Shown piece by piece: positions 1-64,000 of a DNA stretch of 64,000 bases. Numbering within the stretch: the stretch's first letter is position 1; each line of letters opens with the position of its first letter. A program made the position numbers and the translations under genes. The notes under the pieces are model-generated. The model had not been told where the DNA came from. It was given only the letters and a program-made list of their open reading frames with translations, and made no database searches. This DNA is from a virus. The stretch lies in the IMG/VR virus record IMGVR_UViG_3300032893_000040, positions 1 through 64,000 of that record. One strand, 5' to 3'.

Positions 1-75
1 GTCTCGTTTCGACAAGTCTACTATGCGCCCAATCTCAAGCGTTACCATGTGTTTATGAAGTTCGTTCTCGTTCAT
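1..75 (-). CDS. partial hypothetical protein (N-terminus only)
   Basis: The first 25 codons of a leftward gene that runs off the left edge. The ATG overlaps the stop of the upstream zinc-binding protein gene as ATGA, the coupling used throughout this operon. The visible residues (MNENELHKHMVTLEIGRIVD...) match nothing I recognise. Confidence 0.55.
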   Translation of the reverse strand, partial: MNENELHKHMVTLEIGRIVDLSKRD

Positions 76-359
76 TTTCCCCTCTTGTCTTTGTGGAGGC
101 GGACGGAGGTGACGGTGAGTGGCATAAATTCGTATCCCGCCCCGCCGCAGTGATAGCAGTTATTCCCGCTCGGTCGCCCGTGTGATGTGCCGGGGGAATT
201 GCTGCTCGATGTCCAAATTGTCTCCTTGCCGCTTCCCCCGCAGTATTGGCAGCAAGCGTGAAGCGAGCCATCGCCCAAACGAACCACGGTGATAGGATAA
301 ACCGTGAACTTCCGGCGCGTCCTCACCCTCCCGGTAGCGGGTTTCGTGGAATGGGTCAT
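72..359 (-). CDS. small DnaJ-like zinc-finger protein
   Basis: A 95-residue protein with two CxxCGGxG motifs (CQYCGGSG near residue 37 and CYHCGGAG near 68). This is the pattern of the cysteine-rich zinc domain of DnaJ, without a J domain. It is probably a small zinc-binding protein; the partner is unknown. Its ATG overlaps the stop of the SbcC-like gene (ATGA) and its own stop overlaps the next gene in the same way, so it belongs to the leftward recombination operon. Confidence 0.6.
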   Translation of the reverse strand: MTHSTKPATGRVRTRRKFTVYPITVVRLGDGSLHACCQYCGGSGKETIWTSSSNSPGTSHGRPSGNNCYHCGGAGYEFMPLTVTSVRLHKDKRGK

Positions 360-1979
360 AGAGTTGCCTCCACATGTGAACCATCTTTGTCCCGGATGAC
401 TCGGAGCACCGAACTCGGTGCGAAGGCTGTATCTGGGACGTGAGAAATGATGTACGTAGGCAGTTTCCCCCTCACGGATACTATGTAGGAGAGGACTCGC
501 TCCATGGAATCCGCGTCCAGACCTTCGAAAATCTCATCAAAGAAGGCCACGTCCACCGCCACCCCGGCGTAGTCCTGCATGAGTCTCTGCCACGCAAACA
601 TCATTATCATGTCAATGCGTTGCTGTTCCGAATTGGAAAGCGATGTGTACGGAGCGATCTCTCCGCCGTTGAGTACCTCCAGAGAAATCTTGTCTTGAAC
701 GTTTCCAGACTTGGAGGTCGTAGTGCTGGACATCTGGACCGCGAGAAGTCCGTCCGTGAGGCCGACCGAAGCCTCGAGCGCGTAGGCGTTAAGCTGTTCT
801 ATGACCGAATCCATGAGCAGCGACATCACGCCGGACCTCTGGAACGCTTTCCACCAGAAATCGTACACGGCAAGTTTCTTCATGAGAGCGCGACTCTGTG
901 CCTGAAGTCGGGTTATCTGTCCACCTATCGTCTGAATCTGTTCCTTGAGATGTTTCTGGAGGTCGGTCTTACCCTCCGCGACAGAATTTAGCTTGGCTTG
1001 AGCATCCTCTATGTAACGACTGCAAATGTTGATTTCGTCCATGAGTGCCCAGTATTTCCTGGCCTCTATGAGTTCTTTGGACAATTCCTGTCTCGCCCTG
1101 TCTATGCCGCGTAACAGTTCTTCTGATGCTTCACGCATGTCGGCCTTGTGCCGATTCGTCACCTTCTGCTTACACGTCGGGCACGTGTCCATCTTGCCAA
1201 TCTTGGCCAGGGCGTCTTCCGCAATTTCCCGGTTGCGTTTCTGAACACTGAGTTCCGCTTCCACGGTAGCCACCGGACGCGGTGTGTTCATGTTGTCGGC
1301 AGGGAGTTTCGCTTCCAGGAGTCTCAGTCTATCCTTTTGTTCCTTGATAGCCTTTTCAAGCTCGGCTGTATTGGAACGCGTGTTGGCTTCGAGAGTTTCC
1401 TTGAACTCGTCCTGCTTCTCGCAGAGGACGCTGATTTCGCTATTGATGGACCTATCGTCCCCGATGGCTTTTGTCCGTTCGGCTCCAACGCGTTCACGCG
1501 CAGTGTGAAATCTCTCAAGGTCGATGAGTTCTTCAAGGAGTTCCTTACGAGCTGAATCACCTGCTCGAGTGAGGCGGAATGAATTGTGACCGAATAGAGT
1601 ACAGCCGAGGAAGAGCACTGGATTGATACCGAGAAACTCTTCGATTCGCTTTTGGTTGAGCGGGATGGTGCCCATTTCGACTTTTTCATCGTTTACCGTG
1701 AATTTAAGCGATTTACCTGCCACGCGTTCTACGGAGAACTTCACACCGTCTTTTGAACCGTGAACTATCACGAGAGCAGGGTGCTTGGACCCGCGACGCG
1801 TCACCGTCTTTTCCTCACGGGCAGTCACCCCGGTGATTCCCCACAGCAGGGCCTCGTAGATGGAACTCTTCCCGGCCCGGTTCTTCCCGATGACAGGCGT
1901 GAGTCCCGTCTTTGAATCTGAGGACGAGCTGATGGTACTGCATGAAGCTTTCGGCTACGATTCCCTCAATATGTATCAC
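356..1979 (-). CDS. SbcC/Rad50-like ATPase subunit of recombination nuclease (apparent +1 frameshift)
   Basis: SMC-type ATPase resembling SbcC and T4 gp46, expected to pair with the SbcD-like nuclease upstream. Seen: a Walker A (GKNRAGKSS) just before the long frame, a zinc-hook CPTC between coiled coils, a signature-like SLSNSEQQR, and Walker B VAFFDE near the C-terminus. The natural start is a GTG at 1979, preceded by ACGGAGGG and overlapping the previous stop. It encodes a typical VIHIEGIVAESFMQY N-terminus. That frame joins the Walker A frame only if one base (A, complement of T1904) is skipped after GAC GGG. The frameshift may be a sequencing error, a lesion, or programmed. The uninterrupted frame covers 356-1828 plus in-frame codons up to about 1903. 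Confidence 0.8.
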
Positions 1980-2110
1980 CGGAGCCCTCCGTAAAAATTA
2001 TCATCGTCTCCCTCATCTTCGAAGCCGCCGATAAACGCAAGGAACGCGATCACAGCCACCGCGATCAGAGCTATTCCGGTAGCTATCCCTATCGCAAGCC
2101 ATGGATTCAT
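1976..2110 (-). CDS. single-helix membrane microprotein between sbcD and sbcC
   Basis: A 44-residue ORF: MNPW, then about 25 hydrophobic residues (LAIGIATGIALIAV...), then an acidic tail (EDEGDDD). The ATG overlaps the SbcD-like stop (ATGA) and its TGA overlaps the GTG start of the SbcC-like gene (GTGA). Coupling on both sides strongly suggests translation. It looks like an N-out or N-in one-pass inner-membrane protein; function unknown. Confidence 0.65.
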   Translation of the reverse strand: MNPWLAIGIATGIALIAVAVIAFLAFIGGFEDEGDDDNFYGGLR

Positions 2111-3078
2111 TTGTCCTCCAGGAATTTTATGCCTACATCCACCATCTTTTTGATATCCTTATCCTTGATACCCTCCCGCCGTGCGTACTCCTCCAGAAGC
2201 TCACGATCGGTTGCCGCCTTTATCTTGCGGCCTTCCTTCAGCTTCGGCTTAACGACTACCCGAACATTAGACCCCACAGATTCATCGGGCGGAGCATCGG
2301 TGACGAGACGATAAAAATTCCCATCATTCGATATCTGAGACGGATCGTCCACGGTTATGAATTCTGGGTGTTCGATTCTGTAGGTAGCAGGAAGGCCTGC
2401 TCCTGTGTCAATGAGCACGCGGTGATGCTTCTTATCGCCGAAGTTCATCGGATAGGGGGCACCCACGATGTAGATGTTCTTACCGATGACCTGGGGTTCA
2501 TGTATGTGGCCGCAGTACACGCGCTTGAAGTTCTTGAGGAGCTTCGGGTCCACTCCCTTGAGAATCGGGCGGTTGTAGGACGCACCGAAGACTGATTGGT
2601 GCATATAGAGCACGAAGTCTTTTGCCTTACTCGGAGCGACGTGCGTCTCGAATCCTTCCTTGCAGAACGGAATGAATACCTCCATCTCACCGCTCTTGGA
2701 CGGGCAGAGGGTGGGTTCAGTGATGACGGTCGTTATCCCGGCCACACCCTGAAGCATGTAGGCCGTGTTGAAGACCTCCCCCTCCATGGTGATGTCGTGG
2801 TTCCCGGTGAGGATGATGATTTCCTTGAGGCTGGACCGGGACGCGGCTCGTTCGATCGCCTCCTTGCACAAATTGAACGCTTCCGGTTCCACCTGCCCAC
2901 GCTTGTGGAACACGTCCCCGAGGTGGATTATGCGATCACAACTTTCCCGAGCCCCGATTTCAAGTGCCTTCCCGAACGCCCGAATTTGAAGTAGTAATCG
3001 AGAATTGACCACCTTCTCGTAGTTGGCAAAGTCCTCGTGATTCCCGAAATGGGTGTCGGAGATGATCAGTGTCTTCAT
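2107..3078 (-). CDS. SbcD/Mre11-like metallophosphoesterase nuclease
   Basis: A 323-residue calcineurin-like phosphoesterase of the SbcD/Mre11/T4 gp47 type, acting as a DNA end-processing nuclease with the SbcC-like ATPase. All metal-ligand motifs are visible in order: SDTHFGNH at the N-terminus, IIHLGDVFH, LTGNHD, YMHQSV and YCGHIHEP. The start ATG at 3078 is chosen because GAGGG lies 5 bases upstream and the protein then begins MKTLIISDTHFG, as in the family; an in-frame extension upstream is a poor match. Confidence 0.88.
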   Translation of the reverse strand: MKTLIISDTHFGNHEDFANYEKVVNSRLLLQIRAFGKALEIGARESCDRIIHLGDVFHKRGQVEPEAFNLCKEAIERAASRSSLKEIIILTGNHDITMEGEVFNTAYMLQGVAGITTVITEPTLCPSKSGEMEVFIPFCKEGFETHVAPSKAKDFVLYMHQSVFGASYNRPILKGVDPKLLKNFKRVYCGHIHEPQVIGKNIYIVGAPYPMNFGDKKHHRVLIDTGAGLPATYRIEHPEFITVDDPSQISNDGNFYRLVTDAPPDESVGSNVRVVVKPKLKEGRKIKAATDRELLEEYARREGIKDKDIKKMVDVGIKFLEDK

Positions 3079-3185
3079 TGTGCCCTCAGAAAGTATGCGG
3101 CGAGGCCGATCAGAAGCACGGCGTACCAGAAGAGCGGATTGCACGCGGCGAACTTGACGTGCCAGCGCAGGTCGTTGAGTGTCAT
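3075..3185 (-). CDS. single-helix membrane microprotein upstream of sbcD
   Basis: A 36-residue ORF with a central hydrophobic helix (PLFWYAVLLIGLAAYFL) and a positively charged N-terminal part. Its ATG overlaps the stop of the winged-helix gene (ATGA) and its TGA overlaps the SbcD-like start (ATGA). Same architecture as the microprotein at 1976-2110, without sequence similarity. Function unknown. Confidence 0.6.
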   Translation of the reverse strand: MTLNDLRWHVKFAACNPLFWYAVLLIGLAAYFLRAQ

Positions 3186-3949
3186 TTCTTTATCCTTTCA
3201 TACCACATACGTTGTGCGAGCTTCAACTTCCTCACATCCACCTTCGACTCGTCTATTCCTGCCAGCTTCCAATGCTTCTTCTCCACCTTCGGATGACACA
3301 TGAAGAACTCCGGGTTGAGTATCCCGTTCTTTACAAATAGAATCATACGCGGAATGTCGTCTCGGAGACGTAACCTGTCGAACGCATGGAACGAAGCATG
3401 GATGTCTGCATTTTCATCCTCTGGGACTTCTTCCACAAGAAACTGTCGAACGAAAGTGTTATAACGGTCCACCGCTTTTGACTTATTGGCAAGGACGTTC
3501 GGTGGGGGATACGGAGCGTGAAAAATCTTTGAACACCATCCGGCTGGCATTGCGAAGAAACAGGAAAGAACGTATGCATGTATGTCAAGATTGAATTCCT
3601 CACAAAATAGAGCGATCTTCTCGAAGCTCGAACGGCTGTTGAGGAATGAATAGGCCAGTTCCTTGGGGCTGGATAGACGCTCGTTGACATACTTGACGTA
3701 AATTGCACGGACCATCTCGGCACGCGCACTCGCGCTGGATGGCGCACCCACCACCATATACTTACTTGGTAGCTGTGCGCCATCCGGTCCATATTGTGCT
3801 TCAATCTTAACATAGCCCTTCTCCACAAGGTCCACGATTTGCGCTCTCGCGCTTGCCTGGGAAAGCCCCGTTTCCTCTGCTATCTGCTTCAATGAAAGCT
3901 GTATCCATTTTCCACCGCCTCTGATACGAATGAGATCATAACAGTCCAT
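3182..3949 (-). CDS. winged-helix DNA-binding protein
   Basis: A 255-residue protein. Residues about 15-60 read as a winged helix-turn-helix (LSLKQIAEETGLSQASARAQ, then a VEKGYVKIE wing). The rest is alpha-rich and unrecognised. It could be a transcription regulator or a replication-initiation type protein. The start at 3949 sits 9 bases after GGGAGG; longer in-frame starts (3958, 4012) would run into the conserved promoter-like motif at 3961-4000. It heads the leftward recombination operon. Confidence 0.65.
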   Translation of the reverse strand: MDCYDLIRIRGGGKWIQLSLKQIAEETGLSQASARAQIVDLVEKGYVKIEAQYGPDGAQLPSKYMVVGAPSSASARAEMVRAIYVKYVNERLSSPKELAYSFLNSRSSFEKIALFCEEFNLDIHAYVLSCFFAMPAGWCSKIFHAPYPPPNVLANKSKAVDRYNTFVRQFLVEEVPEDENADIHASFHAFDRLRLRDDIPRMILFVKNGILNPEFFMCHPKVEKKHWKLAGIDESKVDVRKLKLAQRMWYERIKK

Positions 3950-3960
3950 GCGCGGCATCC

Positions 3961-4000
3961 TCCCATAGGAGAAACGCCGGGACCCCAAACTCGCTTTCAC
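3961..4000 (-). promoter_or_regulatory. conserved phage promoter-like motif, copy 1 (leftward)
   Basis: On the minus strand: GTGAAAGCGA, GTTTGGGGTC, CCGGCGTTTC, TCCTATGGGA, directly upstream of the ribosome binding site of the winged-helix gene. It shares the pattern GTGAAAGCGA-TTTGGGTC-CGTTT-CTAT-GGAGGA with copies at 4036 and 6686. Position and strand suggest a phage-specific promoter driving the leftward operon. Confidence 0.6.
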
Positions 4001-4013
4001 GGCGTGAGCCATT

Positions 4014-4035
4014 CCAGGTACACGTCAAGGGATAC
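4014..4035. repeat. short inverted repeat in divergent control region
   Basis: CAGGTA and TACCTG form a 6-base stem around a 12-base loop, between the leftward and rightward promoter-like motifs. Possibly an operator; no direct evidence. Confidence 0.3.
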
Positions 4036-4076
4036 CTGAAAGCGAATCAAGGGTCCGTACGTTTTTCCAGTGGGGG
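4036..4076 (+). promoter_or_regulatory. conserved phage promoter-like motif, copy 2 (rightward)
   Basis: CTGAAAGCGAATCAAGGGTC followed by CGTACGTTTTTCCAGTGGGG. The core TGAAAGCGAAT, GGGTC and TACGTTTTT match copy 3 at 6686. It points toward the replication operon, back to back with copy 1, giving a divergent control region. Confidence 0.55.
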
Positions 4077-4164
4077 ACGGCGGTCATGGCACCGATAACG
4101 GGCGAGGTGTTGTATGATGGTGCTACGAACGAAGCACATGCCGACAGGCTTCAGGGACCATTCC

Positions 4165-4191
4165 TTGCCGACCTGCCTCCTCCGCTATAAA
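4165..4191 (+). promoter_or_regulatory. candidate host sigma70-type promoter
   Basis: TTGCCG and TATAAA separated by 15 bases, followed within 20 bases by ACGCGCACACGCGT (a 5-base hairpin). The position, upstream of the rightward replication genes, fits an early promoter read by host polymerase. The spacer is short, so support is modest. Confidence 0.35.
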
Positions 4192-4269
4192 AGACACGCG
4201 CACACGCGTACGAACTCTACGGACGATGGGAGTTGGTAGATGACAGCTAGCAGTCATAAGGGAGTCCCT

Positions 4270-4470
4270 ATGGAAGAGAAAAACAAGTTTTTCTCTTCTG
4301 GTGGCCAAGAGCAGGCCACCCCTTTGATTGCTTGCCAGAAATGCCAGCACTTCCGCGCTCACCACACCCATTTCACTGAAGGGATTTGCTTCCGGACGGG
4401 CAGGTACGTGTGGACTACCTGCCTCCCCAGCCCGGATTGGTGCCCACTCAAGTTTACAGGAGACCATTAA
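4270..4470 (+). CDS. small cysteine-rich (zinc-ribbon-like) protein
   Basis: A 66-residue protein with CQKCQHF, then GICFRTGR, TTCL and WCPLKF: four to five cysteines spaced like a small zinc-binding fold. The start at 4270 has AAGGGAG 5 bases upstream; an in-frame ATG at 4240 also has a GGGAG. The TAA overlaps the DNA polymerase ATG (TAATG), so it is the coupled leader gene of the replication operon. Confidence 0.6.
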   Translation: MEEKNKFFSSGGQEQATPLIACQKCQHFRAHHTHFTEGICFRTGRYVWTTCLPSPDWCPLKFTGDH

Positions 4471-6689
4471 TGCCACACAAGTTCACCAAGCGTCGTGAGG
4501 TGCTCGTCCCGGAGACGACCTTCAACGACAAGCTGAAGGAGATATTCAATGCGTGCGGTCTATGGATACTTGAATGCCAGTTGCCTATTAACGGCGGCCA
4601 CGGAAGGGGTATTACGGTATGCCTCTTCGACGAGATGGAACTCAACGCCGCAGGGAAGAAGGGACACAAAGGGTGGGTTGGCAAGAGCTTTGAAAGTGAT
4701 GGGATACGCTACGTTGTATTCCCTAACGTTAACGGCGGGATTTCTGATGTTGGCGGCTTTGAGCGTGCCATTGGTGTTCTTAACTCTGTGGAAACGCCAA
4801 AGGGATCCATCCGCATCATCACCACCCCGAAAGAACTCGCGGAAGCAATAGAATATCTCAGGACACTGGCGTACGTCGTGTGCGACTTCGAGACAACCAC
4901 GCTCGACCCCTATCTCCCAGGGGCACGGGTACTCACGCTGGCCGCTGGTAACAGGGACCGCGTGTACGTGATGCCGATGTCGCACAAGGACAGCCCATGG
5001 CGCGGGAACGTGACTGCCCAACGTGACTTCATCCGCGCCGTGTATTTTTCCAGACACATGGTGGCCCACAATGCCAAGTTCGAACTCCGGTGGTTCCTGG
5101 CCCTCGGGCAGAGTCTGCGCTACATAGACTTCGACCCGATGGTCGTGCACCACCTTCTGGACGAGAATTCGGCGCATGATCTTGAAACGCTTGCCGCCCA
5201 ATACACGAATTTCGCCGGATACTCCCATGAGTTTTCCTCTTCCCTTACTGATAAGCATAATTACGAGTCTGCTCCTTTCGATCTGCTTTGTCGCTACAAC
5301 GGTATGGATGTGCTGGTTACTGATTACGTTACCGTTGCGCTTCGTAACGAGCTTGAAAGGGCAGAGAACGACAAAATCCGGCAGTGTTGGCAGGACATCA
5401 ATCAACCTCTCATCAGTCTCCTTGCAGAAATGGAACACGCGGGTTTTGTACTCGACGAAGACAAGCTCGTGGAACTCACCGCGTGGTACGAAGGCAGGCA
5501 GGCATACTACGAAGGGGAGGTCAAGAAATACCGGCAACTCCAACAGTTCTTCCGCGATCGACCGAACTTCAATTTTGGAAGCACTGTCCAGTTACAGTCC
5601 CTCCTTTATGGGGAGCTGGGCTTTAAGCAGATGAGGGGCCACATGACGGAGCCATCCACCAAGTTCCCGAAGGGCCAGCCCTCCACCAACAAGGAAGCCA
5701 TCAAGGCGATGAAGGCGACCGGGAAGCACATTCCCGTGCTGGATGGACTCGCCATGCGTACCAAATGCAACTCGATGCTCAAGGCGTTCCTATACGTCTT
5801 CCAGGGTAAGCTGGATAATTCGACGGACGGGAAGCTTCACACCAACTTCAACCAGCACATAGTGGAAACCTTCCGGCTCTCGTCGTCCGGTCCGAACATG
5901 ATGAATCTCCCACGGTCGGAGGACCTCGCCAATCTCGGGCTGGAATTTCCCAAGCGCGTGTTCGTCTCCCGGTTCGACGGCGGGGAACTCGTTCAGGCGG
6001 ACCTTTCCCAGATCGAACTCCGGGTGGCCGGGATGTATTCCAAGGACCCCGTGTTCGTCAACGCGTTCGCAGAGGGGCGCGATCTCCACGGGGAGATGGC
6101 CGAATTCGTGTACGGCAAGGGCTACACGAAGGAACAACGCTACAAGGCGAAGCGCACCAATTTCTCCGCCGTCTTCGACATCGGTGCGGCGGCACTCGCC
6201 CCCCAGATCGAAGCCACGGTGGACGAGGCCCAGGAACTGATCGACTCCTTCAAGGAACTCCACCACGTGCTGTTCGAATGGTTCAATGAACTTTGGGCAC
6301 AGGCGCAGTTTGATGGTTACGTAGAGAACTTCCTCGGCCGTCGCCGCCACATCCGTATGGAACTTTCACGGGCCTTCAAACAGCATGAGATTGATGCGGT
6401 CCGCCGCTCCACCTGGAACTTTCCAATTCAGTCCTCTGCCGCCGATATCATGCTGACCGGGATGCTGGCTCTCCGCGAGGCCATGCGTAAGCACCAGATG
6501 AAGAGCGTGATTCTGGGGATGGTCCATGATTCAATCATCGTGGACGCTTACCCCGGCGAATCGGAACGCATGATGTCCGGCATCAAGTCCATCTTTGAGA
6601 ACCTGCCGTATGATTGGCTCACCATACCCGTTCGCATTGATGTTGCGCATGGTCCTAACCTTCATGAGCTTGAGGAATGGAACCCGTGA
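4470..6689 (+). CDS. family A DNA polymerase with 3'-5' exonuclease (candidate DpoZ)
   Basis: A 739-residue replicative polymerase. The 3'-5' exonuclease motifs are present: DFETT (D139), NAKFE (about 201) and YNGMD (about 276). Polymerase motif A is DLSQIELR (D511). Motif B is RYKAKRTNFSAVF (from R557), keeping R, K and F but with Phe at the position usually Tyr. Motif C is VHDS (D687), where the family norm is HDE. There is no 5'-3' exonuclease domain. The start follows GGAG and overlaps the upstream stop as TAATG; a longer in-frame extension has no merit. Because a PurZ-type gene lies in the same operon, it may be a polymerase adapted to 2-aminoadenine (DpoZ-like); that link is inference. 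Confidence 0.9.
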   Translation: MPHKFTKRREVLVPETTFNDKLKEIFNACGLWILECQLPINGGHGRGITVCLFDEMELNAAGKKGHKGWVGKSFESDGIRYVVFPNVNGGISDVGGFERAIGVLNSVETPKGSIRIITTPKELAEAIEYLRTLAYVVCDFETTTLDPYLPGARVLTLAAGNRDRVYVMPMSHKDSPWRGNVTAQRDFIRAVYFSRHMVAHNAKFELRWFLALGQSLRYIDFDPMVVHHLLDENSAHDLETLAAQYTNFAGYSHEFSSSLTDKHNYESAPFDLLCRYNGMDVLVTDYVTVALRNELERAENDKIRQCWQDINQPLISLLAEMEHAGFVLDEDKLVELTAWYEGRQAYYEGEVKKYRQLQQFFRDRPNFNFGSTVQLQSLLYGELGFKQMRGHMTEPSTKFPKGQPSTNKEAIKAMKATGKHIPVLDGLAMRTKCNSMLKAFLYVFQGKLDNSTDGKLHTNFNQHIVETFRLSSSGPNMMNLPRSEDLANLGLEFPKRVFVSRFDGGELVQADLSQIELRVAGMYSKDPVFVNAFAEGRDLHGEMAEFVYGKGYTKEQRYKAKRTNFSAVFDIGAAALAPQIEATVDEAQELIDSFKELHHVLFEWFNELWAQAQFDGYVENFLGRRRHIRMELSRAFKQHEIDAVRRSTWNFPIQSSAADIMLTGMLALREAMRKHQMKSVILGMVHDSIIVDAYPGESERMMSGIKSIFENLPYDWLTIPVRIDVAHGPNLHELEEWNP

Positions 6690-6728
6690 AAGCGAATTTG
6701 GGTCGCGTACGTTTTTTCTATAGGAGGA
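6686..6728 (+). promoter_or_regulatory. conserved phage promoter-like motif, copy 3
   Basis: GTGAAAGCGAATTTGGGTCG then CGTACGTTTTTTCTATAGGA and GGA, lying between the polymerase stop and the next ATG. The CTATAGGAGGA end resembles the initiation region of T7-type promoters and doubles as the ribosome binding site. Alternatively GAAA...CGTTT with an 18-base gap resembles ECF-sigma promoters, and a sigma-like gene lies at 15623. Confidence 0.6.
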
Positions 6729-6732
6729 TACG

Positions 6733-7050
6733 ATGACAGAAGAACCACAGAAAGCGCAGGACCCACGGCCACAGTTTGGCCAGGTAGCCCATCTCAAGTG
6801 CAACCTTTGCGGGGAGCGGTCCACCGCTCTGGACCCGCTACAGGCCAACGCATGGATTAAAGCCCACCTCGAAGCCATGCACCCCGGCAAGGCGGCGGAA
6901 CTTGCGGCCATCGACCGCAAGGTAGGCCAGCTCAACGCGTCCCGCGACCGCCTCATTCAGAAATTCAGCCAGAAACTGAACAGCCTTTTCACATCCGAGA
7001 TGGGGCGGATTGTTACACCTCCCCCATCACACATAATCAAACCTTCATAA
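6733..7050 (+). CDS. small C2H2-type zinc-finger protein with C-terminal helix
   Basis: A 105-residue protein. CNLC near residue 24 and HLEAMH near 46 give a CxxC...HxxxxH pair. A charged, probably helical segment follows (AAIDRKVGQLNASRDRLIQKF). A good GGAGG precedes the ATG, and promoter-like copy 3 lies immediately upstream. Likely a DNA- or protein-binding accessory of the replication module; not recognised. Confidence 0.6.
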   Translation: MTEEPQKAQDPRPQFGQVAHLKCNLCGERSTALDPLQANAWIKAHLEAMHPGKAAELAAIDRKVGQLNASRDRLIQKFSQKLNSLFTSEMGRIVTPPPSHIIKPS

Positions 7051-7072
7051 ACCATTCAAGGAGGACCGTCCG

Positions 7073-7369
7073 ATGGCGAAAGACACAGCCAAAAAGACAG
7101 TCGAGAAGCCTGCCAAGAAAGCCCCGGCCATTGCCCCCGAGGTGATCACGGCACTCAAGGCGGAACTGCGCGAGAAGCTGAACGCGCTGGAACCCGCCGC
7201 GCTGGACCGCGTTGCGAAAGCCTTCAACGTGGACATCCGGAAGTACGCGAAGCTGACTCCGGCCCTCAAGAAGATGAGCACGGTCAATGCGTGCCTCGGG
7301 AGTGCGGCGCGTGGCGTGCGCGAAGATGGTATGTCAAAGACGGCCGTGTTCGCACTGGTGAAGGGTTAG
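7073..7369 (+). CDS. basic Lys/Ala/Pro-tailed small protein
   Basis: A 98-residue protein with a histone-tail-like N-terminus (MAKDTAKKTVEKPAKKAPA) followed by a predicted helical domain. GGAGG upstream of the ATG supports the start. The composition suggests nucleic-acid binding; no family recognised. Confidence 0.55.
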   Translation: MAKDTAKKTVEKPAKKAPAIAPEVITALKAELREKLNALEPAALDRVAKAFNVDIRKYAKLTPALKKMSTVNACLGSAARGVREDGMSKTAVFALVKG

Positions 7370-7379
7370 GCGAGACGCC

Positions 7380-7874
7380 ATGCCTAACAGGAATAATGAG
7401 CGCGGCAAGACCGCAGAGCGTCGAATCGCCAAGACTCTGACGCGCATTATAGGCTGGAACTTTGCAAGGACCCCCGGTTCAGGGTCGGGACACCTGTGGA
7501 AGTTCTTCCAGGGAGAGCGCGTGAGAGGCGATATCGTCTGCGTGACCAAGGATGTGAATTTTCCTTTCATGATCGAATCGAAAAAGTCCAAGGATTTCCA
7601 GTGGGATTTGTTGCTGACGGGCCATCCCCCGGCTGACTTCGACAAGTGGTGGGAGAAAGCCAAGAAGGACGCGTCAGCGGACGGGAAGTTTGCCGCGCTT
7701 GTTATTTCTCGCAATCAGGGTCCGATGGTGACGGTGGTGAGCGGTGCCGCATGGATGGCTTTCGGTATGAGTACGGCGTACACAGCCGTAAGATTGATGT
7801 ACCGGAACAAGATTTTGATTCTCTGTACGCTCGAAGATTTCGCCGAAGCATTCAAAACCAGGAGGAACAAATGA
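7380..7874 (+). CDS. PD-(D/E)XK-like nuclease / Holliday-junction-resolvase-like protein
   Basis: A 164-residue protein. An N-terminal RGKTAERRIAK helix is followed by RGDIVCV and then FMIESKKSK, reading as the D...ExK core of the PD-(D/E)XK nuclease fold seen in small phage resolvases and endonucleases. It sits between the polymerase and SSB, a usual place for a junction-resolving or end-processing nuclease. The exact family is uncertain. Its stop overlaps the next start (ATGA). Confidence 0.6.
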   Translation: MPNRNNERGKTAERRIAKTLTRIIGWNFARTPGSGSGHLWKFFQGERVRGDIVCVTKDVNFPFMIESKKSKDFQWDLLLTGHPPADFDKWWEKAKKDASADGKFAALVISRNQGPMVTVVSGAAWMAFGMSTAYTAVRLMYRNKILILCTLEDFAEAFKTRRNK

Positions 7875-8323
7875 AGCTCATACTCACCAGCATCAGCCAG
7901 AAGGACCTCGAGTCCATCAACATCGAACTCAAGGACAAGAAGATTTCGTTCGACCCCAGGAAGCACCTGCAGTTCAACGCGGATTTCGGTCAGTGTAACG
8001 AATTTTTGGCTGAGCACGCCACGCTGATCGCCCTCGCCAAGACCGCTGAAGCGGATGTGCGGCTCGCGGAAGCGGAACTTGCCGGAGTGAAGGCCAGGGT
8101 GGATGGCAATGTGCGGTCCGGGTGGGATGCGGACCGGGACGGCAAGATGACAGAGGCGGGGGTGGCCGGACGGGTTAGGACCGACAAGAACGTGATGATT
8201 GCGGAGTCCCATGCACAGGATTCACAGACGGGGGCGGCCATACTCTCGGGCCTCCTCGCCGCATCGAGTGTAAAGTACGCTCAGGTTGTAGCGTACCTCT
8301 ACACATCAACCAAACAACCATAA
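7871..8323 (+). CDS. hypothetical helical protein upstream of SSB
   Basis: A 150-residue protein starting MKLILTSISQKD, with GGAGG 5 bases upstream and ATGA overlap with the nuclease gene. Long amphipathic helices (AEADVRLAEAELAGVKARV) suggest a coiled-coil bundle. Proteins of this look are common next to phage SSB genes but have no known role that I can state. Confidence 0.6.
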   Translation: MKLILTSISQKDLESINIELKDKKISFDPRKHLQFNADFGQCNEFLAEHATLIALAKTAEADVRLAEAELAGVKARVDGNVRSGWDADRDGKMTEAGVAGRVRTDKNVMIAESHAQDSQTGAAILSGLLAASSVKYAQVVAYLYTSTKQP

Positions 8324-8347
8324 CAACACCAATAAGGAGATACGCGT

Positions 8348-9220
8348 ATGCCGAAGGCACCAGGCCTCGATATGGCCCGCTTGATAGCGGGTTACAATGA
8401 GGCAAAAGCCAAACAGGCAACGGCGGCTGGATTCATCCGGCTTCAGGACGGTGAGAACAGGCTTCGTCTCACCACGTTCACGAATGGGGAAACCGGGAAG
8501 GGGGAATTGTACGTTCAGTACACCTCCCATTTTCTGGTGGACACGTCCGTTGCCTGCCTCAAGATGTTCGGGGAGCCGAATTGCCCCGTCTGCGACTACA
8601 TCGCAGAGCTGAAGAAGCGTGATCTGAGTGCCGTCGCCAAAAAGATGGCACCCAAACAGCGGTTCTATTTCAACGTCCTCGTCAAGGGCGAGATGAAAGT
8701 CCTTGAAGTCGGGCGGCAGATATGGGACCAGATCATGGCTTTCTTCGCTGACCCGGAGTACGGCAACATCGCCGACACCGAGTCCGGGTGCGACATCAAG
8801 ATCACGCGGTCCGGTTCGGGCCTGACCACCGAATACTCGGTGCTCTGTGCCCGGAACGCGTCCAAAGTGGTCCTCCCCGAGGAGCCGAAGGACCTCAACA
8901 AGCTCGTGGTGCGTCTCTCGCCCGAGGCCATGGAAGAGGTGCTCTACTCCAAGTACGAACGGCTGGATGATGCGGTTCCGTTCTCGGTCAATGACGCGGA
9001 AGAGGCGCACGCGAGGGGTGCTTCCGCCGCTCATGCATCCGACGCATCAGAAGGGGACGATTTCGCCCCTCCCCCGGCGCAGACCGGACCCCAGCCCGAG
9101 AAGAAGCCGATGACCAAGGCGGAGCAGGCAAGCTGGGCGGATGACACGTTCGGCAAGGGCAAGAAGCCGACACCTGCCAAACCCGCCAAGCCGACACCCG
9201 CGAAGCCGGGAAAGCGGTAA
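8348..9220 (+). CDS. gp32-like single-stranded DNA-binding protein
   Basis: A 290-residue protein with the layout of T4 gp32-type SSBs. An N-terminal ENRLRLTTF strand leads to CLKMFGEPNCPVCDY, a metal-binding loop with CxxC, and then aromatic strands (RFYFNVLV, WDQIMAFF). The C-terminal 90 residues are disordered and Pro/Lys rich, where most SSBs carry an acidic protein-interaction tail; an acidic patch (EGDDFAPPPA) precedes this basic end. It coats ssDNA at the fork. AAGGAG precedes the ATG. Confidence 0.8.
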   Translation: MPKAPGLDMARLIAGYNEAKAKQATAAGFIRLQDGENRLRLTTFTNGETGKGELYVQYTSHFLVDTSVACLKMFGEPNCPVCDYIAELKKRDLSAVAKKMAPKQRFYFNVLVKGEMKVLEVGRQIWDQIMAFFADPEYGNIADTESGCDIKITRSGSGLTTEYSVLCARNASKVVLPEEPKDLNKLVVRLSPEAMEEVLYSKYERLDDAVPFSVNDAEEAHARGASAAHASDASEGDDFAPPPAQTGPQPEKKPMTKAEQASWADDTFGKGKKPTPAKPAKPTPAKPGKR

Positions 9221-9228
9221 GCGACAAC

Positions 9229-9297
9229 GGTTGGTTCCCCCGCACATGAGCGGAGGTTTCAGGCTCGATGCCTGACGGGGGGCAATCCACAATCACA
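9229..9297 (+). ncRNA. structured leader RNA candidate upstream of the purZ operon
   Basis: Between SSB and the next gene. Hairpins CCGC-ACATGA-GCGG and TCAGGC-TCGAT-GCCTGA are nested within a possible outer pairing of CCCCCG with CGGGGG and GGTTG with CAATCC. The CCGC hairpin and the outer stem compete for the same bases, so two alternative folds are possible. It could be a terminator/antiterminator or a riboswitch-like leader. No known class recognised. Confidence 0.4.
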
Positions 9298-9307
9298 GGA
9301 GGAAGGT

Positions 9308-9511
9308 ATGGAACACTACACATTTCGAGCGAGTCTCCGGTTGTCCCGGAACTACAACTCGATCGAGGTCTCCGCGGAGTATGGTCGGGACCTGAAGCCG
9401 AAGGAGACTACGGAGCGGATGATCGAAGACGTAACGAAGACCGTGTGGGAGAAGCTGGAACGCGAGGCCGCACGCGCTGATGAAGTCCTCAATTCCACCA
9501 AGAAAGGATGA
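9308..9511 (+). CDS. small hypothetical protein coupled to purZ
   Basis: A 67-residue protein with an N-terminal beta hairpin-like part (YTFRASLRLSRNYNSIEVSA) and a C-terminal charged helix. AGGAGGAAGGT precedes the ATG. Its stop overlaps a possible purZ start. Unknown family. Confidence 0.6.
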   Translation: MEHYTFRASLRLSRNYNSIEVSAEYGRDLKPKETTERMIEDVTKTVWEKLEREAARADEVLNSTKKG

Positions 9512-9513
9512 CC

Positions 9514-10644
9514 ATGCAACCAGGCAAGATCAATATGGTGATGGGCGGTCAGTGGGGGAGCGAAGCCAAGGGAAAGCTTGCCGGATATCTCGCCCTCCGG
9601 AAGAGTCCTTACGCGTCCGTCTGCAACTTCTTGACCAACGCCGGCCACTGGTTCAGGTCGAAATCGATGGGTGACTTCCTCGTTCAACAGCTTCCGATGG
9701 CGGCGGTCAATCCGCACGTGAAGCTCTTGATTTCGGCTGGGTCCGGCATCACGATCAAGACCCTGGAGAAGGAGATCGAACAGTTCGAGTCGAGAGGCAT
9801 CCGCATTACCAATCGGCTCACGATCGACCCGCACGCATTCATTATCGAGGAGAAGCACAAGCAGGAGGAAGCGGGGGGCGGACTCGGGCGAATCTCCAGC
9901 ACGCTCAAGGGATGCGGGGCGGCACTCGCGGCCAAGGTGGCACGCAAGGAGGATGTCGTCTTGGTGAAAGACGTTCCCGCCATGCACAGGTACGGGACCG
10001 TTGCGCGAGTTGCCCCCCTGCTTCACGGCTGGCTCTCTCTCGGATACACCATCATGGGGGAGCTGGCTCAGGGGTTCGACCTGTCGCTCAATCACGGGCA
10101 TCTGTACCCGCACGTCACCTCCCGTGACATCACGCCGTCCTCCTTCCTGGCGGACATCGGAGTACCCCCCCGGTACGCAGGGACCGTGTACGCGGCTCTC
10201 CGGACGTTCCCGATTCGCGTGGGACACGTGTACGACGACAAGGGCAACATCGTGGGTCACTCCGGCCCCCATTACAGCGATCAGACTGAACTCACATGGG
10301 ACGAGCTTTCCGCTGAGAACGGGCGGCACATACTCGAGCACACGACTGTGACCGGAAAGGTGCGGCGCGTGTTTTCGTTCTCGATGCTTCAACTCATGAA
10401 GTTCAGTGAGTACTGTTCCCCGAACGTGATCTGTCTGCAGTTCTGCAACTATTTCCGGAACGTGTATCCGGGCATCGGGTACGCGGACCTCATGAAAACG
10501 GAGTGCGGCACGCTCATTCGCAACATCGAACGCGCCACGAAAATTCCAGTGCTATATCTCGGGACCGGGGCCGACGATCTTGAGATGATCGATCTCACGT
10601 CGCAGGAACATCTCGACGCGGCGGCGGCAAGGAGTGTTGACTGA
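9514..10644 (+). CDS. purZ: PurZ-type adenylosuccinate synthetase homologue (2-aminoadenine pathway)
   Basis: A 376-residue PurA-fold enzyme. The P-loop reads GGQWGSEAKGK: PurA has D (QWGDEGKGK) as catalytic base, here Ser16, as in PurZ of vibriophage PhiVC8 as I recall it. NAGH (H45) keeps the general acid. TTVTGKVRR (277-285) is the aspartate-binding loop. The KLD element that reads guanine of GTP in PurA is replaced by CLQFCNY, fitting use of (d)ATP. Stretches such as AQGF-LSLN, TSRD-TP, FLAD-G and ELTW also match PurZ. Expected reaction: dGMP + Asp + ATP to N6-succino-2-amino-dAMP, the first step to dZTP. The start at 9514 has AAAGGA 5 bases upstream; 9508 is an alternative. Confidence 0.9.
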   Translation: MQPGKINMVMGGQWGSEAKGKLAGYLALRKSPYASVCNFLTNAGHWFRSKSMGDFLVQQLPMAAVNPHVKLLISAGSGITIKTLEKEIEQFESRGIRITNRLTIDPHAFIIEEKHKQEEAGGGLGRISSTLKGCGAALAAKVARKEDVVLVKDVPAMHRYGTVARVAPLLHGWLSLGYTIMGELAQGFDLSLNHGHLYPHVTSRDITPSSFLADIGVPPRYAGTVYAALRTFPIRVGHVYDDKGNIVGHSGPHYSDQTELTWDELSAENGRHILEHTTVTGKVRRVFSFSMLQLMKFSEYCSPNVICLQFCNYFRNVYPGIGYADLMKTECGTLIRNIERATKIPVLYLGTGADDLEMIDLTSQEHLDAAAARSVD

Positions 10645-11141
10645 TGGAAAGACCGAAACGAATCTTCTGGATGTTGGGTGAGCAACAGGCCGGGAAGTCC
10701 ATGCTCACCCACGTGCTCCGATCTTACGGGGCATCCGTCCTCCAGATAGGGGAGGAGCTTCGTAAGACCATCACCCCGCGTGAGTTTGCTGAGATGAGCA
10801 ACCCGTACGGCCCGGAGGAGGTCGAGAAGCGTGTGCAGGATATGATCTACACCGCCGTGCGGACCTTCGACCGGGACCCCCGGAGCACCGTGCTTGTCAT
10901 AGATTCAGCTCCCCGGAACCGTGGACAGGCCCTCCTCATGCGGGACGTACAGGACATCAGCACGGTACTGTTCCTGTCGGAGAACTTCGAGGTCCGCAAG
11001 AATCGTGCCCGTCAGAGATACGGCAACGATCTCACGCTCTTCGAGAAAAGGGAGGCCTTCGAGAGGGCGTGGCTCGCGGAGTTCCTTCAGACCTGCATCG
11101 AAATGAACCTTGACTACATCGAGCTGAAAGGACAGGCATAA
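10644..11141 (+). CDS. P-loop nucleotide kinase-like protein
   Basis: A 165-residue protein with Walker A GEQQAGKS near residue 12 and a strand VLVIDSAPRNRGQ near 80, resembling the (d)NMP kinase family in which a DxxPR follows the second strand. The ATG overlaps the PurZ stop (TGATG), tying it to purine metabolism. It may phosphorylate a (d)NMP such as dZMP; that is inference. The lid and NMP-binding regions are too divergent to assign a substrate. Confidence 0.6.
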   Translation: MERPKRIFWMLGEQQAGKSMLTHVLRSYGASVLQIGEELRKTITPREFAEMSNPYGPEEVEKRVQDMIYTAVRTFDRDPRSTVLVIDSAPRNRGQALLMRDVQDISTVLFLSENFEVRKNRARQRYGNDLTLFEKREAFERAWLAEFLQTCIEMNLDYIELKGQA

Positions 11142-11242
11142 TGGCCACACGTAACGGTGATGAGGCCCAGACTACCGTCATGATTGTAATTCTTGTAATA
11201 GCTGGTATTCTGCTCATAGCACTCCATCCATGGGTGAATTAA
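11141..11242 (+). CDS. single-helix membrane microprotein between kinase and dUTPase
   Basis: A 33-residue ORF: a charged N-terminus (MATRNGDEAQ), then TTVMIVILVIAGILLIAL as one hydrophobic helix. TAATG overlap with the kinase stop and a TAATG overlap with the dUTPase start. The third such coupled microprotein in the window. Function unknown. Confidence 0.6.
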   Translation: MATRNGDEAQTTVMIVILVIAGILLIALHPWVN

Positions 11243-11697
11243 TGGACGAGACCGAATTTCTGGTTTACATCGCCGACACGCGTGCTGGGATGCAGTTCAA
11301 AGCTCAGAAGGACGGAGACTGTGGATATGACCTCGAAGTCTGGTTTCCAAATGGGCAGACTGAGATTACTCTGCTCCCGTGGTCGTTCGTGGACCTGCCG
11401 ACAGGTCTGTGCGTTAAGGTGGGCGATAACGCGTGGGGTATGGTCCGCCCAAGAAGCTCTACATTATTTAAACGTAGACTTCTCGTGGGTGAGGGCACAA
11501 TTGATTCTGGGTATACGGGGCCTCTTTACGTCACGGTATACAACCCCACCCCGTACGCGGCGGTGATTAAGAACGGCGACCGTCTCGGCCAACTCATTCC
11601 TGTCCCCAAATTTAAGACTGTGAAGGTGACCTATGTCAGTGAAATGCCCAATACTGCGCGTGGGACCAGCGGATTCGGCTCAACCGGAGGGATTTAA
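11242..11697 (+). CDS. dut: trimeric dUTPase
   Basis: A 151-residue dUTP pyrophosphatase. The motifs are in order: DCGYDL (I), PRSSTL (II), GTIDSGYTGPLYV (III), DRLGQLIP (IV) and RGTSGFGSTG (V, the mobile C-terminal arm). It converts dUTP to dUMP and so keeps uracil out of phage DNA. Start at 11242 overlaps the microprotein stop (TAATG); the in-frame ATG at 11230 is an alternative. Confidence 0.92.
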   Translation: MDETEFLVYIADTRAGMQFKAQKDGDCGYDLEVWFPNGQTEITLLPWSFVDLPTGLCVKVGDNAWGMVRPRSSTLFKRRLLVGEGTIDSGYTGPLYVTVYNPTPYAAVIKNGDRLGQLIPVPKFKTVKVTYVSEMPNTARGTSGFGSTGGI

Positions 11698-12190
11698 TAA
11701 TACAACTACCACCTGGAAAGGGAAGCGAAATTTCGGCAAGACAGTGTGCGTGGACTTCGACGGGGTGATCGCCGGGATGCAGAAGGGATGGCGCGGTCCT
11801 GATAGTTTCGGGCCAATCATACCGGGGGCGTGCTTATCATTACAACGGCTTGCTGGCGATGGGTGGTACATCATTATTTTCACTACCAGACTTGTCACCC
11901 GTCAGTTGGTCGAATGGCTCAAAGGTAATTGCGTCCCATTTAATGATATCAACGGTCGGTGCTTCGTCGAGAAGGGCGTACTCTATGTGCGTCTCCAGCG
12001 TTACAATCGGTCCACCGTTGATTATCGCCCCGCCCGTCCCCGGTGGTACTGGAGACACAACCCGGAATGGGCCAGTATCAAGCCGATCGCGTCCGTCTAT
12101 CTGGACGACCATGGTTGGCCCATCAAGGGTGACTTCACGCCGAACGTGTGGAATGCGGTAGTAAGGGACCTGATAGATGGAAATTACTGA
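11633..12190 (+). CDS. HAD-superfamily phosphatase / nucleotidase-like protein
   Basis: A 185-residue protein. VCVDFDGVIAG (residues about 38-48) carries the DxD nucleophile pair. IIIFTTRL is motif II, and SVYLDDHGW supplies the acidic C-terminal motif. The family includes 5'-deoxynucleotidases and small phage HAD phosphatases. The chosen ATG overlaps the dUTPase by 65 bases in another frame; no better in-frame start lies before the catalytic core. Being between dUTPase and helicase, it may remove a competing (d)NMP; untested. Confidence 0.65.
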   Translation: MSVKCPILRVGPADSAQPEGFNNTTTTWKGKRNFGKTVCVDFDGVIAGMQKGWRGPDSFGPIIPGACLSLQRLAGDGWYIIIFTTRLVTRQLVEWLKGNCVPFNDINGRCFVEKGVLYVRLQRYNRSTVDYRPARPRWYWRHNPEWASIKPIASVYLDDHGWPIKGDFTPNVWNAVVRDLIDGNY

Positions 12191-13496
12191 ACTTACGCTG
12201 GGGATACCTGACGACTTCCAGCGTACACTTATTGCACTCATGTGTGCGGACCCGGATTGGTTGGAGGTGAACCGCCCGTTCGTTAAGGCGGAATTCTTCG
12301 ACCGGATGGAGCACAGAGCCGTGGTGGGGTGCATACTCGAGTTCTTCGATAAGCACGGGACTCCACCCACCTTTGACGTGCTGGATGACGTGATAAGGGA
12401 GAGGCTCCCCAATCCGGACCTCCTCGGCGCGTCTCTCCGGGAGATTTCCTGCGTGCAGGACATTGAAATCACTCTTTCCAAGGTGCGTCATGCCACAGAT
12501 AAGCTACAAGTCTTCGCTGAAACTCAACATCTCCGTGAATGCATCAGAGCCGGAGCAATTGCCATCGACGGAGGAGATATTGCATCTGCTCGCCGTGCAC
12601 TGGCTTCAGCCGAAGACGTTGCGCGGATCAACCACTCTGCGGTTCTCTCGATATTCGATGAAACTGGGATGGACGAGAGGTCCGATAAGGAGTCAGAAGT
12701 CGAGACGATGGACAAGATACCCACTCTTCATCGGGGTCTTGATAAAAAGCTTCGCGGAGGTTTTGCTCGTAAGGAGCTTCACATTCTTATGGCACCTCCT
12801 TATCGTGGCAAGTCGGCTGGCCTGGTTGATCTGGGGGGGAACGCGCTCTTTTGTGGGGCCAAGGTTCTCCACGTTACTTGTGAAATGTCGGCTAAGAAAA
12901 CCGCCAGCCGATACGACCTCAAAATCTCCGGCATGACGCGTGATGAGATAGAGGCTAACCCGACCGAGTTCAAAGCCCGGATGCTCCATTTCCAGAGCAC
13001 CTTCAAGGGAAATCTGAAGGTCATCGAGTTCCCCTCCCGGTCGGCGACGGTGGCCGATATCGAAGCCCAGATGAAGTTCCTGCTCCGTAGGCAGAATTTT
13101 TGGCCCGACGTGCTCGTGGTGGACTATCTGGACGAACTCAAGCGTCCGAACCGCGATAACGAGGCTTACGCACTCGGGCAAGTAACCTCCGAACTCCGTG
13201 CCCTCAACCAGAAGAGCAACACGGTCGGCCTGTCCGCTACCCAGACCACGAGACAGGGGTTCTCCAAGCAACGCCTCGACATGGACGACATCGGCGACTC
13301 CTGGGAAAAGGTGAAGATCGCCGACAGTCTCATAGGGATGTGTCAAACCAAGGATGAGGAAGATGACAACACCATGCGCCTGTACATGCTCAAGAACAGG
13401 GACAACCAGCGGAATTCATCCCCGGTCTTGATGCGGACCATATTTGAACGGATGACGTTCAAGGACATCACATTCGAGGAAGGGGCGGCAAAATGA
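12177..13496 (+). CDS. DnaB-like replicative helicase
   Basis: A 439-residue hexameric helicase with an N-terminal DnaB-type helical domain (FQRTLIALMCADPDWL) and a RecA-type core. The Walker A position reads APPYRGKS (about 206-213), lacking the first canonical Gly. VLHVTCEMS follows, then Walker B VLVVDYLDEL and a sensor region (GLSATQTTRQG). It unwinds DNA ahead of the polymerase and works with the primase at 14824. AAGGGA lies 8 bases upstream of the ATG. Confidence 0.85.
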   Translation: MEITELTLGIPDDFQRTLIALMCADPDWLEVNRPFVKAEFFDRMEHRAVVGCILEFFDKHGTPPTFDVLDDVIRERLPNPDLLGASLREISCVQDIEITLSKVRHATDKLQVFAETQHLRECIRAGAIAIDGGDIASARRALASAEDVARINHSAVLSIFDETGMDERSDKESEVETMDKIPTLHRGLDKKLRGGFARKELHILMAPPYRGKSAGLVDLGGNALFCGAKVLHVTCEMSAKKTASRYDLKISGMTRDEIEANPTEFKARMLHFQSTFKGNLKVIEFPSRSATVADIEAQMKFLLRRQNFWPDVLVVDYLDELKRPNRDNEAYALGQVTSELRALNQKSNTVGLSATQTTRQGFSKQRLDMDDIGDSWEKVKIADSLIGMCQTKDEEDDNTMRLYMLKNRDNQRNSSPVLMRTIFERMTFKDITFEEGAAK

Positions 13497-14827
13497 GACT
13501 GATACCAGCAGGACCGATACTTTCGGTAACGGGGCAGGATTATCAATCCATCTCGCTCGCATGGACCGACATCTCTCAACCAGGGATCCCGGTGATAGGT
13601 TACCAGATTTATCGCGGTCTAGGCTCGAGCCCGTCGTCGTTCAGCCTGATCGCTACCGTGGGGAGACAACTCACTTATGTAGATCAGGGCCTTTCCCCAT
13701 CAACCACTTACAGCTATTACGTAGTCGGGATTTACCAGCCGGGACTTCTCACGTCCCCATCCAACATCGTCACAGACACCACGGCGGCGGCTATTCCTTG
13801 GCTTTACGCGCTCCGGTCCGGGGCGATGGACATTTACAACGTGGCTGATCCAGCACACATGTCGCTCAATAACAGCGACACAGCATATTCCCAGGGAAGT
13901 ACAGCCAACCAGCAACTTGCCGATTCGGATTACCTGTATCTGGCAAACGACGGGAAGGTCGGCATCTATAGGTGGTCGGCCAATCCAACGGCACCCACCA
14001 ATCCGTTTCTGTATAGCCATGCGAGCCAGATAATAGTGAGGCGCGGCCTCACCAACTACAACAATCTCATGCTGTTGTGGGTTGGGTCTCCATTTGCTGA
14101 CATCGGCATCTATACCTACAACATCTCGAATCCGGCGAGTCCAACACAGCTTTATCATTCAACCGGGGACAGTGAGCTTGCGGCCGGACAGAAAGGCCCC
14201 GGTCATTCGGCATTCGCTTTTGACCCTGTTGGTGGGAAGCTCTGGTTCTGTACGGCGTGGACCGGATATAAGTACGAGATTTCGTATTTCCCCATAGCCT
14301 CTGACGGGACCATCGGGGCAATGAACACCATGTACCAGACCATCTGGGGCGGATCGAACGAAGCTTCGATGGCGTTCATCTACAACGGTAGGTTCTGGTA
14401 CAACCAGAACCAGACATGGCTCAAGTCGTATTACATGAACGGCGGCGGTGAAGCCATGACTCCGTGGACTTGGCCCGGAGCCGCGGGTGATTTCCATTAT
14501 CAACCTCCGAGAATCGTTGGGGGGCACTATGCAATATTTGGTGCTGATGGGGCCAACGCCGCTCACGGTGCGCTTATTGTGGTCGATCTCAACACAATGA
14601 CGGTGGTTGCCAACATCGGAACCCTGAATACGCAGTGCACGTCGTTCACGATAGCGGGTCCTTACCTGTTTTACGTGACAGGGACCACCCTCTATGCGTA
14701 CAACATCTCAAATCCGACCTCACCTTCACTGGTGAGTAGCCTCGGCAGTCTACCGGCCTCTGCCATCGGCTTGACAGGGTACGCGTCCACAGGCTGGGAT
14801 GGGAATAACGGACTCTGCACGTCATGA
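13493..14827 (+). CDS. fibronectin type III / beta-propeller-like protein in replication operon
   Basis: A 444-residue protein. Residues about 5-90 form an Fn3-like domain (LAWTDIS, YQIYRG, TYSYYVVGI). The rest shows repeated blocks around DIYNVADP, YTYNISNPASP and YAYNISNPTSP, spaced like blades of an LVIVD-type beta-propeller. No signal peptide is visible. The ATG overlaps the helicase stop (ATGA) and its TGA overlaps the primase ATG (ATGA), so it is translationally locked between the two. Such domains usually belong to cell-surface or virion adhesins. Confidence 0.75.
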   Translation: MRLIPAGPILSVTGQDYQSISLAWTDISQPGIPVIGYQIYRGLGSSPSSFSLIATVGRQLTYVDQGLSPSTTYSYYVVGIYQPGLLTSPSNIVTDTTAAAIPWLYALRSGAMDIYNVADPAHMSLNNSDTAYSQGSTANQQLADSDYLYLANDGKVGIYRWSANPTAPTNPFLYSHASQIIVRRGLTNYNNLMLLWVGSPFADIGIYTYNISNPASPTQLYHSTGDSELAAGQKGPGHSAFAFDPVGGKLWFCTAWTGYKYEISYFPIASDGTIGAMNTMYQTIWGGSNEASMAFIYNGRFWYNQNQTWLKSYYMNGGGEAMTPWTWPGAAGDFHYQPPRIVGGHYAIFGADGANAAHGALIVVDLNTMTVVANIGTLNTQCTSFTIAGPYLFYVTGTTLYAYNISNPTSPSLVSSLGSLPASAIGLTGYASTGWDGNNGLCTS

Positions 14828-15756
14828 TAAACGTCAATCAAATCGCCGCCGTATTCGGAACGATCTGGGATTCACACGGTCCCGAGTACAAAGTCACGTG
14901 CCCCAAGTGTAGCACGAAGGCACTCTGGATTAACGTGAGGAAGCACGCTTATCACTGCTTCTCCTGCGGGGACGGGGGGGCACTCCAGCTTTTGGTTCCT
15001 GGATGGGCACCGAGTATCACGGCTCAATGGGTCGGGGCGAGTGAGAAGGAGACATTTGAAATTCCGGATGTCCTTCCACTTAGCTACATGAGGATAAGGT
15101 CTCGATGCGACTATCGGCCGGGGTGGGACTACATCGAGCATCGTGGAGTTCAGGCCGGGGCGGTGGAATGGGGTGTCGTGCCCGGAGATTCGGCTGTGTA
15201 CTTCCCGATGAGGGAGCAGGGTAGAATAGTTTATTGGCAATCCCGGTCTCACTCCTGGGTGGAGAAGCGCAAAACCCAGAACCCGAAGGGTATTGCTAAA
15301 AGTGAAGTCGTGTATCGGATTGATGAATTGGGGGGCGGGGATGTTTTTCACGCGATCTGTATCATCGTGGAGGGAATCTTCGATGCGCTCCGGGTGGGCG
15401 GCGTGGCCACCCTCGGCAAGACCTGCAGTCCGGCACAGGCTTATAAGATTCTGAACCGGAGGCCTTACGTAATCTTCGTGGTGTACGACGATGATGCGTA
15501 TGAGGCTTCGAAGGTCACGGCGAAGATGTTCTCGGAGATGGACCGGAGCATACCTGCGATTCCTGTTTACATCACCGGGGGTGACCCTGCTGATCTCGGA
15601 TGGGATTACGTGAGGTTGGCTATCAGAGCGGCCCTTTGGGGCCATGAATCAATTTGCTCACTATGCGGCGTAAGCGCGAAATCGATCGAGACACGGTTGC
15701 TGGAGATGTCCCCAAAGACTGCGCTATCATGCTCCCGGTTATCTCCACCGCGTTAG
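14824..15756 (+). CDS. DnaG-type primase with zinc finger and TOPRIM core
   Basis: A 310-residue primase. An N-terminal zinc finger CPKC...HAYHCFSC (about 25-50) recognises the template. The TOPRIM motifs are IIVEGIFDALRV (catalytic Glu) and VVYDDDAYE (Asp cluster). It lacks a C-terminal helicase, consistent with a separate DnaB-like protein. The last 45 codons overlap the sigma-like gene on the other strand, converging tail to tail. Confidence 0.85.
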   Translation: MINVNQIAAVFGTIWDSHGPEYKVTCPKCSTKALWINVRKHAYHCFSCGDGGALQLLVPGWAPSITAQWVGASEKETFEIPDVLPLSYMRIRSRCDYRPGWDYIEHRGVQAGAVEWGVVPGDSAVYFPMREQGRIVYWQSRSHSWVEKRKTQNPKGIAKSEVVYRIDELGGGDVFHAICIIVEGIFDALRVGGVATLGKTCSPAQAYKILNRRPYVIFVVYDDDAYEASKVTAKMFSEMDRSIPAIPVYITGGDPADLGWDYVRLAIRAALWGHESICSLCGVSAKSIETRLLEMSPKTALSCSRLSPPR

Positions 15757-16258
15757 CATGCCCCGCCGCTTGGGCACTCGTGCCCCGGAGTTTGGTATCG
15801 TAGAACACGCGTTCGGCACGGGTGACCAGCGGACGGGGGGGTGCGAGCAGGAGTTCCAGAACGCGCCTGTCGATGTCAAATTCCAGGGCCATGGAGATCA
15901 TGTCGGCGTACTCCTTCAGCACGAGCACGTCGAACGGTGAAGGTTCCCGCGACTCGAGTATCTCCTCCCCCCACTCGTCCTTGAGACCGTCATCTTCAAG
16001 ACCGAACGTGCGCGAATAGGCGCGGTAGAAGTCGCAGAGTAGGTTGTGTATCGAGGTACGAAACAGTGCGGTGAGTTCCGCATCCGGGATGCTGGTGCGC
16101 CGGAGTAGCTCAACCAGCTTGATGGCGCACTCCTGCCTGAGGTCCTCCGCGATGCGGTAACGGAAGCTGGAGGAGAACCGTGCGCACATGTGCTCGACGT
16201 ACGGACCTACCTCCTGCCAGATACGATCAAACCGCTTATCAACGTGTTGGCTTCGCAT
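15623..16258 (-). CDS. sigma-70-family (ECF-like) RNA polymerase sigma factor
   Basis: A 211-residue protein with a region 2-like stretch (EDLRQECAIKLVELL...LFRTSIHNLLCDFYR) and a C-terminal helix-turn-helix (MIAQSLGTSPATVSRSISRL) like region 4. It could redirect host RNA polymerase to phage promoters. It is the last gene of the leftward accessory operon and overlaps the primase 3' end by 134 bases. Its start overlaps the preceding small gene by 20 bases. Confidence 0.65.
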   Translation of the reverse strand: MRSQHVDKRFDRIWQEVGPYVEHMCARFSSSFRYRIAEDLRQECAIKLVELLRRTSIPDAELTALFRTSIHNLLCDFYRAYSRTFGLEDDGLKDEWGEEILESREPSPFDVLVLKEYADMISMALEFDIDRRVLELLLAPPRPLVTRAERVFYDTKLRGTSAQAAGHANAVEITGSMIAQSLGTSPATVSRSISRLRRIVSKLIHGPKGPL

Positions 16259-16424
16259 CTTCGAGGACCAGGGCTATCATTTTCTCCCAGATTTTCAGGT
16301 CCTCGTGCTGGGACACGTTGGGGACGGCGACCTTCACGTTGACGATCGACCACTTTCGCCTACCCCGCTTGGGTCCGGCATCCACCTTGGCCGGGAGTCC
16401 CATGAATTTAGTGTACGTTGCCAT
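16239..16424 (-). CDS. small hypothetical protein
   Basis: A 61-residue basic protein starting MATYTKFMGLP, with GGAG 7 bases upstream. Motif RGRRKWSIVNVKVAVP precedes an acidic-aromatic helix. It overlaps both neighbours. No family recognised. Confidence 0.5.
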   Translation of the reverse strand: MATYTKFMGLPAKVDAGPKRGRRKWSIVNVKVAVPNVSQHEDLKIWEKMIALVLEDAKPTR

Positions 16425-16701
16425 CTTTCTTCTCCTTCCGAAAAGCAGAGGGATAATACCCGCCGAATCCGTTGCCACCTTTCCGCATCACGAGTTCGTG
16501 ATTGCGCCTGAGCCGGGACTTTGCTTCAAGTTCCGGGTATCCCAGAAGCTCGTTCGTCTTTCTGATCGAGTGCAGGGGGTGCCCACATTGACTGCAGTAG
16601 AGCGAATTGCTCCTGTATCTCCACACGTCCCCGCAGTGTGTGCACATCTTTTTGATGTACACGGGGGAAAGCCGTGGCACCGTGTTCTTTCTGTGACCCA
16701 T
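16408..16701 (-). CDS. zinc-ribbon protein
   Basis: A 97-residue protein with CTHCGDVW and, 17 residues on, YCSQCGHPL: a clear zinc ribbon (two CxxC knuckles). The C-terminus is basic and Gly/Tyr rich. The start follows directly on the stop of the upstream gene. Role unknown. Confidence 0.6.
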   Translation of the reverse strand: MGHRKNTVPRLSPVYIKKMCTHCGDVWRYRSNSLYCSQCGHPLHSIRKTNELLGYPELEAKSRLRRNHELVMRKGGNGFGGYYPSAFRKEKKDGNVH

Positions 16702-16923
16702 TCACACCCCCGGCAGTTGCTTCACGCGGACGACCTTCAGGCACGCGGCTCGGAGACCGTCGCGGATGGTTGCTTCAAGATCGGCCTTCATCATGCTCGT
16801 GTCCGCTTCCACCGTCACCGAGAAGGTTGCTCGGACCGTCCTCTCCCTTTTTGCCTGGTCCTCGTAGAACTTTGTTCTTTCCGGTGAATTCAGATCGGGT
16901 GCTTCCTGCTGGTCCGACATCAT
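16702..16923 (-). CDS. small hypothetical protein
   Basis: A 73-residue protein with a charged N-terminal half (PERTKFYEDQAKRERTV) followed by a beta-alpha unit (RATFSVTVEAD...LEATIRDGLRAA). Coupled by overlap to the gene upstream. Not recognised. Confidence 0.55.
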   Translation of the reverse strand: MMSDQQEAPDLNSPERTKFYEDQAKRERTVRATFSVTVEADTSMMKADLEATIRDGLRAACLKVVRVKQLPGV

Positions 16924-17342
16924 TCCTCCAATTCTGGTTTGAAAAATTGTTTGATGAGTGCCTTTGCACTCTTGTCTTTGGTGAGTTCGGTGATTGCATC
17001 AAAATCGTCTTTACGGTACGCGTCCGCGAATTTTTGAAGCACGGCGCGGTCATCCTCGGGGAGATCGAGGAGCACGTTTACGTCCACCTGATAGAACTTG
17101 GCTAGCCCCTGCATGTAGCTCGACGGCTTGACCGACATTTCCTGCAGTCCGAGTTCGAACCGTGCCGCATGGTCCGGGCACATGGGTTCATGGAAGATGC
17201 AGTCGAATTTCTTCATTACTACCACCTCGGTGGCCTCGGCCATGCACCCCGGTCGGGTACAGGTCGGGTACTTGGAGATGCCGAAGTAGTTCTCCGTAAG
17301 CTGGTACGGACGCTTCTCGAGCACTTCGATCATTCGTTTCAT
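16920..17342 (-). CDS. hypothetical cysteine/histidine-rich protein
   Basis: A 140-residue protein. TCTRPGCMAE, DCIFHEP and MCPDHAARF give a C-C-C-H-C-H metal-binding pattern in residues 27-65; the C-terminal half is helical and acidic. The start at 17342 has GAGGAACAAG upstream and is preferred over longer in-frame starts. A strong hairpin lies just upstream (17362-17392). Confidence 0.6.
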   Translation of the reverse strand: MKRMIEVLEKRPYQLTENYFGISKYPTCTRPGCMAEATEVVVMKKFDCIFHEPMCPDHAARFELGLQEMSVKPSSYMQGLAKFYQVDVNVLLDLPEDDRAVLQKFADAYRKDDFDAITELTKDKSAKALIKQFFKPELEE

Positions 17343-17361
17343 CTTGTTCCTCGATATAGAG

Positions 17362-17392
17362 GGGTGGCTGGGCAAGTCGCACCCAGCCACCC
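17362..17392 (-). terminator. 11-bp perfect hairpin between two leftward genes
   Basis: GGGTGGCTGGG and CCCAGCCACCC pair perfectly around a 9-base loop, just downstream of the stop at 17399 and upstream of the start at 17342. No U-tract follows, so it may be a processing or attenuating hairpin rather than a full intrinsic terminator. Confidence 0.55.
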
Positions 17393-17398
17393 TTCCGG

Positions 17399-17887
17399 TT
17401 AGCTGATCAGGTCCGCGACCCTCGCGGCCTTGCCCTTCTTCCCGGCACCAGCCGGAGGGGGTGCGAAGTCGTCCGTTGCCTCACCTGCCGCTTTCGCCGT
17501 GTCGGGTGCGGGTGTGGCCTTCACGGGTTTCTCCGTCTTCGGGGCCTTCACAGCCTTCCCCTTGGCCGGGGGAGCGTCCTTCTTCCCCTTGAGCGCGGCC
17601 AGCTTCTCCTTGCTCTTGGCCTTCTTGCAGTCGTGGCACGCCTTGACCTGGAACACGTCGGACGTGAACACGCGATCGGTGTGGCCGCAGTCCAGCTTCA
17701 TCTCGACCGAGTACTTGTTGTGGTCGGAGTCGAACTGCATGGACCCCTTCGTGATCTTCTTGTCCGGGTATTTCGCCCGGAGTGCGGCTTCCCGCGATTC
17801 GAGAGTCTTTTCGGGTTTCGTCGCCTTTGCTTTGGCCTCGGCGACCTCTTCCTTGGTAGGAAGAACAGGCCGTTCGCGCTTTGTCAC
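17399..17887 (-). CDS. Lys/Ala/Pro-rich zinc-knuckle protein, paralogue A
   Basis: A 162-residue protein with GTG start (AGGAGG 5 bases upstream). The core LRAKYPD...KLDCGHTDRVFTSD, VFQVKACHDCKK contains C...H...CxxC. The same core occurs in the gene at 22678-23091, so these are paralogues. The C-terminal half is low-complexity Lys/Ala/Pro and ends with DDFAPPPAGAGK, nearly the same phrase as in the SSB tail (GDDFAPPPAQTG). Confidence 0.65.
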   Translation of the reverse strand: MTKRERPVLPTKEEVAEAKAKATKPEKTLESREAALRAKYPDKKITKGSMQFDSDHNKYSVEMKLDCGHTDRVFTSDVFQVKACHDCKKAKSKEKLAALKGKKDAPPAKGKAVKAPKTEKPVKATPAPDTAKAAGEATDDFAPPPAGAGKKGKAARVADLIS

Positions 17888-17916
17888 TGGTACCTCCTGT
17901 TGGGTTGTGTGGTTGT

Positions 17917-18102
17917 TTAGTTGATGTAACATAAAGCGATGTGCATCTTGCGTCCGATCTTGACCGCGTACACCACCATCACCTTGCTCGGTTCACTGAG
18001 AATAATGATGGTGTCATTGACGAGTTCATACACGAACCCTTTGATCACCTCCTTGTCTTCCTCTATTTCCGAACCTTCAAGGTCCAGACAAACTATAGTC
18101 AC
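17917..18102 (-). CDS. small hypothetical beta-rich protein
   Basis: A 61-residue protein with GTG start overlapping the upstream stop. Alternating hydrophobic strands (FVYELVNDTIIILSE, KVMVVYAVKIG) suggest a small beta-barrel or SH3-like fold. Not recognised. Confidence 0.5.
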   Translation of the reverse strand: MTIVCLDLEGSEIEEDKEVIKGFVYELVNDTIIILSEPSKVMVVYAVKIGRKMHIALCYIN

Positions 18103-18374
18103 CTTCGCCTCGCGATTGCCGCTCGAATGGTCCCAGCGGTGAAGCCCATCTGTTTCATGGTGTCGGTGATCTCGTCATTGAGAGACTGGATGGCGAGATT
18201 CCGGGACACCTGACTCCGGGAAGAATAACTCCGGACTGTGGTATCGATCTTGCACTCCACTCCACGAAATCCGAAGACGAGAGTGTACCAGACACCTGTG
18301 ATGGGTGGGGTAGCACTCCAATCTGGGTCCGTGTGTTCATTGAGCTGAATGACCTTGAGCGTCGTCCTCTTCAT
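18099..18374 (-). CDS. small hypothetical protein
   Basis: A 91-residue protein: beta-rich N-terminal half (GVWYTLVFGFRGVECKID) and a C-terminal helix ending in AAIARRR. ATGA coupling to the upstream gene. Unknown. Confidence 0.55.
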   Translation of the reverse strand: MKRTTLKVIQLNEHTDPDWSATPPITGVWYTLVFGFRGVECKIDTTVRSYSSRSQVSRNLAIQSLNDEITDTMKQMGFTAGTIRAAIARRR

Positions 18375-18712
18375 AGGGTCTCCTTGGTGACGAGCTTCTC
18401 AGGCCAGTATCCGTACCACCCTCTGTCTCCTCCTGCAAGCTGGACTCCAAAGTGACAGCCAGACGGAGAAAGTCGCTCCATCGCACTCCAGAGGTCTTCG
18501 TGAAACCACCAGAACATCTGATCGGTCTTCCAGAGAACGTCATCCGGTGGAAGCCCAAGGAAATGGCCGTCCTGAACGAATTCGGACGGGCACGATTTGA
18601 GAAGCTCCCCGCACAGCGTCGGGTTCTCTTCATCGATGAGACGCATGAACTTCGGGACGATCTCCTCTATTCTCTCGGAATACTGGCAGATTCTTTGGCC
18701 CTGATAAGTCAT
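18371..18712 (-). CDS. small hypothetical protein, Trp-rich C-terminus
   Basis: A 113-residue protein with several tryptophans (MFWWFHEDLW, GWYGYWPEK) and an acidic helical N-terminus. Coupled by ATGA at its start. No family recognised. Confidence 0.55.
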   Translation of the reverse strand: MTYQGQRICQYSERIEEIVPKFMRLIDEENPTLCGELLKSCPSEFVQDGHFLGLPPDDVLWKTDQMFWWFHEDLWSAMERLSPSGCHFGVQLAGGDRGWYGYWPEKLVTKETL

Positions 18713-18984
18713 CTTTTCCTCCTTCCTCCGTGAAAGTAGGGCACCGGAGCAACGACGTGCTTCGGATTCGCCATACGGAAACCGGACGTGTGGCGTTTGG
18801 CCCTCGTGATTCTCGCTTTGCGGGAACGTTGCCTCGCGGCGGACTGTTCTGCCTTCTCACGCGTCACGCGGTCGGCAACGACCTCCTTCATGTCCACCGT
18901 GAATTTCTCGAATGTTCCCGCAACGGGATGAACAGGTCTTTGAATGGCGTTGAGTATCGCCTTTATGGGATTTCCCTTCCTCAC
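18709..18984 (-). CDS. small basic hypothetical protein
   Basis: A 91-residue highly basic protein (ARQRSRKARITRAKRHTSG), plausibly nucleic-acid binding. ATGA overlaps at both ends with its neighbours. Confidence 0.55.
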   Translation of the reverse strand: MRKGNPIKAILNAIQRPVHPVAGTFEKFTVDMKEVVADRVTREKAEQSAARQRSRKARITRAKRHTSGFRMANPKHVVAPVPYFHGGRRKR

Positions 18985-19280
18985 ATCACCTCCAGTGGAT
19001 GTATTGGTATGTGAACTGAGTTGATCTTCCGGAACGTAACGGTGGTCCGCTGGGTCGAACCATAGTCCGCGGGTTTCTCAAACACCCAGCCGATGGTGGC
19101 TTCCTCACCGTTGCAGTCTTCCGTCACCCGTCCCACGAACCTCTCGGGCGGGTAGTCGTGCTTCACGTCAGCGAGGGCGTTCTTGAGGCTCGAATACCTT
19201 CGGGTCTCCGTGTGGGGGTCGTGCCATTTCTCCTGGCCCTTCTCCCGGTACTGGACCTCAATCAGCACTTCGTAAGCCAT
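18981..19280 (-). CDS. small hypothetical protein
   Basis: A 99-residue protein starting MAYEVLIEVQYREKG with GAGGAGG upstream; longer in-frame starts lack a binding site. Beta-rich throughout (RFVGRVTED, TIGWVFEK, TVTFRKI). Unknown. Confidence 0.55.
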   Translation of the reverse strand: MAYEVLIEVQYREKGQEKWHDPHTETRRYSSLKNALADVKHDYPPERFVGRVTEDCNGEEATIGWVFEKPADYGSTQRTTVTFRKINSVHIPIHPLEVM

Positions 19281-19533
19281 CGGCTTTCCTCCTCTTTTGC
19301 ATTTCGGCAACCATCTCTTCTGCTTCGTGACTCCTTCGATCGAGAATGGCTTCCCATTCCTTCTGAAGCTGATCGAGGACAAACTGGCGGCTCCCCCGGA
19401 TGTTCAGCACCTCCTTGGCTAGCGCGTATGCGCTCCGTCCGCGAGTCTTCAGTCCCTTCATCTCCAGCGCGAGTCTGTGCTTGAGCTGAAGGATGAGCAT
19501 GTCGCGGCGGTTTGGGTTATCGATGGCGATCAA
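19258..19533 (-). CDS. small helical protein with TTG start
   Basis: A 91-residue, mostly helical protein (LQLKHRLALEMKGLKTRG, VLDQLQKEWEAILDRR). The initiation codon is TTG, 8 bases after AGGAG. It overlaps the next gene by 23 bases. Unknown. Confidence 0.5.
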   Translation of the reverse strand: MIAIDNPNRRDMLILQLKHRLALEMKGLKTRGRSAYALAKEVLNIRGSRQFVLDQLQKEWEAILDRRSHEAEEMVAEMQKRRKADGLRSAD

Positions 19534-19537
19534 ATCA

Positions 19538-19762
19538 TCAGCTCCTATAGAATTTGCCCGTCCTTTCTATGGTGCCTGTCGTTACCGTGACGTGCACCTC
19601 GGCTTCGATCATGAAATCTTTGTCGCATCCCCCGGTTTCGTTGTCGCAGGAGACGATGCTCTTGTGGAAGAGCGGATATCCGGGCGCATCTTTGTTATCG
19701 GTGAGCCGGAGTTCGTTGACGTGCCCACAGTAGGGACACACCACTTTGACACTTCTGGTCAT
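19538..19762 (-). CDS. zinc-ribbon protein
   Basis: A 74-residue protein: VVCPYCGHVNEL and SCDNETGGCDKDF form two cysteine pairs of a zinc ribbon, followed by beta strands (AEVHVTVTTG). TAATG overlap with the upstream gene and GGGAGG as ribosome binding site. Confidence 0.6.
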   Translation of the reverse strand: MTRSVKVVCPYCGHVNELRLTDNKDAPGYPLFHKSIVSCDNETGGCDKDFMIEAEVHVTVTTGTIERTGKFYRS

Positions 19763-19995
19763 TACTGCCTCCCGTATCTTGTGGTCGAGCGATCGAGGTC
19801 CGCACCTGTCCAGTGCGGGTTGACTATCCTGTGCATTCGGTTGAAGACTGCGGTGGTGATGAGGGTCTTCTCATCAGCGTGGGTGTACTGAGCGACGAAT
19901 TTCCGGTCGGCGGAGTTCAGGCCGTACGGCTGGACTGCCAGTAGCTTGGCCTTCTCGACGTTCTCAAGAAAGATGCGCATTCGCTGTTCGGTCAT
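19762..19995 (-). CDS. small hypothetical protein behind intergenic element 1
   Basis: A 77-residue helical protein (MRIFLENVEKAKLLAVQ). It is the first gene after the repeated intergenic element at 20020-20103 and has GGGAGGACG upstream of its ATG, so it probably heads a transcription unit. Confidence 0.55.
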   Translation of the reverse strand: MTEQRMRIFLENVEKAKLLAVQPYGLNSADRKFVAQYTHADEKTLITTAVFNRMHRIVNPHWTGADLDRSTTRYGRQ

Positions 19996-20019
19996 GATTC
20001 GCGTCCTCCCATACCGTTA

Positions 20020-20103
20020 TAGCAACAAATCGCGTGCCAATGCGGCGATGGCCCCGTCCGCACCGGGAAGGGCCATCGCGCTTGGCTTGGGTGTTTAGTC
20101 CGC
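20020..20103 (-). promoter_or_regulatory. repeated intergenic element, copy 1 (sigma54-like TGGCACG-N4-TTGT)
   Basis: On the minus strand, in order: GGACTAAACACC, a perfect 10-base-pair hairpin (GCGATGGCCC/GGGCCATCGC, 20045-20079), CGGACGG within its loop side, then TGGCACG-CGAT-TTGT, then an AT-rich TATAAC. The same order of parts occurs at 22160 and 23152. The TGGCACG-N4-TTGC form is the -24/-12 consensus of sigma54 promoters; here the last base is T. Confidence 0.5.
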
Positions 20104-20109
20104 AGTACA

Positions 20110-20397
20110 TCATTGTTTACTCCGTGCTACAGCCACCTGACGATTCACTTTCTTGTAAGCTTCCTTCCACCCCGCGAACTCCCCCTCCTCGAATGCCTCA
20201 AATAAGCTGTTGGAATTCCATCTGCCCTCGATATGGTAGGTCGGATGGCCCTCGAACTGCCGGGAATTCTCAGATATCTCGTGACAAGCACCAAGGAACT
20301 TGTCCTCATCGGCGAGTTCCGCTTCGGTGAAATCGCCGAGGTCTCCTATCTGGAGACCTTCCTCATATCCGAGTTTATACGCTTCGCGCTTATTCAT
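20110..20397 (-). CDS. small acidic hypothetical protein
   Basis: A 95-residue acidic protein (LGDFTEAELADEDKF; SLFEAFEEGEFAGWKEAY). The repeated G-x-x-G/aromatic spacing suggests helical hairpins. ATG follows a GGAGG-like site in the upstream gene and overlaps it. Unknown. Confidence 0.55.
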   Translation of the reverse strand: MNKREAYKLGYEEGLQIGDLGDFTEAELADEDKFLGACHEISENSRQFEGHPTYHIEGRWNSNSLFEAFEEGEFAGWKEAYKKVNRQVAVARSKQ

Positions 20398-20756
20398 GTT
20401 TTGGATTTCCTCCCGTCTACGTGTGCCTTCTCCTTGTGTAGCTTGACCGTTATCCTGACGTAGTGAAACATGTTGTCCGGGTCAGTTTTTATCGTGTGAC
20501 CGTGGACATCGAGCACAGTAACGTTCCCAAGGTCACGCATGACTTGTGTCACGGTCCGAACCACGTTGATTAGGAGCGGCTCAATCTTCACGTCTTCCTC
20601 GAAGATGAGCGTAGCCTGCCACCCCTTGTTCTCGACGAAGACGTTCGTCACCTTGAGGTCGGTGGCTTTGCGAAGGCGGACGGCAAGCTCGTTCGTCACG
20701 CGTTGCGTCTTCGGGGTCTTCGAGCGTGGGTGGTTGATGCGAATGTCCGGTCTCAC
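20394..20756 (-). CDS. small hypothetical protein
   Basis: A 120-residue basic protein with GTG start, overlapping the microprotein stop as TAGTG. Mixed alpha/beta (VTNVFVENKGWQATLIFEED, NVTVLDVHGHTI). No family recognised. Confidence 0.55.
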   Translation of the reverse strand: MRPDIRINHPRSKTPKTQRVTNELAVRLRKATDLKVTNVFVENKGWQATLIFEEDVKIEPLLINVVRTVTQVMRDLGNVTVLDVHGHTIKTDPDNMFHYVRITVKLHKEKAHVDGRKSKT

Positions 20757-20863
20757 TAATCCCTCCCGATGTTTATGAAGCGGTGAAGCCCGTAGGCGAG
20801 TGCTCCAAGTAGGAACAGCCCCACCCCGAGCAAGATGACGAGTGCAAAGAAGAGTTCACTCAT
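20756..20863 (-). CDS. single-helix membrane microprotein
   Basis: A 35-residue ORF: MSELF, then FALVILLGVGLFLLGALAYG as one transmembrane helix and a basic tail. It overlaps the stop of the upstream gene and the GTG of the next one. It is the fourth coupled one-helix microprotein in the window. Confidence 0.6.
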   Translation of the reverse strand: MSELFFALVILLGVGLFLLGALAYGLHRFINIGRD

Positions 20864-21161
20864 AGTGCGGCCTCCTCTGCTCCCCAACGAATGTCGCTCC
20901 GATAGGCAAGCCACCGTAGTAGGCGACGTCCGGGCGTTTGGTTACTACTGCATGGTAAGTTGTGTTCCGGTAGTGCGTTCGGTGGTTCTTGTGCTGGGCA
21001 AGCGGTTCGACCTGCCGCATCCAGCGGCGTGCTTTGCGTGCCTTGCGGAATCTACGGGCGTAGAGCGGGTAGAAGGCATCGAACCACCATCCGCCTTCCT
21101 CGGGTCCGCCGTACTCGCGGACGTGCTCGAAGATGATCGCATTCCATTTCGGCTTTGGCAT
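20856..21161 (-). CDS. small basic hypothetical protein
   Basis: A 101-residue protein starting MPKPKWNAIIFEHV with GAAGGGTG upstream. A basic helix (RRFRKARKARRWMRQV) suggests nucleic-acid binding. Unknown. Confidence 0.55.
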   Translation of the reverse strand: MPKPKWNAIIFEHVREYGGPEEGGWWFDAFYPLYARRFRKARKARRWMRQVEPLAQHKNHRTHYRNTTYHAVVTKRPDVAYYGGLPIGATFVGEQRRPHYE

Positions 21162-21165
21162 CGTA

Positions 21166-21912
21166 TCACCCTTCGATTTGTTTGGCACCACCACCGATTG
21201 CTCCACCAAGCGGGATGTTCGACCCCGCCCGATGCCCTGCTTGACGGCCGAGATAATTCCCGGCACTGTGGTTCACTTTCGCCATCCGGATTCCGCGTCT
21301 TTCCTTCCATTCCTGCAGAGCGAAATCCTTGACCCGGATGAGAGCGGTCCCGGTGTTGCTTGATGCCTCAACGTTGCGCTTGCGTTGGATTGCGAGGTCC
21401 GCGCATCGAGAGCAGATAGCGGCGGCAAAGGCCAGTCCATGCCCCGCTTTGAATTTCATGGTAAGGGAGGGAGTCCACGTGCGAGGGTAATCAGACAATT
21501 CGTTCTCGTCCTTGGCTTCCTGCAGGTCGGCCTCGACGATGCTGAACCACGAGCGGTACAAGTGTTCGAAGAGCATCTTCATCGGTTCGATGTCGGACTT
21601 GTGGCCGACGAAGGTGAAGCGCGTTCCCCAGAGGCCTTTATTGACCAGTACCGTGCCATCGAACAGAATCGCGCACCCGTGCCCGAGGCTCATTATCCAG
21701 TTGAGCTTCATCTTCTGGTCGGGCACGGTGTAAAGCTCTTCCACGATGGGGTCGTTTTTGGTTTCCTTGAGGAGGACTTCAGCCTCCTCAATCTGGTACT
21801 TCTCCATCAGTTCAGATGCCCGTTGAGCGGCGAGTTTGGCCTCGTGCTCGTTGGGCGACGTGGCGAGTGCCAAGAGCTTCTTAATCTTGGCGAGAGTCTC
21901 TTCGCGTGTCAT
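21166..21912 (-). CDS. DUF2786-domain protein
   Basis: A 248-residue protein. The N-terminal 50 residues (LAKIKKLLALATSPNEHEAKL, ELMEKYQIEEAEV) match the DUF2786 pattern of a helical domain with the phrase I-KLL-LA-s-n-hEA. The middle is alpha/beta with GTRFTFVGHKSDIEPM. The C-terminus is Gly-rich. DUF2786 proteins occur in phages and bacteria; no biochemical role is established to my knowledge. Confidence 0.7.
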   Translation of the reverse strand: MTREETLAKIKKLLALATSPNEHEAKLAAQRASELMEKYQIEEAEVLLKETKNDPIVEELYTVPDQKMKLNWIMSLGHGCAILFDGTVLVNKGLWGTRFTFVGHKSDIEPMKMLFEHLYRSWFSIVEADLQEAKDENELSDYPRTWTPSLTMKFKAGHGLAFAAAICSRCADLAIQRKRNVEASSNTGTALIRVKDFALQEWKERRGIRMAKVNHSAGNYLGRQAGHRAGSNIPLGGAIGGGAKQIEG

Positions 21913-22109
21913 CGTCCGGTCCTCACTTCCTCGATCCCCCTGCGGACCGCCGCGATGGAATCAACCTCCTTGATTGCAGCTTCCAGGCCTTCAATGACTC
22001 CTGTCTGCAGCACCAAGGCGTGAATTGTTTCAGCGTTCCTGCGTGTGCGCTTGTATCCGTCGAGCAATTCCTCGAGCCTGCGCTTGATGACGACCTCGAT
22101 GGGGTCCAT
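21909..22109 (-). CDS. small helical hypothetical protein behind intergenic element 2
   Basis: A 66-residue helical protein starting MDPIEVVIKRRLEELL with AGGAGG upstream. It is the first gene after intergenic element copy 2, and its stop overlaps the DUF2786 gene start. Confidence 0.55.
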   Translation of the reverse strand: MDPIEVVIKRRLEELLDGYKRTRRNAETIHALVLQTGVIEGLEAAIKEVDSIAAVRRGIEEVRTGR

Positions 22110-22159
22110 CGTTCCTCCTGTTTTGGTTTGTGGTCGGGCGTTCGCCCGGATACTCCGGA

Positions 22160-22262
22160 ATGCCGCAAACAGCGTGCCAACGACAATTTGCCCGTCCGTT
22201 CCGGGGAGGGCACTTCTGATTGCCTTAAGTGTCCACTCCCCGGAACATCGGTGTTTAGTCGG
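22160..22262 (-). promoter_or_regulatory. repeated intergenic element, copy 2 (sigma54-like TGGCACG-N4-TTGC)
   Basis: Minus strand: GACTAAACACC, an 11-base-pair perfect stem (GTTCCGGGGAG/CTCCCCGGAAC, 22198-22246), CGGACGGG, then TGGCACG-CTGT-TTGC, a full match to the sigma54 -24/-12 consensus (GG and GC 10 bases apart). It precedes the gene starting at 22109. Confidence 0.55.
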
Positions 22263-22266
22263 TAGG

Positions 22267-22509
22267 TCACCCAACGTCAAACAGCTCCTCGATGGGTTCG
22301 TCTTCGCTTCCCTGGTACTCGCAGAAGCCCGATACGAACTGAAGCGGTTCGTTCTCGATGATAGCCAAGGCCAAACCAAGTACGTTGTCGATTGCCGTTT
22401 GCCTTGCTTCGTCGGGCAGGTCGTGGTTCTTGAGGGTTGCGAGGTCTTCCTCGCTTATCTCCACCTCGATTGAGCGTTCGAGGTTCTGGGTGTACAGGAC
22501 TTTAGGCAT
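22267..22509 (-). CDS. small acidic hypothetical protein
   Basis: An 80-residue acidic protein (MPKVLYTQNLERSIEVEIS; ...EDEPIEELFDVG) with AGGAGG before the ATG. Strongly acidic composition is typical of phage inhibitors of host DNA-binding proteins, but nothing specific supports that here. Confidence 0.55.
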   Translation of the reverse strand: MPKVLYTQNLERSIEVEISEEDLATLKNHDLPDEARQTAIDNVLGLALAIIENEPLQFVSGFCEYQGSEDEPIEELFDVG

Positions 22510-22631
22510 TTGGTCCTCCTGTTTGTTTGGTTTGTGTCGATGACGAGTGCCGTTTGGTTTTGACGGCCTCCGGTCGGCCCAGGAGAGTGTGGCTTGGGCC
22601 AAGCGCAGTCCGTCCGTGCAAACACAAAGGT

Positions 22632-22657
22632 GCCCTCTCCCCCCGAAGGGAGAGAGG
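22632..22657 (-). terminator. stable UUCG-capped hairpin
   Basis: Minus strand: CCCTCTCTCCC-TTCG-GGGGGAGAGGG, an 11-bp stem with one mismatch and a UUCG tetraloop, just downstream of the stop at 22678. It is likely a terminator or 3' stabiliser for the paralogue B transcript. Further down are CGGACGGAC and two more short stems. Confidence 0.6.
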
Positions 22658-22677
22658 GCGGACTTCAGCCCTCTGCG

Positions 22678-23091
22678 TCAGGCCGCTGTGGCTGAAGCTT
22701 GCTTCGCCTGCTCGCGTGCCGCTTTCCGGGCGGCGGCCTTCTCGTGCCGCTTCGCCTTCCGCCGCTCGCGTGCGGCTTCCTTCGCGCACGACTCGCACGC
22801 TTTCACCTGAAAGAGGTCGGACGTGGCAAGCCGGACCGTGTGTCCGCACTCCAGCTTGCGCTCGACCGTCTGCTTGTTCGCGTGCGTGCCCTCCGTCTCC
22901 CACCGAAGCGAACCGGGCACGACACCGGGGTACTTCGTCCTCAGGTCTCCCTCCGTCAGCCGCTTGGACTTCGGTGGTTTGGGGTCCGGCGTGGGTGCTG
23001 GTGTCGCGGTGGCTTGCGTCTGTTCGGTCTCGACTGCTTGCGCTGGGGTGGCGTGCGTGGTCGGCTCGGGCTTTCCGTTCTTGCGGCTCAC
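22678..23091 (-). CDS. zinc-knuckle protein, paralogue B
   Basis: A 137-residue protein with GTG start, 5 bases after AGGAGG. The core LRTKYPG, KLECGHTVRLATSD, LFQVKACESCAK matches the gene at 17399-17887 (LRAKYPD, KLDCGHTDRVFTSD, VFQVKACHDCKK), with low-complexity flanks that differ. It is the most upstream gene of the leftward accessory region, behind intergenic element copy 3. A conserved C...H...CxxC implies metal binding. Confidence 0.65.
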   Translation of the reverse strand: MSRKNGKPEPTTHATPAQAVETEQTQATATPAPTPDPKPPKSKRLTEGDLRTKYPGVVPGSLRWETEGTHANKQTVERKLECGHTVRLATSDLFQVKACESCAKEAARERRKAKRHEKAAARKAAREQAKQASATAA

Positions 23092-23151
23092 TGTGTCCTC
23101 CTGTCGTCTGGTCTCGGGCTCCGGCGTGTCCGGCGCGCCCGTGCCCTTTCT

Positions 23152-23254
23152 GCCACAAACGACGTGCCAGAGTCCGGGTGGTCCGTCCGCGCAGAAGAGG
23201 GCACAAAGGAGAGGCTCAAGTGTCTGGTCCTTAGGACACTGGTGTTCACTCCGC
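23152..23254 (-). promoter_or_regulatory. repeated intergenic element, copy 3 (TGGCACG-N4-TTGT)
   Basis: Minus strand: GTGAACACC, GTCCTAAGGAC near-palindrome, GTGCCCTC, CGGACGGAC, then TGGCACG-TCGT-TTGTGG. Same order of parts as copies 1 and 2, ahead of the paralogue B gene. Confidence 0.5.
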
Positions 23255-23478
23255 GCTACAGAGTTCGTCAGACCCGCGAGGGACGCGGGTCTCCGCGCTG
23301 TGGCAAGTGTCCAGCGGAGAGGACGGTCGAGGTGGCGTGCGCGGCTGTCAAGGTGGCAGGCCACCCCCCTCCCTCCGGGTGGGCTTGGGTGCTTGGGGGG
23401 GACTTGCGCGGTCGGTCCGGGCTGTGTTTTTTGTGCGTGTGCGCGACGACCGTCCGTCCGGCGGGACGGGAGACAGAG

Positions 23479-23667
23479 GGCAAGCAGACAGCAACCAAGG
23501 AGCAAGCAGTGCGGGACACGGGGCAAACGGCAGAGGGCAAGGAAGCAAGCAGGAGAGAGCTGTCAGCCAGTCAGCTTACCCTTGACAGCTTGTCAGCAGT
23601 CAAGCTGTCAGCTTTGACCTGTCAGCTTGACAGCAAGAGGCAAGAGGCCAACAGCAAGCAGACAGCG
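23479..23667. repeat. iteron-like short repeats
   Basis: GCAAGCAG recurs at about 23479, 23502, 23543 and 23654, twice extended to GCAAGCAGACAGC. Between 23560 and 23634, TGTCAGC or its complement GACAGC appears at about 23561, 23584, 23591, 23606, 23620 and 23629, spaced 7 to 23 bases apart. This is the pattern of protein-binding iterons at replication origins or terminase-binding sites. Confidence 0.55.
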
Positions 23668-23879
23668 GCCAAAGGCGAACCCAACAAGGCCAGCCGGAGG
23701 ACCCAGACCCCACCCCCCGTTGCCCCCGCAAAGGACCCGAGAGGACCCAAGGGAGTAGCAACAGTTCTTTCTCTGACCCTGCTTCCTAGCCGCCAGTTTT
23801 CTTGCCCCAATATTTCATTTTCTAATCTCTTTTGCTCTGGAGGACCCAGCTTGACCTTGACTGCTCTAAGGACTGCATA

Positions 23880-24605
23880 ATGTCAGTCTCCGGGAAGAAA
23901 TCCTCGAAGCCGAAGCCCAACTGGGACGCTCTGCCCCCTGAACTCAGGGACGAGGCGGCTAACGCCGCCGAGCGTCAGGAGTCCCTCCCTCCGGCCGAGG
24001 ACCCGATCGACTACCACCGGGACGTAACCCAGCTCATCAATCGTCTTGAGGCCAACCGTGGTAAGTCAATCCAGCTTGAGAACCTCGCCTACAGCCCGAA
24101 CCCGGTTTCCGATTCTCCCCTCCTGGACCAAAACATCGCCCCTGAGAGGCTTACGTATCTTGCTTTCGTCGAGAAACTTGCTCGTGCTGGCCTCACGGTT
24201 GAACAGGTCTCTGACGTGCTTGGAGTACCGGTCAAGCGATTCTCAGCTCAGCTCAAGCGAGATCGCGTTCTTGGAGCCATGTTCAACCGTGGCAAGGCCG
24301 AGGCTGACCGTCTCGTGGCTGAAAGCCTGTTCCGACGCGCTCTAGGATTCAGCTACGACGAAATCACCATCGAGTCCTCGGTGGACGGGGAAGGCGCGGT
24401 GACCGCCAAGGAGAAGCGGACCCGCAAGTTCATCCCGCCCGACGTGCAGGCCCAGATGGCGTGGCTCACCAACCGGGACGGCCAGAACTGGAAATCCACC
24501 GTCAATATCAAGGACAGCGACACCAAGAAAATCATCGTCGTCCGTGAACTGCAGGGCCTGGGCGATGACGAGCTTGAGAAGCTGGCCAAGGAGAGCGCGA
24601 ATTGA
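23880..24605 (+). CDS. terS: terminase small subunit
   Basis: A 241-residue protein directly upstream of the zinc ribbon and the large terminase. A helix-turn-helix-like segment is visible near residues 97-125 (LARAGLTVEQVSDVLGVPVK), followed by basic helices and a C-terminal acidic tail (QGLGDDELEKLAKE) that could contact the large subunit. The start at 23880 has AAGGA 7 bases upstream. It should recognise packaging DNA, perhaps the repeats just upstream. Confidence 0.75.
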   Translation: MSVSGKKSSKPKPNWDALPPELRDEAANAAERQESLPPAEDPIDYHRDVTQLINRLEANRGKSIQLENLAYSPNPVSDSPLLDQNIAPERLTYLAFVEKLARAGLTVEQVSDVLGVPVKRFSAQLKRDRVLGAMFNRGKAEADRLVAESLFRRALGFSYDEITIESSVDGEGAVTAKEKRTRKFIPPDVQAQMAWLTNRDGQNWKSTVNIKDSDTKKIIVVRELQGLGDDELEKLAKESAN

Positions 24606-24820
24606 TACCCGGAATCCCTCCCCCGAACGCCAGTGCCAAATGTCCGGAGTGTGAGCACGAGTTTTATTTCTACTCCACCAAGGACGTGGACTTCTGGCCC
24701 GTCTGCCGCAAGTGCGGGGCCAAGTTTCACGTGAAGACCAAGCAGGGAACATCGAGCGTAGCCGAACAGCGTGAAGATGTGGAGAGATGGAAGTCAGAAC
24801 TGAACATACGGGAGAATTGA
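24602..24820 (+). CDS. zinc-ribbon protein between terminase subunits (TTG start)
   Basis: A 72-residue protein: CPECEHEFYF and VCRKCGAKF form a zinc ribbon, then a charged helix. The start is TTG, overlapping the TerS stop (TTGA), with AAGGAG 8 bases upstream. Its 3' end overlaps the large terminase start, so it may be a packaging accessory. Confidence 0.6.
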   Translation: MIPGIPPPNASAKCPECEHEFYFYSTKDVDFWPVCRKCGAKFHVKTKQGTSSVAEQREDVERWKSELNIREN

Positions 24821-26499
24821 AGCGGCTGATGCGGTCCCGCTCCCCCAAGGCGAAAGCCGTGATCGGGGAGCTTGCGCGGCGCGAGATCGAACGCCGCAGG
24901 GCCGAGAATCCGCTCAAGTATTTTGTCCCCAACGGCTGGTCCGAGAAGTTCATCCACGCCGTGGGGCACAAGCTTGAGAAATGGATATTCATCCTTCCCG
25001 CCGCCAACTCCATTACGAAATCGGCTTCCACCATCAACATCCTCGGGAACCTCATCTGGGGTCCGCAGAACCTCAGGTGGTACAACGGGCCGCGCTTCGA
25101 GCTTCCCTGGACCTCCCCCAAGAAATTCTGGTACATCTCCCGCCGTGCCACCCTCGAGGAGTTCATTTGCGGCTCCGACAGCACGACCGAGAACGAGATA
25201 TCCAAGTGGTTCCCACAGGGACGTTACACCTTCAGCAAGTCGGGGCGCGAGTTCAATTCAAGATTCATTTCGGACACCGGATGGGTAGGCTCGTTCAAGA
25301 CCTACGACCAGGAAACCAACCAGTTCGAGTCCGACAAGATCGGTGTCGCGGTCTTTGACGAGCCACCCCCGGAAGCCGTTTACAACGCGGTCCTCGCCCG
25401 AATGACCGTGGGAAGCCCGATCGTCATCATGCCGATGACCCCCTTGACCTATTCGGCGTGGATTAAGGACCGTCTCATCGACGGCGCGGGGCCGAACTCG
25501 CCCGTTGAGGTCTTCTACGGCGACATCGAGGAGAATTGTCAGGAGCACGGGGTCCGGGGCAGGCTCTCCCACAAGCGTATTGAGGAACTGATCGCTCAGT
25601 ATGACGAGGATGAACGCGAGGCCCGAGCACACGGGCTGTTCGCCCACCTCTCCGGCCTCGTATACAAGTCCATACATCCGGAGGTGAACCGCCACCAGAT
25701 TCCGGCCAGGGAGTTCAACCAGACCATCTCCGCCACCGAGTTTGCGGACGGGAAGACCAACTACAAAATCTTCTGCGTCTGCGATCCCCATGACTCGAAG
25801 CCCCCCATCATCGGGTGGTTCGCCGTCGATCGCTGGGGGACCATCTGGGCCGTCGATGAGTTCCCCAGCGAACGCCACAACACCGAGTTCAAGCCTTTCT
25901 ACGACTATAAACCCGGACAGTGGAGACTCACCATTGAGCAGACGTGCGAATGGATTAAGAAAATCGAGGAACGGAACGGGTGGAACGGAAAGCTCATCAC
26001 CCGCGTCATGGACCCCAATTTTGGTCGGAAGCCTGAGCAAACTGTGGGTCGCACTATTGCCCAGCATTACCGTGATTGTGGTTCGAAACTCAAGTATCCC
26101 CTCCATTTTACGACGGACGTGCTCGACGACATCGACACGGGACATCAAGTCGTCCGTGAATTTCTCGCTATCAATCCAGACAACCAGACCAGACTGAAGA
26201 TCGGGCACTTCTGCTCAAACATCTGGTTCTCGATGACGCACTACATGCGGAAAGTGCAGTCCGCATCCTCACTCGAAGCGAACGGTCCCACCGAACTCGT
26301 GCAGGTCAAGTTCAAGGACGGTGCAGACCTCGTGCGCTACATGTCGGTGTACTTCCGCAAGCCCGGAAAGCCGAGACCCGAGGAGAAGGAGATCAGGACT
26401 CTGGATGACATGGTAGAGCGTCAGTTGGAACGCAACAGGAAGCGTGCGGCGGCAATGGCAAGGCCGAGACCCCAATATGAGGATTCGTCCTACATATGA
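24787..26499 (+). CDS. terL: terminase large subunit (packaging ATPase/nuclease)
   Basis: A 570-residue protein. The ATPase half has a degenerate Walker A (PAANSITKSAS, about 70-80) and a clear Walker B (IGVAVFDEPP, about 185). The nuclease half has acidic motifs (FCVCDPHDSK about 335; RVMDPNFGRK about 415). Location between TerS and portal fits. The motor translocates DNA into the prohead and cuts it. The ATG at 24787 overlaps the zinc-ribbon gene by 34 bases; 24829 is an alternative start. Confidence 0.85.
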   Translation: MEVRTEHTGELKRLMRSRSPKAKAVIGELARREIERRRAENPLKYFVPNGWSEKFIHAVGHKLEKWIFILPAANSITKSASTINILGNLIWGPQNLRWYNGPRFELPWTSPKKFWYISRRATLEEFICGSDSTTENEISKWFPQGRYTFSKSGREFNSRFISDTGWVGSFKTYDQETNQFESDKIGVAVFDEPPPEAVYNAVLARMTVGSPIVIMPMTPLTYSAWIKDRLIDGAGPNSPVEVFYGDIEENCQEHGVRGRLSHKRIEELIAQYDEDEREARAHGLFAHLSGLVYKSIHPEVNRHQIPAREFNQTISATEFADGKTNYKIFCVCDPHDSKPPIIGWFAVDRWGTIWAVDEFPSERHNTEFKPFYDYKPGQWRLTIEQTCEWIKKIEERNGWNGKLITRVMDPNFGRKPEQTVGRTIAQHYRDCGSKLKYPLHFTTDVLDDIDTGHQVVREFLAINPDNQTRLKIGHFCSNIWFSMTHYMRKVQSASSLEANGPTELVQVKFKDGADLVRYMSVYFRKPGKPRPEEKEIRTLDDMVERQLERNRKRAAAMARPRPQYEDSSYI

Positions 26500-28796
26500 A
26501 ACCAGTCCGTGACATAGTAAGACAGGTTCGGGACACGATCACCCAGACCACGCGCAACATGACGGCGTGGTACGACTCCAACTTCTACGGCGGGAAGGGA
26601 GAGATTCCCGGCGACTCGAAGGCGGAAGAAGGGGACGTGCTCAATTTCGTCATCGCGCTCTGGAGAGAGTCCGAGGAGTGGAAGAAGAAGTCCTTCGGCG
26701 GAAGGATGAGCTACTGGAACCCGTACGAGTGGTTCAAGTTCGCCCGTCGCCTTGAGGAAGGGATGCATTGGGACGTGTGGGGGCGCAGGAATCAGGGCGA
26801 GAACGACAAGTGGAAGCAGGAACTCCGTGACCCGGAGATCGAAGATCAGGTCCGCCTCAAGAAGGCTCACCTCACGTCGAACTGGCATGACATCGACGTG
26901 ATGCCCAACATCCGGGGCATGCAGGACATTCTTGACCAGGAACGCCAGCGGACCAAGTGGGGCGAGCGAATCATCGCGTTCGTTCACCGCGGACTCACCG
27001 AGGGGATGGCAGTGTTCCACAGCGTCCTCGACAGAACGCGCTACGTGGACGGGGTGGCGAGCGAGATACTGCTTGACAACGAATCGCTCTTCCCAACGCC
27101 CTTCTCCATGAGCAAGGAGAAGCTCGACGGATGCTGGTACCTCGCGATATCGACCTTCGTCCCGGAACAGCAGATTTTTGAGATGTACCCCAAGCTCCGC
27201 AAGCAGGAGGACAAAATCCGGTTCGAGTCCATGTCGGAGGACATTGCGCACTTCTCCCGGCTCTCGCTCGATCTCGAGTATACGGCCATCAAGGCGTTCA
27301 CCCACACCCGGATGACACCGATGATCACGGTGTACCTCGATGACCCCGCGATCGAGCGTCCGGCAGTGGACCAGGAAGAGATCGCCCTCGAGCACCAGGC
27401 GATAGCGGAAGGTGCTCCGGTGGAAGCCCACAAGGACAACAACCACAAGGCGCACGTCGAGGCTCACCTCGGCTTCATCAATTCGCTCGCGCAGGAAATA
27501 GAGGGCGCACAGAACGTGCAGGCTCAGGGTCCAATGCAGATGCCGGACGGGAGTCAGGGGCCGAACCTTCCCAACACCGGGCAGGGAGACGTACAGCGTA
27601 TGATAGCCATGGCCGAACTTATGGTCTATCATGTGCAGGAACACGCCAAGATGATTCAGTCCGATCGGGCACGCGGAATCTCACCCGCCGAGAATCCGAA
27701 GTATCCGGCCGGCCGTAAGATCGTTGTGGCCGGAGGAATAGTGCTCGAGGATGAACCCGTGCGCGACGTGGAAGACTGGCGCGATCTCATCCACATCTGG
27801 TACTACGAGAAGCTCCCTTACTCCTTCTGGGGGCGCGGGGTTCCGGAGGTCCTCTACTACACGAACAAGGGCCTCGACACGATGCTTTCCCGTGATGCCG
27901 ACATGGCGATCTCATCCGGGATGCAGAAGGCCTATTTCAACGAGGAGGACAAGGAGAACATCGACGAAGCGGCGTTCGACAACGACCCGCTCAAGCCGAT
28001 CTTCGTCAAGCAGGCCCCGACCTTCCGTGGCGGTCAGGTGCCCCCCACCAACATGAGCATCTACAACCATCTCAAGGCCAGCGCGGCCAAGCAACTCGGG
28101 GTGAACGAAACTTCCTTCGGACAGTCGCCGGGGGCCAACACGTCCGCCGAGATGGTCAAGACCCTCCAGGCACAGAATCAGGTCATTCTCACCGGGGAAC
28201 CCAACCAGCGGCTCTCGGACACCCTTGAGGGGGTGGTCAAGACCCGCATCCGCATGTGGAAGGAATACTACAAAGAACCGCGCACGTACTTCTTCCAGGG
28301 GGTGCCCAAGGCGATCAACGTCTCCAAGCTCGTTTCCGAATTCCAGATCAAGGATGAGCAGGGCAAGGTGCAGTCCAAGCCCGTCCCCGAGTTTCTGGTG
28401 ACGGTCCGGCCGAACTCCAACTTCCCGCAGAGGTTCGAGTACAAGCTTCAGTTCCTCATGCAACTGGCCCGTACCCCCTCGCCGGACGGCCAGCCCTACG
28501 TGCCGCGTGAGGCGGTCCTCGACGTGCTCTCGGAGTTCGACCCGAGGCTCGGCCGCGAAGGCGAGTACTACAAGATGTCGGAAGCCCTCATGCTGGGCCT
28601 TCAGAAGATGGCTGACATGCAGAAGGCGCAGGCGGCGGACCTCAAAACCAAGCGGACCCTCATGGGCGCGGTCCGCAAGCGCGGCATCAAGGAACTCATG
28701 GGCGAGGGCGTGACCCAAAGCCAGCCTACGGGCGGGGCGGAGCCTGCCGCACCCCAGCTTGACCAAAATCCACATATCGATTCATCGCACACATAA
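26496..28796 (+). CDS. portal protein
   Basis: A 766-residue protein, in the size range of large podovirus portals. ATGA coupling to TerL. Segments such as LPYSFWGRGVPEVLYYTNKG and VNETSFGQSPGANTSAEMV are typical of the portal wing/stem region, and a long C-terminal helix (EALMLGLQKMADMQKAQAAD) fits the barrel. It forms the dodecameric ring at the capsid vertex. Confidence 0.8.
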   Translation: MKPVRDIVRQVRDTITQTTRNMTAWYDSNFYGGKGEIPGDSKAEEGDVLNFVIALWRESEEWKKKSFGGRMSYWNPYEWFKFARRLEEGMHWDVWGRRNQGENDKWKQELRDPEIEDQVRLKKAHLTSNWHDIDVMPNIRGMQDILDQERQRTKWGERIIAFVHRGLTEGMAVFHSVLDRTRYVDGVASEILLDNESLFPTPFSMSKEKLDGCWYLAISTFVPEQQIFEMYPKLRKQEDKIRFESMSEDIAHFSRLSLDLEYTAIKAFTHTRMTPMITVYLDDPAIERPAVDQEEIALEHQAIAEGAPVEAHKDNNHKAHVEAHLGFINSLAQEIEGAQNVQAQGPMQMPDGSQGPNLPNTGQGDVQRMIAMAELMVYHVQEHAKMIQSDRARGISPAENPKYPAGRKIVVAGGIVLEDEPVRDVEDWRDLIHIWYYEKLPYSFWGRGVPEVLYYTNKGLDTMLSRDADMAISSGMQKAYFNEEDKENIDEAAFDNDPLKPIFVKQAPTFRGGQVPPTNMSIYNHLKASAAKQLGVNETSFGQSPGANTSAEMVKTLQAQNQVILTGEPNQRLSDTLEGVVKTRIRMWKEYYKEPRTYFFQGVPKAINVSKLVSEFQIKDEQGKVQSKPVPEFLVTVRPNSNFPQRFEYKLQFLMQLARTPSPDGQPYVPREAVLDVLSEFDPRLGREGEYYKMSEALMLGLQKMADMQKAQAADLKTKRTLMGAVRKRGIKELMGEGVTQSQPTGGAEPAAPQLDQNPHIDSSHT

Positions 28797-28811
28797 AAAA
28801 GAGGTAATCGC

Positions 28812-29189
28812 ATGGCAGACGAGCAGGAAGAGACAGGGGCAGTGATCGATACCCCGGCTGACCTCGCACCGGAAGTGACCCAAGCTCCCCCTCCGGAACC
28901 CCCGGCCGAACCGCCTCCTCCGGAACCCACGGTTGAGGAGAAGCTGACGCGCCTCACCAAGGCGGAGCTGGTTTCCAGGGTGATCGAGCTGACCGGCAAG
29001 ATTCCCGGACCGGACAAGCTGGTGGTGAATCGCTTTCCGTTCTACAAGCTCCTTCAGGCGATGGTCCAGAATCAGCTCGGACAGAGCCACATGGGGCACG
29101 CGGCGATCGCCAAGTTCCGGGACATCATGGGTTATGGTTCCTTCGCCGAGGCCCAGGCCGAGTGGGACAAGATTCGTCCCCTTCTCTGA
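28812..29189 (+). CDS. small virion or assembly-associated hypothetical protein
   Basis: A 125-residue protein with a Pro/Glu-rich disordered N-terminus (APPPEPPAEPPPPEPT) and a helical C-terminal domain. GAGG precedes the ATG. It lies between portal and scaffold; function unknown. Confidence 0.6.
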   Translation: MADEQEETGAVIDTPADLAPEVTQAPPPEPPAEPPPPEPTVEEKLTRLTKAELVSRVIELTGKIPGPDKLVVNRFPFYKLLQAMVQNQLGQSHMGHAAIAKFRDIMGYGSFAEAQAEWDKIRPLL

Positions 29190-29199
29190 GAGGTGACCG

Positions 29200-29556
29200 A
29201 TGAAAATCAGGATGAAAAGCTTCGGGCACAAGGTCGGTCCCTACAAGGTGCCCGAAATCCAGAAGGGCGGCGACAAGGTGAGTTATCCGACCCTGCACCT
29301 CTCGAGTCGCCATGCCGGGGACCTTTCCCACCATCAGCGGGGGGACAGTGTAGTGCTGATGTTCAAGGGCAAGGTGGCCGGGACCCGAGACGTGGACACC
29401 GAATACGAGTCCGGGCAGGAGGTGACGTTTCACCTTACCCACGGCCACATCCAGACCGAGCGCGAGATGAAAAAGACTCCGACTCCGCGCTCGACACATG
29501 ATGCGGCGGTTCAGGCAATCCGGGCCATCCATGCATCGAAAGGCAAGGAAGCATGA
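29200..29556 (+). CDS. small hypothetical protein
   Basis: A 118-residue protein: beta-rich (VSYPTLHLSS, DSVVLMFKGKVAGT, EVTFHLTHGHI) and then a helical tail. GAGG precedes the ATG. Possibly a small barrel; not recognised. Confidence 0.55.
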   Translation: MKIRMKSFGHKVGPYKVPEIQKGGDKVSYPTLHLSSRHAGDLSHHQRGDSVVLMFKGKVAGTRDVDTEYESGQEVTFHLTHGHIQTEREMKKTPTPRSTHDAAVQAIRAIHASKGKEA

Positions 29557-29864
29557 CACACGCTGACGTGGTAAAACACGGAGAGGGGAAGGACTTTTCC
29601 AAAGTGACGATGATCGAGTACATTCGTGCGGCCCATGAGAAGGACCCGAACTCGATTTTCCGGTTCGACTTCGTGAATCATGACAGTCTCCTTGCCAAGG
29701 TGGCCCAGGTCGGGGCCGACTGGCTCGAACTCCATCCCCACAAGCGCAACCTGCTCAAGTACAATGTGGCCCACATCCTCTCCTTCCAGGATGTGACCGG
29801 CGACAAGAGCTACGAGTGGAAGGACTGGACTGCGGGGCGCAAGGAAGAAATCAAACAGACCTGA
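29553..29864 (+). CDS. small hypothetical protein
   Basis: A 103-residue protein, ATGA coupled to the previous gene. Alpha/beta pattern with FRFDFVNHDSLLAKVAQVG and a lysine-rich stretch. Unknown. Confidence 0.55.
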   Translation: MTHADVVKHGEGKDFSKVTMIEYIRAAHEKDPNSIFRFDFVNHDSLLAKVAQVGADWLELHPHKRNLLKYNVAHILSFQDVTGDKSYEWKDWTAGRKEEIKQT

Positions 29865-29875
29865 TGGAGGGCAAG

Positions 29876-30034
29876 ATGCCAAAAGCCGTGCACGATGCGC
29901 TGGCCAAGGTGGCCGCCAAGTACATGAAGAAGGGCAAGCTCAAGAGGAAGAAGGGCGAGTCCGCGAAACGGGCCAAGGACCGATTCATCTACGGTACCAT
30001 GGCCAACATGAGGAAACGGGGCGAGATCGAGTAA
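29876..30034 (+). CDS. small basic phage protein
   Basis: A 52-residue very basic protein (YMKKGKLKRKKGESAKRAKD; YGTMANMRKRG). Start at 29876 has GGAGG 5 bases upstream. Proteins with the phrase V-YGT-N--K near the portal gene are common in tailed phages; the role is unknown. Confidence 0.6.
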   Translation: MPKAVHDALAKVAAKYMKKGKLKRKKGESAKRAKDRFIYGTMANMRKRGEIE

Positions 30035-30453
30035 TGGAAATCCACATCAAGAAAAACAGGACGGTGCGGGTGGACCCCAAGCACCCGCAGACTCACCCCG
30101 GATACCGGGACGCGCTCCGGGTAGGGAAGGAAAATCTCTCCCGGATGACTTTCGAGAATGAGGCGGCGAAACGGGATTACATGAAGCGTGTCGCCGCTAA
30201 CCCGAATAACGTTCCCGGAATACCGGATTTCTACCCACCGCTCAAGATTCCGCCGATGGCGGTTCCTGTGGGCGAGACCATTCCGGAGGACGTGCGGACC
30301 CGGATGAACATCACTTCCGCGCTCTACGTGGACGGAGAGATGTACTGTGAGGTCTGTTCTTCGGTTACCACCCACGCGTTCAGTCCGAACCAGACTTTTT
30401 GCAAAAAGTGCGGCACATCAAAACCATACAGGAGGAGGGCATTAGCATCATGA
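30034..30453 (+). CDS. hypothetical protein with C-terminal zinc ribbon
   Basis: A 139-residue protein. MYCEVCSSV and FCKKCGTSK give two CxxC knuckles in the last 40 residues; the N-terminal part is basic and Pro-rich. TAATG overlap with the previous stop. Confidence 0.6.
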   Translation: MEIHIKKNRTVRVDPKHPQTHPGYRDALRVGKENLSRMTFENEAAKRDYMKRVAANPNNVPGIPDFYPPLKIPPMAVPVGETIPEDVRTRMNITSALYVDGEMYCEVCSSVTTHAFSPNQTFCKKCGTSKPYRRRALAS

Positions 30454-30722
30454 ATTTCATTATCTGTCACGGATACGCCCACAGGTACAACACTGCGGGT
30501 GTGATGGAATCGGCCAAGGTCGTCATATTCGACGGCTCGATCGCATTCCAGGAAGAGTTCATGCAGAGGACACCGGAAAGCATGGACCTCACCGGAGGGG
30601 ACTACTCCGAGATCGAGGCCACGATTTCCCGGTTCTCTTTCATCTTTCAGGACGGACAGCGGCGTACCCCGGTGCAGGACAAGAAGTACGCCCAACCCAA
30701 AAACGAAGTTGTAACAAGGTAG
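30450..30722 (+). CDS. small hypothetical protein
   Basis: A 90-residue protein, ATGA coupled to the zinc-ribbon gene. It begins MNFIICHGYAHRYNTAGVME and has a beta-rich middle. Unknown. Confidence 0.55.
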   Translation: MNFIICHGYAHRYNTAGVMESAKVVIFDGSIAFQEEFMQRTPESMDLTGGDYSEIEATISRFSFIFQDGQRRTPVQDKKYAQPKNEVVTR

Positions 30723-30784
30723 CGCGTACTAACGCCTGCCATATTCATTCATCAAAAAAGAAAGGAGCGCATACTAATGCCTCC
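30721..30784 (+). repeat. direct repeat flanking scaffold gene leader
   Basis: AGCGCGTACTAACGCCTGCC (30721) and AGCGCATACTAATGCCTCC (30766) match at most positions, with an A-rich leader and AGGAG between. The second copy contains the start codon of the scaffold gene. Could be a duplicated operator or a footprint of recombination. Confidence 0.4.
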
Positions 30785-31832
30785 TGAGAGACTTCCAAAC
30801 ATTGACCCCGCAACGGGGCAGGTTGTTGCAGATGCCGCTGGCGATGCCAACGCAGGCGGTGCGGGTGCACCAGCATCCGACGATTCCGGGGGGACACCCC
30901 AGAATGAAAATGGCGGAGCAGGAGCAGGGAACGATGGAAGTACGGGCGATGGCGGGGCCGCAGGCGGTGAAGGCGGCGGGACCGAGGTCGTGGACTTCAG
31001 CGTTGATGCGATCATCAAAACCAAGGACGGGTTCGTGTGGAAGGTTGACCCCGACGATCCCAAGTCCATGGTGTACAAGGGAAGGACGCTTCAGGAACTC
31101 TTCCAGAACGCGGCAAAGGGCATCAAGGAAAAGGACACGTACATCTCCGAGCTGAAGGCCGCGAGGCCCAAGCTGACGGACAGGGTTACGCGTCTGCCGC
31201 AGGAGGACGAAGAGGCGGTCGAATTCCCTCAGTTCGGTCAGGTGCTCGTTGCGGAAGCCCAGAAGTTCGGCATCCAGGATGTTGCAATGCTTGGATGGGG
31301 TGATGCCGAGTGGGACAAGTACGCGGAGGAGCACGGCGACCGTGCGGCGAGAAGGCTGGAAGATCGAGTCAATCAGGTCAAGGCATCGGCCAAAGGTACG
31401 TACGACAGGGAGAACGCGATCGCGCTCAACAACTACGGACTCCGAGAGGAAACGTCCGTGGTTCAGGACCTGCTCGATGCAGCCGGGATTGCGGCTGATG
31501 ACCCTGCATTTGACTACGACGCGATTCTCCGGAAGGTGTTCGGTGACAAGTCGAACACGCTTCCCAACGGGGTGCTCAAGAACGGGCGAATCGTCGCTGA
31601 AGCGGCCAAGGTGATCAATACCCTGGCCGTCAAGAGGGCGAAGGAGTCCGGGAAGGTGCAGACCGAGGAAGAGATCGCCGCCGAGCGCGAGAACAAGAAC
31701 GCACGACTCAGAAACCGCGGAGTTCCTGCTGGAGGTCCGGGCGGCAAACGGGCCGATCAGCACCAGCAGAAGCCCGCGAAGTCCATGGCCGAGGCCCTTG
31801 CCAGGGCCAAGGCGCAATTTCTCAAGCCATAA
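30777..31832 (+). CDS. putative scaffolding protein
   Basis: A 351-residue acidic protein with a disordered Gly/Ala/Asp-rich N-terminus (GGAGAGNDGSTGDGGAAGGE), long charged helices in the centre and a basic helical C-terminus (KSMAEALARAKAQFLKP). That layout and the place directly before the capsid gene are typical of phage scaffolds. It would be lost from the mature head. Confidence 0.7.
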   Translation: MPPERLPNIDPATGQVVADAAGDANAGGAGAPASDDSGGTPQNENGGAGAGNDGSTGDGGAAGGEGGGTEVVDFSVDAIIKTKDGFVWKVDPDDPKSMVYKGRTLQELFQNAAKGIKEKDTYISELKAARPKLTDRVTRLPQEDEEAVEFPQFGQVLVAEAQKFGIQDVAMLGWGDAEWDKYAEEHGDRAARRLEDRVNQVKASAKGTYDRENAIALNNYGLREETSVVQDLLDAAGIAADDPAFDYDAILRKVFGDKSNTLPNGVLKNGRIVAEAAKVINTLAVKRAKESGKVQTEEEIAAERENKNARLRNRGVPAGGPGGKRADQHQQKPAKSMAEALARAKAQFLKP

Positions 31833-31851
31833 TCAACGACGGAGGTAGGAA

Positions 31852-32853
31852 ATGCCAGGTTCAGGTGGTCTCGACACCACATTTCTCAACAACGTCACAC
31901 GAGCGCACTTCATTCCGACGCTCCAGAACATTCTCTACAACCAGAGCCCGCTCTTCAACAGGCTCTTCGTTGCTGGGCGCGTTCAGACGTTCGTTGGGAC
32001 GGCCCTTCAGTGGGACGTGGTGATCAAGAAACATGCGGCGGTGGGCCGCTTCACGGGTTACGACGTGTTCGCCAACCAGCCGATCAACCCCACGGTTCAG
32101 GCACAGCTCCCGGAAGGCGCGTATTACGCCGCGCTTGCGATCTCCGGAACAGAGAAGCGCAAGAACCAGGGTTCGATGGAGAAGCTCCTCGACGCTCTGA
32201 AGGTCCAGAACGACAACGCCGTGAGCACGCTGAAGGACGTGATGTACACCGACGCGTACTCGGACGGTTCGCTCGTTGGGGGCAAGCAGGGTCTGGTCGG
32301 CCTCAAGAACGCGGTGGACGACGGCGTAGTGAGCGGCATTGCCACATACGCCAACATCGACCGCACGGTTGCGGCCAATGCCTCGTGGAAGGCGAACGTG
32401 GACGGCGGTGCTCATCCGGCCGCCAACCTCAAGGACCCGACGACGGCGGACTATCTGCCCTCGCTCATGCGCACGGGCTACACGAACTCCACGCATGAGC
32501 ACGGTCCGGACATCATCTTCACGACGAAGACGATCTACAACATCTACCAGGACATTGCGGGAATCACGAACCTCCGCTTTGACCAGGAAGTTGCGGACCT
32601 CGGCTTCGGTGGGGTGAAGTTCCAGAACGTCACGATGGCGTTCGACGACTTCTGCACGGACAAGTACCTCTACGAGCTGAACCTCAGGGACTGGGACGTG
32701 TGGGTGTTCTCGGGTGCCAACTTCGACATGCCGGAGGAAGGGTGGATGCGTCCGCCGAATCAGGACGCGTACATCACCCAGATCATCTGGCAGGGGCAGA
32801 TGCGGCTCAACAGCCCGTGGCATCAGCAGAAATTCACGCAGATCGGGACCTAA
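31852..32853 (+). CDS. major capsid protein (HK97-fold type)
   Basis: A 333-residue protein directly after the scaffold. Motifs of the N-terminal arm (SPLFNRLFV, TALQWDVVIKKHAAV) and a C-terminal domain rich in aromatic strands (YLYELNLRDWDVWVFSGANF) are typical of this capsid class. GGAGG precedes the ATG. Strong codon bias gives a long open frame on the opposite strand, which is not a gene. Confidence 0.8.
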   Translation: MPGSGGLDTTFLNNVTRAHFIPTLQNILYNQSPLFNRLFVAGRVQTFVGTALQWDVVIKKHAAVGRFTGYDVFANQPINPTVQAQLPEGAYYAALAISGTEKRKNQGSMEKLLDALKVQNDNAVSTLKDVMYTDAYSDGSLVGGKQGLVGLKNAVDDGVVSGIATYANIDRTVAANASWKANVDGGAHPAANLKDPTTADYLPSLMRTGYTNSTHEHGPDIIFTTKTIYNIYQDIAGITNLRFDQEVADLGFGGVKFQNVTMAFDDFCTDKYLYELNLRDWDVWVFSGANFDMPEEGWMRPPNQDAYITQIIWQGQMRLNSPWHQQKFTQIGT

Positions 32854-32910
32854 AGTCCCGAAGATCGGCTGTACGTAATTAACATGTATCACTGACAAGG
32901 AGCTACATCT

Positions 32911-33393
32911 GTGGCCGACGCAATCATCCAGAACTACGTAGGGCCAGGGGCACCGGAAGTCATCTACGAAGGCTACGATGTTTACATCAAGGTCTTCAAT
33001 GAGACGGGTGCCGCACTGACGGAGGGCCAGGTCGTCAAGGTGAGTCCCGCGAGTTCAACCTCCGGGCAATACCCTTCGGCGGTCCAGCCGACAACGAACG
33101 CCGCCGTGATTCACATCATCGGCGTGGTCAACAACGGCAAGCTGGGGGTCTCCAGCATCGCCAACCTCACCTGGGGATTCGTGCAGATTCAGGGGTACTG
33201 CCCGAAGATCGCCACGGCGGGTGCGGTGACGACGGTGGACCACCAGCTTATCACGACAAACGCATCCTACAACGCGACTTCTTCAGGTGCGACGACCGAA
33301 ACGACCGCTTCATTCGCTTCGGCCAAGAGCACGGTCGGCGGTGCAGGGTTCGTCTCCGGGTGGCTCACCGGACGTTTGATCGCGATGACGTAA
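32911..33393 (+). CDS. small virion protein (decoration-like)
   Basis: A 160-residue protein with GTG start (AAGGAG upstream). Entirely beta-strand and Gly/Thr/Ala rich (DVYIKVFNETGAALTEGQVV, GVVNNGKLGVS, GFVQIQGYC). The position right after the capsid gene suggests a head-decoration or similar structural role. Inference from location and composition. Confidence 0.6.
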   Translation: MADAIIQNYVGPGAPEVIYEGYDVYIKVFNETGAALTEGQVVKVSPASSTSGQYPSAVQPTTNAAVIHIIGVVNNGKLGVSSIANLTWGFVQIQGYCPKIATAGAVTTVDHQLITTNASYNATSSGATTETTASFASAKSTVGGAGFVSGWLTGRLIAMT

Positions 33394-33395
33394 GC

Positions 33396-33508
33396 AGGAG
33401 GCAAGGGTGCCCCGAGGGACGTAGGGAGCCTAGTGGGTGGGTTCCCCGCCTCACCTCCTGTGGGCGGCGTGGACGTACCCGAGGGGCACCTTTTATTCAT
33501 CAAACCAA
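33396..33508 (+). terminator. structured intergenic RNA ending in terminator-like stem
   Basis: GGTGCCCC (from 33409) pairs with GGGGCACC (ends about 33491), followed by TTTTATT. Inside is a second stem CCGCC/GGCGG. The size and the U-run fit an intrinsic terminator with internal structure, which would reduce read-through after the capsid genes. Confidence 0.55.
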
Positions 33509-33519
33509 AAGAGGAAAAC

Positions 33520-33951
33520 GTGAAATACATCAAGAAGTGGGCTTCGATGCTCACCGTCGCGATTCTCGTCGTCACACTCTGCGTGCTCGTCACCCAGCAG
33601 TATGACATCCAGATCGCGAAGTCCCAGGCCCTGCCGTTCTTCTGGACGCTCAAAATCTCGACCAAGATCGTCGGCACGTCCAACTGGCGAGGCCAGCATT
33701 CCTTTGCGTGGCGCGGTGCCCCGACTCAGGCACTCTACGACACCGTGTACGTGAAGGGGACGCTTCCCACCGACTACGTATTCGTTCAGCGAACCCGGTC
33801 CCGGAGCACCCCTGCCGTGTTCACCGAGGTGAACCAGCTCAAGGGTTACACTACTGGGATTTACGGAATTGCCTCGACCGATACAATTTATGTGTCGAGG
33901 CAGGACACGCTGGTTGCGGATTCGCTTTACAATTACATGGTCATCAGATAA
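33520..33951 (+). CDS. N-anchored hypothetical protein
   Basis: A 143-residue protein with GTG start and AGAGGAAAA upstream. A basic N-terminus (KYIKKW) is followed by MLTVAILVVTLCVLV, one transmembrane helix or signal anchor, then a beta-rich ectodomain. This suggests membrane or virion-interior location. Unknown family. Confidence 0.6.
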   Translation: MKYIKKWASMLTVAILVVTLCVLVTQQYDIQIAKSQALPFFWTLKISTKIVGTSNWRGQHSFAWRGAPTQALYDTVYVKGTLPTDYVFVQRTRSRSTPAVFTEVNQLKGYTTGIYGIASTDTIYVSRQDTLVADSLYNYMVIR

Positions 33952-33966
33952 CAAGGGAGAGCAACC

Positions 33967-34365
33967 ATGAAACGCACGTCTCTGTTGGTTGCTCTCCTGT
34001 TTATCCTTTCCGCTGGGGCGAGCGCACAGTGGAACACGATATACACGGAGAACAGCCAGAACAGGTACAAGCACTACTCGGCGGCGACTGCGGCCAACGG
34101 GGATACCGTGGTCAATCTGGTGGCCGCTCAGAGGTCGGATACGGCCGCTCATCCCTTCCTCGTTGGCATTGTGATGAACGCGATGGTCAACAGCGCGTCG
34201 TACACGGTTCTTGACGGGGGCACCACCGTCGCGGCCGCTACCTTCCCGTCAACCGCACTTACGTATCCGGTGTACATTCCTTACAACGTCAAGCTACAAA
34301 CGTCGTTGGTGTTGAAGATTGTCGGTGCCAACGACGTAACGCTCATTTACAGACTATGGCGTTAA
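33967..34365 (+). CDS. Sec-type signal-peptide protein
   Basis: A 132-residue protein with a textbook signal peptide: MKRTSLLVALLFILSAGASA, then QWN, an AxA-type cleavage site. The mature part is beta-rich with Thr/Ala/Val. It sits between capsid and connector genes, where secreted proteins are unusual. Could act in the periplasm or on the cell surface. GGGAG precedes the ATG. Confidence 0.65.
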   Translation: MKRTSLLVALLFILSAGASAQWNTIYTENSQNRYKHYSAATAANGDTVVNLVAAQRSDTAAHPFLVGIVMNAMVNSASYTVLDGGTTVAAATFPSTALTYPVYIPYNVKLQTSLVLKIVGANDVTLIYRLWR

Positions 34366-34378
34366 CTGGAGGAGTGAT

Positions 34379-35518
34379 ATGCCGGACCTTTTTGGAAAGG
34401 TCGCGTATTCAGACCTGATCGACGACATCCGGGGCGCGTCTCCCAATGAAGCCGACATAGCGGGCTGGGACGACCACCGCCTGAAGATGTTCATCCTTCA
34501 GGCCCAGGAACGAATCTGTCAGATGGCCAAAGTGGAGGACCAGTGGGTTCTCTACCTCAAAACGGGTTTCTCGCAGTTCAACTACACCGAGAACCCGTAC
34601 ATCACTGGCGCGTCTGCGGCTTCGCCCATCGTAATGCAGACCGTCTCTCCCCACAATCTCAATCAAGGGGACACCATCCGTCAGATGCGGGTGGCCGGGG
34701 TTCCCGGAGCGAACGGGCAGTTCCAGGTCTATCAAGTCATTTCCCCGACCTCGTACTCGATCTACAATTACGAGGTGATCACCGGGGCGACCAACGCTTC
34801 CCCTATCGTCATCAACGATACCGCTCACCCGTTTAACACGGGCGACACGGTTACGATTGCCGGGGTTCTCGGTAATCTGGCGGCGAATGGGACGTGGGTT
34901 ATAACGGTCGTTGATCAGGACCATTACTCACTCAACGGTTCGACCGGGAACGGCACCTATACGGGCGGCGGAAGCGCGACACGCATTACGAACGGAACTG
35001 GCACCACCTACGTTGGGCCGAGCGGTCAGTATTACCGCTTCAACGAGATTCCGGACATGTTCCGGGATTTCAAGGTGGGAAGGATGCTCGTCAACAACTT
35101 CCTGCAGGAGTTCCGGTACGTGGACCCCGCCAATTTGGTCGATCTCCAGGTCCGGGACAACATATTCCTCCTCGGGCAAGCGGCAACCTACATTTATCCG
35201 GTTCGGGGCATGACCACCAACCGGGACACCCACAGGCAGTTCGTGGTTTACCCGGTCCCGGTTGTTGATATCTATCTTACCGGATACGGCACCATCCACA
35301 TCAACGCCCGGACCTACGCCAACGACAATCTCGGGGCCAGTATCCACCTCTCGGCCAAGTGGCATGAGGCGATCAAGAAGTTCGTCGAGTACCGTGTTGA
35401 GGACAAGCTGGGTCACAAGAAGGATGCGCAGGTGAGGTACAAGGAATTCCTGATTGAGGCAGACATCGAACGCAAGAATCGTCAGATTCACCCACAGATG
35501 AGGATAACGTACGAATGA
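34379..35518 (+). CDS. head-tail adaptor-like protein with two FCCH-type repeats
   Basis: A 379-residue protein. The N- and C-terminal helical parts (YSDLIDDIRG; HEAIKKFVEYRVEDKLGHKK) read as a connector/adaptor. Residues about 75-200 hold two copies of a beta-domain with HxF-N-GDT-tIaGV-G-aNGtw-V, the FCCH-type pattern found in phage tail proteins. GGAGGAGTG precedes the ATG. Confidence 0.65.
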   Translation: MPDLFGKVAYSDLIDDIRGASPNEADIAGWDDHRLKMFILQAQERICQMAKVEDQWVLYLKTGFSQFNYTENPYITGASAASPIVMQTVSPHNLNQGDTIRQMRVAGVPGANGQFQVYQVISPTSYSIYNYEVITGATNASPIVINDTAHPFNTGDTVTIAGVLGNLAANGTWVITVVDQDHYSLNGSTGNGTYTGGGSATRITNGTGTTYVGPSGQYYRFNEIPDMFRDFKVGRMLVNNFLQEFRYVDPANLVDLQVRDNIFLLGQAATYIYPVRGMTTNRDTHRQFVVYPVPVVDIYLTGYGTIHINARTYANDNLGASIHLSAKWHEAIKKFVEYRVEDKLGHKKDAQVRYKEFLIEADIERKNRQIHPQMRITYE

Positions 35519-36153
35519 GCACAGTCCAGGCACAGATGGGGAGGCTCGCCCAGCGGATTGACCCCGTTACCCCTGCTGGAGTGTCCATCACTGCGGCCAA
35601 CGTTGGGACCGTGGATGGGAGATTCAACCGGAATCGCCTTCTCGACATCTACAACGAAGCGAGAATGGCGTTGGCTAATGTCATTCAGCAGAAGCTCGAC
35701 CCCGTATACCGGCGTGAGGCCGTGGCCAACAACGTGCTCACGGCGACCCTGACGTTTGCTTCCGGGGTAGCGAACAAGCCAGCCGGGTACGTGAGCACGT
35801 TCCTGTTGAAATCGAACGCGGGTCAGATAATTACGGTACTGCCCGTGGCCCTCGAGTATGCGACCAAATCGAGAGACGGAGTTAACAATCCGCTCGTCTA
35901 CGAGAAATCAATCACGTTGGCCTCGGTCAATGGAAATCTGTACGTTCCGGACGCGAACAACTACGTGCTCGAGTATTTCGGAGTGTCGTATTTCGCCCTC
36001 TCGGACGTGACGGGCGGCGTGACCCTGGAAACCTTCAACCAGATATGGGAGCCGACGATTCTCGAGCTTGCCCAGGCTATCGCCCTTGAGCAGGGCATAG
36101 TCAACGTCATGGCACTTGCCGATTCCTTGATCGGCGGAGGGAAACAACAGTAA
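35515..36153 (+). CDS. connector or tail-associated structural protein
   Basis: A 212-residue protein, ATGA coupled upstream and TAATG coupled downstream. Begins with a helical segment (FNRNRLLDIYNEARMALANV), then beta-strands, ending in a helix (LELAQAIALEQGIVNVMALA). Location suggests a gp-type connector; no family identified. Confidence 0.6.
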   Translation: MSTVQAQMGRLAQRIDPVTPAGVSITAANVGTVDGRFNRNRLLDIYNEARMALANVIQQKLDPVYRREAVANNVLTATLTFASGVANKPAGYVSTFLLKSNAGQIITVLPVALEYATKSRDGVNNPLVYEKSITLASVNGNLYVPDANNYVLEYFGVSYFALSDVTGGVTLETFNQIWEPTILELAQAIALEQGIVNVMALADSLIGGGKQQ

Positions 36154-37070
36154 TGGGACTTTCCAAGCAGTGGACCGCGATTCAGGCCTACACTCACGCG
36201 GCCAGCATCTTCGGCGACATGGATCCCGTGGCCTACGCCCAGAGATTCGAAATTCTGAACCTCGCGCAGTTCTCGGTGTTGGCCAATTTCTACGGCCTCA
36301 TGTCCGCGGCCTACATGACCCCGGTGACGTTCAGCGTAGACCAGACCTGTGCGGCGGCTACGGCCGGGAACGCCGGATTCACCGCCGCAACGCAACTGCT
36401 CACGGCGACCAGCATTACGTTTGCTTCGACCGACGCGGGGAAGACGGTCATAATGCGTAAGGGGACGAACGGATGGGTGGGATTCGTCCTTGCGGTGACC
36501 GGGGTGAACACGGCGGTGCTTTACGGTCCCCAGCTTCCGACCACGGATCAAGCGGCTCTGGACGAGTTCATCATGCTCAATACCGCCATAACGTCAAGCG
36601 TGATCGACATCTCGACCCTGCCCATCATGAGGGCGGGTGGGCCGCAGATCAAATGGGAACTGGAGAGTTCCGCTACTCAATTCCTCGACGTGGTGTCTGC
36701 CGAGAAGTTCCGCACGTTCCGGCCCTCGGACCCCGGTAATGCTAACCGGATAGTGTGGTACGTTTCCGGGAACTACATGTACCTCAAGTGGGGAACGGGC
36801 CTAGGTACCACGGCCGGGACTCTGACTCTCAGGTATCCGAGGGTTCCGATCGCGATGGCGGCGGACGGAGATTCGCCTGACATCCCGGACGGTGCACCGA
36901 TACAGCTTTTCCTCACTCTCATCAAGAGGACGCTCGACAATCGGTTCATCAAGTCCAAGGCCAACTACACCGCCGAGATAACGGAGGGGGTGGAGACGAC
37001 CATGCGAGCGTTCGGCATGGTGGCCAAGGAAGAGGAAATCGAGAATAAGGTCAAGACGCTGGCGGCATGA
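36153..37070 (+). CDS. structural protein, possibly tail tubular/adaptor
   Basis: A 305-residue protein, TAATG coupled to the previous gene and overlapping the next. Helical N-terminus (QWTAIQAYTHAASIFGDMDP), beta-rich centre, and a C-terminal helix (LFLTLIKRTLDNRFIKSKAN). By position it could be the T7 gp11-like tail adaptor, but sequence evidence is weak. Confidence 0.55.
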   Translation: MGLSKQWTAIQAYTHAASIFGDMDPVAYAQRFEILNLAQFSVLANFYGLMSAAYMTPVTFSVDQTCAAATAGNAGFTAATQLLTATSITFASTDAGKTVIMRKGTNGWVGFVLAVTGVNTAVLYGPQLPTTDQAALDEFIMLNTAITSSVIDISTLPIMRAGGPQIKWELESSATQFLDVVSAEKFRTFRPSDPGNANRIVWYVSGNYMYLKWGTGLGTTAGTLTLRYPRVPIAMAADGDSPDIPDGAPIQLFLTLIKRTLDNRFIKSKANYTAEITEGVETTMRAFGMVAKEEEIENKVKTLAA

Positions 37071-39676
37071 GCACTCCCAAAGGGTTCATATCGAAGGCAC
37101 TGGACGGGGTAATCAAGTTCTTTACGAACTATTCCCCGGAAGAGGTATCGTCGAATTACGCCCTCGACATGAGAGGTCTCCGCCTCAATTCGGGCGGCTA
37201 TCTCCTCCAGCGGGACTACGGTACCCAGCAGTTGTACTCCGGGCAGACTCCGCCGCTACCCAACGGTGTGACCTCGATGTACATCTACGACGGCTGGGTG
37301 ATGTATGACTCGTTCACGGGCCTGGATTACGACATCGTAGCGTGCATCTGCACCACGAGGGCCGGAGGTGGAACACGCCTCAAGTTTTTCGTGTACGATG
37401 GCACGTGGACTGAGCTGACTCGAGTGATCAATGCGACAATCAACGGGACTCCCGGTACCCTTACCAAGACGGTGAACATCTCGGCTCCGACAGAAAACGG
37501 AGCGTCGATCACCCCAGGAGTTAACGAGTTCCAAGACTTTTTTGTGGTAAATACGTCGGTGCTCAATCCGACCAAACGCTCGGCCATAATCGTCAGTGCC
37601 AACACGTCCTCGTCAATCACCAATCTGGACAGTTACCTGGGTTCAGACGGGCTGATATGGACGAACGGGGACAACCTTATAATCCTTCAGTCCAACGGCT
37701 TGTCGGACGCGGCCTATGATGACACGATAGGTTCAAATGGTACGCCGCAAATCCGGGTTATAACACAGGAGGACCAGCGGAAGTTCACGGCGTATCTGGG
37801 CAGGACCACGACCACCCCGCTCACGCGCCAGCTTCCGATAAGGTTCATGAAGCGTACTGACCAGCGCAAGTATTTCTGGACAGGCAGTGCGGCCAATCTT
37901 CGGAACCTCAATGTAGGGGGTGTCAAGAACTGGTGTTCGGAGGTGGGGGGCGGACTCACTCCCCTCGGGGCAACCTTCGGGTCCCCGATAGGCGTAATCC
38001 AGCCTTCGTCCGGCCACCAGACCACGAGTTCTCAGTACCCGATCGACACATGGCTCCAGATCGAGTTTGATGCCGTGGCCGGGGCCACCCCGAACGCAGG
38101 GTACAATCCGTATTGCTTCTTTGCGATAACCTGCGTTTATGCCTCGGCGACAGGTGTGGGGTACCAAGAGTCTGACCCTGTGATACTGGCTTACTGCGGC
38201 ACGTCGAACGTGACCGCGCTCGGCATCTCGCTCCAATTTGACATTAATTTCGCCCGGATGCCGAAGGACCTGATAGCCTTCAATATCTACGACTTCAGGA
38301 CCAGCCTGGGGAATACGATTATCCAGGCCATCTATGACAGGCTTAATACTGTCGCATGGTCAGACTTCATCTTGGTTGAGACCATACCAGTACAGGGGTC
38401 TTACTCCTCACTAGTCACGTGGTCGGGCACCGCTCCCGGAGATGTGAACGGTCTTACCATACATGGGGCGGTTTCATGGTCAACGGATGTGGCGAGGACC
38501 GGAACCATAAGCCTTTCATCGGCCCTCAACCACAATCCGTCGATGACGCGAGCACTCATCAAGCCGAGGTTCATATCACGCGGCGGGAGGGACAAGGGCC
38601 AGCTTGTCGCGGCGGATTCGGACGACCGGACATTGTGGCTGACCTCGTTCGACGGTTACCAGACGCATGAGGACGACAATTTTGTTTCCACTACGCCGGA
38701 CCTCACCAATTTCAACACCCGGATAACCCTCAACGGGCAGGGTGAACTTCAGGGACTTTCCTCGCACGAAAGTCAGGTGCTGGCGTTCAAGTGGTCGGAG
38801 ATTGAGGTCATTGACCTGATAGCGGGGTCCCAGGACCTCTACCAAATCGACTTCGCGGCCAAGCGTTCCATCATCAAGACCGATTGGGGCACGCTGTGGG
38901 CAGGGAATCGCGGAATCTACATGATGCGGTACGGCGGCGGTAACGAGATTCTCCCGATAAACAAGGACTGGCAGAATCTCTATGACGGCACCATGCAGAA
39001 CTCGGCCGGGACGGGACCGATAATTACGGCGGCGGCACGCAAGGCGATCATCGCGGGGTGGGACCCGACTTACGAGGAGGCCCTCTTCCAGGTTCAGGCC
39101 TCTTTCGATGGTTCGACCACCGAATATATGGTCTACCGTTATAATCCGGGCAGGAACGCATGGAGCGTCCGCAAGTTTCAACTGCTGGCCGGGGGAGGGT
39201 CCCAGACACCGATTGCGTATTTCGCCAAGTACTCCAACGGAACGATCGTCATCGGCGCACAGAACAACTTGCTCACCTATCCGGTGCGTACTACTTACCT
39301 GGACGAACTCACGTCCGGTGGAACTGGCGGACAGGGCTTCGATACGTGGGTCATAGTGAACGTTGGCGAGATTTACGAGCTTCTCAAGACGAATGTGCTC
39401 TACTCGTATCTTCTTGACTTCCTCGGGTCCTCGATCTCGGGAACGGGTACGATACAGGTGGACCTCTACGCCAATTACGAGACCACGCCGTACGACACGC
39501 AGACGTTCCCCATTGACCAGCTTCCGCTTATGCGGCTTACGGTCCCGAGAGGGGCATTCGATTCGATACGGGTCAAGGTTTCAATTCCGTCCGGGCAGGT
39601 GTCGGACATCAAGAATTTTAACGTGGACACGTTCGCATTTAACTTCATCAAGTATCCAAGGATAGGTAACAACTAA
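37067..39676 (+). CDS. large beta-rich tail hub-like protein
   Basis: An 869-residue, almost wholly beta protein, the size and place of T7 gp12-like tail hub/nozzle proteins. Features: SPEEVSSNYALDMRGLRLNS near the N-terminus, a long middle of strand-turn repeats, and IIKTDWGTLWAGNRGIYMMR near residue 600. ATGA coupled. The functional assignment is by size and location. Confidence 0.6.
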   Translation: MSTPKGFISKALDGVIKFFTNYSPEEVSSNYALDMRGLRLNSGGYLLQRDYGTQQLYSGQTPPLPNGVTSMYIYDGWVMYDSFTGLDYDIVACICTTRAGGGTRLKFFVYDGTWTELTRVINATINGTPGTLTKTVNISAPTENGASITPGVNEFQDFFVVNTSVLNPTKRSAIIVSANTSSSITNLDSYLGSDGLIWTNGDNLIILQSNGLSDAAYDDTIGSNGTPQIRVITQEDQRKFTAYLGRTTTTPLTRQLPIRFMKRTDQRKYFWTGSAANLRNLNVGGVKNWCSEVGGGLTPLGATFGSPIGVIQPSSGHQTTSSQYPIDTWLQIEFDAVAGATPNAGYNPYCFFAITCVYASATGVGYQESDPVILAYCGTSNVTALGISLQFDINFARMPKDLIAFNIYDFRTSLGNTIIQAIYDRLNTVAWSDFILVETIPVQGSYSSLVTWSGTAPGDVNGLTIHGAVSWSTDVARTGTISLSSALNHNPSMTRALIKPRFISRGGRDKGQLVAADSDDRTLWLTSFDGYQTHEDDNFVSTTPDLTNFNTRITLNGQGELQGLSSHESQVLAFKWSEIEVIDLIAGSQDLYQIDFAAKRSIIKTDWGTLWAGNRGIYMMRYGGGNEILPINKDWQNLYDGTMQNSAGTGPIITAAARKAIIAGWDPTYEEALFQVQASFDGSTTEYMVYRYNPGRNAWSVRKFQLLAGGGSQTPIAYFAKYSNGTIVIGAQNNLLTYPVRTTYLDELTSGGTGGQGFDTWVIVNVGEIYELLKTNVLYSYLLDFLGSSISGTGTIQVDLYANYETTPYDTQTFPIDQLPLMRLTVPRGAFDSIRVKVSIPSGQVSDIKNFNVDTFAFNFIKYPRIGNN

Positions 39677-39688
39677 GAGAGGTTCAAG

Positions 39689-40543
39689 ATGGCCGCAGAT
39701 ACGGGTGGCACTCTTTCGGCAATGGCTTCAGATGCGGCTTCCGGTTTCTCGATCGGGGGTCCGACAGGCGCGGGGGTGGGTGCTCTCTTTGGCCTTCTGT
39801 CCGGCCTGGCTTCGGAATCGAGTCCCGAGTACAGGGTGCTGGAACAGCGTAAGCAGCTTCTCCGTCAGCTTATTGCGGCCCGTCGTGCTGAAGCCATAGC
39901 CGAGGGGTCGAAGATAATCGCTCAGCAGACTCAGGGGGCGGTTCAGGCGGCGGAAACCGGGGCGGCGAGGCGTGCCGCATCGAGGGGTATTCAGGACACG
40001 TCCGGTTACATTCAGCCAGCCGGACAGAATGCGCTCTCTCAGGGCTCGACCGCGATGGAGAGGTTCATCACCAACACCAACGCGCAGTACGATCAGGCGG
40101 AGATGAATCTCGAGTCCGAGTCACTCAAGTTCCCCACGCCGGAACCTCTTTCCAACGTGGTTGCCAAGATCGGGCAGTCGGCTACAGGCTTCATCCAGGA
40201 CATCCGAAAACAAAAGTTGATCGACGAATATAACGCCAACCAGCCGGGAGGTTCCAACTACCTTGCGAATCCGGGCGCACCTTCGGTGGACGCGCAGGGG
40301 AACCCGACGTATTACCCCGGAAACACATCACAGGCCGACATCACACAGCCCGGAGCAGTCAATGCGATGCCCTTCGCCGACAATATTGTTGCGGCAAGGC
40401 GTTCGGCGGTCAATTCGTTCAAGGATGGGGTGGGTCCCGGAATAGCGGTTCCGGGGTTCAATGACAAGCAGGTGGATGCGGCAACGCGTGAACTCCTGAA
40501 CGCGCACAGGCGCATGTACATGGGCCTCGGAGGGCAGTATTAA
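39689..40543 (+). CDS. internal virion/ejection protein (gp14-like)
   Basis: A 284-residue protein with a Gly/Ala-rich hydrophobic N-terminus (SIGGPTGAGVGALFGLLSGL) able to insert in membrane, then a long helical segment (RKQLLRQLIAARRAEAIAEG). This layout is typical of small ejected core proteins of podoviruses. GAGAGG precedes the ATG; TAATG couples the next gene. Confidence 0.6.
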   Translation: MAADTGGTLSAMASDAASGFSIGGPTGAGVGALFGLLSGLASESSPEYRVLEQRKQLLRQLIAARRAEAIAEGSKIIAQQTQGAVQAAETGAARRAASRGIQDTSGYIQPAGQNALSQGSTAMERFITNTNAQYDQAEMNLESESLKFPTPEPLSNVVAKIGQSATGFIQDIRKQKLIDEYNANQPGGSNYLANPGAPSVDAQGNPTYYPGNTSQADITQPGAVNAMPFADNIVAARRSAVNSFKDGVGPGIAVPGFNDKQVDAATRELLNAHRRMYMGLGGQY

Positions 40544-41922
40544 TGCCTACACCTTCATTTGCGGAAATGGATTCGACCTCCTCCGATTTGATGCAGAACA
40601 TAATCGGAGACGTTTCCAAGAGGTACACTGATAATATGGCGTTGGAAAGTCAGCTCAAGCAAGACCAGGCTGACAAGGTGTATTCCCAGCGTATACTCGA
40701 TTCTTACATCGCGAACCATAATCCCAGGAAAGTGGAACGCGTTCATCCGGTGACCGGGGAAAAGGAAATCATCGAGAAATATCCCACCATCGATGAGACC
40801 TTCCGACTGGCCACCCAGGCGAGGGCCGCTCTAGCACAGAGCGGGGGCCGTCATTCGGCTTACGCGGCCGATCAGATCGGCAAGGACCTCGATGCGAGAC
40901 TCCGATACCAGCAGAGGTCCCCCAAGGCGGACGAGCTTCAGTCCTACATCGACCAGTACGGGCCGGAAATGGGTCTCCAGATGTTTAACAAGGCTCAGGT
41001 CCAGCGTCGTGTGGCCCCGGTCGAGGCCCGGAGTGCTGGCGAGCAGAAGCTCGAAGAGACCAAGCAGAAAGGACGTGAAGAATTGGCCGGAATCAATTTC
41101 GGGTACCGGCTGAAGTTAGAATCCGTCAAGGCGGAGAAGGCATTCTCCCCGGTCGAACTCGACAACGGCAATCTCGGCGTGACATGGCACAACCCCATCA
41201 CTCATCAAGCCGGGGTGTATGATACCGGGGTGAAGGGTACCAAGCTCGAAGGCAAAAATACCGGAAAGGGTGGGAAGGTAACCACCAACGAATGGTTCAA
41301 GGTGTGGCAACCCGTCATGGATGCGGAACTTCGGGCGGTCTCGATGATGCATTCGGAGCAGGAAGCCAATGCCGGGAAGGCGAGAGGCCCGAACGACACG
41401 AATCTGCTTTTCAACCACATGGGGATGACGCTTTCGGCCCAGAAGGGAACCCGAATCACGTACGCCGAGATTGACAACGCCATCAAGGCGAGGTCCTTCC
41501 CGGAAGATATAATGGAACTCTGGGATAAGGTGTCCACGGGCGGGTTCCTCTCCCCAGCCCAGCGCAGGTATTTCGTTGAACTTGCAATGAGACGGCGCAT
41601 GGATTTCGTTACGGCGGCACGTAGGGCCGCCACCGCCATCAAGATGGACCCGACCACGGAACCCAAGTTCAACCCGGAACTTCCACCCGTCGAAGGTCAG
41701 GTATCGAGGGCGACCGGGGGCGCGACAGATGCAAACGCCGGACAGGGCGGAGCGGCGAGCGGCCAGGGGGAAGCCGGAACCGCTCCGTCCTTCCAGCTTC
41801 AGGGCGAGAAGGGATCCTATAATTGGGACGCGGAGGATTCGGAATACTTCAAGAGTCAGAACGGGCACTACCCGACACAGCAGGAAGCTGAAGCGGAAGC
41901 CAAAGCAGGCGGACACATCTAA
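40543..41922 (+). CDS. internal virion/ejection protein, helical
   Basis: A 459-residue protein, strongly helical, with charged coiled-coil stretches (RYTDNMALESQLKQDQADKV; KLEETKQKGREELAG) and a disordered Gly/Ala C-terminus. TAATG overlaps at both ends. Placed among ejection proteins; no enzyme motif is seen. Confidence 0.6.
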   Translation: MPTPSFAEMDSTSSDLMQNIIGDVSKRYTDNMALESQLKQDQADKVYSQRILDSYIANHNPRKVERVHPVTGEKEIIEKYPTIDETFRLATQARAALAQSGGRHSAYAADQIGKDLDARLRYQQRSPKADELQSYIDQYGPEMGLQMFNKAQVQRRVAPVEARSAGEQKLEETKQKGREELAGINFGYRLKLESVKAEKAFSPVELDNGNLGVTWHNPITHQAGVYDTGVKGTKLEGKNTGKGGKVTTNEWFKVWQPVMDAELRAVSMMHSEQEANAGKARGPNDTNLLFNHMGMTLSAQKGTRITYAEIDNAIKARSFPEDIMELWDKVSTGGFLSPAQRRYFVELAMRRRMDFVTAARRAATAIKMDPTTEPKFNPELPPVEGQVSRATGGATDANAGQGGAASGQGEAGTAPSFQLQGEKGSYNWDAEDSEYFKSQNGHYPTQQEAEAEAKAGGHI

Positions 41923-44075
41923 TGGGCGACTACGCAAAGTCGAAACAGCAGGCTCAGCCCCCTCTTCCGGACGACAAGTCGGTTACGGCCGACGCAGGGG
42001 GCGATACCGATGTTAAGATGAGCACGAAGTTCATGACCAAGATCGGTTCCCCGGAACAGGTGCGGCGCATGCTCCTTCAAAAGTATGGACCGCGCAACGT
42101 CTGGGGTACGGCATCGGGCCGTTGGTTCGTCCGGAGCACCGATTCGAGGGGCAACTTCACGCCGTGGACCGAGGCATCCGCATCCGATTTCTCGGTACCG
42201 GGCATACTGGCCGGAGCTTTGCCCACCGCTGGCGGCGCACTTGGCGGGGCACTTGCCGCTCCTGCGGCGGCGGCTACCGGGAACCCCATGATCGAATCCG
42301 CGGGGGTGGGCCTCGGCACGGCGGCGGGTGAGGAACTCAATCGAGGCATTTCAGAAGTCTTTATGGGGCCGCGTGGCGAGTCCGCGCTCGAGCATGCAGG
42401 GTCAACTGCAATGGCCGGGGCGGCGGGGTTTGCAGGGGCCGAGATTCCCCGTGCGGCCAAGGGCATCTTCCAGGCAAGTGCGGAAGCGTTTGAAAATTCG
42501 AAGCTCGGACGTGGAATGTTCGCCCATTTCGCCGGGGATGTCGATCAACCGCTCATCGATGCCGCCGCCGACATGGGCATCCGGCTTACCCCCGGTGAGT
42601 CCTCCAAGAGTCCTCAGCTCAAGCAGATGATGCAGTTCCTGAGGAACGCGATCGGATCCTCTTCAGAATTTGCAAAGTTTGAAGGGCCGAGGTACGAACT
42701 CTTTACCAAGTACGTCAACGACTATCTGGATTCGATCGGGAAGTCCACCCAGAGATTCAAGAATCTGGGCGAAGCCTTCATGAATGCGGTGGAAGGTCTG
42801 AGGCGCGACCGTCTCGGGACCACCGACTTCACCACCGGACTCAAGGTTTCCGGCGTGGCGGACCAGCTCTTTTCGGACGCGTACGGTATCGCAACCAAGG
42901 CGTTCCCTGCCCGAGCAATCGGTAACACGGGCGTGGCGGAAGCGTTGGTTGATATGAAGGACGTGAAGGATACTGCGGTCGAACTGGCCGAGAACCTGTC
43001 CGGGATGAACGTCGCCGCGCCCAAGCTCTTCAAGCTGGCGCGGACCACCGAGGATACGATCGGGATGTCCGAGTTCTCCGATCTTCGTTCGGACCTCATG
43101 CAACTGGCGAAGTCCAAGCAGATCATAGGCACGCGAGCGAACAGGCTTGCTACCATGATGGTAGGCAAGATGGACCAGACGCTCAAGGCCCAGGCGCAGA
43201 GATACGGGGTGGCCGACACGTTCCTTCCTGCCCTTGAGAAGGCGAGGAACTATTACGAGAAGGCGGCCAAGCTCTTCAATGAGGGTATCATAGCTCAGGT
43301 GGCCCAGAAGTCGCCGACCGAGGTGGCGAAAACAATTGTGACGATGAACAAGGCCGAGGACGTAAGGACGGTCAAGAACATCCTCATGCGGAAGAACCCT
43401 CAGCTCTGGAACAACGTCCAAGCATCAACCATCGATTGGGCGATGCGGTTCAAGCCGGGAGTCTATTCCCGCGCCGAGGTGACCAAGACTCCGATGGTGC
43501 AATCCAACAGGCTCCGGGCGTGGTGGACCAACATTCTCCCGGAGGTGAAGCAGTCGCTCTTCACGGCCGAGCAACGTCGCGCCATCGACAAGATCGCGCT
43601 TGTCGGTTCCGAAATTCCCATCGGGAACCTCCCGCAGGGGTGGGCGGGGAGGACGATCGCCATGAGCAAGGGTGCGGCCATCGCTACGGGGTCGATCGAA
43701 GCGGGTCTCGCCGGACTTGGGTTCGGGGCCGGGATGCTTACCGGGCACGGGGCGGTGGTGTCCGGCATGATCGGCCTTGGAACGCTCTGGATGCTTCCCA
43801 AGACGGTAGCCAAGATGGCACTTTCTGCGGAGGGACGGGCACTCATGGGCGAGGGACTACAACTTTCCTCATCCAAGCTGGTTACGCGTCCGGCCGTGAT
43901 GGCCAAGTACATGACCAGACTCACGACCTACATGCTTTCTCACCCCGAGTACACCGCGGACATGAAGGAAGCCCAGAAGCGCATCCGGGCCGGGATGATG
44001 CTTTCAGCTAACGGCCTCAAGACCGACGAGGAAAACGTTAACGCGTTCCTGGAGAAGAATCCGAACTTCAAGTGA
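41922..44075 (+). CDS. large ejection protein with membrane-active Gly/Ala segments
   Basis: A 717-residue protein. Hydrophobic Gly/Ala stretches occur near residue 90 (GILAGALPTAGGALGGALAA), around 160 and again near 590-630 (GLAGLGFGAGMLTGHGAVVS), separated by a helical core. This is a pattern expected for DNA-ejectosome proteins that cross the cell envelope. TGATG coupling to the next gene. Confidence 0.65.
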   Translation: MGDYAKSKQQAQPPLPDDKSVTADAGGDTDVKMSTKFMTKIGSPEQVRRMLLQKYGPRNVWGTASGRWFVRSTDSRGNFTPWTEASASDFSVPGILAGALPTAGGALGGALAAPAAAATGNPMIESAGVGLGTAAGEELNRGISEVFMGPRGESALEHAGSTAMAGAAGFAGAEIPRAAKGIFQASAEAFENSKLGRGMFAHFAGDVDQPLIDAAADMGIRLTPGESSKSPQLKQMMQFLRNAIGSSSEFAKFEGPRYELFTKYVNDYLDSIGKSTQRFKNLGEAFMNAVEGLRRDRLGTTDFTTGLKVSGVADQLFSDAYGIATKAFPARAIGNTGVAEALVDMKDVKDTAVELAENLSGMNVAAPKLFKLARTTEDTIGMSEFSDLRSDLMQLAKSKQIIGTRANRLATMMVGKMDQTLKAQAQRYGVADTFLPALEKARNYYEKAAKLFNEGIIAQVAQKSPTEVAKTIVTMNKAEDVRTVKNILMRKNPQLWNNVQASTIDWAMRFKPGVYSRAEVTKTPMVQSNRLRAWWTNILPEVKQSLFTAEQRRAIDKIALVGSEIPIGNLPQGWAGRTIAMSKGAAIATGSIEAGLAGLGFGAGMLTGHGAVVSGMIGLGTLWMLPKTVAKMALSAEGRALMGEGLQLSSSKLVTRPAVMAKYMTRLTTYMLSHPEYTADMKEAQKRIRAGMMLSANGLKTDEENVNAFLEKNPNFK

Positions 44076-44896
44076 TGGGACAGTACGCTCAAATACAACA
44101 GCAGAAGGCCATCGGACAGCTCGATTTGAAGGGGCTAGCTCCGGCTGATGCTCTGAGTGTGTACAATCCGGCGAAGGTCCAGCTTGACCAGAAGAAGGAA
44201 GACAAGCCGGAATTCATCCGCGTGAAGGACCAGCGTCCCGAAGCCGGGAAAATCCACAACTTCAGTGGTTACTACCATGCAGAGATACTCAAGCGAATCG
44301 CATACGCGGCCCTTGAGTCCGGTGTCCCGCCTGAGACTGCACTTGCAGTTGCTATTAATGAGAGTGCGGAGACGATTTCTGCGAGGAGCGTTAATCAGGG
44401 GAAGAAGCTGAAGGCTTATTTTCAGGACATGCTCGCGGACGACGGTTTGCACATGAATGCCTTCATGATGAGGCCCACCACGGCCTACGGGACGGATACC
44501 GGGAAGGCGTTCGTGAAGAAGGATGAACAGCTTCGCAAGGTGGCTTCGGATTCGGAAGAGGCGCAGGCCGCGTTCCTGAAGCATAGTACCGAGGGATTCC
44601 GGGAACTTCAGCGGAGGGCACCGTACGAGTTCATCAAGCACGGTTACAAGGTGTATCCCAACAATGAGGAACTCGCCCTCCAGCATTACAACGGCATGGG
44701 CACCATCGAGGAGAGTTCCTATCCCCAGGAACGGAAGATGTTGGGCATCAAGGGGAAGGTGAAGGGGTCCGAAGTACCGCTCTACGGCAAGCGGGTGATA
44801 TCCATCCGGGAGAACATAGTCAAGAAGAATCCGACCCTGATGAAACTGATCGACGAAGCCAAGAATGAGGCCGAAGGTGCCGGACGAGAACGGTAA
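44072..44896 (+). CDS. lytic transglycosylase-like virion protein
   Basis: A 274-residue protein. AALESGVPPETALAVAINES (about 76-95) matches the catalytic-helix region of SLT-type lytic transglycosylases, with Glu in INES, and ALQHYNGMG (about 200) matches the later xYNxG motif. As a virion protein it would open the murein during DNA entry. Confidence 0.65.
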   Translation: MMGQYAQIQQQKAIGQLDLKGLAPADALSVYNPAKVQLDQKKEDKPEFIRVKDQRPEAGKIHNFSGYYHAEILKRIAYAALESGVPPETALAVAINESAETISARSVNQGKKLKAYFQDMLADDGLHMNAFMMRPTTAYGTDTGKAFVKKDEQLRKVASDSEEAQAAFLKHSTEGFRELQRRAPYEFIKHGYKVYPNNEELALQHYNGMGTIEESSYPQERKMLGIKGKVKGSEVPLYGKRVISIRENIVKKNPTLMKLIDEAKNEAEGAGRER

Positions 44897-47800
44897 CCCG
44901 ACATTTTTCGATAAGCTGGAACAGTCGCTTTACAACCCGTACACGTCCCTGGCCAAGCGGTTACTGCCCAAGGACCTCCATGATTCGTATCTCGGGGCGG
45001 CGGTGTTTGGTATCACCGGGGCACTGGACCTTCCTTCCGAAGCGGTGCTCGGCGGAATAAGGTCCGGCGTGACGGCTGGCAAGCAGGCCCTCGAGTCCGC
45101 GAAACAGGGAGACGTGATGACGGGCACGCTTCAGGGCCTCAACGCAGTCTCCTCCCCGGTGGTGGGAGCCATGGCGGGGACTGCGGGTCTGCCTATCGTT
45201 GCGGCATCCAAGGTTGCTGAGAAGATTCCGGGTGTGGCTCCAGTGGCCCAGGCGGTCATGTCTCCCTCCGCCGCTTACCTGAAATCCAAGCAGGAGCAGG
45301 GCCTCGAAGTCACCCCGGCCGACCGTGCCGCTGGACAACTTGCGGACCTCGCATGGAACGCCGTCATGTTCCGCAAGATGGGGCAAATAACCGAAGGGAT
45401 GAAGGCGCATTCAATCCAGACACCTGACGGTCCGCGAGTGGTGGCAATCCCGGAACTCTACCAGGAACAGAATCCTCTTGACCGCAGGATGTCCAAGGAA
45501 GCCGAGGACTCACACGTCGCCAAGAATTATAAGGAGTTCGACCCGGACCTCACCCGGAACATCAAAGCGGTGGCCTTCAAGGTGGGCGACCGGATAATTC
45601 CCGGTGAGCCGAAGGACGTGCACGCGCTTCTGTACGACCGCCTTCCCCAGGAAGACAGGGACGCGATTCAGTATCAGTACGCGAAGGTCGGGGAAGCCAA
45701 TTCGGCGGGGTTCGTCACGCAGGACGGACGGTTCTTCACCAAGTACCAGCTCCTTACGATGCAGAAGGAGCTTGCGGCACGCGAGGAGGCCCTGCCCAAG
45801 TTTGCGTCCAGTGACCATGTATTCGATTATTCGAAGGAAATGACCTTCGACAAGTACGTGGACATAACCCGGAGGCTCCGCAATAACGAAGAGCTGATGC
45901 AGAGGAAGCTCTCCGAGACGAAGGACCCGAAGGAACGGCAGAACATCATGCGCACTTACGGTTATGTGATTCAGCTCGACCGTGAGGCGATGAGCTTCTA
46001 CAACCAGCGGCACTCGCTCCGGAACATGGGCTACACTCCCGAGGAACTCAATTTCGATTCCGGAATCGCGTTTGACCGTTTCTACAAGGAGCGTGCCCAC
46101 ATCCGGTCCAAGGTATCAGACCAGATCAAGACCGCCATGCCGAACCTCAAGCCGGAGCAGGTGGATTCGTACATGTTCATGAATGACGAATTCGCCCATC
46201 ACTGGTCGAAATGGACCGGAAGGCCGGCCGTTGAGTGGTATCTCAACCGCTTCGGTGAGGGCGGCGGATTCAGGGCAGGTGAGTCCGCGGGAGGCCTCAA
46301 ACAGGGCGCGAATGCCCCAACTTTCTATTCCGGTCTTCAGCGTTCCATCGAGGAGAAGATGCCCGAGCGTGCGGGACCTCTCCAGGTGCGGAACATCGCT
46401 TATCAGTACGCCAAGAAAGATGAAATCAAGTGGACGGGGCTTGATGAGTTCCTGGATTCCAAGAAAGGCCAGCCCGTTACCAAGCAGGAGGTACTCGATC
46501 ATCTCAGGAACAACGCAGTCCAGGTCCATGAGGTGATGAAAGGGACCGATTCCAAGAAGGTTGGGTATGATCCTACCCAAGACGATTGGAACGGCATGGA
46601 CGAGGATTGGTATGGGAGCGGCGATTTTCCCGACATCAAACTTGGAACTGGTGACTATCGAGCAGTTGATGCTGAGGGTAACAACTTCGTATATATCTAT
46701 CAGCGTAATGACGGTAAATGGGTGTTTCAACACCCCAATGATGCAAAAGATGTGTTCAATACCAGGGAGGAAGTAGATCGTTTTGCCAATAGCGTATTCA
46801 ATCGTGAGGAAGGTTTCGCTCAGTACCAGGATTATTCCGTTCCTGGTGGTAAGAATTACCGGGAACTCCTGCTGACGCTCCCGGAGAAGGGTGCCATCAA
46901 TACCAAAGAGAACTTTGCTAAGGCGATGCGAGGTGAAGACCCCACAGAACAGGATTACCAGTCTCCTCATTGGCAGGAGCCTAATGTCATCGCCCACGTC
47001 CGTATGCAGGACTTTACCGATGCGCAGGGTAAGCGTGTCCTGTTCCTTGAGGAACTCCAATCCGATTGGCACCAACAGGGGCGTAAGGAAGGTTATCGAA
47101 CACTGGAAAAGGACAGAATAGGGAAACTTCCGGTAGGGTGGGTGGTTAAACCTGAACCTACCAGTATTGCTGGTAGTAGGTGGCAATTATTTAATGAGAC
47201 AGGTGAGAAAGTAGACGATTTCCCGGTGTTTAACCACCCAGACAATTTGGAGGGTGCTACAAAGGAAGCAATAGCTCGTATTAACATGTTTAATGAGTCA
47301 GGGCCACCTCAAGGTCCTTTCTCCAAGTCCTGGCATGAGATGGCCCTCCGCCGTATGCTTCGTTATGCCGCCGAGAACGGCTATGATAAGGTGGCTTGGA
47401 CCCCCGGCGCGTGGCAGGATGCTCGTTGGGAAGGTGCCGACGCGGAAGAAGGGATGAAGGGCTTCTATGACAAGATGGTTCCGGACTATCTCAACAAGTA
47501 CGGGAAGAAATGGGGCGCGAAAGTCGGCGAGACGGTACTCAAGACCGGAACGAATCTGCCACAGAAACGGGATTGGAAAAGAGAGGGTAGTGATAAACTG
47601 ACCGGATACTCGATTCAGGTTGATGAAAATAACTACGCTCACGGCTACAAAACTAAAGAAGCGGCTCGTACCGTCCCTTCTATTGACGTTACCCCGGCGA
47701 TGAAGAAATCGGTGATGGAGGAGGGCCAGCCGCTCTTCCAGAGTTCTTCTTCAAGGGCCAATGAGTACTTGAAGCGTGTGACAGAGAATGCCCGTAGGGC

Positions 47801-48599
47801 CATAAAAGTAGGCAACGAGGTAGTAATTGCCCAGCCCGGAATGAAAACCCATTCCGACATCGTAGAAAGCCACCCCACTGCCAGGAAACTGGCTTCAGAG
47901 AGCATGGCTAAATTTCAGGAGATACTTGGCAGGCAAGAGACTGAAGTTAGCGATGCCAGTTTAAAGGAACTTAAGGAGTACAGGGAAAAACACAAAAATG
48001 ACATCGTTGAGGGGTATGTCCGACCCGATGGTTCATTCGTCTCCAAAGAGGACATCGAGCAGACGTACCGTGATCTGAGTGGTAAGGAGGGTTTTCGGCT
48101 TTACCAGAAACGAAGCGGCATGTCACCTGAAGAATTCGATCGGCTCATGGGTGGTGAGGCCAAGGGTTCCGTTCATTTCAAGGACCAGAAGGCCATCATT
48201 ACGGCATTCTCCAAGGCCGATTTCTCGACGCTCGTTCATGAGACCGCTCACGTGTACCGCCGCGACCTCCCTCCGGAACTCCTTGCCGAGGCGGAAAAGT
48301 ACGTCGGTGTGAAGGACGGCAAATGGGAGGTCGAGCATGAAGAGAAGTTTGCGCGGTCCTTTGAGAAATACCTGAGGGACGGTCAGGCACCGACTCCCCT
48401 CCTCAAGCAGGTGTTTGAGGACTTCAAGAAGTGGCTCATGGACATCTACGTTCACGTCTCCGGTTCCGCGCTAGACGTGGACGTGCACCCCAACATCAAG
48501 AAGGTTTTTGACCAGATGCTCGGCGGTCCGGAGACGGTCCCGGTGCAGAAGACTCGAGTCATTCCAAGATCAACAGGAACCTATGGAAGACCTCAGTAA
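44865..48599 (+). CDS. giant polyvalent ejection protein with zincin-like metallopeptidase motif
   Basis: A 1244-residue protein. The N-terminus has hydrophobic Gly/Ala segments. Residues about 690-770 carry LFLEELQSDWHQQGRKEGY, the EE-QSDWHQ phrase of large phage polyvalent proteins. Residues about 1123-1135 read FSTLVHETAHVYRR, an HExxH zinc-peptidase motif. A region of about 1.5 kb in the gene (46.55-48.1 kb) is AT-richer than its flanks. It probably enters the cell with DNA. The start is 44865 (overlaps the SLT gene by 32 bases); a GTG at 44877 with GAGG upstream is an alternative. Confidence 0.7.
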   Translation: MRPKVPDENGNPTFFDKLEQSLYNPYTSLAKRLLPKDLHDSYLGAAVFGITGALDLPSEAVLGGIRSGVTAGKQALESAKQGDVMTGTLQGLNAVSSPVVGAMAGTAGLPIVAASKVAEKIPGVAPVAQAVMSPSAAYLKSKQEQGLEVTPADRAAGQLADLAWNAVMFRKMGQITEGMKAHSIQTPDGPRVVAIPELYQEQNPLDRRMSKEAEDSHVAKNYKEFDPDLTRNIKAVAFKVGDRIIPGEPKDVHALLYDRLPQEDRDAIQYQYAKVGEANSAGFVTQDGRFFTKYQLLTMQKELAAREEALPKFASSDHVFDYSKEMTFDKYVDITRRLRNNEELMQRKLSETKDPKERQNIMRTYGYVIQLDREAMSFYNQRHSLRNMGYTPEELNFDSGIAFDRFYKERAHIRSKVSDQIKTAMPNLKPEQVDSYMFMNDEFAHHWSKWTGRPAVEWYLNRFGEGGGFRAGESAGGLKQGANAPTFYSGLQRSIEEKMPERAGPLQVRNIAYQYAKKDEIKWTGLDEFLDSKKGQPVTKQEVLDHLRNNAVQVHEVMKGTDSKKVGYDPTQDDWNGMDEDWYGSGDFPDIKLGTGDYRAVDAEGNNFVYIYQRNDGKWVFQHPNDAKDVFNTREEVDRFANSVFNREEGFAQYQDYSVPGGKNYRELLLTLPEKGAINTKENFAKAMRGEDPTEQDYQSPHWQEPNVIAHVRMQDFTDAQGKRVLFLEELQSDWHQQGRKEGYRTLEKDRIGKLPVGWVVKPEPTSIAGSRWQLFNETGEKVDDFPVFNHPDNLEGATKEAIARINMFNESGPPQGPFSKSWHEMALRRMLRYAAENGYDKVAWTPGAWQDARWEGADAEEGMKGFYDKMVPDYLNKYGKKWGAKVGETVLKTGTNLPQKRDWKREGSDKLTGYSIQVDENNYAHGYKTKEAARTVPSIDVTPAMKKSVMEEGQPLFQSSSSRANEYLKRVTENARRAIKVGNEVVIAQPGMKTHSDIVESHPTARKLASESMAKFQEILGRQETEVSDASLKELKEYREKHKNDIVEGYVRPDGSFVSKEDIEQTYRDLSGKEGFRLYQKRSGMSPEEFDRLMGGEAKGSVHFKDQKAIITAFSKADFSTLVHETAHVYRRDLPPELLAEAEKYVGVKDGKWEVEHEEKFARSFEKYLRDGQAPTPLLKQVFEDFKKWLMDIYVHVSGSALDVDVHPNIKKVFDQMLGGPETVPVQKTRVIPRSTGTYGRPQ

Positions 48600-49836
48600 C
48601 AAGACAGCGCTCTTTGTCGATCACGGTCTCTTCACGTTCATCGCGGAGAAGCTGGCTCCGAGTTTCGGCAAGATGTATTACTACTCGGAGTGGAAAAACG
48701 CGTTTCCCAAGTTCTCTATGGCTTCCCCCGGTGACGGCGTTCCGGGCCTGATACGGGTACACGACATCTGGCCGCTTGCAAACAAGGTTGACATTGTCAT
48801 CTTCCCGGACATCTATAACGGGGAACTTCAGCTTCAGCTCCGGTCGATGGGAAAGGTGGTGTGGGGCGGCGGGACGACTGACGTGCTCGAGCACAATAGG
48901 GAACTCTTCCGCAATCTCCAGGTGGAACTTGGCATGGCGGTCCCGGAAACCGCGATCATAGTGGGGATGACCGCGCTCCGGGATTATCTCATTGAGAACG
49001 CTCCGAAGCACGTCAAGATTTGCACGTACCGGGGCGACATGGAGTCTTTCAAGCACGATTCCTACGATGTGACGGAATGCTATTTGGACGATCTCGAAGC
49101 GCGGCTCGGTGCCCAGAAGGAGTCAGTCACTTTCATTGCCGAGGACCCCGTAGGGGAGATCGAGATCGGCTTCGACGGGTGGTGCATCGACGGCAAGTTC
49201 CCGGAAATTTGCGGTTACGGCTACGAGGTGAAGGATTGTGGTTACGTTGGAAAGATAGTACCTTACTCGACGTTGCCAGTGGCGTTGAGCAAGGTGAATG
49301 GGAGTCTCGGTCCCGAACTCGGACGCCGAGGCATGCGCGGGTTTTTCTCTACGGAAGTTCGGGTGGGCGCTGACCGAGTTCCGTACCTCCTTGACCCATG
49401 CATGAGGGCGGGCAGTCCCCCGTCCGAGGTTATGATTGAATCGTACGACAACCTTGCGGAGATCATCTGGGAAGGGGCGCACGGCAATCTGGTCACTCCC
49501 AGGCCGACAGGAAAGTACACCGCGATCGCGATGATGGAGTCCAAATGGGCGGATACGCACTGGATGAGCCTCATGATTCCGGAAGAGGTGGCTCCGTGGG
49601 TGAAGCTCAAGTGTAAGGCGGTGAAGGACGGGCGTACCTATTTCGTACCGCAGTACGGGGAGCTTTGGACCATTGGCGGGGTGGTTGCCGTGGCTGACAC
49701 GATGAACGCGGCCATCTCGCTGGTTAAGGACCGTGCGGAGCAGATCAAGGCGTACGATCTCCGCATCCGGACGGACAATTTCAGTCAGGCGGAGGAGGAG
49801 GTGAAGGAGGGCAGGAAATACGGAGTCAATTTCTAA
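48583..49836 (+). CDS. ATP-grasp-like protein
   Basis: A 417-residue protein. The middle and C-terminal parts resemble ATP-grasp ligases of the PurD/carboxylate-amine group: a lysine-bearing strand near VKICTYRGD, an acidic GEIEIGFDGWCIDGK segment, and LLDPCMRAGSPPSEVMIESY, positioned like the metal-binding E/N-x-R-xGdP loop. The ATP-binding residues are divergent. The start at 48583 follows AGGA. It lies between ejection and fibre genes, an odd place for a ligase; peptide or amino acid ligation is possible. Confidence 0.5.
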   Translation: MEDLSNKTALFVDHGLFTFIAEKLAPSFGKMYYYSEWKNAFPKFSMASPGDGVPGLIRVHDIWPLANKVDIVIFPDIYNGELQLQLRSMGKVVWGGGTTDVLEHNRELFRNLQVELGMAVPETAIIVGMTALRDYLIENAPKHVKICTYRGDMESFKHDSYDVTECYLDDLEARLGAQKESVTFIAEDPVGEIEIGFDGWCIDGKFPEICGYGYEVKDCGYVGKIVPYSTLPVALSKVNGSLGPELGRRGMRGFFSTEVRVGADRVPYLLDPCMRAGSPPSEVMIESYDNLAEIIWEGAHGNLVTPRPTGKYTAIAMMESKWADTHWMSLMIPEEVAPWVKLKCKAVKDGRTYFVPQYGELWTIGGVVAVADTMNAAISLVKDRAEQIKAYDLRIRTDNFSQAEEEVKEGRKYGVNF

Positions 49837-49848
49837 CAGGAGGATACC

Positions 49849-50238
49849 ATGCTCAATATCAATATCAAGACCATTCCGCACGCCCAGCACCGCTACCCAA
49901 CGGTGGGGGATTACTTCGACAAGAACGGGAAGCATGAAGTCCGTGTTTCCAAGATGTCGGATTGGAGGTACGAGTTTCTCGTCGCTCTGCACGAGCTTGT
50001 CGAGTCCCACCTTTGTAAGCACCGGGGCATCGCGGAGCAGTCCATTACCGACTTCGACGTGTGGTTCGAGAAGGCGCGTGAGATGGGAATGATCTTCGAT
50101 GACGACGAGCCGGGGTGCCACCCCTCGGCTCCGTACATGAAGGAGCACATGTTTGCGATGATGGTGGAGCGGCAGATGGCCAGGGAACTCGGGGTGGATT
50201 GGGACAAATACGCGGAGGAAATTGAAAAACTGCCATGA
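49849..50238 (+). CDS. hypothetical phage protein
   Basis: A 129-residue protein. The motif ALHELVESHLCKHRGI and an acidic-aromatic C-terminus (DWDKYAEEIEKL) are visible. HELVESH is reminiscent of a metal site but is not a canonical HExxH. AGGAGG precedes the ATG. Unknown function. Confidence 0.6.
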   Translation: MLNINIKTIPHAQHRYPTVGDYFDKNGKHEVRVSKMSDWRYEFLVALHELVESHLCKHRGIAEQSITDFDVWFEKAREMGMIFDDDEPGCHPSAPYMKEHMFAMMVERQMARELGVDWDKYAEEIEKLP

Positions 50239-50432
50239 CACGTGAAGTGCTGAAAACCCGATTCAACCAGACAAGTACGGTCCAGCTTTCCAAGGGAGTC
50301 TGGGCACTCATTCTCAGGCACAAATGGCATGCGGTCGTCATTCTCGTGTTTGAGATTAAGATTCACGCTCTGGCTCTCCATCACATGAACGAGCTTAAGA
50401 GTTTGTGGGATATCCTCAAAACATTCTGGTGA
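50235..50432 (+). CDS. small hydrophobic hypothetical protein
   Basis: A 65-residue protein with a hydrophobic helix (GVWALILRHKWHAVVILVFEI), ATGA coupled to the previous gene. May be membrane-associated. No family recognised. Confidence 0.45.
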   Translation: MTREVLKTRFNQTSTVQLSKGVWALILRHKWHAVVILVFEIKIHALALHHMNELKSLWDILKTFW

Positions 50433-50435
50433 GAT

Positions 50436-50648
50436 ATGGCTTACGTTCCTAAATCCACGTTCTCCGAAAGAGATACTCCGGAAAGCAGGTCCAGGAAGGA
50501 GAACAGGGAGTTCCAGCGGATAGCGAGGTCCAAGCAAAAGACACAGCTTGCCGCTTCCGTCACTGTGTCCGGATTTGCGTCTTCGTCAGGCAGTACACCA
50601 GCTACGGTGAATGACGATGAACTGACTCTCATCTTTATGGGTCTATGA
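50436..50648 (+). CDS. small hypothetical protein
   Basis: A 70-residue protein with a basic N-terminal half (ESRSRKENREFQRIARSKQK) and a Ser/Thr-rich tail. ATGA overlap with the next gene. Unknown. Confidence 0.5.
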   Translation: MAYVPKSTFSERDTPESRSRKENREFQRIARSKQKTQLAASVTVSGFASSSGSTPATVNDDELTLIFMGL

Positions 50649-50959
50649 GCATACAGGCTAAATCACTTGCAGATGGTCAGCTCCCTTCGTCAAAGGGAAC
50701 GCTCTATACGTGCGGCACGACTTCTGCCTTCATTCGCGTAATCAGGACCACGAGCACGATCGATAGTCAAACCGTGGTGATTTACGTGAAGAGGAACGGG
50801 AGCGTCTCCAGAGCACTCGGTCAGGCATTTCTCAATACCGCGGAAACCGAGGAATGGCTTGATAACGCACTTGAGTTGTCGAACGGGGACGTGATCGAGG
50901 GGTATGCTACAAATGCGGCGGCGGTAGATTACACCATTACAGGTGCCGAGCAGACATGA
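50645..50959 (+). CDS. small beta-rich virion-associated protein
   Basis: A 104-residue protein: beta-strands throughout (STIDSQTVVIYVKRNGSV; GDVIEGYATNAAAVDYTITG). Proteins of this type often sit just before fibre genes and may be fibre attachment or structural proteins. ATGA coupled at both ends. Confidence 0.6.
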   Translation: MSIQAKSLADGQLPSSKGTLYTCGTTSAFIRVIRTTSTIDSQTVVIYVKRNGSVSRALGQAFLNTAETEEWLDNALELSNGDVIEGYATNAAAVDYTITGAEQT

Positions 50960-53829
50960 AAAAGATTGATGCACAGGGCCGCATAGTCCTTTCAGGTGGT
51001 AACAGCGGTTACTCCGGCTATTCGGGATACTCAGGGTATTCGGGGCTGAGTACGTCCGGCTATTCCGGATTCTCCGGCGTGAGCGGATTTAGCGGTCCGG
51101 GGGGAGGGAACAGCGGTTACTCGGGGTACAGTGGTATCTCAGGCTACAGCGGGTATTCATCGACCGTGGCTGGGACTTCTGGATACAGTGGCTATTCGGG
51201 CTACTCAGGTGCCGGGACATCGGGCTACAGCGGTTATTCGGGATTTTCCGGGAAATCGGGTTATAGCGGCTACTCCGGGTACTCGGGACCGTCCGGCTAT
51301 TCAGGTTACTCGGGTTACAGTGGTCCTTCCGGGTATTCGGGTTACAGCGGACAGAGTGGCTATTCGGGGTACAGCGGTGTCGGCACGTCCGGATACAGTG
51401 GCTACTCCGGTGCAGGGGTATCCGGTTACAGCGGGTACTCTGGTTACAGTTCCACGTCAGGTTACAGCGGGTACTCGGGTCCGGTAGGTACGTCCGGATT
51501 TTCCGGGTACTCCGGCCCAGGCGGAGGTCAGAGCGGGTACTCGGGTTACTCAGGCTATAGCGGACCGAGCGGCTATTCAGGCTACAGTGGGCCGTCAGGT
51601 TACAGCGGGTACAGTGGCCTGAGTGGGTATTCCGGTTACAGCGGCGTAGGAACCTCCGGCTACTCAGGATACAGTGGTCCGGCCGGGGGCGGCGGTACCT
51701 CAGGATACAGTGGTTATTCCGGCTACAGCGGGATTTCCGGCTACTCGGGGTATTCAGGTTACAGTGGCACGGGAACGTCCGGGTACTCCGGCTACAGTGG
51801 AGCAGGAGTAAGTGGTTACAGTGGGTATTCCGGACCTTCCGGTTACTCGGGTTATAGCGGCGTGTCAGGCTACTCGGGTTATAGCGGCGCGGGGACCTCC
51901 GGGTACTCGGGCTACAGTGGGGCCGGAACCTCGGGCTATTCAGGTTACAGCGGAGCCGGGACGAGCGGCTATTCCGGATACAGCGGTGTAACAGGCGGAG
52001 CAGGTACAAGTGGCTACTCCGGATACAGCGGTGCCGGGACTTCAGGATACTCAGGGTACAGTGGTGCGGGAGTGAGTGGTTACTCCGGCTATTCGGGTTA
52101 CAGTTCAACTTCCGGTTACTCGGGCTACTCAGGAATAAGCGGCTTTTCGGGGACAAACCCCGGAGCTTCCGGCTACTCCGGGTATTCGGGATTTTCGGGG
52201 TATTCAGGACTCAGTGGTACGGGTACCGTTACTTTCTGGATAAGTGCCGATAGTTCCGACATAGCAACGTATTACAATCTATACCCGTACCCGTCTCTCA
52301 GCGGGGAATCGCATTTCGGTCAGTCGATCACGGGTGCGGCGGCTGATACGCTGTTGTCAAGTTCGTTTGCCACGCAATCTCAGTGGCCGAACACACCCGC
52401 TATCCCAGCAGGGACGTGGCGGTTCTACGCATGGCTTTACCTTACCGCACACGGCGGGAACGGTTCGGATTACGTGTACTTCAAGATCAAGAAGCGGACG
52501 ACCGGAGGCTCCGAGACGGTCCTCTTCACGACGGGGTACACACCCGCTCTTACCAACACGATCACGATGTATGAGGTGGACTCGTCGCAGAACGCCTTCC
52601 AGCTTAACGCGACAGACAGGCTCGTGTTCGAGGCGTGGATTCACACGACGAACACATCCGGTACTGACACGATCGCAATGGAGAATGGGTGGAATGGTAC
52701 AACAGCATACACCTACATCAACACTCCAATCGCGACGGGCGGAGGTGTCTCAGGCTACAGCGGGTACTCTGGTTTCAGCGGTGCGGCAGGGGGTGCAGGG
52801 ACATCCGGTTACAGTGGGTATTCAGGAGCAAATCCCGGCGCAAGTGGCTACAGTGGATACTCAGGTTACAGTGGGTCCGCTGGTGGAGCGGGAACTTCCG
52901 GCTACTCAGGGTACTCCGGTTATAGCGGGCCTTCGGGGTATTCAGGGTATAGCGGATTCAGTGGTCCTGCAGGTGGTGCAGGGACAAGTGGTTACTCCGG
53001 GTACTCAGGAGCAGGTACATCCGGTTACTCAGGTTACAGTGGCTACTCAGGTCCGGCAGGAGGAACGGGAACATCTGGATACAGTGGCTATTCAGGAGCG
53101 AATCCCGGAGCGAGCGGGTACAGCGGGTTCTCCGGCGTAAGCGGCTACTCAGGGTACAGCGGTGCTGGCACCTCCGGCTATTCAGGGTACAGCGGCCTTG
53201 GAACGCAGTACCCCTGGAAGGGGAACTATAACGCTGGCACGGCGTACAGCGTCAACGACTGCGTTGACTACAACGGCGCAGGGTACGTTTGCATCCAGGC
53301 AGGAACAGGGCAGACACCTGACAGCAGCCCAACATACTGGAACCTCCTTACAGCCTCCGGCTACAGCGGGTACTCAGGAAAATCGGGATACAGTGGCTAT
53401 TCCGGGACGAGCGGCTACTCAGGCTACAGTGGCATCTCCGGGTACAGCGGCTACTCGGGCCGTAGCGGCTACAGTGGGTACTCAGGACGGAGTGGGTACT
53501 CCGGGTTCTCAGGAGCTTCCGACATTCGGCTCAAGAAGGACATAAGGCCGTACCGGGAAGGCATGAACCTGATTGAGCAGATCAACCCGATCTGGTACAG
53601 GTGGAACGGCCTGTGGATTTACTCCGCCGATGACCGCGACTACGTTTCGGTGATAGCGCAGGAGATAGAGGCGATCGCTCCGTACGCGATTGACAAGGTG
53701 AAGGGAAAGCTATACCCCGAAGGAGAAGAGACGGACATCCTCATCTTCGACGTGAAGCCTCTGGTGTTTATGCTCGTCAACGCTGTCAAAGAACTCAATG
53801 CACGTGTGAAAAAGCTCGAAGGTAAGTAG
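50956..53829 (+). CDS. collagen-like GYS-repeat tail fibre with S74 chaperone domain
   Basis: A 957-residue fibre. Three blocks of Gly-Tyr-Ser triplets (residues about 15-420, 595-748, 800-855) follow Gly-X-Y periodicity with G-A-G-type breaks. A beta-sandwich (about 420-593) separates the first two blocks, and a module around YPWKGNYNAGTAYSVND (about 750-800) resembles carbohydrate-binding domains. The last 100 residues, starting SDIRLKKDI, are a peptidase S74-type intramolecular chaperone: Ser and Lys should drive self-cleavage after trimer folding. Expected role: host surface binding. Confidence 0.88.
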   Translation: MKKIDAQGRIVLSGGNSGYSGYSGYSGYSGLSTSGYSGFSGVSGFSGPGGGNSGYSGYSGISGYSGYSSTVAGTSGYSGYSGYSGAGTSGYSGYSGFSGKSGYSGYSGYSGPSGYSGYSGYSGPSGYSGYSGQSGYSGYSGVGTSGYSGYSGAGVSGYSGYSGYSSTSGYSGYSGPVGTSGFSGYSGPGGGQSGYSGYSGYSGPSGYSGYSGPSGYSGYSGLSGYSGYSGVGTSGYSGYSGPAGGGGTSGYSGYSGYSGISGYSGYSGYSGTGTSGYSGYSGAGVSGYSGYSGPSGYSGYSGVSGYSGYSGAGTSGYSGYSGAGTSGYSGYSGAGTSGYSGYSGVTGGAGTSGYSGYSGAGTSGYSGYSGAGVSGYSGYSGYSSTSGYSGYSGISGFSGTNPGASGYSGYSGFSGYSGLSGTGTVTFWISADSSDIATYYNLYPYPSLSGESHFGQSITGAAADTLLSSSFATQSQWPNTPAIPAGTWRFYAWLYLTAHGGNGSDYVYFKIKKRTTGGSETVLFTTGYTPALTNTITMYEVDSSQNAFQLNATDRLVFEAWIHTTNTSGTDTIAMENGWNGTTAYTYINTPIATGGGVSGYSGYSGFSGAAGGAGTSGYSGYSGANPGASGYSGYSGYSGSAGGAGTSGYSGYSGYSGPSGYSGYSGFSGPAGGAGTSGYSGYSGAGTSGYSGYSGYSGPAGGTGTSGYSGYSGANPGASGYSGFSGVSGYSGYSGAGTSGYSGYSGLGTQYPWKGNYNAGTAYSVNDCVDYNGAGYVCIQAGTGQTPDSSPTYWNLLTASGYSGYSGKSGYSGYSGTSGYSGYSGISGYSGYSGRSGYSGYSGRSGYSGFSGASDIRLKKDIRPYREGMNLIEQINPIWYRWNGLWIYSADDRDYVSVIAQEIEAIAPYAIDKVKGKLYPEGEETDILIFDVKPLVFMLVNAVKELNARVKKLEGK
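51000..52215 (+). repeat. GYS collagen-like repeat block 1
   Basis: About 400 residues of nearly pure Gly-Tyr-Ser triplets. The nucleotide sequence is not an exact tandem repeat: Gly, Tyr and Ser codons vary from unit to unit, including both TCN and AGY serine codons. Blocks 2 (52740-53200) and 3 (53355-53520) follow the same scheme. Confidence 0.85.
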
Positions 53830-55052
53830 TGGCATCCGTAGCTACAGACAACTTTAACCGCGCCAATAGCACGGGACTTGGGGTGAACTGGACCGCCCCT
53901 AGCGGGAAAACGTCCTGCAATGTGTACAACAACATTGCTACCGGCCCGAGCGGTGCAGGGTACGACTACTACTCCGGCGTGAGCTTCGGAGCAGATCAGT
54001 ATTGCCGTGGCAGAGTAGCACAGGCCCCAAATGCAGTAGGACGGTGGGTAAGGGTCGGTGTTCGCACAGGAGGAGCGAACGGCGCGGGGTACTGGCTCCA
54101 GGCCAACGATACGAACTGCACGCTTCTCTACACCGACACGAGCGGTACCGATAACACGATTGAAAGCATTGCGGTCGGCTTCGGCACGTCCGATCTCGCT
54201 GAAATCCGGGCGATCGGGACAACGATCAGCGCGTACAAGAACGGGAAGCAGATCGACAGCGGGCACACGGACAGCAACCTCTCGTCGGGAAGTCCGGGAA
54301 TAGCGTGCTTCGACAACAACAGCCAGATCGACGATGTGATCATGGGGGACACCTCCCTCATCATGCTGGATGGGGTTGTCACCGTAACAAACGGAACAGG
54401 TGAGTCCTCCGGGACCTATACAAGTAGCGCACTTACGATCGCGGCCAACAGTAACCGCCTTCTCATTGCGTGCTTCGCGATTACGGGTGGTTCGTCGGGA
54501 CAGGATGCGGACACCGTTACATGGGACAGCGTTGCGCTGACGGAGTACATCAGCATCAACAATGCCACGCACCCGGCCCTAGCGTCTGTCTGGTATCTTA
54601 AGGCTCCCAATACCGGGAACAAGGTATTCAGCTTCCATCTTTCGGGAAACTGCGCCTGCGAGGTCAACCTCATATCGCTGTTCAATGTCAACCAGACCAC
54701 GCCCATCCGTGGCTCGCAGACAAGTACAGGAAGCACGGCCACCCCGAACATGACCATTGCGAGCGCAGTTAATGACATCATCATCGACTGTGCATCGAGC
54801 TATTACTCCAGCCCACCGGACGTTGTGGCTGGTACAGACCAAGTGTTTCTTTCTTCCTACACCGACACCGGAGGGGCGGAGGATGATATTGTCGATAGCA
54901 GTATGACCCCCGGCTCTGCGTCTGAATCTATAAGCTGGACTCTCGGAGCCGGTGCTAGGAATTGGGCGTACGCGGCAATCTCTGTCGAACCATCGTTCAC
55001 GAGTGCGAAGCCCACTGGCCCGTTCCCCACGTTCAGGCCGGACCTCTCATAA
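53829..55052 (+). CDS. lectin/LamG-like adhesin or fibre-associated protein
   Basis: A 407-residue protein with GTG start, TAGTG coupled to the fibre. Two beta-sandwich-like halves: residues 1-180 (DNFNRANSTGLGVNW; GYWLQANDTNCTLLY; AYKNGKQIDSGHTDS) resemble a LamG/concanavalin A fold, and the second half has a jelly-roll pattern. Likely host-recognition protein. Confidence 0.65.
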   Translation: MASVATDNFNRANSTGLGVNWTAPSGKTSCNVYNNIATGPSGAGYDYYSGVSFGADQYCRGRVAQAPNAVGRWVRVGVRTGGANGAGYWLQANDTNCTLLYTDTSGTDNTIESIAVGFGTSDLAEIRAIGTTISAYKNGKQIDSGHTDSNLSSGSPGIACFDNNSQIDDVIMGDTSLIMLDGVVTVTNGTGESSGTYTSSALTIAANSNRLLIACFAITGGSSGQDADTVTWDSVALTEYISINNATHPALASVWYLKAPNTGNKVFSFHLSGNCACEVNLISLFNVNQTTPIRGSQTSTGSTATPNMTIASAVNDIIIDCASSYYSSPPDVVAGTDQVFLSSYTDTGGAEDDIVDSSMTPGSASESISWTLGAGARNWAYAAISVEPSFTSAKPTGPFPTFRPDLS

Positions 55053-55072
55053 CAAACACAACAGGAGAAGTC

Positions 55073-55306
55073 ATGGTAGATATCAAAAGGTACAACAGGC
55101 TGAAAGATCAGGGCCTCGCAAAGGTCATTTCACAGGGTCCCGGCCTGTACAGCGTGCGGTTCTCCAGGTTCGATGTTGAGAACGGGCAGGAATTGGAACC
55201 GGAAATCCAGCCCCTCTCCATGGAAGAGCTTCTCACGGTGAGGGCGACTCTGGAATCCCAGGTTCAGGCCATCAATGAGATCATCGCTCAGATGGTGACT
55301 GCATGA
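55073..55306 (+). CDS. small hypothetical protein
   Basis: A 77-residue protein with AGGAG before ATG. Beta-rich start (GPGLYSVRFSRFD) and a C-terminal helix (LLTVRATLESQVQAINEI). Its stop overlaps the glycosyltransferase start. Confidence 0.55.
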   Translation: MVDIKRYNRLKDQGLAKVISQGPGLYSVRFSRFDVENGQELEPEIQPLSMEELLTVRATLESQVQAINEIIAQMVTA

Positions 55307-58300
55307 TCTCCATCGTCATACCCACATATTCGAACGCGAAGGGCTTTCAATCTTGCGTTGAAAGCATCCTCGAGAATTCGACACTGGATGACTACGAGAT
55401 TGTCGTAGTCGCCAATGGCGCACCACAGGAGACGCGGGAAACGATTTTCGCTCTCGAGCATCGGGCACGCGTACAGAGCAAGTGGTTCGATGAGCCGATC
55501 GGCATGACACGGGCAACGAACGAGGGCATCAAGCTTGCCAAGGGCGATTTCATTGTCGTCCTGAACGACGACACGGTAATTCTCGGCCCCGAGTGGCTCA
55601 AGCTTCTGCAGGAACCATTTGCGGATGCAACTGTCGGCGTGACGGGACCGCAGAAGGAACATGACCCGAACTCCAATCACGACTTCCTCATCTTCTTCTG
55701 TGTGATGATTCGGAGGGACGTGTTTGCCCGTATCGGGATTCTGGACGAGGTGTTCAACCCCGGCTTCGGAGAGGACACGGACTTCTGTATCCGGGCCGAG
55801 CGTGCCGGATTCAAGGTGGTGACGGTGCCCAGTGAGGAGGGGCATTTCCTTGCCGATCATCCGAACAGTTCTGATCTCCCCGAATGGAAGAAGCAGAAAA
55901 TGTGGGTGGGGCAGTTCCCCATCTACCACGACGGGGAGCAGACCTTCAGCAAGCTTAAGGACACCGACTCCATCCTTGAACGGAACCGGAAGATTCTTCA
56001 TGACCGCTACGCCTCACCATACAACATCGATTATGCCGTACGTATCGATGGCTGGATGGCGGAGGAGGAACTGCGTTGGCTTGCAAAGAAGGCCACGGAA
56101 CACAAAACCGTGATTGAAGTTGGAAGTTGGCACGGCCGCAGTTCAAGGGCTATCGCCGACAACCTCCCGGCGAACGGCAAGCTCTACTGCGTGGACACTT
56201 GGGGAGGGTCCAGCGGGGAACCGGACGCGCACGGCTCAGCGAAGCAGAAGGAAGGCGATAATGCCTTCATCTACTTCAACAAGCACATGAGCGAGCACCT
56301 CCTCACCGGGAAGGTCCGGGCAATCCGCATGACGAGCACGAACGGGGCGGAACTTCTCAAGGACCTCGCCATACAGGCGGATATGATCTTCATCGATGCT
56401 GATCACAACTACGAAAACGTGAAGGCGGACATCGAGAGTTACCTTCCTCTTCTCGCCCCCGGTGGCCTCATCTGCGGACACGACTACAGCGAAGAACAAC
56501 TTGTGTGGGTGGGCGTGAAGCAGGCGGTGAACGAACGGTTCCCTAACGTCTCCCGCGCCCCGAAAACGTCGATCTGGTACGTGGACCCGAAGAAACTCGC
56601 TCCGGTGAGGAAACGCGAGGTATATGATTGTTTCGTGTTCTTCAACGAGCTGGACCTCCTGGAGATGCGCCTCACGGAGCTGGATGGGGTGGTTGACCAT
56701 TTCGTGGTGGTCGAGGGAGTCAAAACCCATTCCAACCAGCCGAAGCTGCTCTATTTCAAGGAGAACGCGGAACGGTTTGCCCGTTGGAAGGACCGAATCA
56801 TTCACGTGGTGGTGGACGATTACCCGGAATTTACCAACGCGTGGGACAACGAGCGCCACCAGCGCGATTCCATTTTGAAGGGTCTTGTTGGCTGTCAGGA
56901 TGACGACATCATTATCATCTCTGACGTGGACGAGATTCCGAGGGCGCACATGGTGGAGACCTACAATCCGAAAACTGGTATCGGATTCGTGGAACAGGAC
57001 CTCTACTACTATTTTCTGGATTGTCAGTGCACCCACAAATGGAACTGGCTCCGCATACTCCCGTGGAAGCTGATGAAGGGCATGACACCCTGTCAGGTCA
57101 GATACTTCCCGGCCACAGAAAACATAATCCCGAACGGGGGGTGGCACTTCTCCTTCATGGGCGGGGTGGACCGTATCATTGACAAGGTGAAGGCCTACGC
57201 CCACCAGGAGTACAATACCCCGGACTTCCTGGACCCGAAACGCCTCTTGGAGAAGGTGAGGGCTGGCGAGGACATCTTCGGCAGGGACGAGCATTATAAG
57301 ATCGTCCCCGTGGATGACTCCTTTCCGGGCTACGTTCGGTCCCACAAGGCGGAACTCGCAGGGAAGGGATATATAGCCGGACTTACCAAGCGGACGGTGA
57401 CCGCGGAGATTTCCACCAAGGACCGCTATTTCACGACGCTCCCGATGGCGGTGATGTCGGTGGTAAACCAGACCCGGAAACCTGACAGGCTCGTTATCTT
57501 TGACGACGGCGAGCAGAAGGACCTCCGCGAGGTCTCCCCCTACAAGGCCCTTCTGCAAATGTGTCAGGATGCGGGAATCGCGTGGGAGGTTCAAGCCACC
57601 CCGCGCATGGGGCAGGTGGCCAACCACCAGCACATGCTCGACACCGCACAGACCGATTTCGTGTGGCGGCTTGATGATGACAACGTGGCGGAGCCTACCT
57701 GCCTCGCCAAGCTCCTCGAGTCCATGGAAGACCCGAAGGTGGGGGCGGTGGGCGGTCTGGTATTCCACCCAGGCGCAGTTCAGCCTCTTCCCAGATTCGT
57801 CACCGCGAAGATGGAGGACATCTTTACCGGACTGAACATGCAGTGGTTCCAGTGGAACGGTGGGCCGCGTGAAGCGGAACATCTATACTCCACATTCCTC
57901 TACCGCGTGGAAGCCGGGAAGGCCGCAGGCGGGTACCAGAAGAACCTTTCCCCGGTTGGGCATCGCGAGGAAACAATATTCACGCACTCCATCCAGAGGG
58001 CGGGGTACAAGCTACTGGTCAATCCCGGTGCCAAGACATGGCATCTCAGGGAGTCCAGCGGAGGAATCCGCTCCTACAAGGAAGGTGGACATTGGGACCA
58101 CGACGAACTCATCTTCCGTGAGAAGCTTTCCGAGTGGAGAATAGCGGTCCGCGCAAAGAAAGTTATCGTGCTGGATTGCGGCCTCGGTGACCACTGGGCC
58201 TTCAAATCGGTGTGGCCGGAGATCAAGGAAAGGTATAAGGATGGGGATGTCATTCTGGCGGTGTGCTTCCCGGAACTGTTCCCCGGAGAGAATCTGATCT

Positions 58301-58422
58301 CGATCGCCGATGCGAAGCTCCTCCTGGGCGACAAGTTCGATCAGACCAACATCTACAAGTGGATGTGGGACAACGGGTGGAACAAATCGTTGCCAGAGGC
58401 ATGGCGGGAGTTCCTCAAATGA
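55303..58422 (+). CDS. multidomain glycosyltransferase-methyltransferase (GT2, MT, GT17, GT2, partial GT9-like)
   Basis: A 1039-residue protein with five modules in order. Residues 1-230: GT2 (SIVIPTYSNAKGF, VLNDDTVI). About 245-430: class I methyltransferase (KTVIEVGSWHGRSS, DMIFIDADHNYENV). About 440-690: GT17-type (YDCFVFFNELDLLEMRL, FVVVEGVKTHSNQPK, IISDVDEIPR). About 700-960: second GT2 (MSVVNQTRKPDRLVIFDDGE, WRLDDDNV). About 965-1039: Rossmann start like GT9 (VIVLDCGLGDHWAFKSVWPE), completed by the next gene. Could decorate virion proteins or host surface glycans. ATGA coupled. Confidence 0.8.
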   Translation: MISIVIPTYSNAKGFQSCVESILENSTLDDYEIVVVANGAPQETRETIFALEHRARVQSKWFDEPIGMTRATNEGIKLAKGDFIVVLNDDTVILGPEWLKLLQEPFADATVGVTGPQKEHDPNSNHDFLIFFCVMIRRDVFARIGILDEVFNPGFGEDTDFCIRAERAGFKVVTVPSEEGHFLADHPNSSDLPEWKKQKMWVGQFPIYHDGEQTFSKLKDTDSILERNRKILHDRYASPYNIDYAVRIDGWMAEEELRWLAKKATEHKTVIEVGSWHGRSSRAIADNLPANGKLYCVDTWGGSSGEPDAHGSAKQKEGDNAFIYFNKHMSEHLLTGKVRAIRMTSTNGAELLKDLAIQADMIFIDADHNYENVKADIESYLPLLAPGGLICGHDYSEEQLVWVGVKQAVNERFPNVSRAPKTSIWYVDPKKLAPVRKREVYDCFVFFNELDLLEMRLTELDGVVDHFVVVEGVKTHSNQPKLLYFKENAERFARWKDRIIHVVVDDYPEFTNAWDNERHQRDSILKGLVGCQDDDIIIISDVDEIPRAHMVETYNPKTGIGFVEQDLYYYFLDCQCTHKWNWLRILPWKLMKGMTPCQVRYFPATENIIPNGGWHFSFMGGVDRIIDKVKAYAHQEYNTPDFLDPKRLLEKVRAGEDIFGRDEHYKIVPVDDSFPGYVRSHKAELAGKGYIAGLTKRTVTAEISTKDRYFTTLPMAVMSVVNQTRKPDRLVIFDDGEQKDLREVSPYKALLQMCQDAGIAWEVQATPRMGQVANHQHMLDTAQTDFVWRLDDDNVAEPTCLAKLLESMEDPKVGAVGGLVFHPGAVQPLPRFVTAKMEDIFTGLNMQWFQWNGGPREAEHLYSTFLYRVEAGKAAGGYQKNLSPVGHREETIFTHSIQRAGYKLLVNPGAKTWHLRESSGGIRSYKEGGHWDHDELIFREKLSEWRIAVRAKKVIVLDCGLGDHWAFKSVWPEIKERYKDGDVILAVCFPELFPGENLISIADAKLLLGDKFDQTNIYKWMWDNGWNKSLPEAWREFLK

Positions 58423-58874
58423 TAGTACTCTCGCCCTATTCCAGACCGCTACGCAACGGTGAACCAAACCCGAAGGACTATCCGTTGTGGCATACTGTAG
58501 TCAAGCGTCTCGGCAAGGATGCGGTGTTGCAGATCGGGACCTCCGGAGAGAAGCCCATCGCCGGAGTTTCAGACTTCCGTGACAACCTGTCCATGATCGA
58601 AATAGAGGACCTCATACACCAGTGCGACACATGGATGTCGGTTGACAATTTTCTTCCGCACATGGTTCACTGCCTGGGTCTCAAACCGGGAGTAGTGGTG
58701 TACGGAAAGTCGGACCCGAACATCTTCGGTTATCCGGAGAACCGAAATCTCCTCCGGAACAGGAGGTTCCTACGGAAACTACAATTCGACATCTGGGAAA
58801 GAGAGAAGCTGGAGCCACAGGTTTTCGTGACTCCGACTACCGTAGTGCAGGCCGTGTTATCATTGGTAAAATAA
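58419..58874 (+). CDS. GT9-like C-terminal half (split glycosyltransferase)
   Basis: A 151-residue protein matching the C-terminal, sugar-nucleotide-binding half of GT9/heptosyltransferase-like enzymes: DAVLQIGTSGEKPI, MIEIEDLIHQCDTWMSVDNF, PHMVHCLGLKPGVVVYGKSD. The N-terminal half lies at the end of the preceding giant protein, and the two are ATGA coupled. Confidence 0.6.
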   Translation: MIVLSPYSRPLRNGEPNPKDYPLWHTVVKRLGKDAVLQIGTSGEKPIAGVSDFRDNLSMIEIEDLIHQCDTWMSVDNFLPHMVHCLGLKPGVVVYGKSDPNIFGYPENRNLLRNRRFLRKLQFDIWEREKLEPQVFVTPTTVVQAVLSLVK

Positions 58875-58885
58875 GAGGGGTCAAG

Positions 58886-59266
58886 GTGACAGAACTAGTG
58901 AGAAAGACGGGCAGAGGTTTCGCTAAAACGGCAATCGTACTCGCAACAGCGTTTGGCGGAGGTCTGATAGGGGCCGTATTCAACCAGGGCATAGAACACC
59001 AGAAGGTAGCGGCTCTCGAACAGAAGGTGGCGGCTCAGGACGCTTTCGCCCAGGGGCTGGTCAGGGAAGATACCGGCATGAAGGAGCGGATTTCCGTTCT
59101 GGAAAACACCATCAAGTCCGTTGACACTCAGATGTCCACCATATCGTCCCAACACCAGGACATGATCGGCGATCTCGGAATCATCAAGGGAGAACTCCAG
59201 GTGTTACTCAGGTACGCCGGGGGGCAGAATACTGCCAAGTCAACTGCCAAACACAAAGGGGGGTAA
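58886..59266 (+). CDS. membrane-anchored coiled-coil protein (lysis-cassette candidate)
   Basis: A 126-residue protein with GTG start and AGAGGGG upstream. One N-terminal transmembrane helix (AIVLATAFGGGLIGAVF) is followed by a coiled coil (VAALEQKVAAQDAF; RISVLENTIKSVD) and a basic tail. Such N-in, periplasmic coiled-coil proteins resemble inner-membrane spanins. Confidence 0.55.
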   Translation: MTELVRKTGRGFAKTAIVLATAFGGGLIGAVFNQGIEHQKVAALEQKVAAQDAFAQGLVREDTGMKERISVLENTIKSVDTQMSTISSQHQDMIGDLGIIKGELQVLLRYAGGQNTAKSTAKHKGG

Positions 59267-59267
59267 C

Positions 59268-59546
59268 ATGAAGCACAATTTCGACATAACGCAGTTCGTG
59301 AAGGAGAGCAACGGGCAGTTCTCCGGAATGCGCCTTGCCGTACTCATCACGGTGGTCACGGCATGCAACATGGGAATCACCATCACAGCCGCCGTGGCTT
59401 CCGGTCTCACCAAGGACCCCGTTGCCGTGGGCACCGTTTGCGGCCTTATCACGACGATGATCACGGGTGCTCTCGGCATGAAGGCTATCCAGAAGGGAAA
59501 GGAAGATTCCACACCCCCGGAGGCCTCCGATGGGAAAAATAGCTGA
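59268..59546 (+). CDS. holin candidate (two transmembrane helices)
   Basis: A 92-residue protein with two hydrophobic helices (LAVLITVVTACNMGITITAA; VAVGTVCGLITTMITGALGM) and an acidic/hydrophilic C-terminus. Size, topology and position upstream of the endolysin fit a class II-like holin. A strong GGGG precedes the ATG. Confidence 0.55.
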   Translation: MKHNFDITQFVKESNGQFSGMRLAVLITVVTACNMGITITAAVASGLTKDPVAVGTVCGLITTMITGALGMKAIQKGKEDSTPPEASDGKNS

Positions 59547-60180
59547 TGTGTGGAACGGGGCCGCGTTCCTGATCAAGGCCGCGATAATCCTCGCGGTCCT
59601 TCTGGTCGCCCTCATCTTTCTGAACCGCCTGAAACCCGCACCGGACGAGTACAAAGTTCCGGAACCGGACGGGTACGAGGACTACCATGAGGCGACCCCC
59701 ACCAAGCCGATTCCGGAGAGCAAAGTTCCGGCTTTGCCGAATACCAAACCTGGGCACGTACGCGGGAAGGTAACGGTCACCACCCGCGACACGGTACACA
59801 CAGTTTCGGGCAAGGATACGGTGATTCAGCACACGGTGGACATCTTCATCCCCACCAATGATCAGCCACCGATAGTGGACGGCGGACCGGGGACGCATGT
59901 CGTCTATGCCGAGGTATCGGAACCGTGGTTTGTCATACGGCCCGGAATTTTCGTAGGCGGTACGGTGAACATGAAACTCGAACCGTCGCTTTACGGGGGC
60001 CTGCTCATCATACAGGGATGGAAGGTGGTCGATCTGGGGGTGGGCATCGATCGGAACGGACTCGGACCGATGGGCGGCTACGAGTTCTGGCGCGAATTCA
60101 CCATCTTCGGGCAGTATAACGTCATTACGTTTACGCCCGACAAACAACAGGCTTCCATTGGCATCGCTTATAGGTTCTGA
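59530..60180 (+). CDS. membrane-anchored beta protein with outer-membrane C-terminal signature
   Basis: A 216-residue protein. N-terminal transmembrane helix (AAIILAVLLVALIFL), a Pro-rich linker (PEPDGYEDYHEATPTKPIPE), then beta-strands ending IGIAYRF, with terminal Phe and alternating hydrophobics like the beta-signature of outer-membrane barrels. An inner-membrane anchor plus outer-membrane-like end suggests a span of the envelope, as for a spanin. GGAGG precedes the ATG. Confidence 0.5.
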   Translation: MGKIADVWNGAAFLIKAAIILAVLLVALIFLNRLKPAPDEYKVPEPDGYEDYHEATPTKPIPESKVPALPNTKPGHVRGKVTVTTRDTVHTVSGKDTVIQHTVDIFIPTNDQPPIVDGGPGTHVVYAEVSEPWFVIRPGIFVGGTVNMKLEPSLYGGLLIIQGWKVVDLGVGIDRNGLGPMGGYEFWREFTIFGQYNVITFTPDKQQASIGIAYRF

Positions 60181-60413
60181 TGTCACCAAGTGCCCAGCTC
60201 CTGATGGACCTGCTGGACCGCTACCCGAAACTGGGAGTCGATGAAGCGGCTGATCTGTTGTGCTTGAGAAGTCAGAGGGCCAACGAGGTCCTTCGTGAGG
60301 TAAGAGACGAATTCAGAAGAAGGAGAGGCTTATGTTCGGACGACTCTATGTATGGAAGGCGAACCCAGGAGACGGACTCTTTGCCTGGCTCCAAAAATTC
60401 ATCACCGGGGTAG
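60180..60413 (+). CDS. small helix-turn-helix-like hypothetical protein
   Basis: A 77-residue protein with a possible winged-helix core (KLGVDEAADLLCLRSQRANE) and basic tail. TGATG coupled to the preceding gene; overlaps the next gene by 82 bases in another frame. The last 25 residues are read in the overlap. Support is moderate. Confidence 0.45.
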   Translation: MSPSAQLLMDLLDRYPKLGVDEAADLLCLRSQRANEVLREVRDEFRRRRGLCSDDSMYGRRTQETDSLPGSKNSSPG

Positions 60414-60874
60414 CATACAAACATACCTCCGGTGGAGTGGGTACCATCTATAACGACGGCAGGGAATGGCAGTTTGAAATGTTCCTCTGTGGAACAACGA
60501 CACCGCTCGGAGCGACAACGCCCGATCTCTGCAGACAGTGGAAGATTAATGCTCCGGACGCAATAGTTCGTGCGGCTTTCATCAACTGCGCGGTCCAGAA
60601 TTCCGGCAAGGTGTACGGATTCCTGTCGCTACTCAATTACATTCCGCGCCGCATCGTCGAACTCTTCGGATTCAACGGCAGGGGAGTCGCGTTCATTCAC
60701 GTCGGAAACGTCTGCTCTTCCGCGTGGCTGGTTGACTGCATTCAGGAACTGGCAGTAGCGATGCAGTGGGGTGATCTCTTCACGAAGACGCTCGAGTGGA
60801 ACCGGAACGTGTTTCATTCGGGCGACATGGTGAACTTGCTACTCAGCTTCCCCAATTACTTTACGGAGGTCTAA
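60332..60874 (+). CDS. NlpC/P60- or YiiX-like cysteine hydrolase candidate
   Basis: A 180-residue protein with GGAGAGG before the ATG. GKVYGFLSLLNYIP and FIHVGNVCSSAWLVDC resemble the circularly permuted papain-fold family, with Cys after GN and a preceding His/aromatic strand (GVAYKHTSGGVG). Could be a peptidase or amidase of the lysis or entry machinery. Catalytic identity is uncertain. Confidence 0.45.
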   Translation: MFGRLYVWKANPGDGLFAWLQKFITGVAYKHTSGGVGTIYNDGREWQFEMFLCGTTTPLGATTPDLCRQWKINAPDAIVRAAFINCAVQNSGKVYGFLSLLNYIPRRIVELFGFNGRGVAFIHVGNVCSSAWLVDCIQELAVAMQWGDLFTKTLEWNRNVFHSGDMVNLLLSFPNYFTEV

Positions 60875-61314
60875 TGGAATTCGTGTGGGCGGTCGTTGCA
60901 CTCGCCATCTACGCGCTGTTCGATTACTTCGGCTATAACGCGGCCGAAGTTCACAATTCCGTGCCGGAGTACCGGAAGGTCCAGGTCGTGTTCGCGGCGG
61001 TCCTGATAGCCCTCCTCTGGACCTGGATGAACTACCAATCCGTGCTCATGGGCGTATTCATGTGGTGGACTTTCAGCGCGGACTTCATGTACTACCAATG
61101 GGCCAAGTGGATAAAGAAGTACCCGGACGAAATTCGCGGGTTTGAGAACGACGTGGAAGGGAACAAGGTCATATGGGCGTGGTGGACCCCGGTAGGACTG
61201 GCCATGGGGCGAGCCAAGAACAAGACGAAGCCCATCGACGGACTCATACTTACCGTCCAGATGCTCGTCGGCGTGATCTGCGCCATAATCTACCAAATCA
61301 TAATCTACTGGTGA
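60874..61314 (+). CDS. multi-pass membrane protein
   Basis: A 146-residue protein with about four hydrophobic helices (WAVVALAIYALFDYFGY; VVFAAVLIALLWTWM; VLMGVFMWWTFSADFM; VGVICAIIYQIIIYW). ACGGAGG precedes the ATG. Located directly before the endolysin; a second holin or antiholin role is possible. Confidence 0.6.
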   Translation: MEFVWAVVALAIYALFDYFGYNAAEVHNSVPEYRKVQVVFAAVLIALLWTWMNYQSVLMGVFMWWTFSADFMYYQWAKWIKKYPDEIRGFENDVEGNKVIWAWWTPVGLAMGRAKNKTKPIDGLILTVQMLVGVICAIIYQIIIYW

Positions 61315-61319
61315 AACTG

Positions 61320-61811
61320 ATGGCCTTCGAGCAGGTGATAGGAAAAGTAATATTCAACGAGGTAGGTAATGATCCCAAGAACCCGGAAGGGTATGTCAAC
61401 AACCCGAAGGACCCAGGCGGAGAGACCAAGTTTGGAATCTCCAAGAAACGGTACCCCAATATCGATATCAAGTCCCTCACTCTGGATGGGGCGCGAGCGT
61501 TATATAAGCGGGATTATTTCGACGCAAACCATCTCGGTGATCTCAGTGACGTGGGACTACAATATTACGTCCTCGATATGGTAGTCAACATGGGGTCCGG
61601 TCCCAAGCTCTTCCAGAGGGCACTTTTCGTTCCGGATGACGGCATCATAGGACCGCAAACGATCGCGGCGGCAAACGGCAGGGACGCGCACGCCCTCATT
61701 GACAAGCTCATCGAACTGCGCGTCAGGCAATACGTCCATGACGTGATCGTGAATCCAGATCAGGTGGTCTTTCTGGGTGGATGGGTTGGACGGGCGTTCA
61801 TTCGTTTCTAA
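61320..61811 (+). CDS. GH108-type endolysin (N-acetylmuramidase)
   Basis: A 163-residue endolysin. EGYVNNPKDPGGETKFGISK near the N-terminus is the hallmark of GH108 muramidases. The C-terminal part has a peptidoglycan-binding-like GIIGPQTIAAAN. It cuts the glycan strand of murein. No signal peptide, so release needs a holin. ATG at 61320; a GTG at 61311 overlapping the previous stop is an alternative. Its stop overlaps the convergent gene by 4 bases. Confidence 0.85.
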   Translation: MAFEQVIGKVIFNEVGNDPKNPEGYVNNPKDPGGETKFGISKKRYPNIDIKSLTLDGARALYKRDYFDANHLGDLSDVGLQYYVLDMVVNMGSGPKLFQRALFVPDDGIIGPQTIAAANGRDAHALIDKLIELRVRQYVHDVIVNPDQVVFLGGWVGRAFIRF

Positions 61812-62503
61812 CGAATTTGGATATCATCCACCCGAAAGGTATCAGGAGAACGGTTTGGGTTGGTCCAAGTAAGCGACCCTTGAGGCTTCCGATGATGAAG
61901 CCAGAATCGGACGGCATGGAGACAAGCAAACACAGCAAGATAAGGCTTATATAGGATAGCAAGCAGACTCCCGAATGGCGAGAAACAAAGAAGAACCAAC
62001 GCCGTGTGAATGTTCCCAGCATGGAGGTTAACCTGCCAGAGCGGGAAGAGGAGGATGAAGAGGACACTGCCATATCTGAACTCCTTTGCCTTTTTGAAAA
62101 TTCCGAGCATACACGCTACCATGAGCCAGTAATTGATCTGGCACGCGCTGAATAGATCGAATAGCGTAAACGGCCACCACGTCCACCGCGTGAAGTCCTT
62201 GTAAACCCATCCGATTCCGAACAACTTTCCCCTCGGAATGATCTTGTCGAACCGGCCTAACGCGGCCCAATAGTAAACTGGAAAGTCGAATCCGTATCTC
62301 TCCTGGGCGAACACGGCGGGGACGTACCACAAGATTGCCAATATTAGAATTATTGCTACTCCCGTCCGGCTGGTCAGTTTTTCAAGGTCGTCTATCCGCA
62401 ACCATGCCCACCAAAGAATGACGCAAGCCCATATCCAATAGTTGTCCAGGATAAAGGGCCACCACCATCCTTCCGCATGGCCAGTATTAATATTGAGATT
62501 CAC
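61808..62503 (-). CDS. multi-pass membrane protein, GT87/DUF2029-like
   Basis: A 231-residue protein with GTG start (AAGGAG upstream; GTGA overlap with previous gene). Five or so hydrophobic helices. YGFDFPVYYWAALGRF, GWVYKDFTRWTWWPF and LHAGNIHTALVLLCF...YKPYLAVFA resemble GT-C membrane mannosyltransferases (GT87/DUF2029: D..vYy.a, GqvN..ll, Kp.). It is about half the usual length, so it may be a truncated or minimal enzyme, perhaps modifying lipid-linked sugars. Confidence 0.45.
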   Translation of the reverse strand: MNLNINTGHAEGWWWPFILDNYWIWACVILWWAWLRIDDLEKLTSRTGVAIILILAILWYVPAVFAQERYGFDFPVYYWAALGRFDKIIPRGKLFGIGWVYKDFTRWTWWPFTLFDLFSACQINYWLMVACMLGIFKKAKEFRYGSVLFILLFPLWQVNLHAGNIHTALVLLCFSPFGSLLAILYKPYLAVFACLHAVRFWLHHRKPQGSLTWTNPNRSPDTFRVDDIQIR

Positions 62504-62730
62504 TTTTTCTCCTTGAGGGCACGGATGGCGGCGGCGATTTGTTCGGTCAGGTCCATCACGTCATACTCATCGTTTGAGAATGTCTCAACTTCCTTCGCCG
62601 CCTCCTCCAGCGCCTCGTTCCTGGCGAGGGGGGACTTGGACGCGAGCAGCTTACTTGCCTTGATGCTGTCGTCCGCTGAAATGGCGCGGTGAGAAATCCA
62701 TGCTTCGATGCTGTCGTATTCGCCTGTCAT
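62500..62730 (-). CDS. small acidic helical protein
   Basis: A 76-residue helical protein (ARNEALEEAAKEVETF; MDLTEQIAAAIRALKEKK). The ATG overlaps the stop of an 11-codon upstream peptide (ATGA). Confidence 0.55.
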   Translation of the reverse strand: MTGEYDSIEAWISHRAISADDSIKASKLLASKSPLARNEALEEAAKEVETFSNDEYDVMDLTEQIAAAIRALKEKK

Positions 62731-62762
62731 TGTTCCTCCGGCTTCGGTTGGGGGGTGCCCAT
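62727..62762 (-). CDS. 11-residue leader peptide candidate
   Basis: MGTPQPKPEEQ, preceded by CAGGAGCCC and ending ATGA-coupled to the next gene. The same 5' module (38 of 40 bases) also begins the gene at 63458, where it reads MSTPQPKPD and continues. It may be a remnant start or a short coupling leader. Confidence 0.4.
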   Translation of the reverse strand: MGTPQPKPEEQ

Positions 62763-62778
62763 GGGTGGGGCTCCTGAT

Positions 62779-63018
62779 TTATGAAACAAGTTCACCGCGT
62801 CCACATACGAAGGCTCGACATTCCCTAACCAGCAAAGTGCTCTCCTCCAAGTCAAGCTGTTTTCCGTCGTGGCGCGAGCATAGAATCTCGTACTGCCAAT
62901 GTCCAGAATCTACGTGGTTGCACTGAAATACGAGGTCTGGATATACTTGGGACAGATAGCCGAGAACTGCCTGTGCTGTCCCAACAGTTTTAGTGCACCC
63001 GAGTTTGTGGCGTATCAT
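62779..63018 (-). CDS. small hypothetical protein
   Basis: A 79-residue protein with several Cys and His (LGCTKTVGT, QCNHVDSGHWQYEILCSRHD), beta-rich; a possible zinc site. ATGA coupled to the gene upstream. Confidence 0.55.
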   Translation of the reverse strand: MIRHKLGCTKTVGTAQAVLGYLSQVYPDLVFQCNHVDSGHWQYEILCSRHDGKQLDLEESTLLVRECRAFVCGRGELVS

Positions 63019-63458
63019 TTCCCTTCCTCCTTTCGATCACCAGAGGGGACATTTTCCGTCCCCGAATGAGACTGTTTGTCATGGCGGGAGAGGAACGAGT
63101 CCGTCGCTTCGACGATGTGCGTCAGCGCGTCTCCGAGTGCCCGTGGATTGTCGAGGCCATTCCAGTATTCGTTGACGTGCCGAATCAGGTCTATCGCCTC
63201 TCTCATCTCCTCGGCGTGGCGGGATTCAAGGGCGTGGAGACGGTCAACGAGAAACGCATTATCCCATCTTGCAACGTCCATCTCCTCGGCGTGCTTCGAT
63301 TCGGCGGCGTCAGCACGGATGTATTCAACATCGGAATCATTGACCCGCTCGTGGCACCATGTAACGTGACCGGTCTCAACCGGTATCGGGCCGCGGTCAT
63401 CCTCGATTTGCAAGTATATTTTCTCCGGCATGTCCGGCTTCGGTTGGGGGGTGCTCAT
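63015..63458 (-). CDS. Ead/Ea22-like accessory protein
   Basis: A 147-residue protein. PEKIYLQIEDD, VTWCHERVNDSDVEYIRADA is the phrase common in Ead/Ea22-type accessory proteins of lambdoid and related phages. ESKHAEEM and ESRHAEEM motifs repeat inside. The C-terminal 18 residues (QSHSGTENVPSGDRK...) are encoded by a 47-base repeat shared with the gene at 63676. ATGA coupled. Confidence 0.6.
   Translation of the reverse strand: MSTPQPKPDMPEKIYLQIEDDRGPIPVETGHVTWCHERVNDSDVEYIRADAAESKHAEEMDVARWDNAFLVDRLHALESRHAEEMREAIDLIRHVNEYWNGLDNPRALGDALTHIVEATDSFLSRHDKQSHSGTENVPSGDRKEEGK
63028..63074. repeat. 47-bp direct repeat with hairpin, copy 1
   Basis: Identical to 63686-63732. It contains GGGGAC-7-GTCCCC, a 6-base-pair hairpin, and codes for the same C-terminal tail (QSHSGTENVPSGDRK) in two genes. 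Confidence 0.75.
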
Positions 63459-63472
63459 GGGTAGGGCTCCTG
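63433..63472. repeat. duplicated 5' gene module, copy 2
   Basis: Matches 62737-62776 at 38 of 40 positions. It contains the ribosome binding site and the first codons (M-S/G-TPQPKP) of leftward genes. Confidence 0.65.
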
Positions 63473-63679
63473 TGGATGAAATTGGATAATAATCTTGGGC
63501 GACTTAACCTCCAGACTACCGATGTGATTTCCGCAGAGATCGTATGCCGCCCCGCAGATTGGACAATGATACTCGCCAGTGAATCCATAGCAGTCTCTCC
63601 CACAACAATTCAGCCGTTCCACAATCTCAGTTCCTACCCCGAAAAATTGGCGTGGATTGATGGGATAAACTATGCTCAT
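63455..63679 (-). CDS. small zinc-binding protein
   Basis: A 74-residue protein: CCGRDCYGF and YHCPICGAAYDLCGNH give a cysteine-rich fold with CPIC. ATGA coupled at both ends. Unknown function. Confidence 0.55.
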   Translation of the reverse strand: MSIVYPINPRQFFGVGTEIVERLNCCGRDCYGFTGEYHCPICGAAYDLCGNHIGSLEVKSPKIIIQFHPQEPYP

Positions 63680-64000
63680 GTCTTGTCCTTTCGATCACCA
63701 GAGGGGACATTTTCCGTCCCCGAATGAGACTGACGGGTAGCGAGAAAGGCGGCGACAAGTTCCTTTTTGCGTTGCGGCCCAAGCGTTATCTCACTTTCGC
63801 CGCCCGTCCAGTCATAGACAGCCATCACATAAGCCCACGCAATGCCCTCTCTCATCTCCTCGGCGTGGCGGGATTCAAGGGAGGAGAGACGGGCAGTCAA
63901 GCGACGGATTTCACTTGCTTGCATCGCGAACGTCCACTTTGCGCGCTCGGCGACAGACTCGACGCCCTCGTGGAGTATGGGATTCTCTGCCTCGACGCTC
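63676..64000 (-). CDS. partial accessory protein (5' end beyond right edge)
   Basis: The frame stays open to the window edge: upstream of the ATG at 63924 it reads ...SVEAENPILHEGV, so the true start lies outside. It carries LSSLESRHAEEMREGI, shared with the gene at 63015, and ends in the tail encoded by the 47-base repeat. Confidence 0.55.
   Translation of the reverse strand, partial: SVEAENPILHEGVESVAERAKWTFAMQASEIRRLTARLSSLESRHAEEMREGIAWAYVMAVYDWTGGESEITLGPQRKKELVAAFLATRQSHSGTENVPSGDRKDKT
63686..63732. repeat. 47-bp direct repeat with hairpin, copy 2
   Basis: Identical to 63028-63074. See copy 1. Confidence 0.75.

Follow-up and report, generated by a model that had tools for sequence, protein, structure and literature searches.

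The window analysed here, positions 1 to 64,000 of the 65,636-bp IMG/VR virus record IMGVR_UViG_3300032893_000040, holds a set of phage replication genes near its left end (Table 1). Three predicted genes on the minus strand encode a winged-helix protein and two nuclease subunits. On the plus strand, a short ORF and a DNA polymerase gene are followed by a run that starts with a gene without family match and ends with a primase-like gene, the end of which overlaps the gene of a putative sigma factor on the opposite strand. A hairpin lies at 17356-17398.

Table 1. Predicted promoter copies and neighbouring genes in the window.
Feature	Coordinates	Strand	Boxes	Predicted start, leader and gene start	Basis
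Predicted promoter copy A	3999-3959	-	TGAAAG 3999-3994, N17, CGTT 3976-3973	G3964; 15-nt leader with Shine-Dalgarno; ATG 3949 (-)	Sequence and leave-one-out weight matrix
Predicted promoter copy B, divergent from A	4037-4077	+	TGAAAG 4037-4042, N17, CGTT 4060-4063	G4072; 14-nt leader; ATG 4086 (+)	Sequence and leave-one-out weight matrix
Predicted promoter copy C	6687-6727	+	TGAAAG 6687-6692, N17, CGTT 6710-6713	A6722; 11-nt leader; ATG 6733 (+)	Sequence and leave-one-out weight matrix
SbcC-like subunit, behind copy A	356..1828	-			phrog_77 E 9e-48
SbcD-like nuclease subunit, behind copy A	2107..3144	-			phrog_100 E 1e-48
Winged-helix protein, replication initiation (O-like), behind copy A	3182..3949	-			phrog_678 E 5e-5; wHTH Pfam matches
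34-codon ORF behind copy B	4086..4190	+			Read from sequence
Family A DNA polymerase with 3'-5' exonuclease	4470..6689	+			PF00476 E 3e-69; PF01612 E 2e-15
First gene behind copy C, without family match	6733..7050	+			Family profile searches
Single-strand DNA binding protein (SSB), in the run behind copy C	8348..9220	+			phrog_1192 E 3e-29
PurZ-like succino-amino-deoxyadenylate synthase	9508..10644	+			NF038379 228.8 bits
DnaB-type helicase	12177..13496	+			PF03796 E 8e-13
Primase-like zinc-ribbon protein	14824..15756	+			PF01807 E 4e-4, under cut-off
Putative ECF-type sigma factor, candidate reader of copies A-C	15623..16258	-			TIGR02937; homologues; predicted fold

Three copies of one conserved element, two of them divergent, lie just upstream of genes, as the preliminary description had noticed at coordinates within 1-2 nt of ours. 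An ungapped alignment of the copies spans 41 positions, of which 24 are invariant; pairwise identities are 29-31 of 41. Each reads TGAAAG-N17-CGTT, followed by a predicted start and a leader of 11-15 nt that contains a Shine-Dalgarno sequence. GAAA and CGTTT, previously singled out as ECF-like boxes, fall inside the two longest invariant blocks at one fixed spacing, and further invariant letters stand within the spacer at positions 11, 15, 16 and 20. All three copies therefore have the build of an ECF-type promoter, namely a -35 box with an AA core, a spacer of fixed length and a CGTN-like -10 box. In copy C, the first three letters are the TGA stop of the polymerase gene; this stop codon is neatly embedded in the -35 box.

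The motif search of the rest of the genome that had been suggested was run on the 65,636-bp record, each copy being scored with a weight matrix built from the other two. Copies A, B and C scored 36.8, 32.9 and 37.1 bits, and the best other site under the respective matrix reached 11.8, 12.7 and 11.2 bits. Given this gap (33-37 versus 11-13 bits), there are only three copies in the record, and no further site approaches their scores. Two degenerate IUPAC patterns were not significant on their own (3 sites found versus 2.14 expected for a loose pattern with 3 mismatches, 3 versus 1.89 for a second pattern with 2 mismatches). The record-wide matrix scan revealed no TGAAA/CGTT-class site ahead of the sigma gene or the late genes, and across all intergenic DNA in the record (8.7 kb) no second repeated class, as a late promoter would be, stood out. 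Sigma-70 matches around the sigma gene were at chance.

Relatives were sought first by DNA and by single proteins. No near DNA match of positions 1-25000 of the window was found in the phage collection, and no relatives of the polymerase among viral contigs. Through capsid and terminase matches, eight contigs with common structural genes were reached, among them one relative of 61 kb. A polymerase search of these 8 records, run without a positive control, was empty, and only one of nine records, the window's own, matched the motif pattern. This group was dropped for comparison; PurZ gave the right group. The strict motif pattern had 0 matches in viral contigs, and the single match of a gapped pattern, located within an ORF on an unrelated contig, was taken as chance. 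TGAAAGCGARTTT-N10-CGTT occurred in 10 stretches of viral contigs. Five belong to known PurZ/sigma phages (the records of L060, L076 and L061); the other five had no match to replication or sigma queries, and of these, three fall within frames free of stop codons (416-900 codons) and two within short ones.

From the PurZ scan, which gave distant relatives with similar replication genes, 80 loci of 497 were kept. A motif-blind repeat search and a targeted search both brought up the same two-box class in related PurZ phages, in other letters. Nine of the 80 loci were set aside before the gap count as duplicates by name and listing, without individual check. In a group of 16 loci, selected by PurZ and fixed only once most of its sites were already in view (L033 joined at that point), TGAAM-N18-CGTY occurred at 33 sites, compared with 11.5 on average (6-22) at the 16 other gaps between 10 and 26 and with 9 when the pattern was reversed at gap 18. 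The 55 other PurZ loci had no peak at gap 18 (22 sites; 16-41 at other gaps). Over 19 whole records, TGAAA-N18-CGTY gave 49 sites versus 15 reversed, and gap 15 gave 10 versus 10. Furthermore, a weight matrix made from relatives only (23 sites, chosen by pattern and by eye) placed the window copies at the top (C 31.5, A 19.5 and B 16.5 bits), the next site scoring 10.8. The promoter-like character proposed earlier was thus supported by recurrence of the two boxes, at fixed spacing, in distant relatives.

Absence of the motif at equivalent sites in relatives had been named as evidence against it, and here the outcome was divided. Counting the window, a strict site lies within 40 nt of the polymerase stop codon in 7 of the 19 loci, where shuffling predicts 0.021, and a relaxed site in 10; the remaining 9 have none at this place even under the relaxed pattern.

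The protein encoded at 15623-16258 matched the sigma70-ECF model TIGR02937 over residues 11-201 (E 8e-8), at 32.0 bits and thus under the curated cut-off of 42.9; its match to PF04542 (region 2) was also under cut-off. An AlphaFold model (pLDDT 78, pTM 0.45) was compared with the PDB using Foldseek. Judged by their titles, all but one (TTYH2) of the 50 matches listed were sigma factors or transcription complexes, with weak single E-values (best 2.5e-3). Domain 2-88 of the model aligned with region 2 of sigmaE bound to -10 DNA (4lup; Z 8.4, 3.0 Å, 82 residues) and domain ~107-206 with the -35-binding domain of SigD (3vfz; Z 7.4, 2.0 Å, 62 residues), Z values under about 13 being ones that, by the aligner's own caution, may reflect an arrangement common among helical folds. 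Only single domains fit, the whole-chain rmsd being about 20 Å. Length and helix order would fit a protein without regions 3 and 1.1, but residues 90-110 are under pLDDT 50. From profile and model, the protein appears to combine region 2 and region 4 within about 200 residues, as ECF sigma factors do.

By direct sequence search, this protein had no match in the PDB (phmmer), among viral contigs or in phage records, and the sigma factors of two relatives had none in phage records either. Directly compared with L052, L035 and L028, it gave weak matches (E 9e-4 to 4e-3). Sigma homologues occur in several PurZ relatives within the same gene module, and TIGR02937 matched at E ≤0.01 in 9 of 10 scanned relatives, in one of them above its cut-off (L028, 59.9 bits). 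A family of sigma-like genes is therefore present in this lineage. Of 31 profile matches, L066 and L046 were excluded from the set A3 as apparent drift to other proteins, L032 and L041 were also excluded, and others (including L074, L075, L077, L080, L081, L099 and L102) were left out without closer study; A3 is too diverse for a genome scan. Pairing of sigma gene and motif is incomplete across the relatives, which counts against the sigma reading. A sigma-like gene is present in L030, L032, L040 and L084, yet none of them has convincing sites at gap 18; L030 has a three-copy element of its own that we excluded from the class because its spacing is 3 bp longer. Conversely, L033, L038 and L059 have sites, and no sigma gene was found in the short DNA examined.

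We consider it probable that the three copies are bipartite promoters for the host RNA polymerase core with the phage-encoded ECF-type sigma factor. The preliminary description had named this sigma-like protein as a candidate reader of the motif, and the sigma profile, the predicted fold and the homologues in relatives argue for it indirectly. Each promoter would consist of a -35 box TGAAAG, a 17-bp spacer, a -10 box CGTT and a start 9 bases further on. We infer sigma binding, transcription starts, transcript extents and timing at these sites as follows. The sigma factor would be produced early from another promoter and then activate the replication genes. Copy A would direct leftward transcription of the rep-like and SbcD/SbcC genes, copy B that of the polymerase gene, and copy C, overlapping the polymerase stop codon, that of the SSB-PurZ-dUTPase-DnaB-primase run.

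Known phage systems offer parallels. In phage 7-11, SaPh711_gp47 is likewise a phage-encoded sigma factor working on the host core, and its promoters are likewise bipartite and placed ahead of phage genes; their sequence is different (GTAAtg-16-aCTA), and they drive late genes, whereas the window copies precede replication genes (PMC8948821). As in the present case, these promoters resemble those of a related phage in position and differ from them in sequence (PMC8948821). For the 7-11 sigma promoters, a computed motif (PMC4331800) and the motif that was subsequently mapped (PMC8948821) do not agree. The gp36-type sigma factors of phiEco32 and SU10, annotated as ECF and serving middle and late genes, use a single element, tAATGTAtA, with no -35 box because, according to these papers, they lack region 4 (PMC8948821, PMC4281155, PMC7881722). 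In contrast, the window copies have both boxes and the window sigma appears to keep a region-4-like C-terminal domain. Promoters of phage-encoded ECF-type sigma factors are thus known as a kind from phiEco32 and 7-11, but this lineage and this sequence class look new. The earlier remark that the element does not obviously match any known class of phage promoter stands for the sequence, within the literature covered, and not for the kind, since bipartite phage-sigma promoters have been described.

Bacterial ECF promoters had to be considered as well. Those of sigmaW read TGAAAC-N16-CGTA. SigmaH promoters have GGAACA at -35 and GTT at -10 with a 17-bp optimum (PMC6411747), and EcfG promoters read GGAAC-N16-CGTT (PMC7083833). 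The window copies share with them two boxes, a rigid spacer and a GTT/CGTT -10 box, and differ in the class TGAAA-N18-CGTY, in an extended -35 (TGAAAGCGA) and in being phage-borne. A host ECF sigma factor of the EcfG type, hijacked by the phage, could read the sites, since -10 CGTT is the same as in alpha-proteobacterial EcfG promoters (PMC7083833). We regard this as quite improbable: the -35 box is TGAAA and not GGAAC, the class is present in both AT-rich and GC-rich phage sequence, presumably from different hosts, and several of these phages have a sigma-like gene of their own. The element could also be an operator, bound by a phage protein such as the winged-helix protein behind copy A that would control host sigma-70 promoters. 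Two copies do face each other beside that gene, and the conserved spacer letters exceed the needs of a pure sigma site. However, no dyad was seen by eye, the two boxes recur at one fixed spacing although spacer letters differ, a start codon lies at promoter distance downstream, and sigma-70-like matches around the element were at chance (3 found versus 2.4 expected). We think an operator unlikely.

The 3' end of the element invites two other readings. CTATAGGAGGA looks like the final part of a T7 promoter, and the preliminary description had noted an ending like that of a T7-type initiation site. That a single-subunit RNA polymerase of the T7 type uses these sites is hardly credible, as no RNA polymerase was found among the proteins scanned (a subset of the ORFs), PF00940 was not found in the record (in a search without positive control), and the conserved blocks sit at ECF -35 and -10 positions. 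The ending is better read as a predicted start with its leader and Shine-Dalgarno sequence. The start-associated sequences (SAS) of Cluster K mycobacteriophages are also repeated and conserved just before phage start codons; they are 13 bp long, and about half have an imperfect inverted repeat upstream (PMC3203893). A comparable RNA or translation element would explain why the copies end in a Shine-Dalgarno sequence right before the start codon, as SAS do (PMC3203893). We hold it to be very improbable. Unlike SAS, the copies have their longest conserved blocks at promoter positions, the longest invariant one about 28-36 nt upstream of the Shine-Dalgarno sequence, and no shared 13-bp sequence of the GGGATAGGAGCCC kind was seen by eye at their 3' ends (CTATGGGAGGATG, CAGTGGGGGACGG and CTATAGGAGGATA), which have in common with the published SAS consensus only letters around the Shine-Dalgarno sequence (PMC3203893). 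Furthermore, the copies folded no better than shuffles (z -0.51, 1.33 and 0.15), Rfam gave no match at gathering score, and RNA-structure and tRNA scans gave nothing.

The putative sigma promoters would serve a genome of probably unusual chemistry. NF038379 (PurZ) was the best NCBIfam model for the protein at 9508-10644, 100 bits over TIGR00184 purA (228.8 versus 128.8 bits; PRK04293, 184.7), under its own cut-off of 300. In the alignment, its GSEAKGK loop has Ser where PurA has Asp, a difference that we take to separate PurA from PurZ. By sequence, the window thus appears to encode PurZ, the mark of a Z genome, and the phage therefore probably carries 2-aminoadenine ("Z") in its DNA. A PurZ homologue is common to the window and the Z-genome phages phiVC8 and S-2L (PMC8342488). 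The window polymerase is distantly related to the phiVC8 polymerase p29 (JF712866; E 2e-7), and tblastn with phiVC8 p25 (a phosphohydrolase, taken as DatZ) and p26 revealed no relative in the window record (best E 0.2).

Z might itself be the reason for such promoters: ECF-type promoters may have replaced sigma-70 promoters at the replication genes because the DNA carries 2-aminoadenine, giving a Z-compatible transcription that forms one module with PurZ and the polymerase. We put this forward tentatively, as possible but rather doubtful. The minor-groove amino group should leave major-groove reading of TGAAA unchanged. Sigma-70 flips out and reads the A at -11 of the -10 box (PMC8342488, citing Feklistov and Darst 2011), and this A would be Z in Z-DNA. 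In the ECF factor sigmaH, T-9 of GTT is the master base in the equivalent position (PMC6411747). A phage sigma factor with an A-free master box would then make a Z-compatible transcription system.

The excerpts available from the open-licence literature found did not address transcription of adenine-replaced phage DNA by host RNA polymerase. A phage sigma factor with A-free -10 promoters in PurZ phages would make the question of Z-DNA transcription directly testable in vitro. Furthermore, for this uncultivated phage group our analysis offers a candidate promoter class and a putative sigma family.

All three copies of the promoter-like element lie where the preliminary description had placed them, as direct reading of the phage record confirmed (65,636 bases in IMG/VR, of which the window covers 64,000). 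Their ungapped alignment shows the same base in every copy at 24 of 41 positions; the two longest stretches without variation are TGAAAGCGA, at positions 1-9, and CGTTT, at 24-28, and TGAAAG-N17-CGTT is kept in all three. Although loose pattern scans did not reach significance, the copies are significant because leave-one-out matrices gave the held-out copies 36.8, 32.9 and 37.1 bits, against 11.8, 12.7 and 11.2 bits for the best non-copy sites in the whole record. Placing the Ts of CGTT at -10/-9, modelled on sigmaH as presented in an excerpt of PMC6411747, predicts a start at a purine each time, with leaders of 15, 14 and 11 nt (A, B and C) that scarcely extend beyond a Shine-Dalgarno sequence. 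Such a short leader accounts for the 3' end that had been likened to a T7-type initiation site.

Promoter-like copies and other features of the phage record
Feature	Position	Strand	Sequence (5' to 3')	Predicted start	Description
Copy A	3999-3959	minus	TGAAAGCGAGTTTGGGGTCCCGGCGTTTCTCCTATGGGAGG	G3964	faces winged-helix, replication-initiation-like gene, then SbcD/SbcC genes
Copy B	4037-4077	plus	TGAAAGCGAATCAAGGGTCCGTACGTTTTTCCAGTGGGGGA	G4072	faces 34-codon ORF, small ORF, family A DNA polymerase
Copy C	6687-6727	plus	TGAAAGCGAATTTGGGTCGCGTACGTTTTTTCTATAGGAGG	A6722	begins at polymerase stop codon; faces run with RusA, SSB, PurZ, dUTPase, DnaB, primase
Putative sigma gene	15623-16258	minus			adjoins primase
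444-aa protein	13493-14827				amid replication run; homologue (32%) in record G001, which otherwise shares mainly structural-region genes with the window
Hairpin	17356-17398		GGGTGGCTGGG...CCCAGCCACCC		11-bp GC-rich stem, between two minus-strand ORFs
1039-aa protein	55303-58422				GT2, methyltransferase and GT17 domains
Repeated stretch	62751 and 63447				24/28 identical, near starts of small minus-strand genes
118-bp repeat	1-118 and 64117-64234				exact; left end versus right part of record, second copy outside window
40-bp match	320-359 and 64364-64403				beyond the 118-bp repeat, where sequence otherwise diverges
TTGACA-N17-TATACT	L003 5595-5623 (record ~65594)				near-consensus sigma-70 promoter by eye; record end, outside window

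The 118-bp repeat and the 40-bp match may mean that the genome is circular or permuted and was closed on a variant strain, and the sigma-70-like site is a candidate early promoter.

In records reached via structural genes, neither the polymerase nor the motif was found. A PurZ alignment search led to 80 loci being kept (the best 80 of 497 confirmed), 16 of which, duplicates removed, also carry a polymerase relative (identity 22-32%); most have relatives of DnaB, primase, SSB or dUTPase as well. The window's gene order of polymerase, PurZ, dUTPase, DnaB and primase recurs in L030, L058, L060 and L076. This group was defined by replication-gene matches, but after most of its sites had come to light. 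Within it, window excluded, TGAAM-Ng-CGTY occurred 33 times at g=18, compared with 6-22 times at the 16 remaining gaps in the 10-26 range (average 11.5) and 9 times for the reversed pattern at g=18, whereas 55 other PurZ loci gave 22 sites at g=18 versus 16-41 at other gaps. Across 19 whole records, which include the window's own (4 sites, one intragenic) and the near-duplicate pair L028/L029, TGAAA-N18-CGTY gave 49 sites versus 15 for the reversed control, and TGAAA-N15-CGTY gave 10 versus 10; at least one N18 site was present in 14 of the 19.

Equivalent sites in relatives only partly carry the element. A strict site lies within 40 nt of the polymerase stop in 7 of the 19 loci where that stop could be placed, the window among them (WIN, L028, L033, L038, L058, L060, L076, of which L028/L033 and L060/L076 are close pairs and hence partly non-independent), while mononucleotide shuffles predict 0.021. 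Relaxed letters and gaps of 16-19 add L035, L059 and L063, bringing the total to 10; the other nine have no site there, even relaxed. In six (WIN, L028, L033, L035, L038, L059), the polymerase stop codon doubles as the TGA of the -35 box. A matrix of 23 relatives' sites, chosen by pattern and eye with the window copies excluded, ranked those copies 1-3 (31.5, 19.5 and 16.5; next 10.8). Back-to-back pairs like A/B occur in L028 (2826-/2837+) and L052 (1644-/1676+), and in L035 (~3143), where the gap is 17 and one of the boxes is weaker.

A motif-blind repeat search outside long ORFs, covering 15 PurZ loci with a polymerase relative, recovered own repeated elements in some and no such element in others, e.g. 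L032, L034 and L084. The window's spacing is shared by L052 (TGAAACCGAATGTTTGTCTCGTTCGTCATA and four further elements, one with TGGAAC), L058 (TGAAARCGARTTWAA...CGTTATR, four times) and L038 (TGAACGY...CGTTC, three times), and is one base shorter in L035. L030 has a longer, related three-copy element (1603-, 1845+, 8630+; core GAAAGYCGGTCMYCCCCCCGGGATCYGYC, run of C, longer spacing) in locations comparable to those in the window, flanking the rep-like gene and following the polymerase, its third copy read by eye. L040 carries arrays of CCTAAGGT-like units (4656-4720, 18353-18450), each followed by a near-identical 30-bp stretch (28/30) with a minus-strand Shine-Dalgarno-like sequence.

The putative sigma protein has homologues in L030/L031 (E 1e-8) and weak ones in L052, L035 and L028/L029 (E between 9e-4 and 4e-3). 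A search with the L030 homologue added L037, L058, L060, L063 and L076, and an iterated profile L040 and L084. Aligned members share 14-24% identity with the window protein, and stretches resembling EDxxQE (region 2) and ATVSR (region 4) can be recognised in them. In the relatives the gene comes after primase or DnaB, up to ~3 kb away, and on one strand or the other. TIGR02937 matched nine of ten relatives scanned (E up to 0.01; L028 alone above cut-off), and the L037 protein matches another sigma-E model. L030, L032, L040 and L084 have a sigma-like gene but not the motif. phmmer against PDB sequences returned nothing. An AlphaFold model (pLDDT 78, pTM 0.45) gave 144 Foldseek matches up to E 10, none below 0.001; the 50 listed are by title sigma factors or transcription complexes except one. 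The whole chain fits poorly (~20 A), and single domains fit well to sigmaE region 2 with -10 DNA (82 residues, 3.0 A) and the SigD -35-binding domain (62 residues, 2.0 A). Sigma factors of phages were numerous among the viral-library matches, the best at E 1.3e-3.

The PurZ-like protein scored 228.8 bits with the PurZ model, under its cut-off of 300, versus 128.8 with TIGR00184 PurA; phiVC8 p29 is a distant relative of the polymerase, and no relatives of phiVC8 p25 or p26 were found in the record. Judged from these comparisons, the phage likely has a 2-aminoadenine (Z) genome. The excerpt of PMC6411747 describes sigma-A flipping out A-11 and sigmaH flipping out T-10, T-9 and G-5, with T-9 the counterpart of A-11. 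Since the window's CGTTT box is free of A, a phage ECF sigma could conceivably read Z-DNA that sigma-70 cannot. The idea fits, but we consider it rather unlikely: A often directly follows CGTT in relatives, and the template strand facing T-10/T-9 has A, hence would be Z. The association of PurZ with the motif is circular, as relatives were picked by PurZ. In the PurZ-homologue phage vB_BpsS-140 of Bacillus (L024, 2588-3376), an annotated sigma-70 family gene lies upstream of purA, from which two genes separate it.

Other readings of the element are possible, and each explains less than a phage sigma factor. A T7 promoter would be suggested by the 3' end; no RNA polymerase was found among the proteins scanned (a subset of ORFs) or by a PF00940 search run without positive control. 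A translation element, an operator or a promoter for a host ECF factor likewise leave more unexplained. Computed promoters are fallible, since the motif computed for phage 7-11 in 2015 (PMC4331800) differs from the one mapped later (PMC8948821), as far as the excerpts of both show. A phage sigma factor with its own promoters at replication genes gives the simplest account, and phiEco32 and 7-11 provide a precedent for it; in these phages, promoters can hold their positions while their letters change.

What the first reader, a model, noticed from the sequence alone, without database searches (positions are those of the whole stretch)
9514..10644. PurZ homologue: the phage probably uses 2-aminoadenine instead of adenine
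The protein has the PurA fold but Ser in place of the catalytic Asp, keeps the aspartate loop TTVTGKVRR and general-acid His, and has replaced the guanine-specific KLD by LQF. These changes match PurZ, which acts on dGMP with ATP. If correct, phage DNA may contain Z, resisting many restriction enzymes.
Basis: partly seen in the sequence, partly recalled or inferred. Interest (0 to 1): 0.92.

Follow-up and report, generated by a model that had tools for sequence, protein, structure and literature searches.

The report
Phage gene cluster for 2-aminoadenine DNA
This uncultured phage carries a gene whose enzyme very probably makes the building block for DNA in which adenine is replaced by 2-aminoadenine, and the genes beside it form a third, apparently undescribed, version of the gene set that phages use for this.

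Summary
In detail: 9514-10644 (+) encodes an intact PurA-fold enzyme with Ser for the catalytic Asp, the aspartate loop, the general-acid His and an adenine-type donor pocket (LQFCN). The PurZ reading is supported: in trees and structure search it falls with phage PurZ, not with PurA or the PurZ0 subgroup. Ser alone is not diagnostic; at least 79 cellular genomes encode Ser-type relatives.

The neighbourhood adds more. PurZ lies in a replication operon (PolA, SSB, PurZ, adenylate-kinase-like kinase, dUTPase, HAD, DnaB, primase). The kinase sits directly behind PurZ in 25 distinct phages. The dUTPase is of the type found beside PurZ: 73 of the 79 nearest loci scanned also hold PurZ, and its best cultured-phage hits are in PurZ0 phages, where DutZ hydrolyses dATP and dGTP. 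DatZ, MazZ and DmtZ were not found. PolA is neither known DpoZ class but shares their helix-O Tyr-to-Phe change.

Best reading: a third architecture of the 2-aminoadenine system, with DutZ (or a dUTPase_2 domain) in place of DatZ/MazZ plus a phage kinase, possibly for dZMP. Z in the DNA and all enzyme activities are inferred, not shown. New variant of a known kind.

The parts
9514..10644 (+). purZ: divergent 2-amino-deoxyadenylosuccinate synthetase (ORF open from 9508)
10644..11141 (+). adenylate-kinase-fold NMP kinase, candidate dZMP kinase; its ATG overlaps the purZ stop codon by one base
   Evidence: AF2 pLDDT 88 and Foldseek adenylate kinases; directly behind PurZ in 25 distinct phages, PRxxxQ in all
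11230..11697 (+). DutZ-like trimeric-type dUTPase, candidate dATP/dGTP pyrophosphohydrolase
11633..12190 (+). small HAD-superfamily phosphatase-like protein; possible nucleotidase, loosely conserved near PurZ
4386..6689 (+). family A DNA polymerase (PolA) with Phe at the Tyr766-equivalent of helix O (start codon uncertain)
8348..9220 (+). single-strand DNA-binding protein, conserved directly upstream of PurZ
12177..13496 (+). DnaB-like replicative helicase
14824..15756 (+). DNA primase (DnaG-type zinc ribbon)

Best explanation
The gene encodes a true but divergent phage PurZ. It joins aspartate to dGMP with ATP to give dSMP; host PurB would release dZMP; the kinase encoded directly behind it (adenylate-kinase fold) would phosphorylate dZMP towards dZTP; the DutZ-like dUTPase would break down dATP and dGTP, so that adenine is kept out of DNA and dGMP is supplied to PurZ; the phage's own PolA, with the helix-O Tyr-to-Phe change, would copy the genome with Z in place of A. 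Shown here: family membership, fold, active-site residues, operon structure and conserved co-occurrence. Inferred: every enzymatic activity, the kinase substrate, and Z in the virion DNA. The architecture (PurZ, kinase, DutZ or a dUTPase_2 domain, no DatZ/MazZ found) is a third one beside the two described (PurZ with DatZ/MazZ; PurZ0 with DutZ/DmtZ).
For: Tree position inside phage PurZ; PurZ structures as best fold matches; pocket residues; conserved PolA-SSB-PurZ-kinase-(dUTPase)-DnaB order; kinase behind PurZ in 25 distinct phages; dUTPase nearest to PurZ-linked dUTPases, whose studied members hydrolyse dATP and dGTP (PMC12884076); kinase fused to dUTPase_2, NDT or dUTPase domains at the same place in sister phages; Phe in helix O.
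Against: NCBIfam PurZ cut-off not met (229 of 300); NAGHT is NAGHW and two donor-pocket residues differ; PolA is not a known DpoZ by model; the Phe mark is not significant after kinship correction and sister PolAs keep Tyr; no DatZ or MazZ found; the dUTPase could be an ordinary one.
Confidence: 0.75

Rival explanations
1. PurZ is active but Z only partly replaces A, because the polymerase is not a selective DpoZ and there is no DatZ to empty the dATP pool.
For: PolA far below the DpoZ cut-offs; most sister PolAs keep Tyr at the helix-O position; no DatZ found.
Against: A DutZ-like enzyme is present in its place, and studied DutZ prefers dATP over dGTP (PMC12884076); S-2L replaces all A with an unselective PrimPol aided by DatZ (PMC8065100).
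Confidence: 0.13
2. The enzyme makes another product, or Z serves as an intermediate for a further modified base or for a role outside the genome.
For: Cellular Ser-type relatives sit in a conserved operon of unknown role, so related enzymes are used outside Z-genome phages.
Against: The gene lies inside the replication operon in many phages; no base-modifying enzyme was recognised among the genes examined around purZ.
Confidence: 0.06
3. It is an ordinary auxiliary PurA that makes adenylosuccinate from IMP with GTP.
For: Archaeal PurA is the next best relative in sequence and fold.
Against: Catalytic Asp replaced by Ser, guanine-recognising Asp of the donor pocket lost, PurZ-type insertion behind Val238; tree position.
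Confidence: 0.06

Closest known systems
Vibriophage phiVC8 PurZ (structures 6FM1, 6FKO, 6TNH) with DatZ, MazZ-2 and DpoZ
   Same: PurZ-type active site, adenine-type donor pocket, fold; 36% identity
   Different: phiVC8 has DatZ, MazZ and DpoZ; the window has a kinase, a DutZ-like dUTPase and an unrelated PolA lineage
PurZ0 phages Wayne and Ghobes (DutZ, DmtZ, DUF5664; PMC12884076)
   Same: A DutZ-type dUTPase downstream of the PurA-like gene; Phe in helix O of PolA
   Different: PurZ0 falls elsewhere in the tree and keeps Asp in the donor pocket; no DmtZ found in the window
Bacillus phage vB_BpsS-140 (cultured)
   Same: Nearest cultured PurZ, 41%; has an adjacent adenylate kinase and dUTPase pair, no DatZ or MazZ annotated
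   Different: Kinase and dUTPase lie about 9 kb from purZ; DNA polymerase III type (PMC6375668); its dUTPase groups with non-PurZ ones
Cyanophage S-2L Z-cluster (datZ, mazZ, purZ)
   Same: PurZ chemistry; replication without a DpoZ-class polymerase
   Different: S-2L uses PrimPol plus DatZ and MazZ (PMC8342488)

Membership tests
PurZ | Ser in place of the PurA catalytic Asp | tested here: met
   Ser18; necessary but not sufficient, because cellular relatives share it
PurZ | Adenine-type donor pocket instead of the GTP-specific Asp motif | tested here: met
   LQFCN with Asn314; Asn311 is Gln here
PurZ | Groups with phage PurZ in a rooted tree | tested here: met
   96/87; one search agrees
PurZ | NCBIfam NF038379 curated cut-off of 300 bits | tested here: not met
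   228.8 bits; phage OH, which has purZ, mazZ and datZ, also scores only 241, so this is an annotation threshold rather than a defining trait
PurZ | Makes dSMP from dGMP and Asp with ATP | not testable with these tools
   needs a purified enzyme
PurZ0 | Groups with Wayne and Ghobes; Asp kept in the donor pocket | tested here: not met
DutZ | Groups with dUTPases of PurZ phages | tested here: met
   88/82, moderate support with few control sequences; best cultured hits in PurZ0 phages
DutZ | Hydrolyses dATP and dGTP | not testable with these tools
   needs a purified enzyme
DpoZ | NCBIfam DpoZ cut-offs (500 and 350 bits) | tested here: not met
   70.8 and 59.2 bits, against 909 for phiVC8 and 1145 for Wayne
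DpoZ | Phe in helix O in place of Tyr, shared by both DpoZ classes | tested here: met
   link with PurZ not significant after kinship correction
DpoZ | Prefers dZTP over dATP | not testable with these tools
   needs a polymerase assay
Classical Z-cluster (purZ, datZ, mazZ) | DatZ and MazZ present | tested here: not met
   no hit in the window or the rest of the record at E 0.1 with home-built models; the record may be incomplete

The most novel reading that the evidence does not exclude
A third, separately assembled Z-genome system: PurZ coupled to a dedicated phage dZMP kinase and a DutZ-type dATP/dGTP hydrolase, with a PolA that reached Z preference independently of both known DpoZ classes.
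Probability: 0.4. Interest if true: 0.76.

Novelty: new variant of a known kind. Interest (0 to 1): 0.64.

Why it matters
It suggests that phages have assembled the 2-aminoadenine system in at least three ways, mixing parts thought to belong to separate lineages (DutZ with a PurZ that is not PurZ0). It points to a phage kinase that may supply the dZMP phosphorylation otherwise left to the host, which would be useful for making Z-DNA in cells. It also names a cultured relative, vB_BpsS-140, in which part of the idea can be tested directly.

Tried and rejected
PurA paralogue: rejected on tree, residues and context. PurZ0: rejected on tree and donor pocket. DpoZ by model: not met. Ser as proof: rejected, since cellular proteins have it. 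Helix-O Phe as proof: rejected, the kinship-corrected test has too few pairs. Viral scan with the single PurZ sequence found nothing; the genome scan with A1 and viral scan with A4 gave no usable pattern and were replaced by A3 and A5. HAD as a core part: only loosely conserved. PADLOC gave no match for PurZ, the kinase or the tested cellular relatives. The DUF550-type Pfam search of the record is uninformative because its controls were silent.

Full report
Observation. The window is 64,000 of the 65,636 bases of an IMG/VR virus record. Pfam, NCBIfam and PHROGs all place it in the adenylosuccinate synthetase family, and PurZ is the best NCBIfam model at 228.8 bits against 184.7 for archaeal PurA. 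The closest cultured-phage protein is that of Bacillus phage vB_BpsS-140 (41%), then Vibrio phage phiVC8 PurZ (36%). The AlphaFold2 model (pLDDT 90.9) is closest to phiVC8 PurZ solved with dGMP and an ATP analogue, then to Pyrococcus PurA.

Is it PurZ? A tree of 80 proteins with one archaeal PurA puts it in a phage PurZ clade (96/87), outside the DatZ-bearing group and apart from PurZ0 of Wayne and Ghobes. A wider tree with cellular relatives gives the same picture. Residues that contact dGMP in the S-2L structure (PMC8342488) are kept: the Ser, the NA of NAGH, Thr132, Gln188, Arg146, Val238 and the insertion behind it. Three residues near the ATP donor differ (Thr to Trp after NAGH, Asn to Gln, Pro to Ala); the Trp also occurs in two DatZ-bearing phages. 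The curated cut-off of 300 bits is not met, but Ochrobactrum phage OH, which has purZ, mazZ and datZ, also scores only 241.

A caution on the Ser argument. A scan of prokaryote genomes found at least 130 loci that encode a relative; in 79 of the 80 kept, Ser stands at the catalytic place. One of the scan patterns itself contained the Ser, so this shows that such proteins exist and does not estimate their share. Most keep Asp in the donor pocket (NHLD, MGLD), which suggests GTP, and the typical ones tested score better as archaeal PurA than as PurZ, the reverse of the window protein. Ser is therefore not sufficient for calling a Z phage.

Neighbourhood. The order PolA, SSB, PurZ, kinase, (dUTPase), DnaB, primase recurs in about ten contigs of the same clade. 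The kinase start overlaps the purZ stop codon in the window, and the kinase lies directly behind PurZ in 25 distinct phages; all carry PRxxxQ, most of them the adenylate-kinase form DGxPRxxxQ. From general knowledge of adenylate kinases (own knowledge, not tested here) this Gln contacts the N1/N6 edge of the base, which adenine and 2-aminoadenine share; hence the guess that dZMP is the substrate. The fold is confirmed as adenylate kinase. In sister phages the kinase is fused to a dUTPase_2 domain and in L186 also to an NDT-like domain (separate genes in L179/L254); in L187 it is fused to a trimeric-type dUTPase. So two unrelated dUTPase folds occupy the same place behind the kinase.

The dUTPase. 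Its best hits among cultured phages are dUTPases of actinobacterial phages; each of four checked (Wayne, FireCastle, Olihed, Sapo) has a PurA-like gene close upstream. The DutZ enzymes of Ghobes and Wayne hydrolyse dATP and dGTP (PMC12884076). Of the 79 nearest contig loci from a scan, 73 also hold a PurZ gene; the scan patterns came from PurZ-phage dUTPases and many loci are near-copies, so this number is biased upward. In a tree the PurZ-linked dUTPases separate from the others with moderate support (88/82); the exceptions are BpsS-140 and a Moorella phage.

Polymerase. The window PolA is not DpoZ by model and falls in a third PurZ-rich PolA group (weak support). Its helix O has Phe where ordinary PolA has Tyr766, the single mark shared by both known DpoZ classes (PMC8599892). 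Non-Tyr occurs in 54 of 101 PurZ loci and 3 of 77 control loci, but a kinship-corrected test has too few pairs to be significant, and most sister PolAs keep Tyr. This is suggestive only.

What is missing. No DatZ, MazZ, dUTPase_2 or NDT domain was found in the window or the last 1.6 kb. The record is not known to be complete, so absence is provisional.

Comparison with the literature. PMC12884076 describes two sets in cultured phages: PurZ with DatZ and MazZ-2 or DUF550; PurZ0 with DutZ, DmtZ and DUF5664. Its main text does not mention a kinase. The window combines a PurZ that is not PurZ0 with DutZ and a kinase. The literature search covered open-access papers only, so an earlier description elsewhere cannot be excluded.

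Verdict. PurZ and a Z pathway are well supported by sequence, structure and context; Z in the DNA, full replacement of adenine and restriction resistance are untested. New variant of a known kind.

Noticed in passing
L094-L172 (cellular genomes), e.g. L150:11062-12126, L132:5397-7478, L123:12110-12715: Cellular Ser-type PurA/PurZ relatives sit in a conserved operon: a dCTP-deaminase-like protein in 53 of 77 loci, an RNase_H_2 multidomain protein in 52, a deoxynucleoside kinase in 25. PADLOC gives only weak matches. Role unknown; could be defence or nucleotide metabolism.
   Followed up: partly
L196, L199, L214, L216, L227, L229, L238-L240 and L074, L076, L079, L083, L086: Two further PurZ clades, the first mainly on large contigs (up to 395 kb), show none of the known partner genes (DatZ, MazZ, DutZ, NDT, kinase) near PurZ.
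   Followed up: no
L186:11140-12693: Single ORF with kinase, dUTPase_2 and NDT-like domains directly behind PurZ.
   Followed up: partly
L185, L258, L042, L093 and the group of Ochrobactrum phage OH (L007): PolA of some PurZ phages has Asn, Thr or Ser at the normally invariant helix-O Tyr.
   Followed up: no
13493-14827 +: A 444-aa protein with a fibronectin-III-like start lies between DnaB and primase; no relative in the compared contigs.
   Followed up: no
356-3144 -: SbcC- and SbcD/Mre11-like genes on the opposite strand at the left end.
   Followed up: no
L008:32089-33222 (Gordonia phage Ghobes): Ghobes is annotated with its own adenylosuccinate lyase, the step otherwise left to the host.
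   Followed up: no
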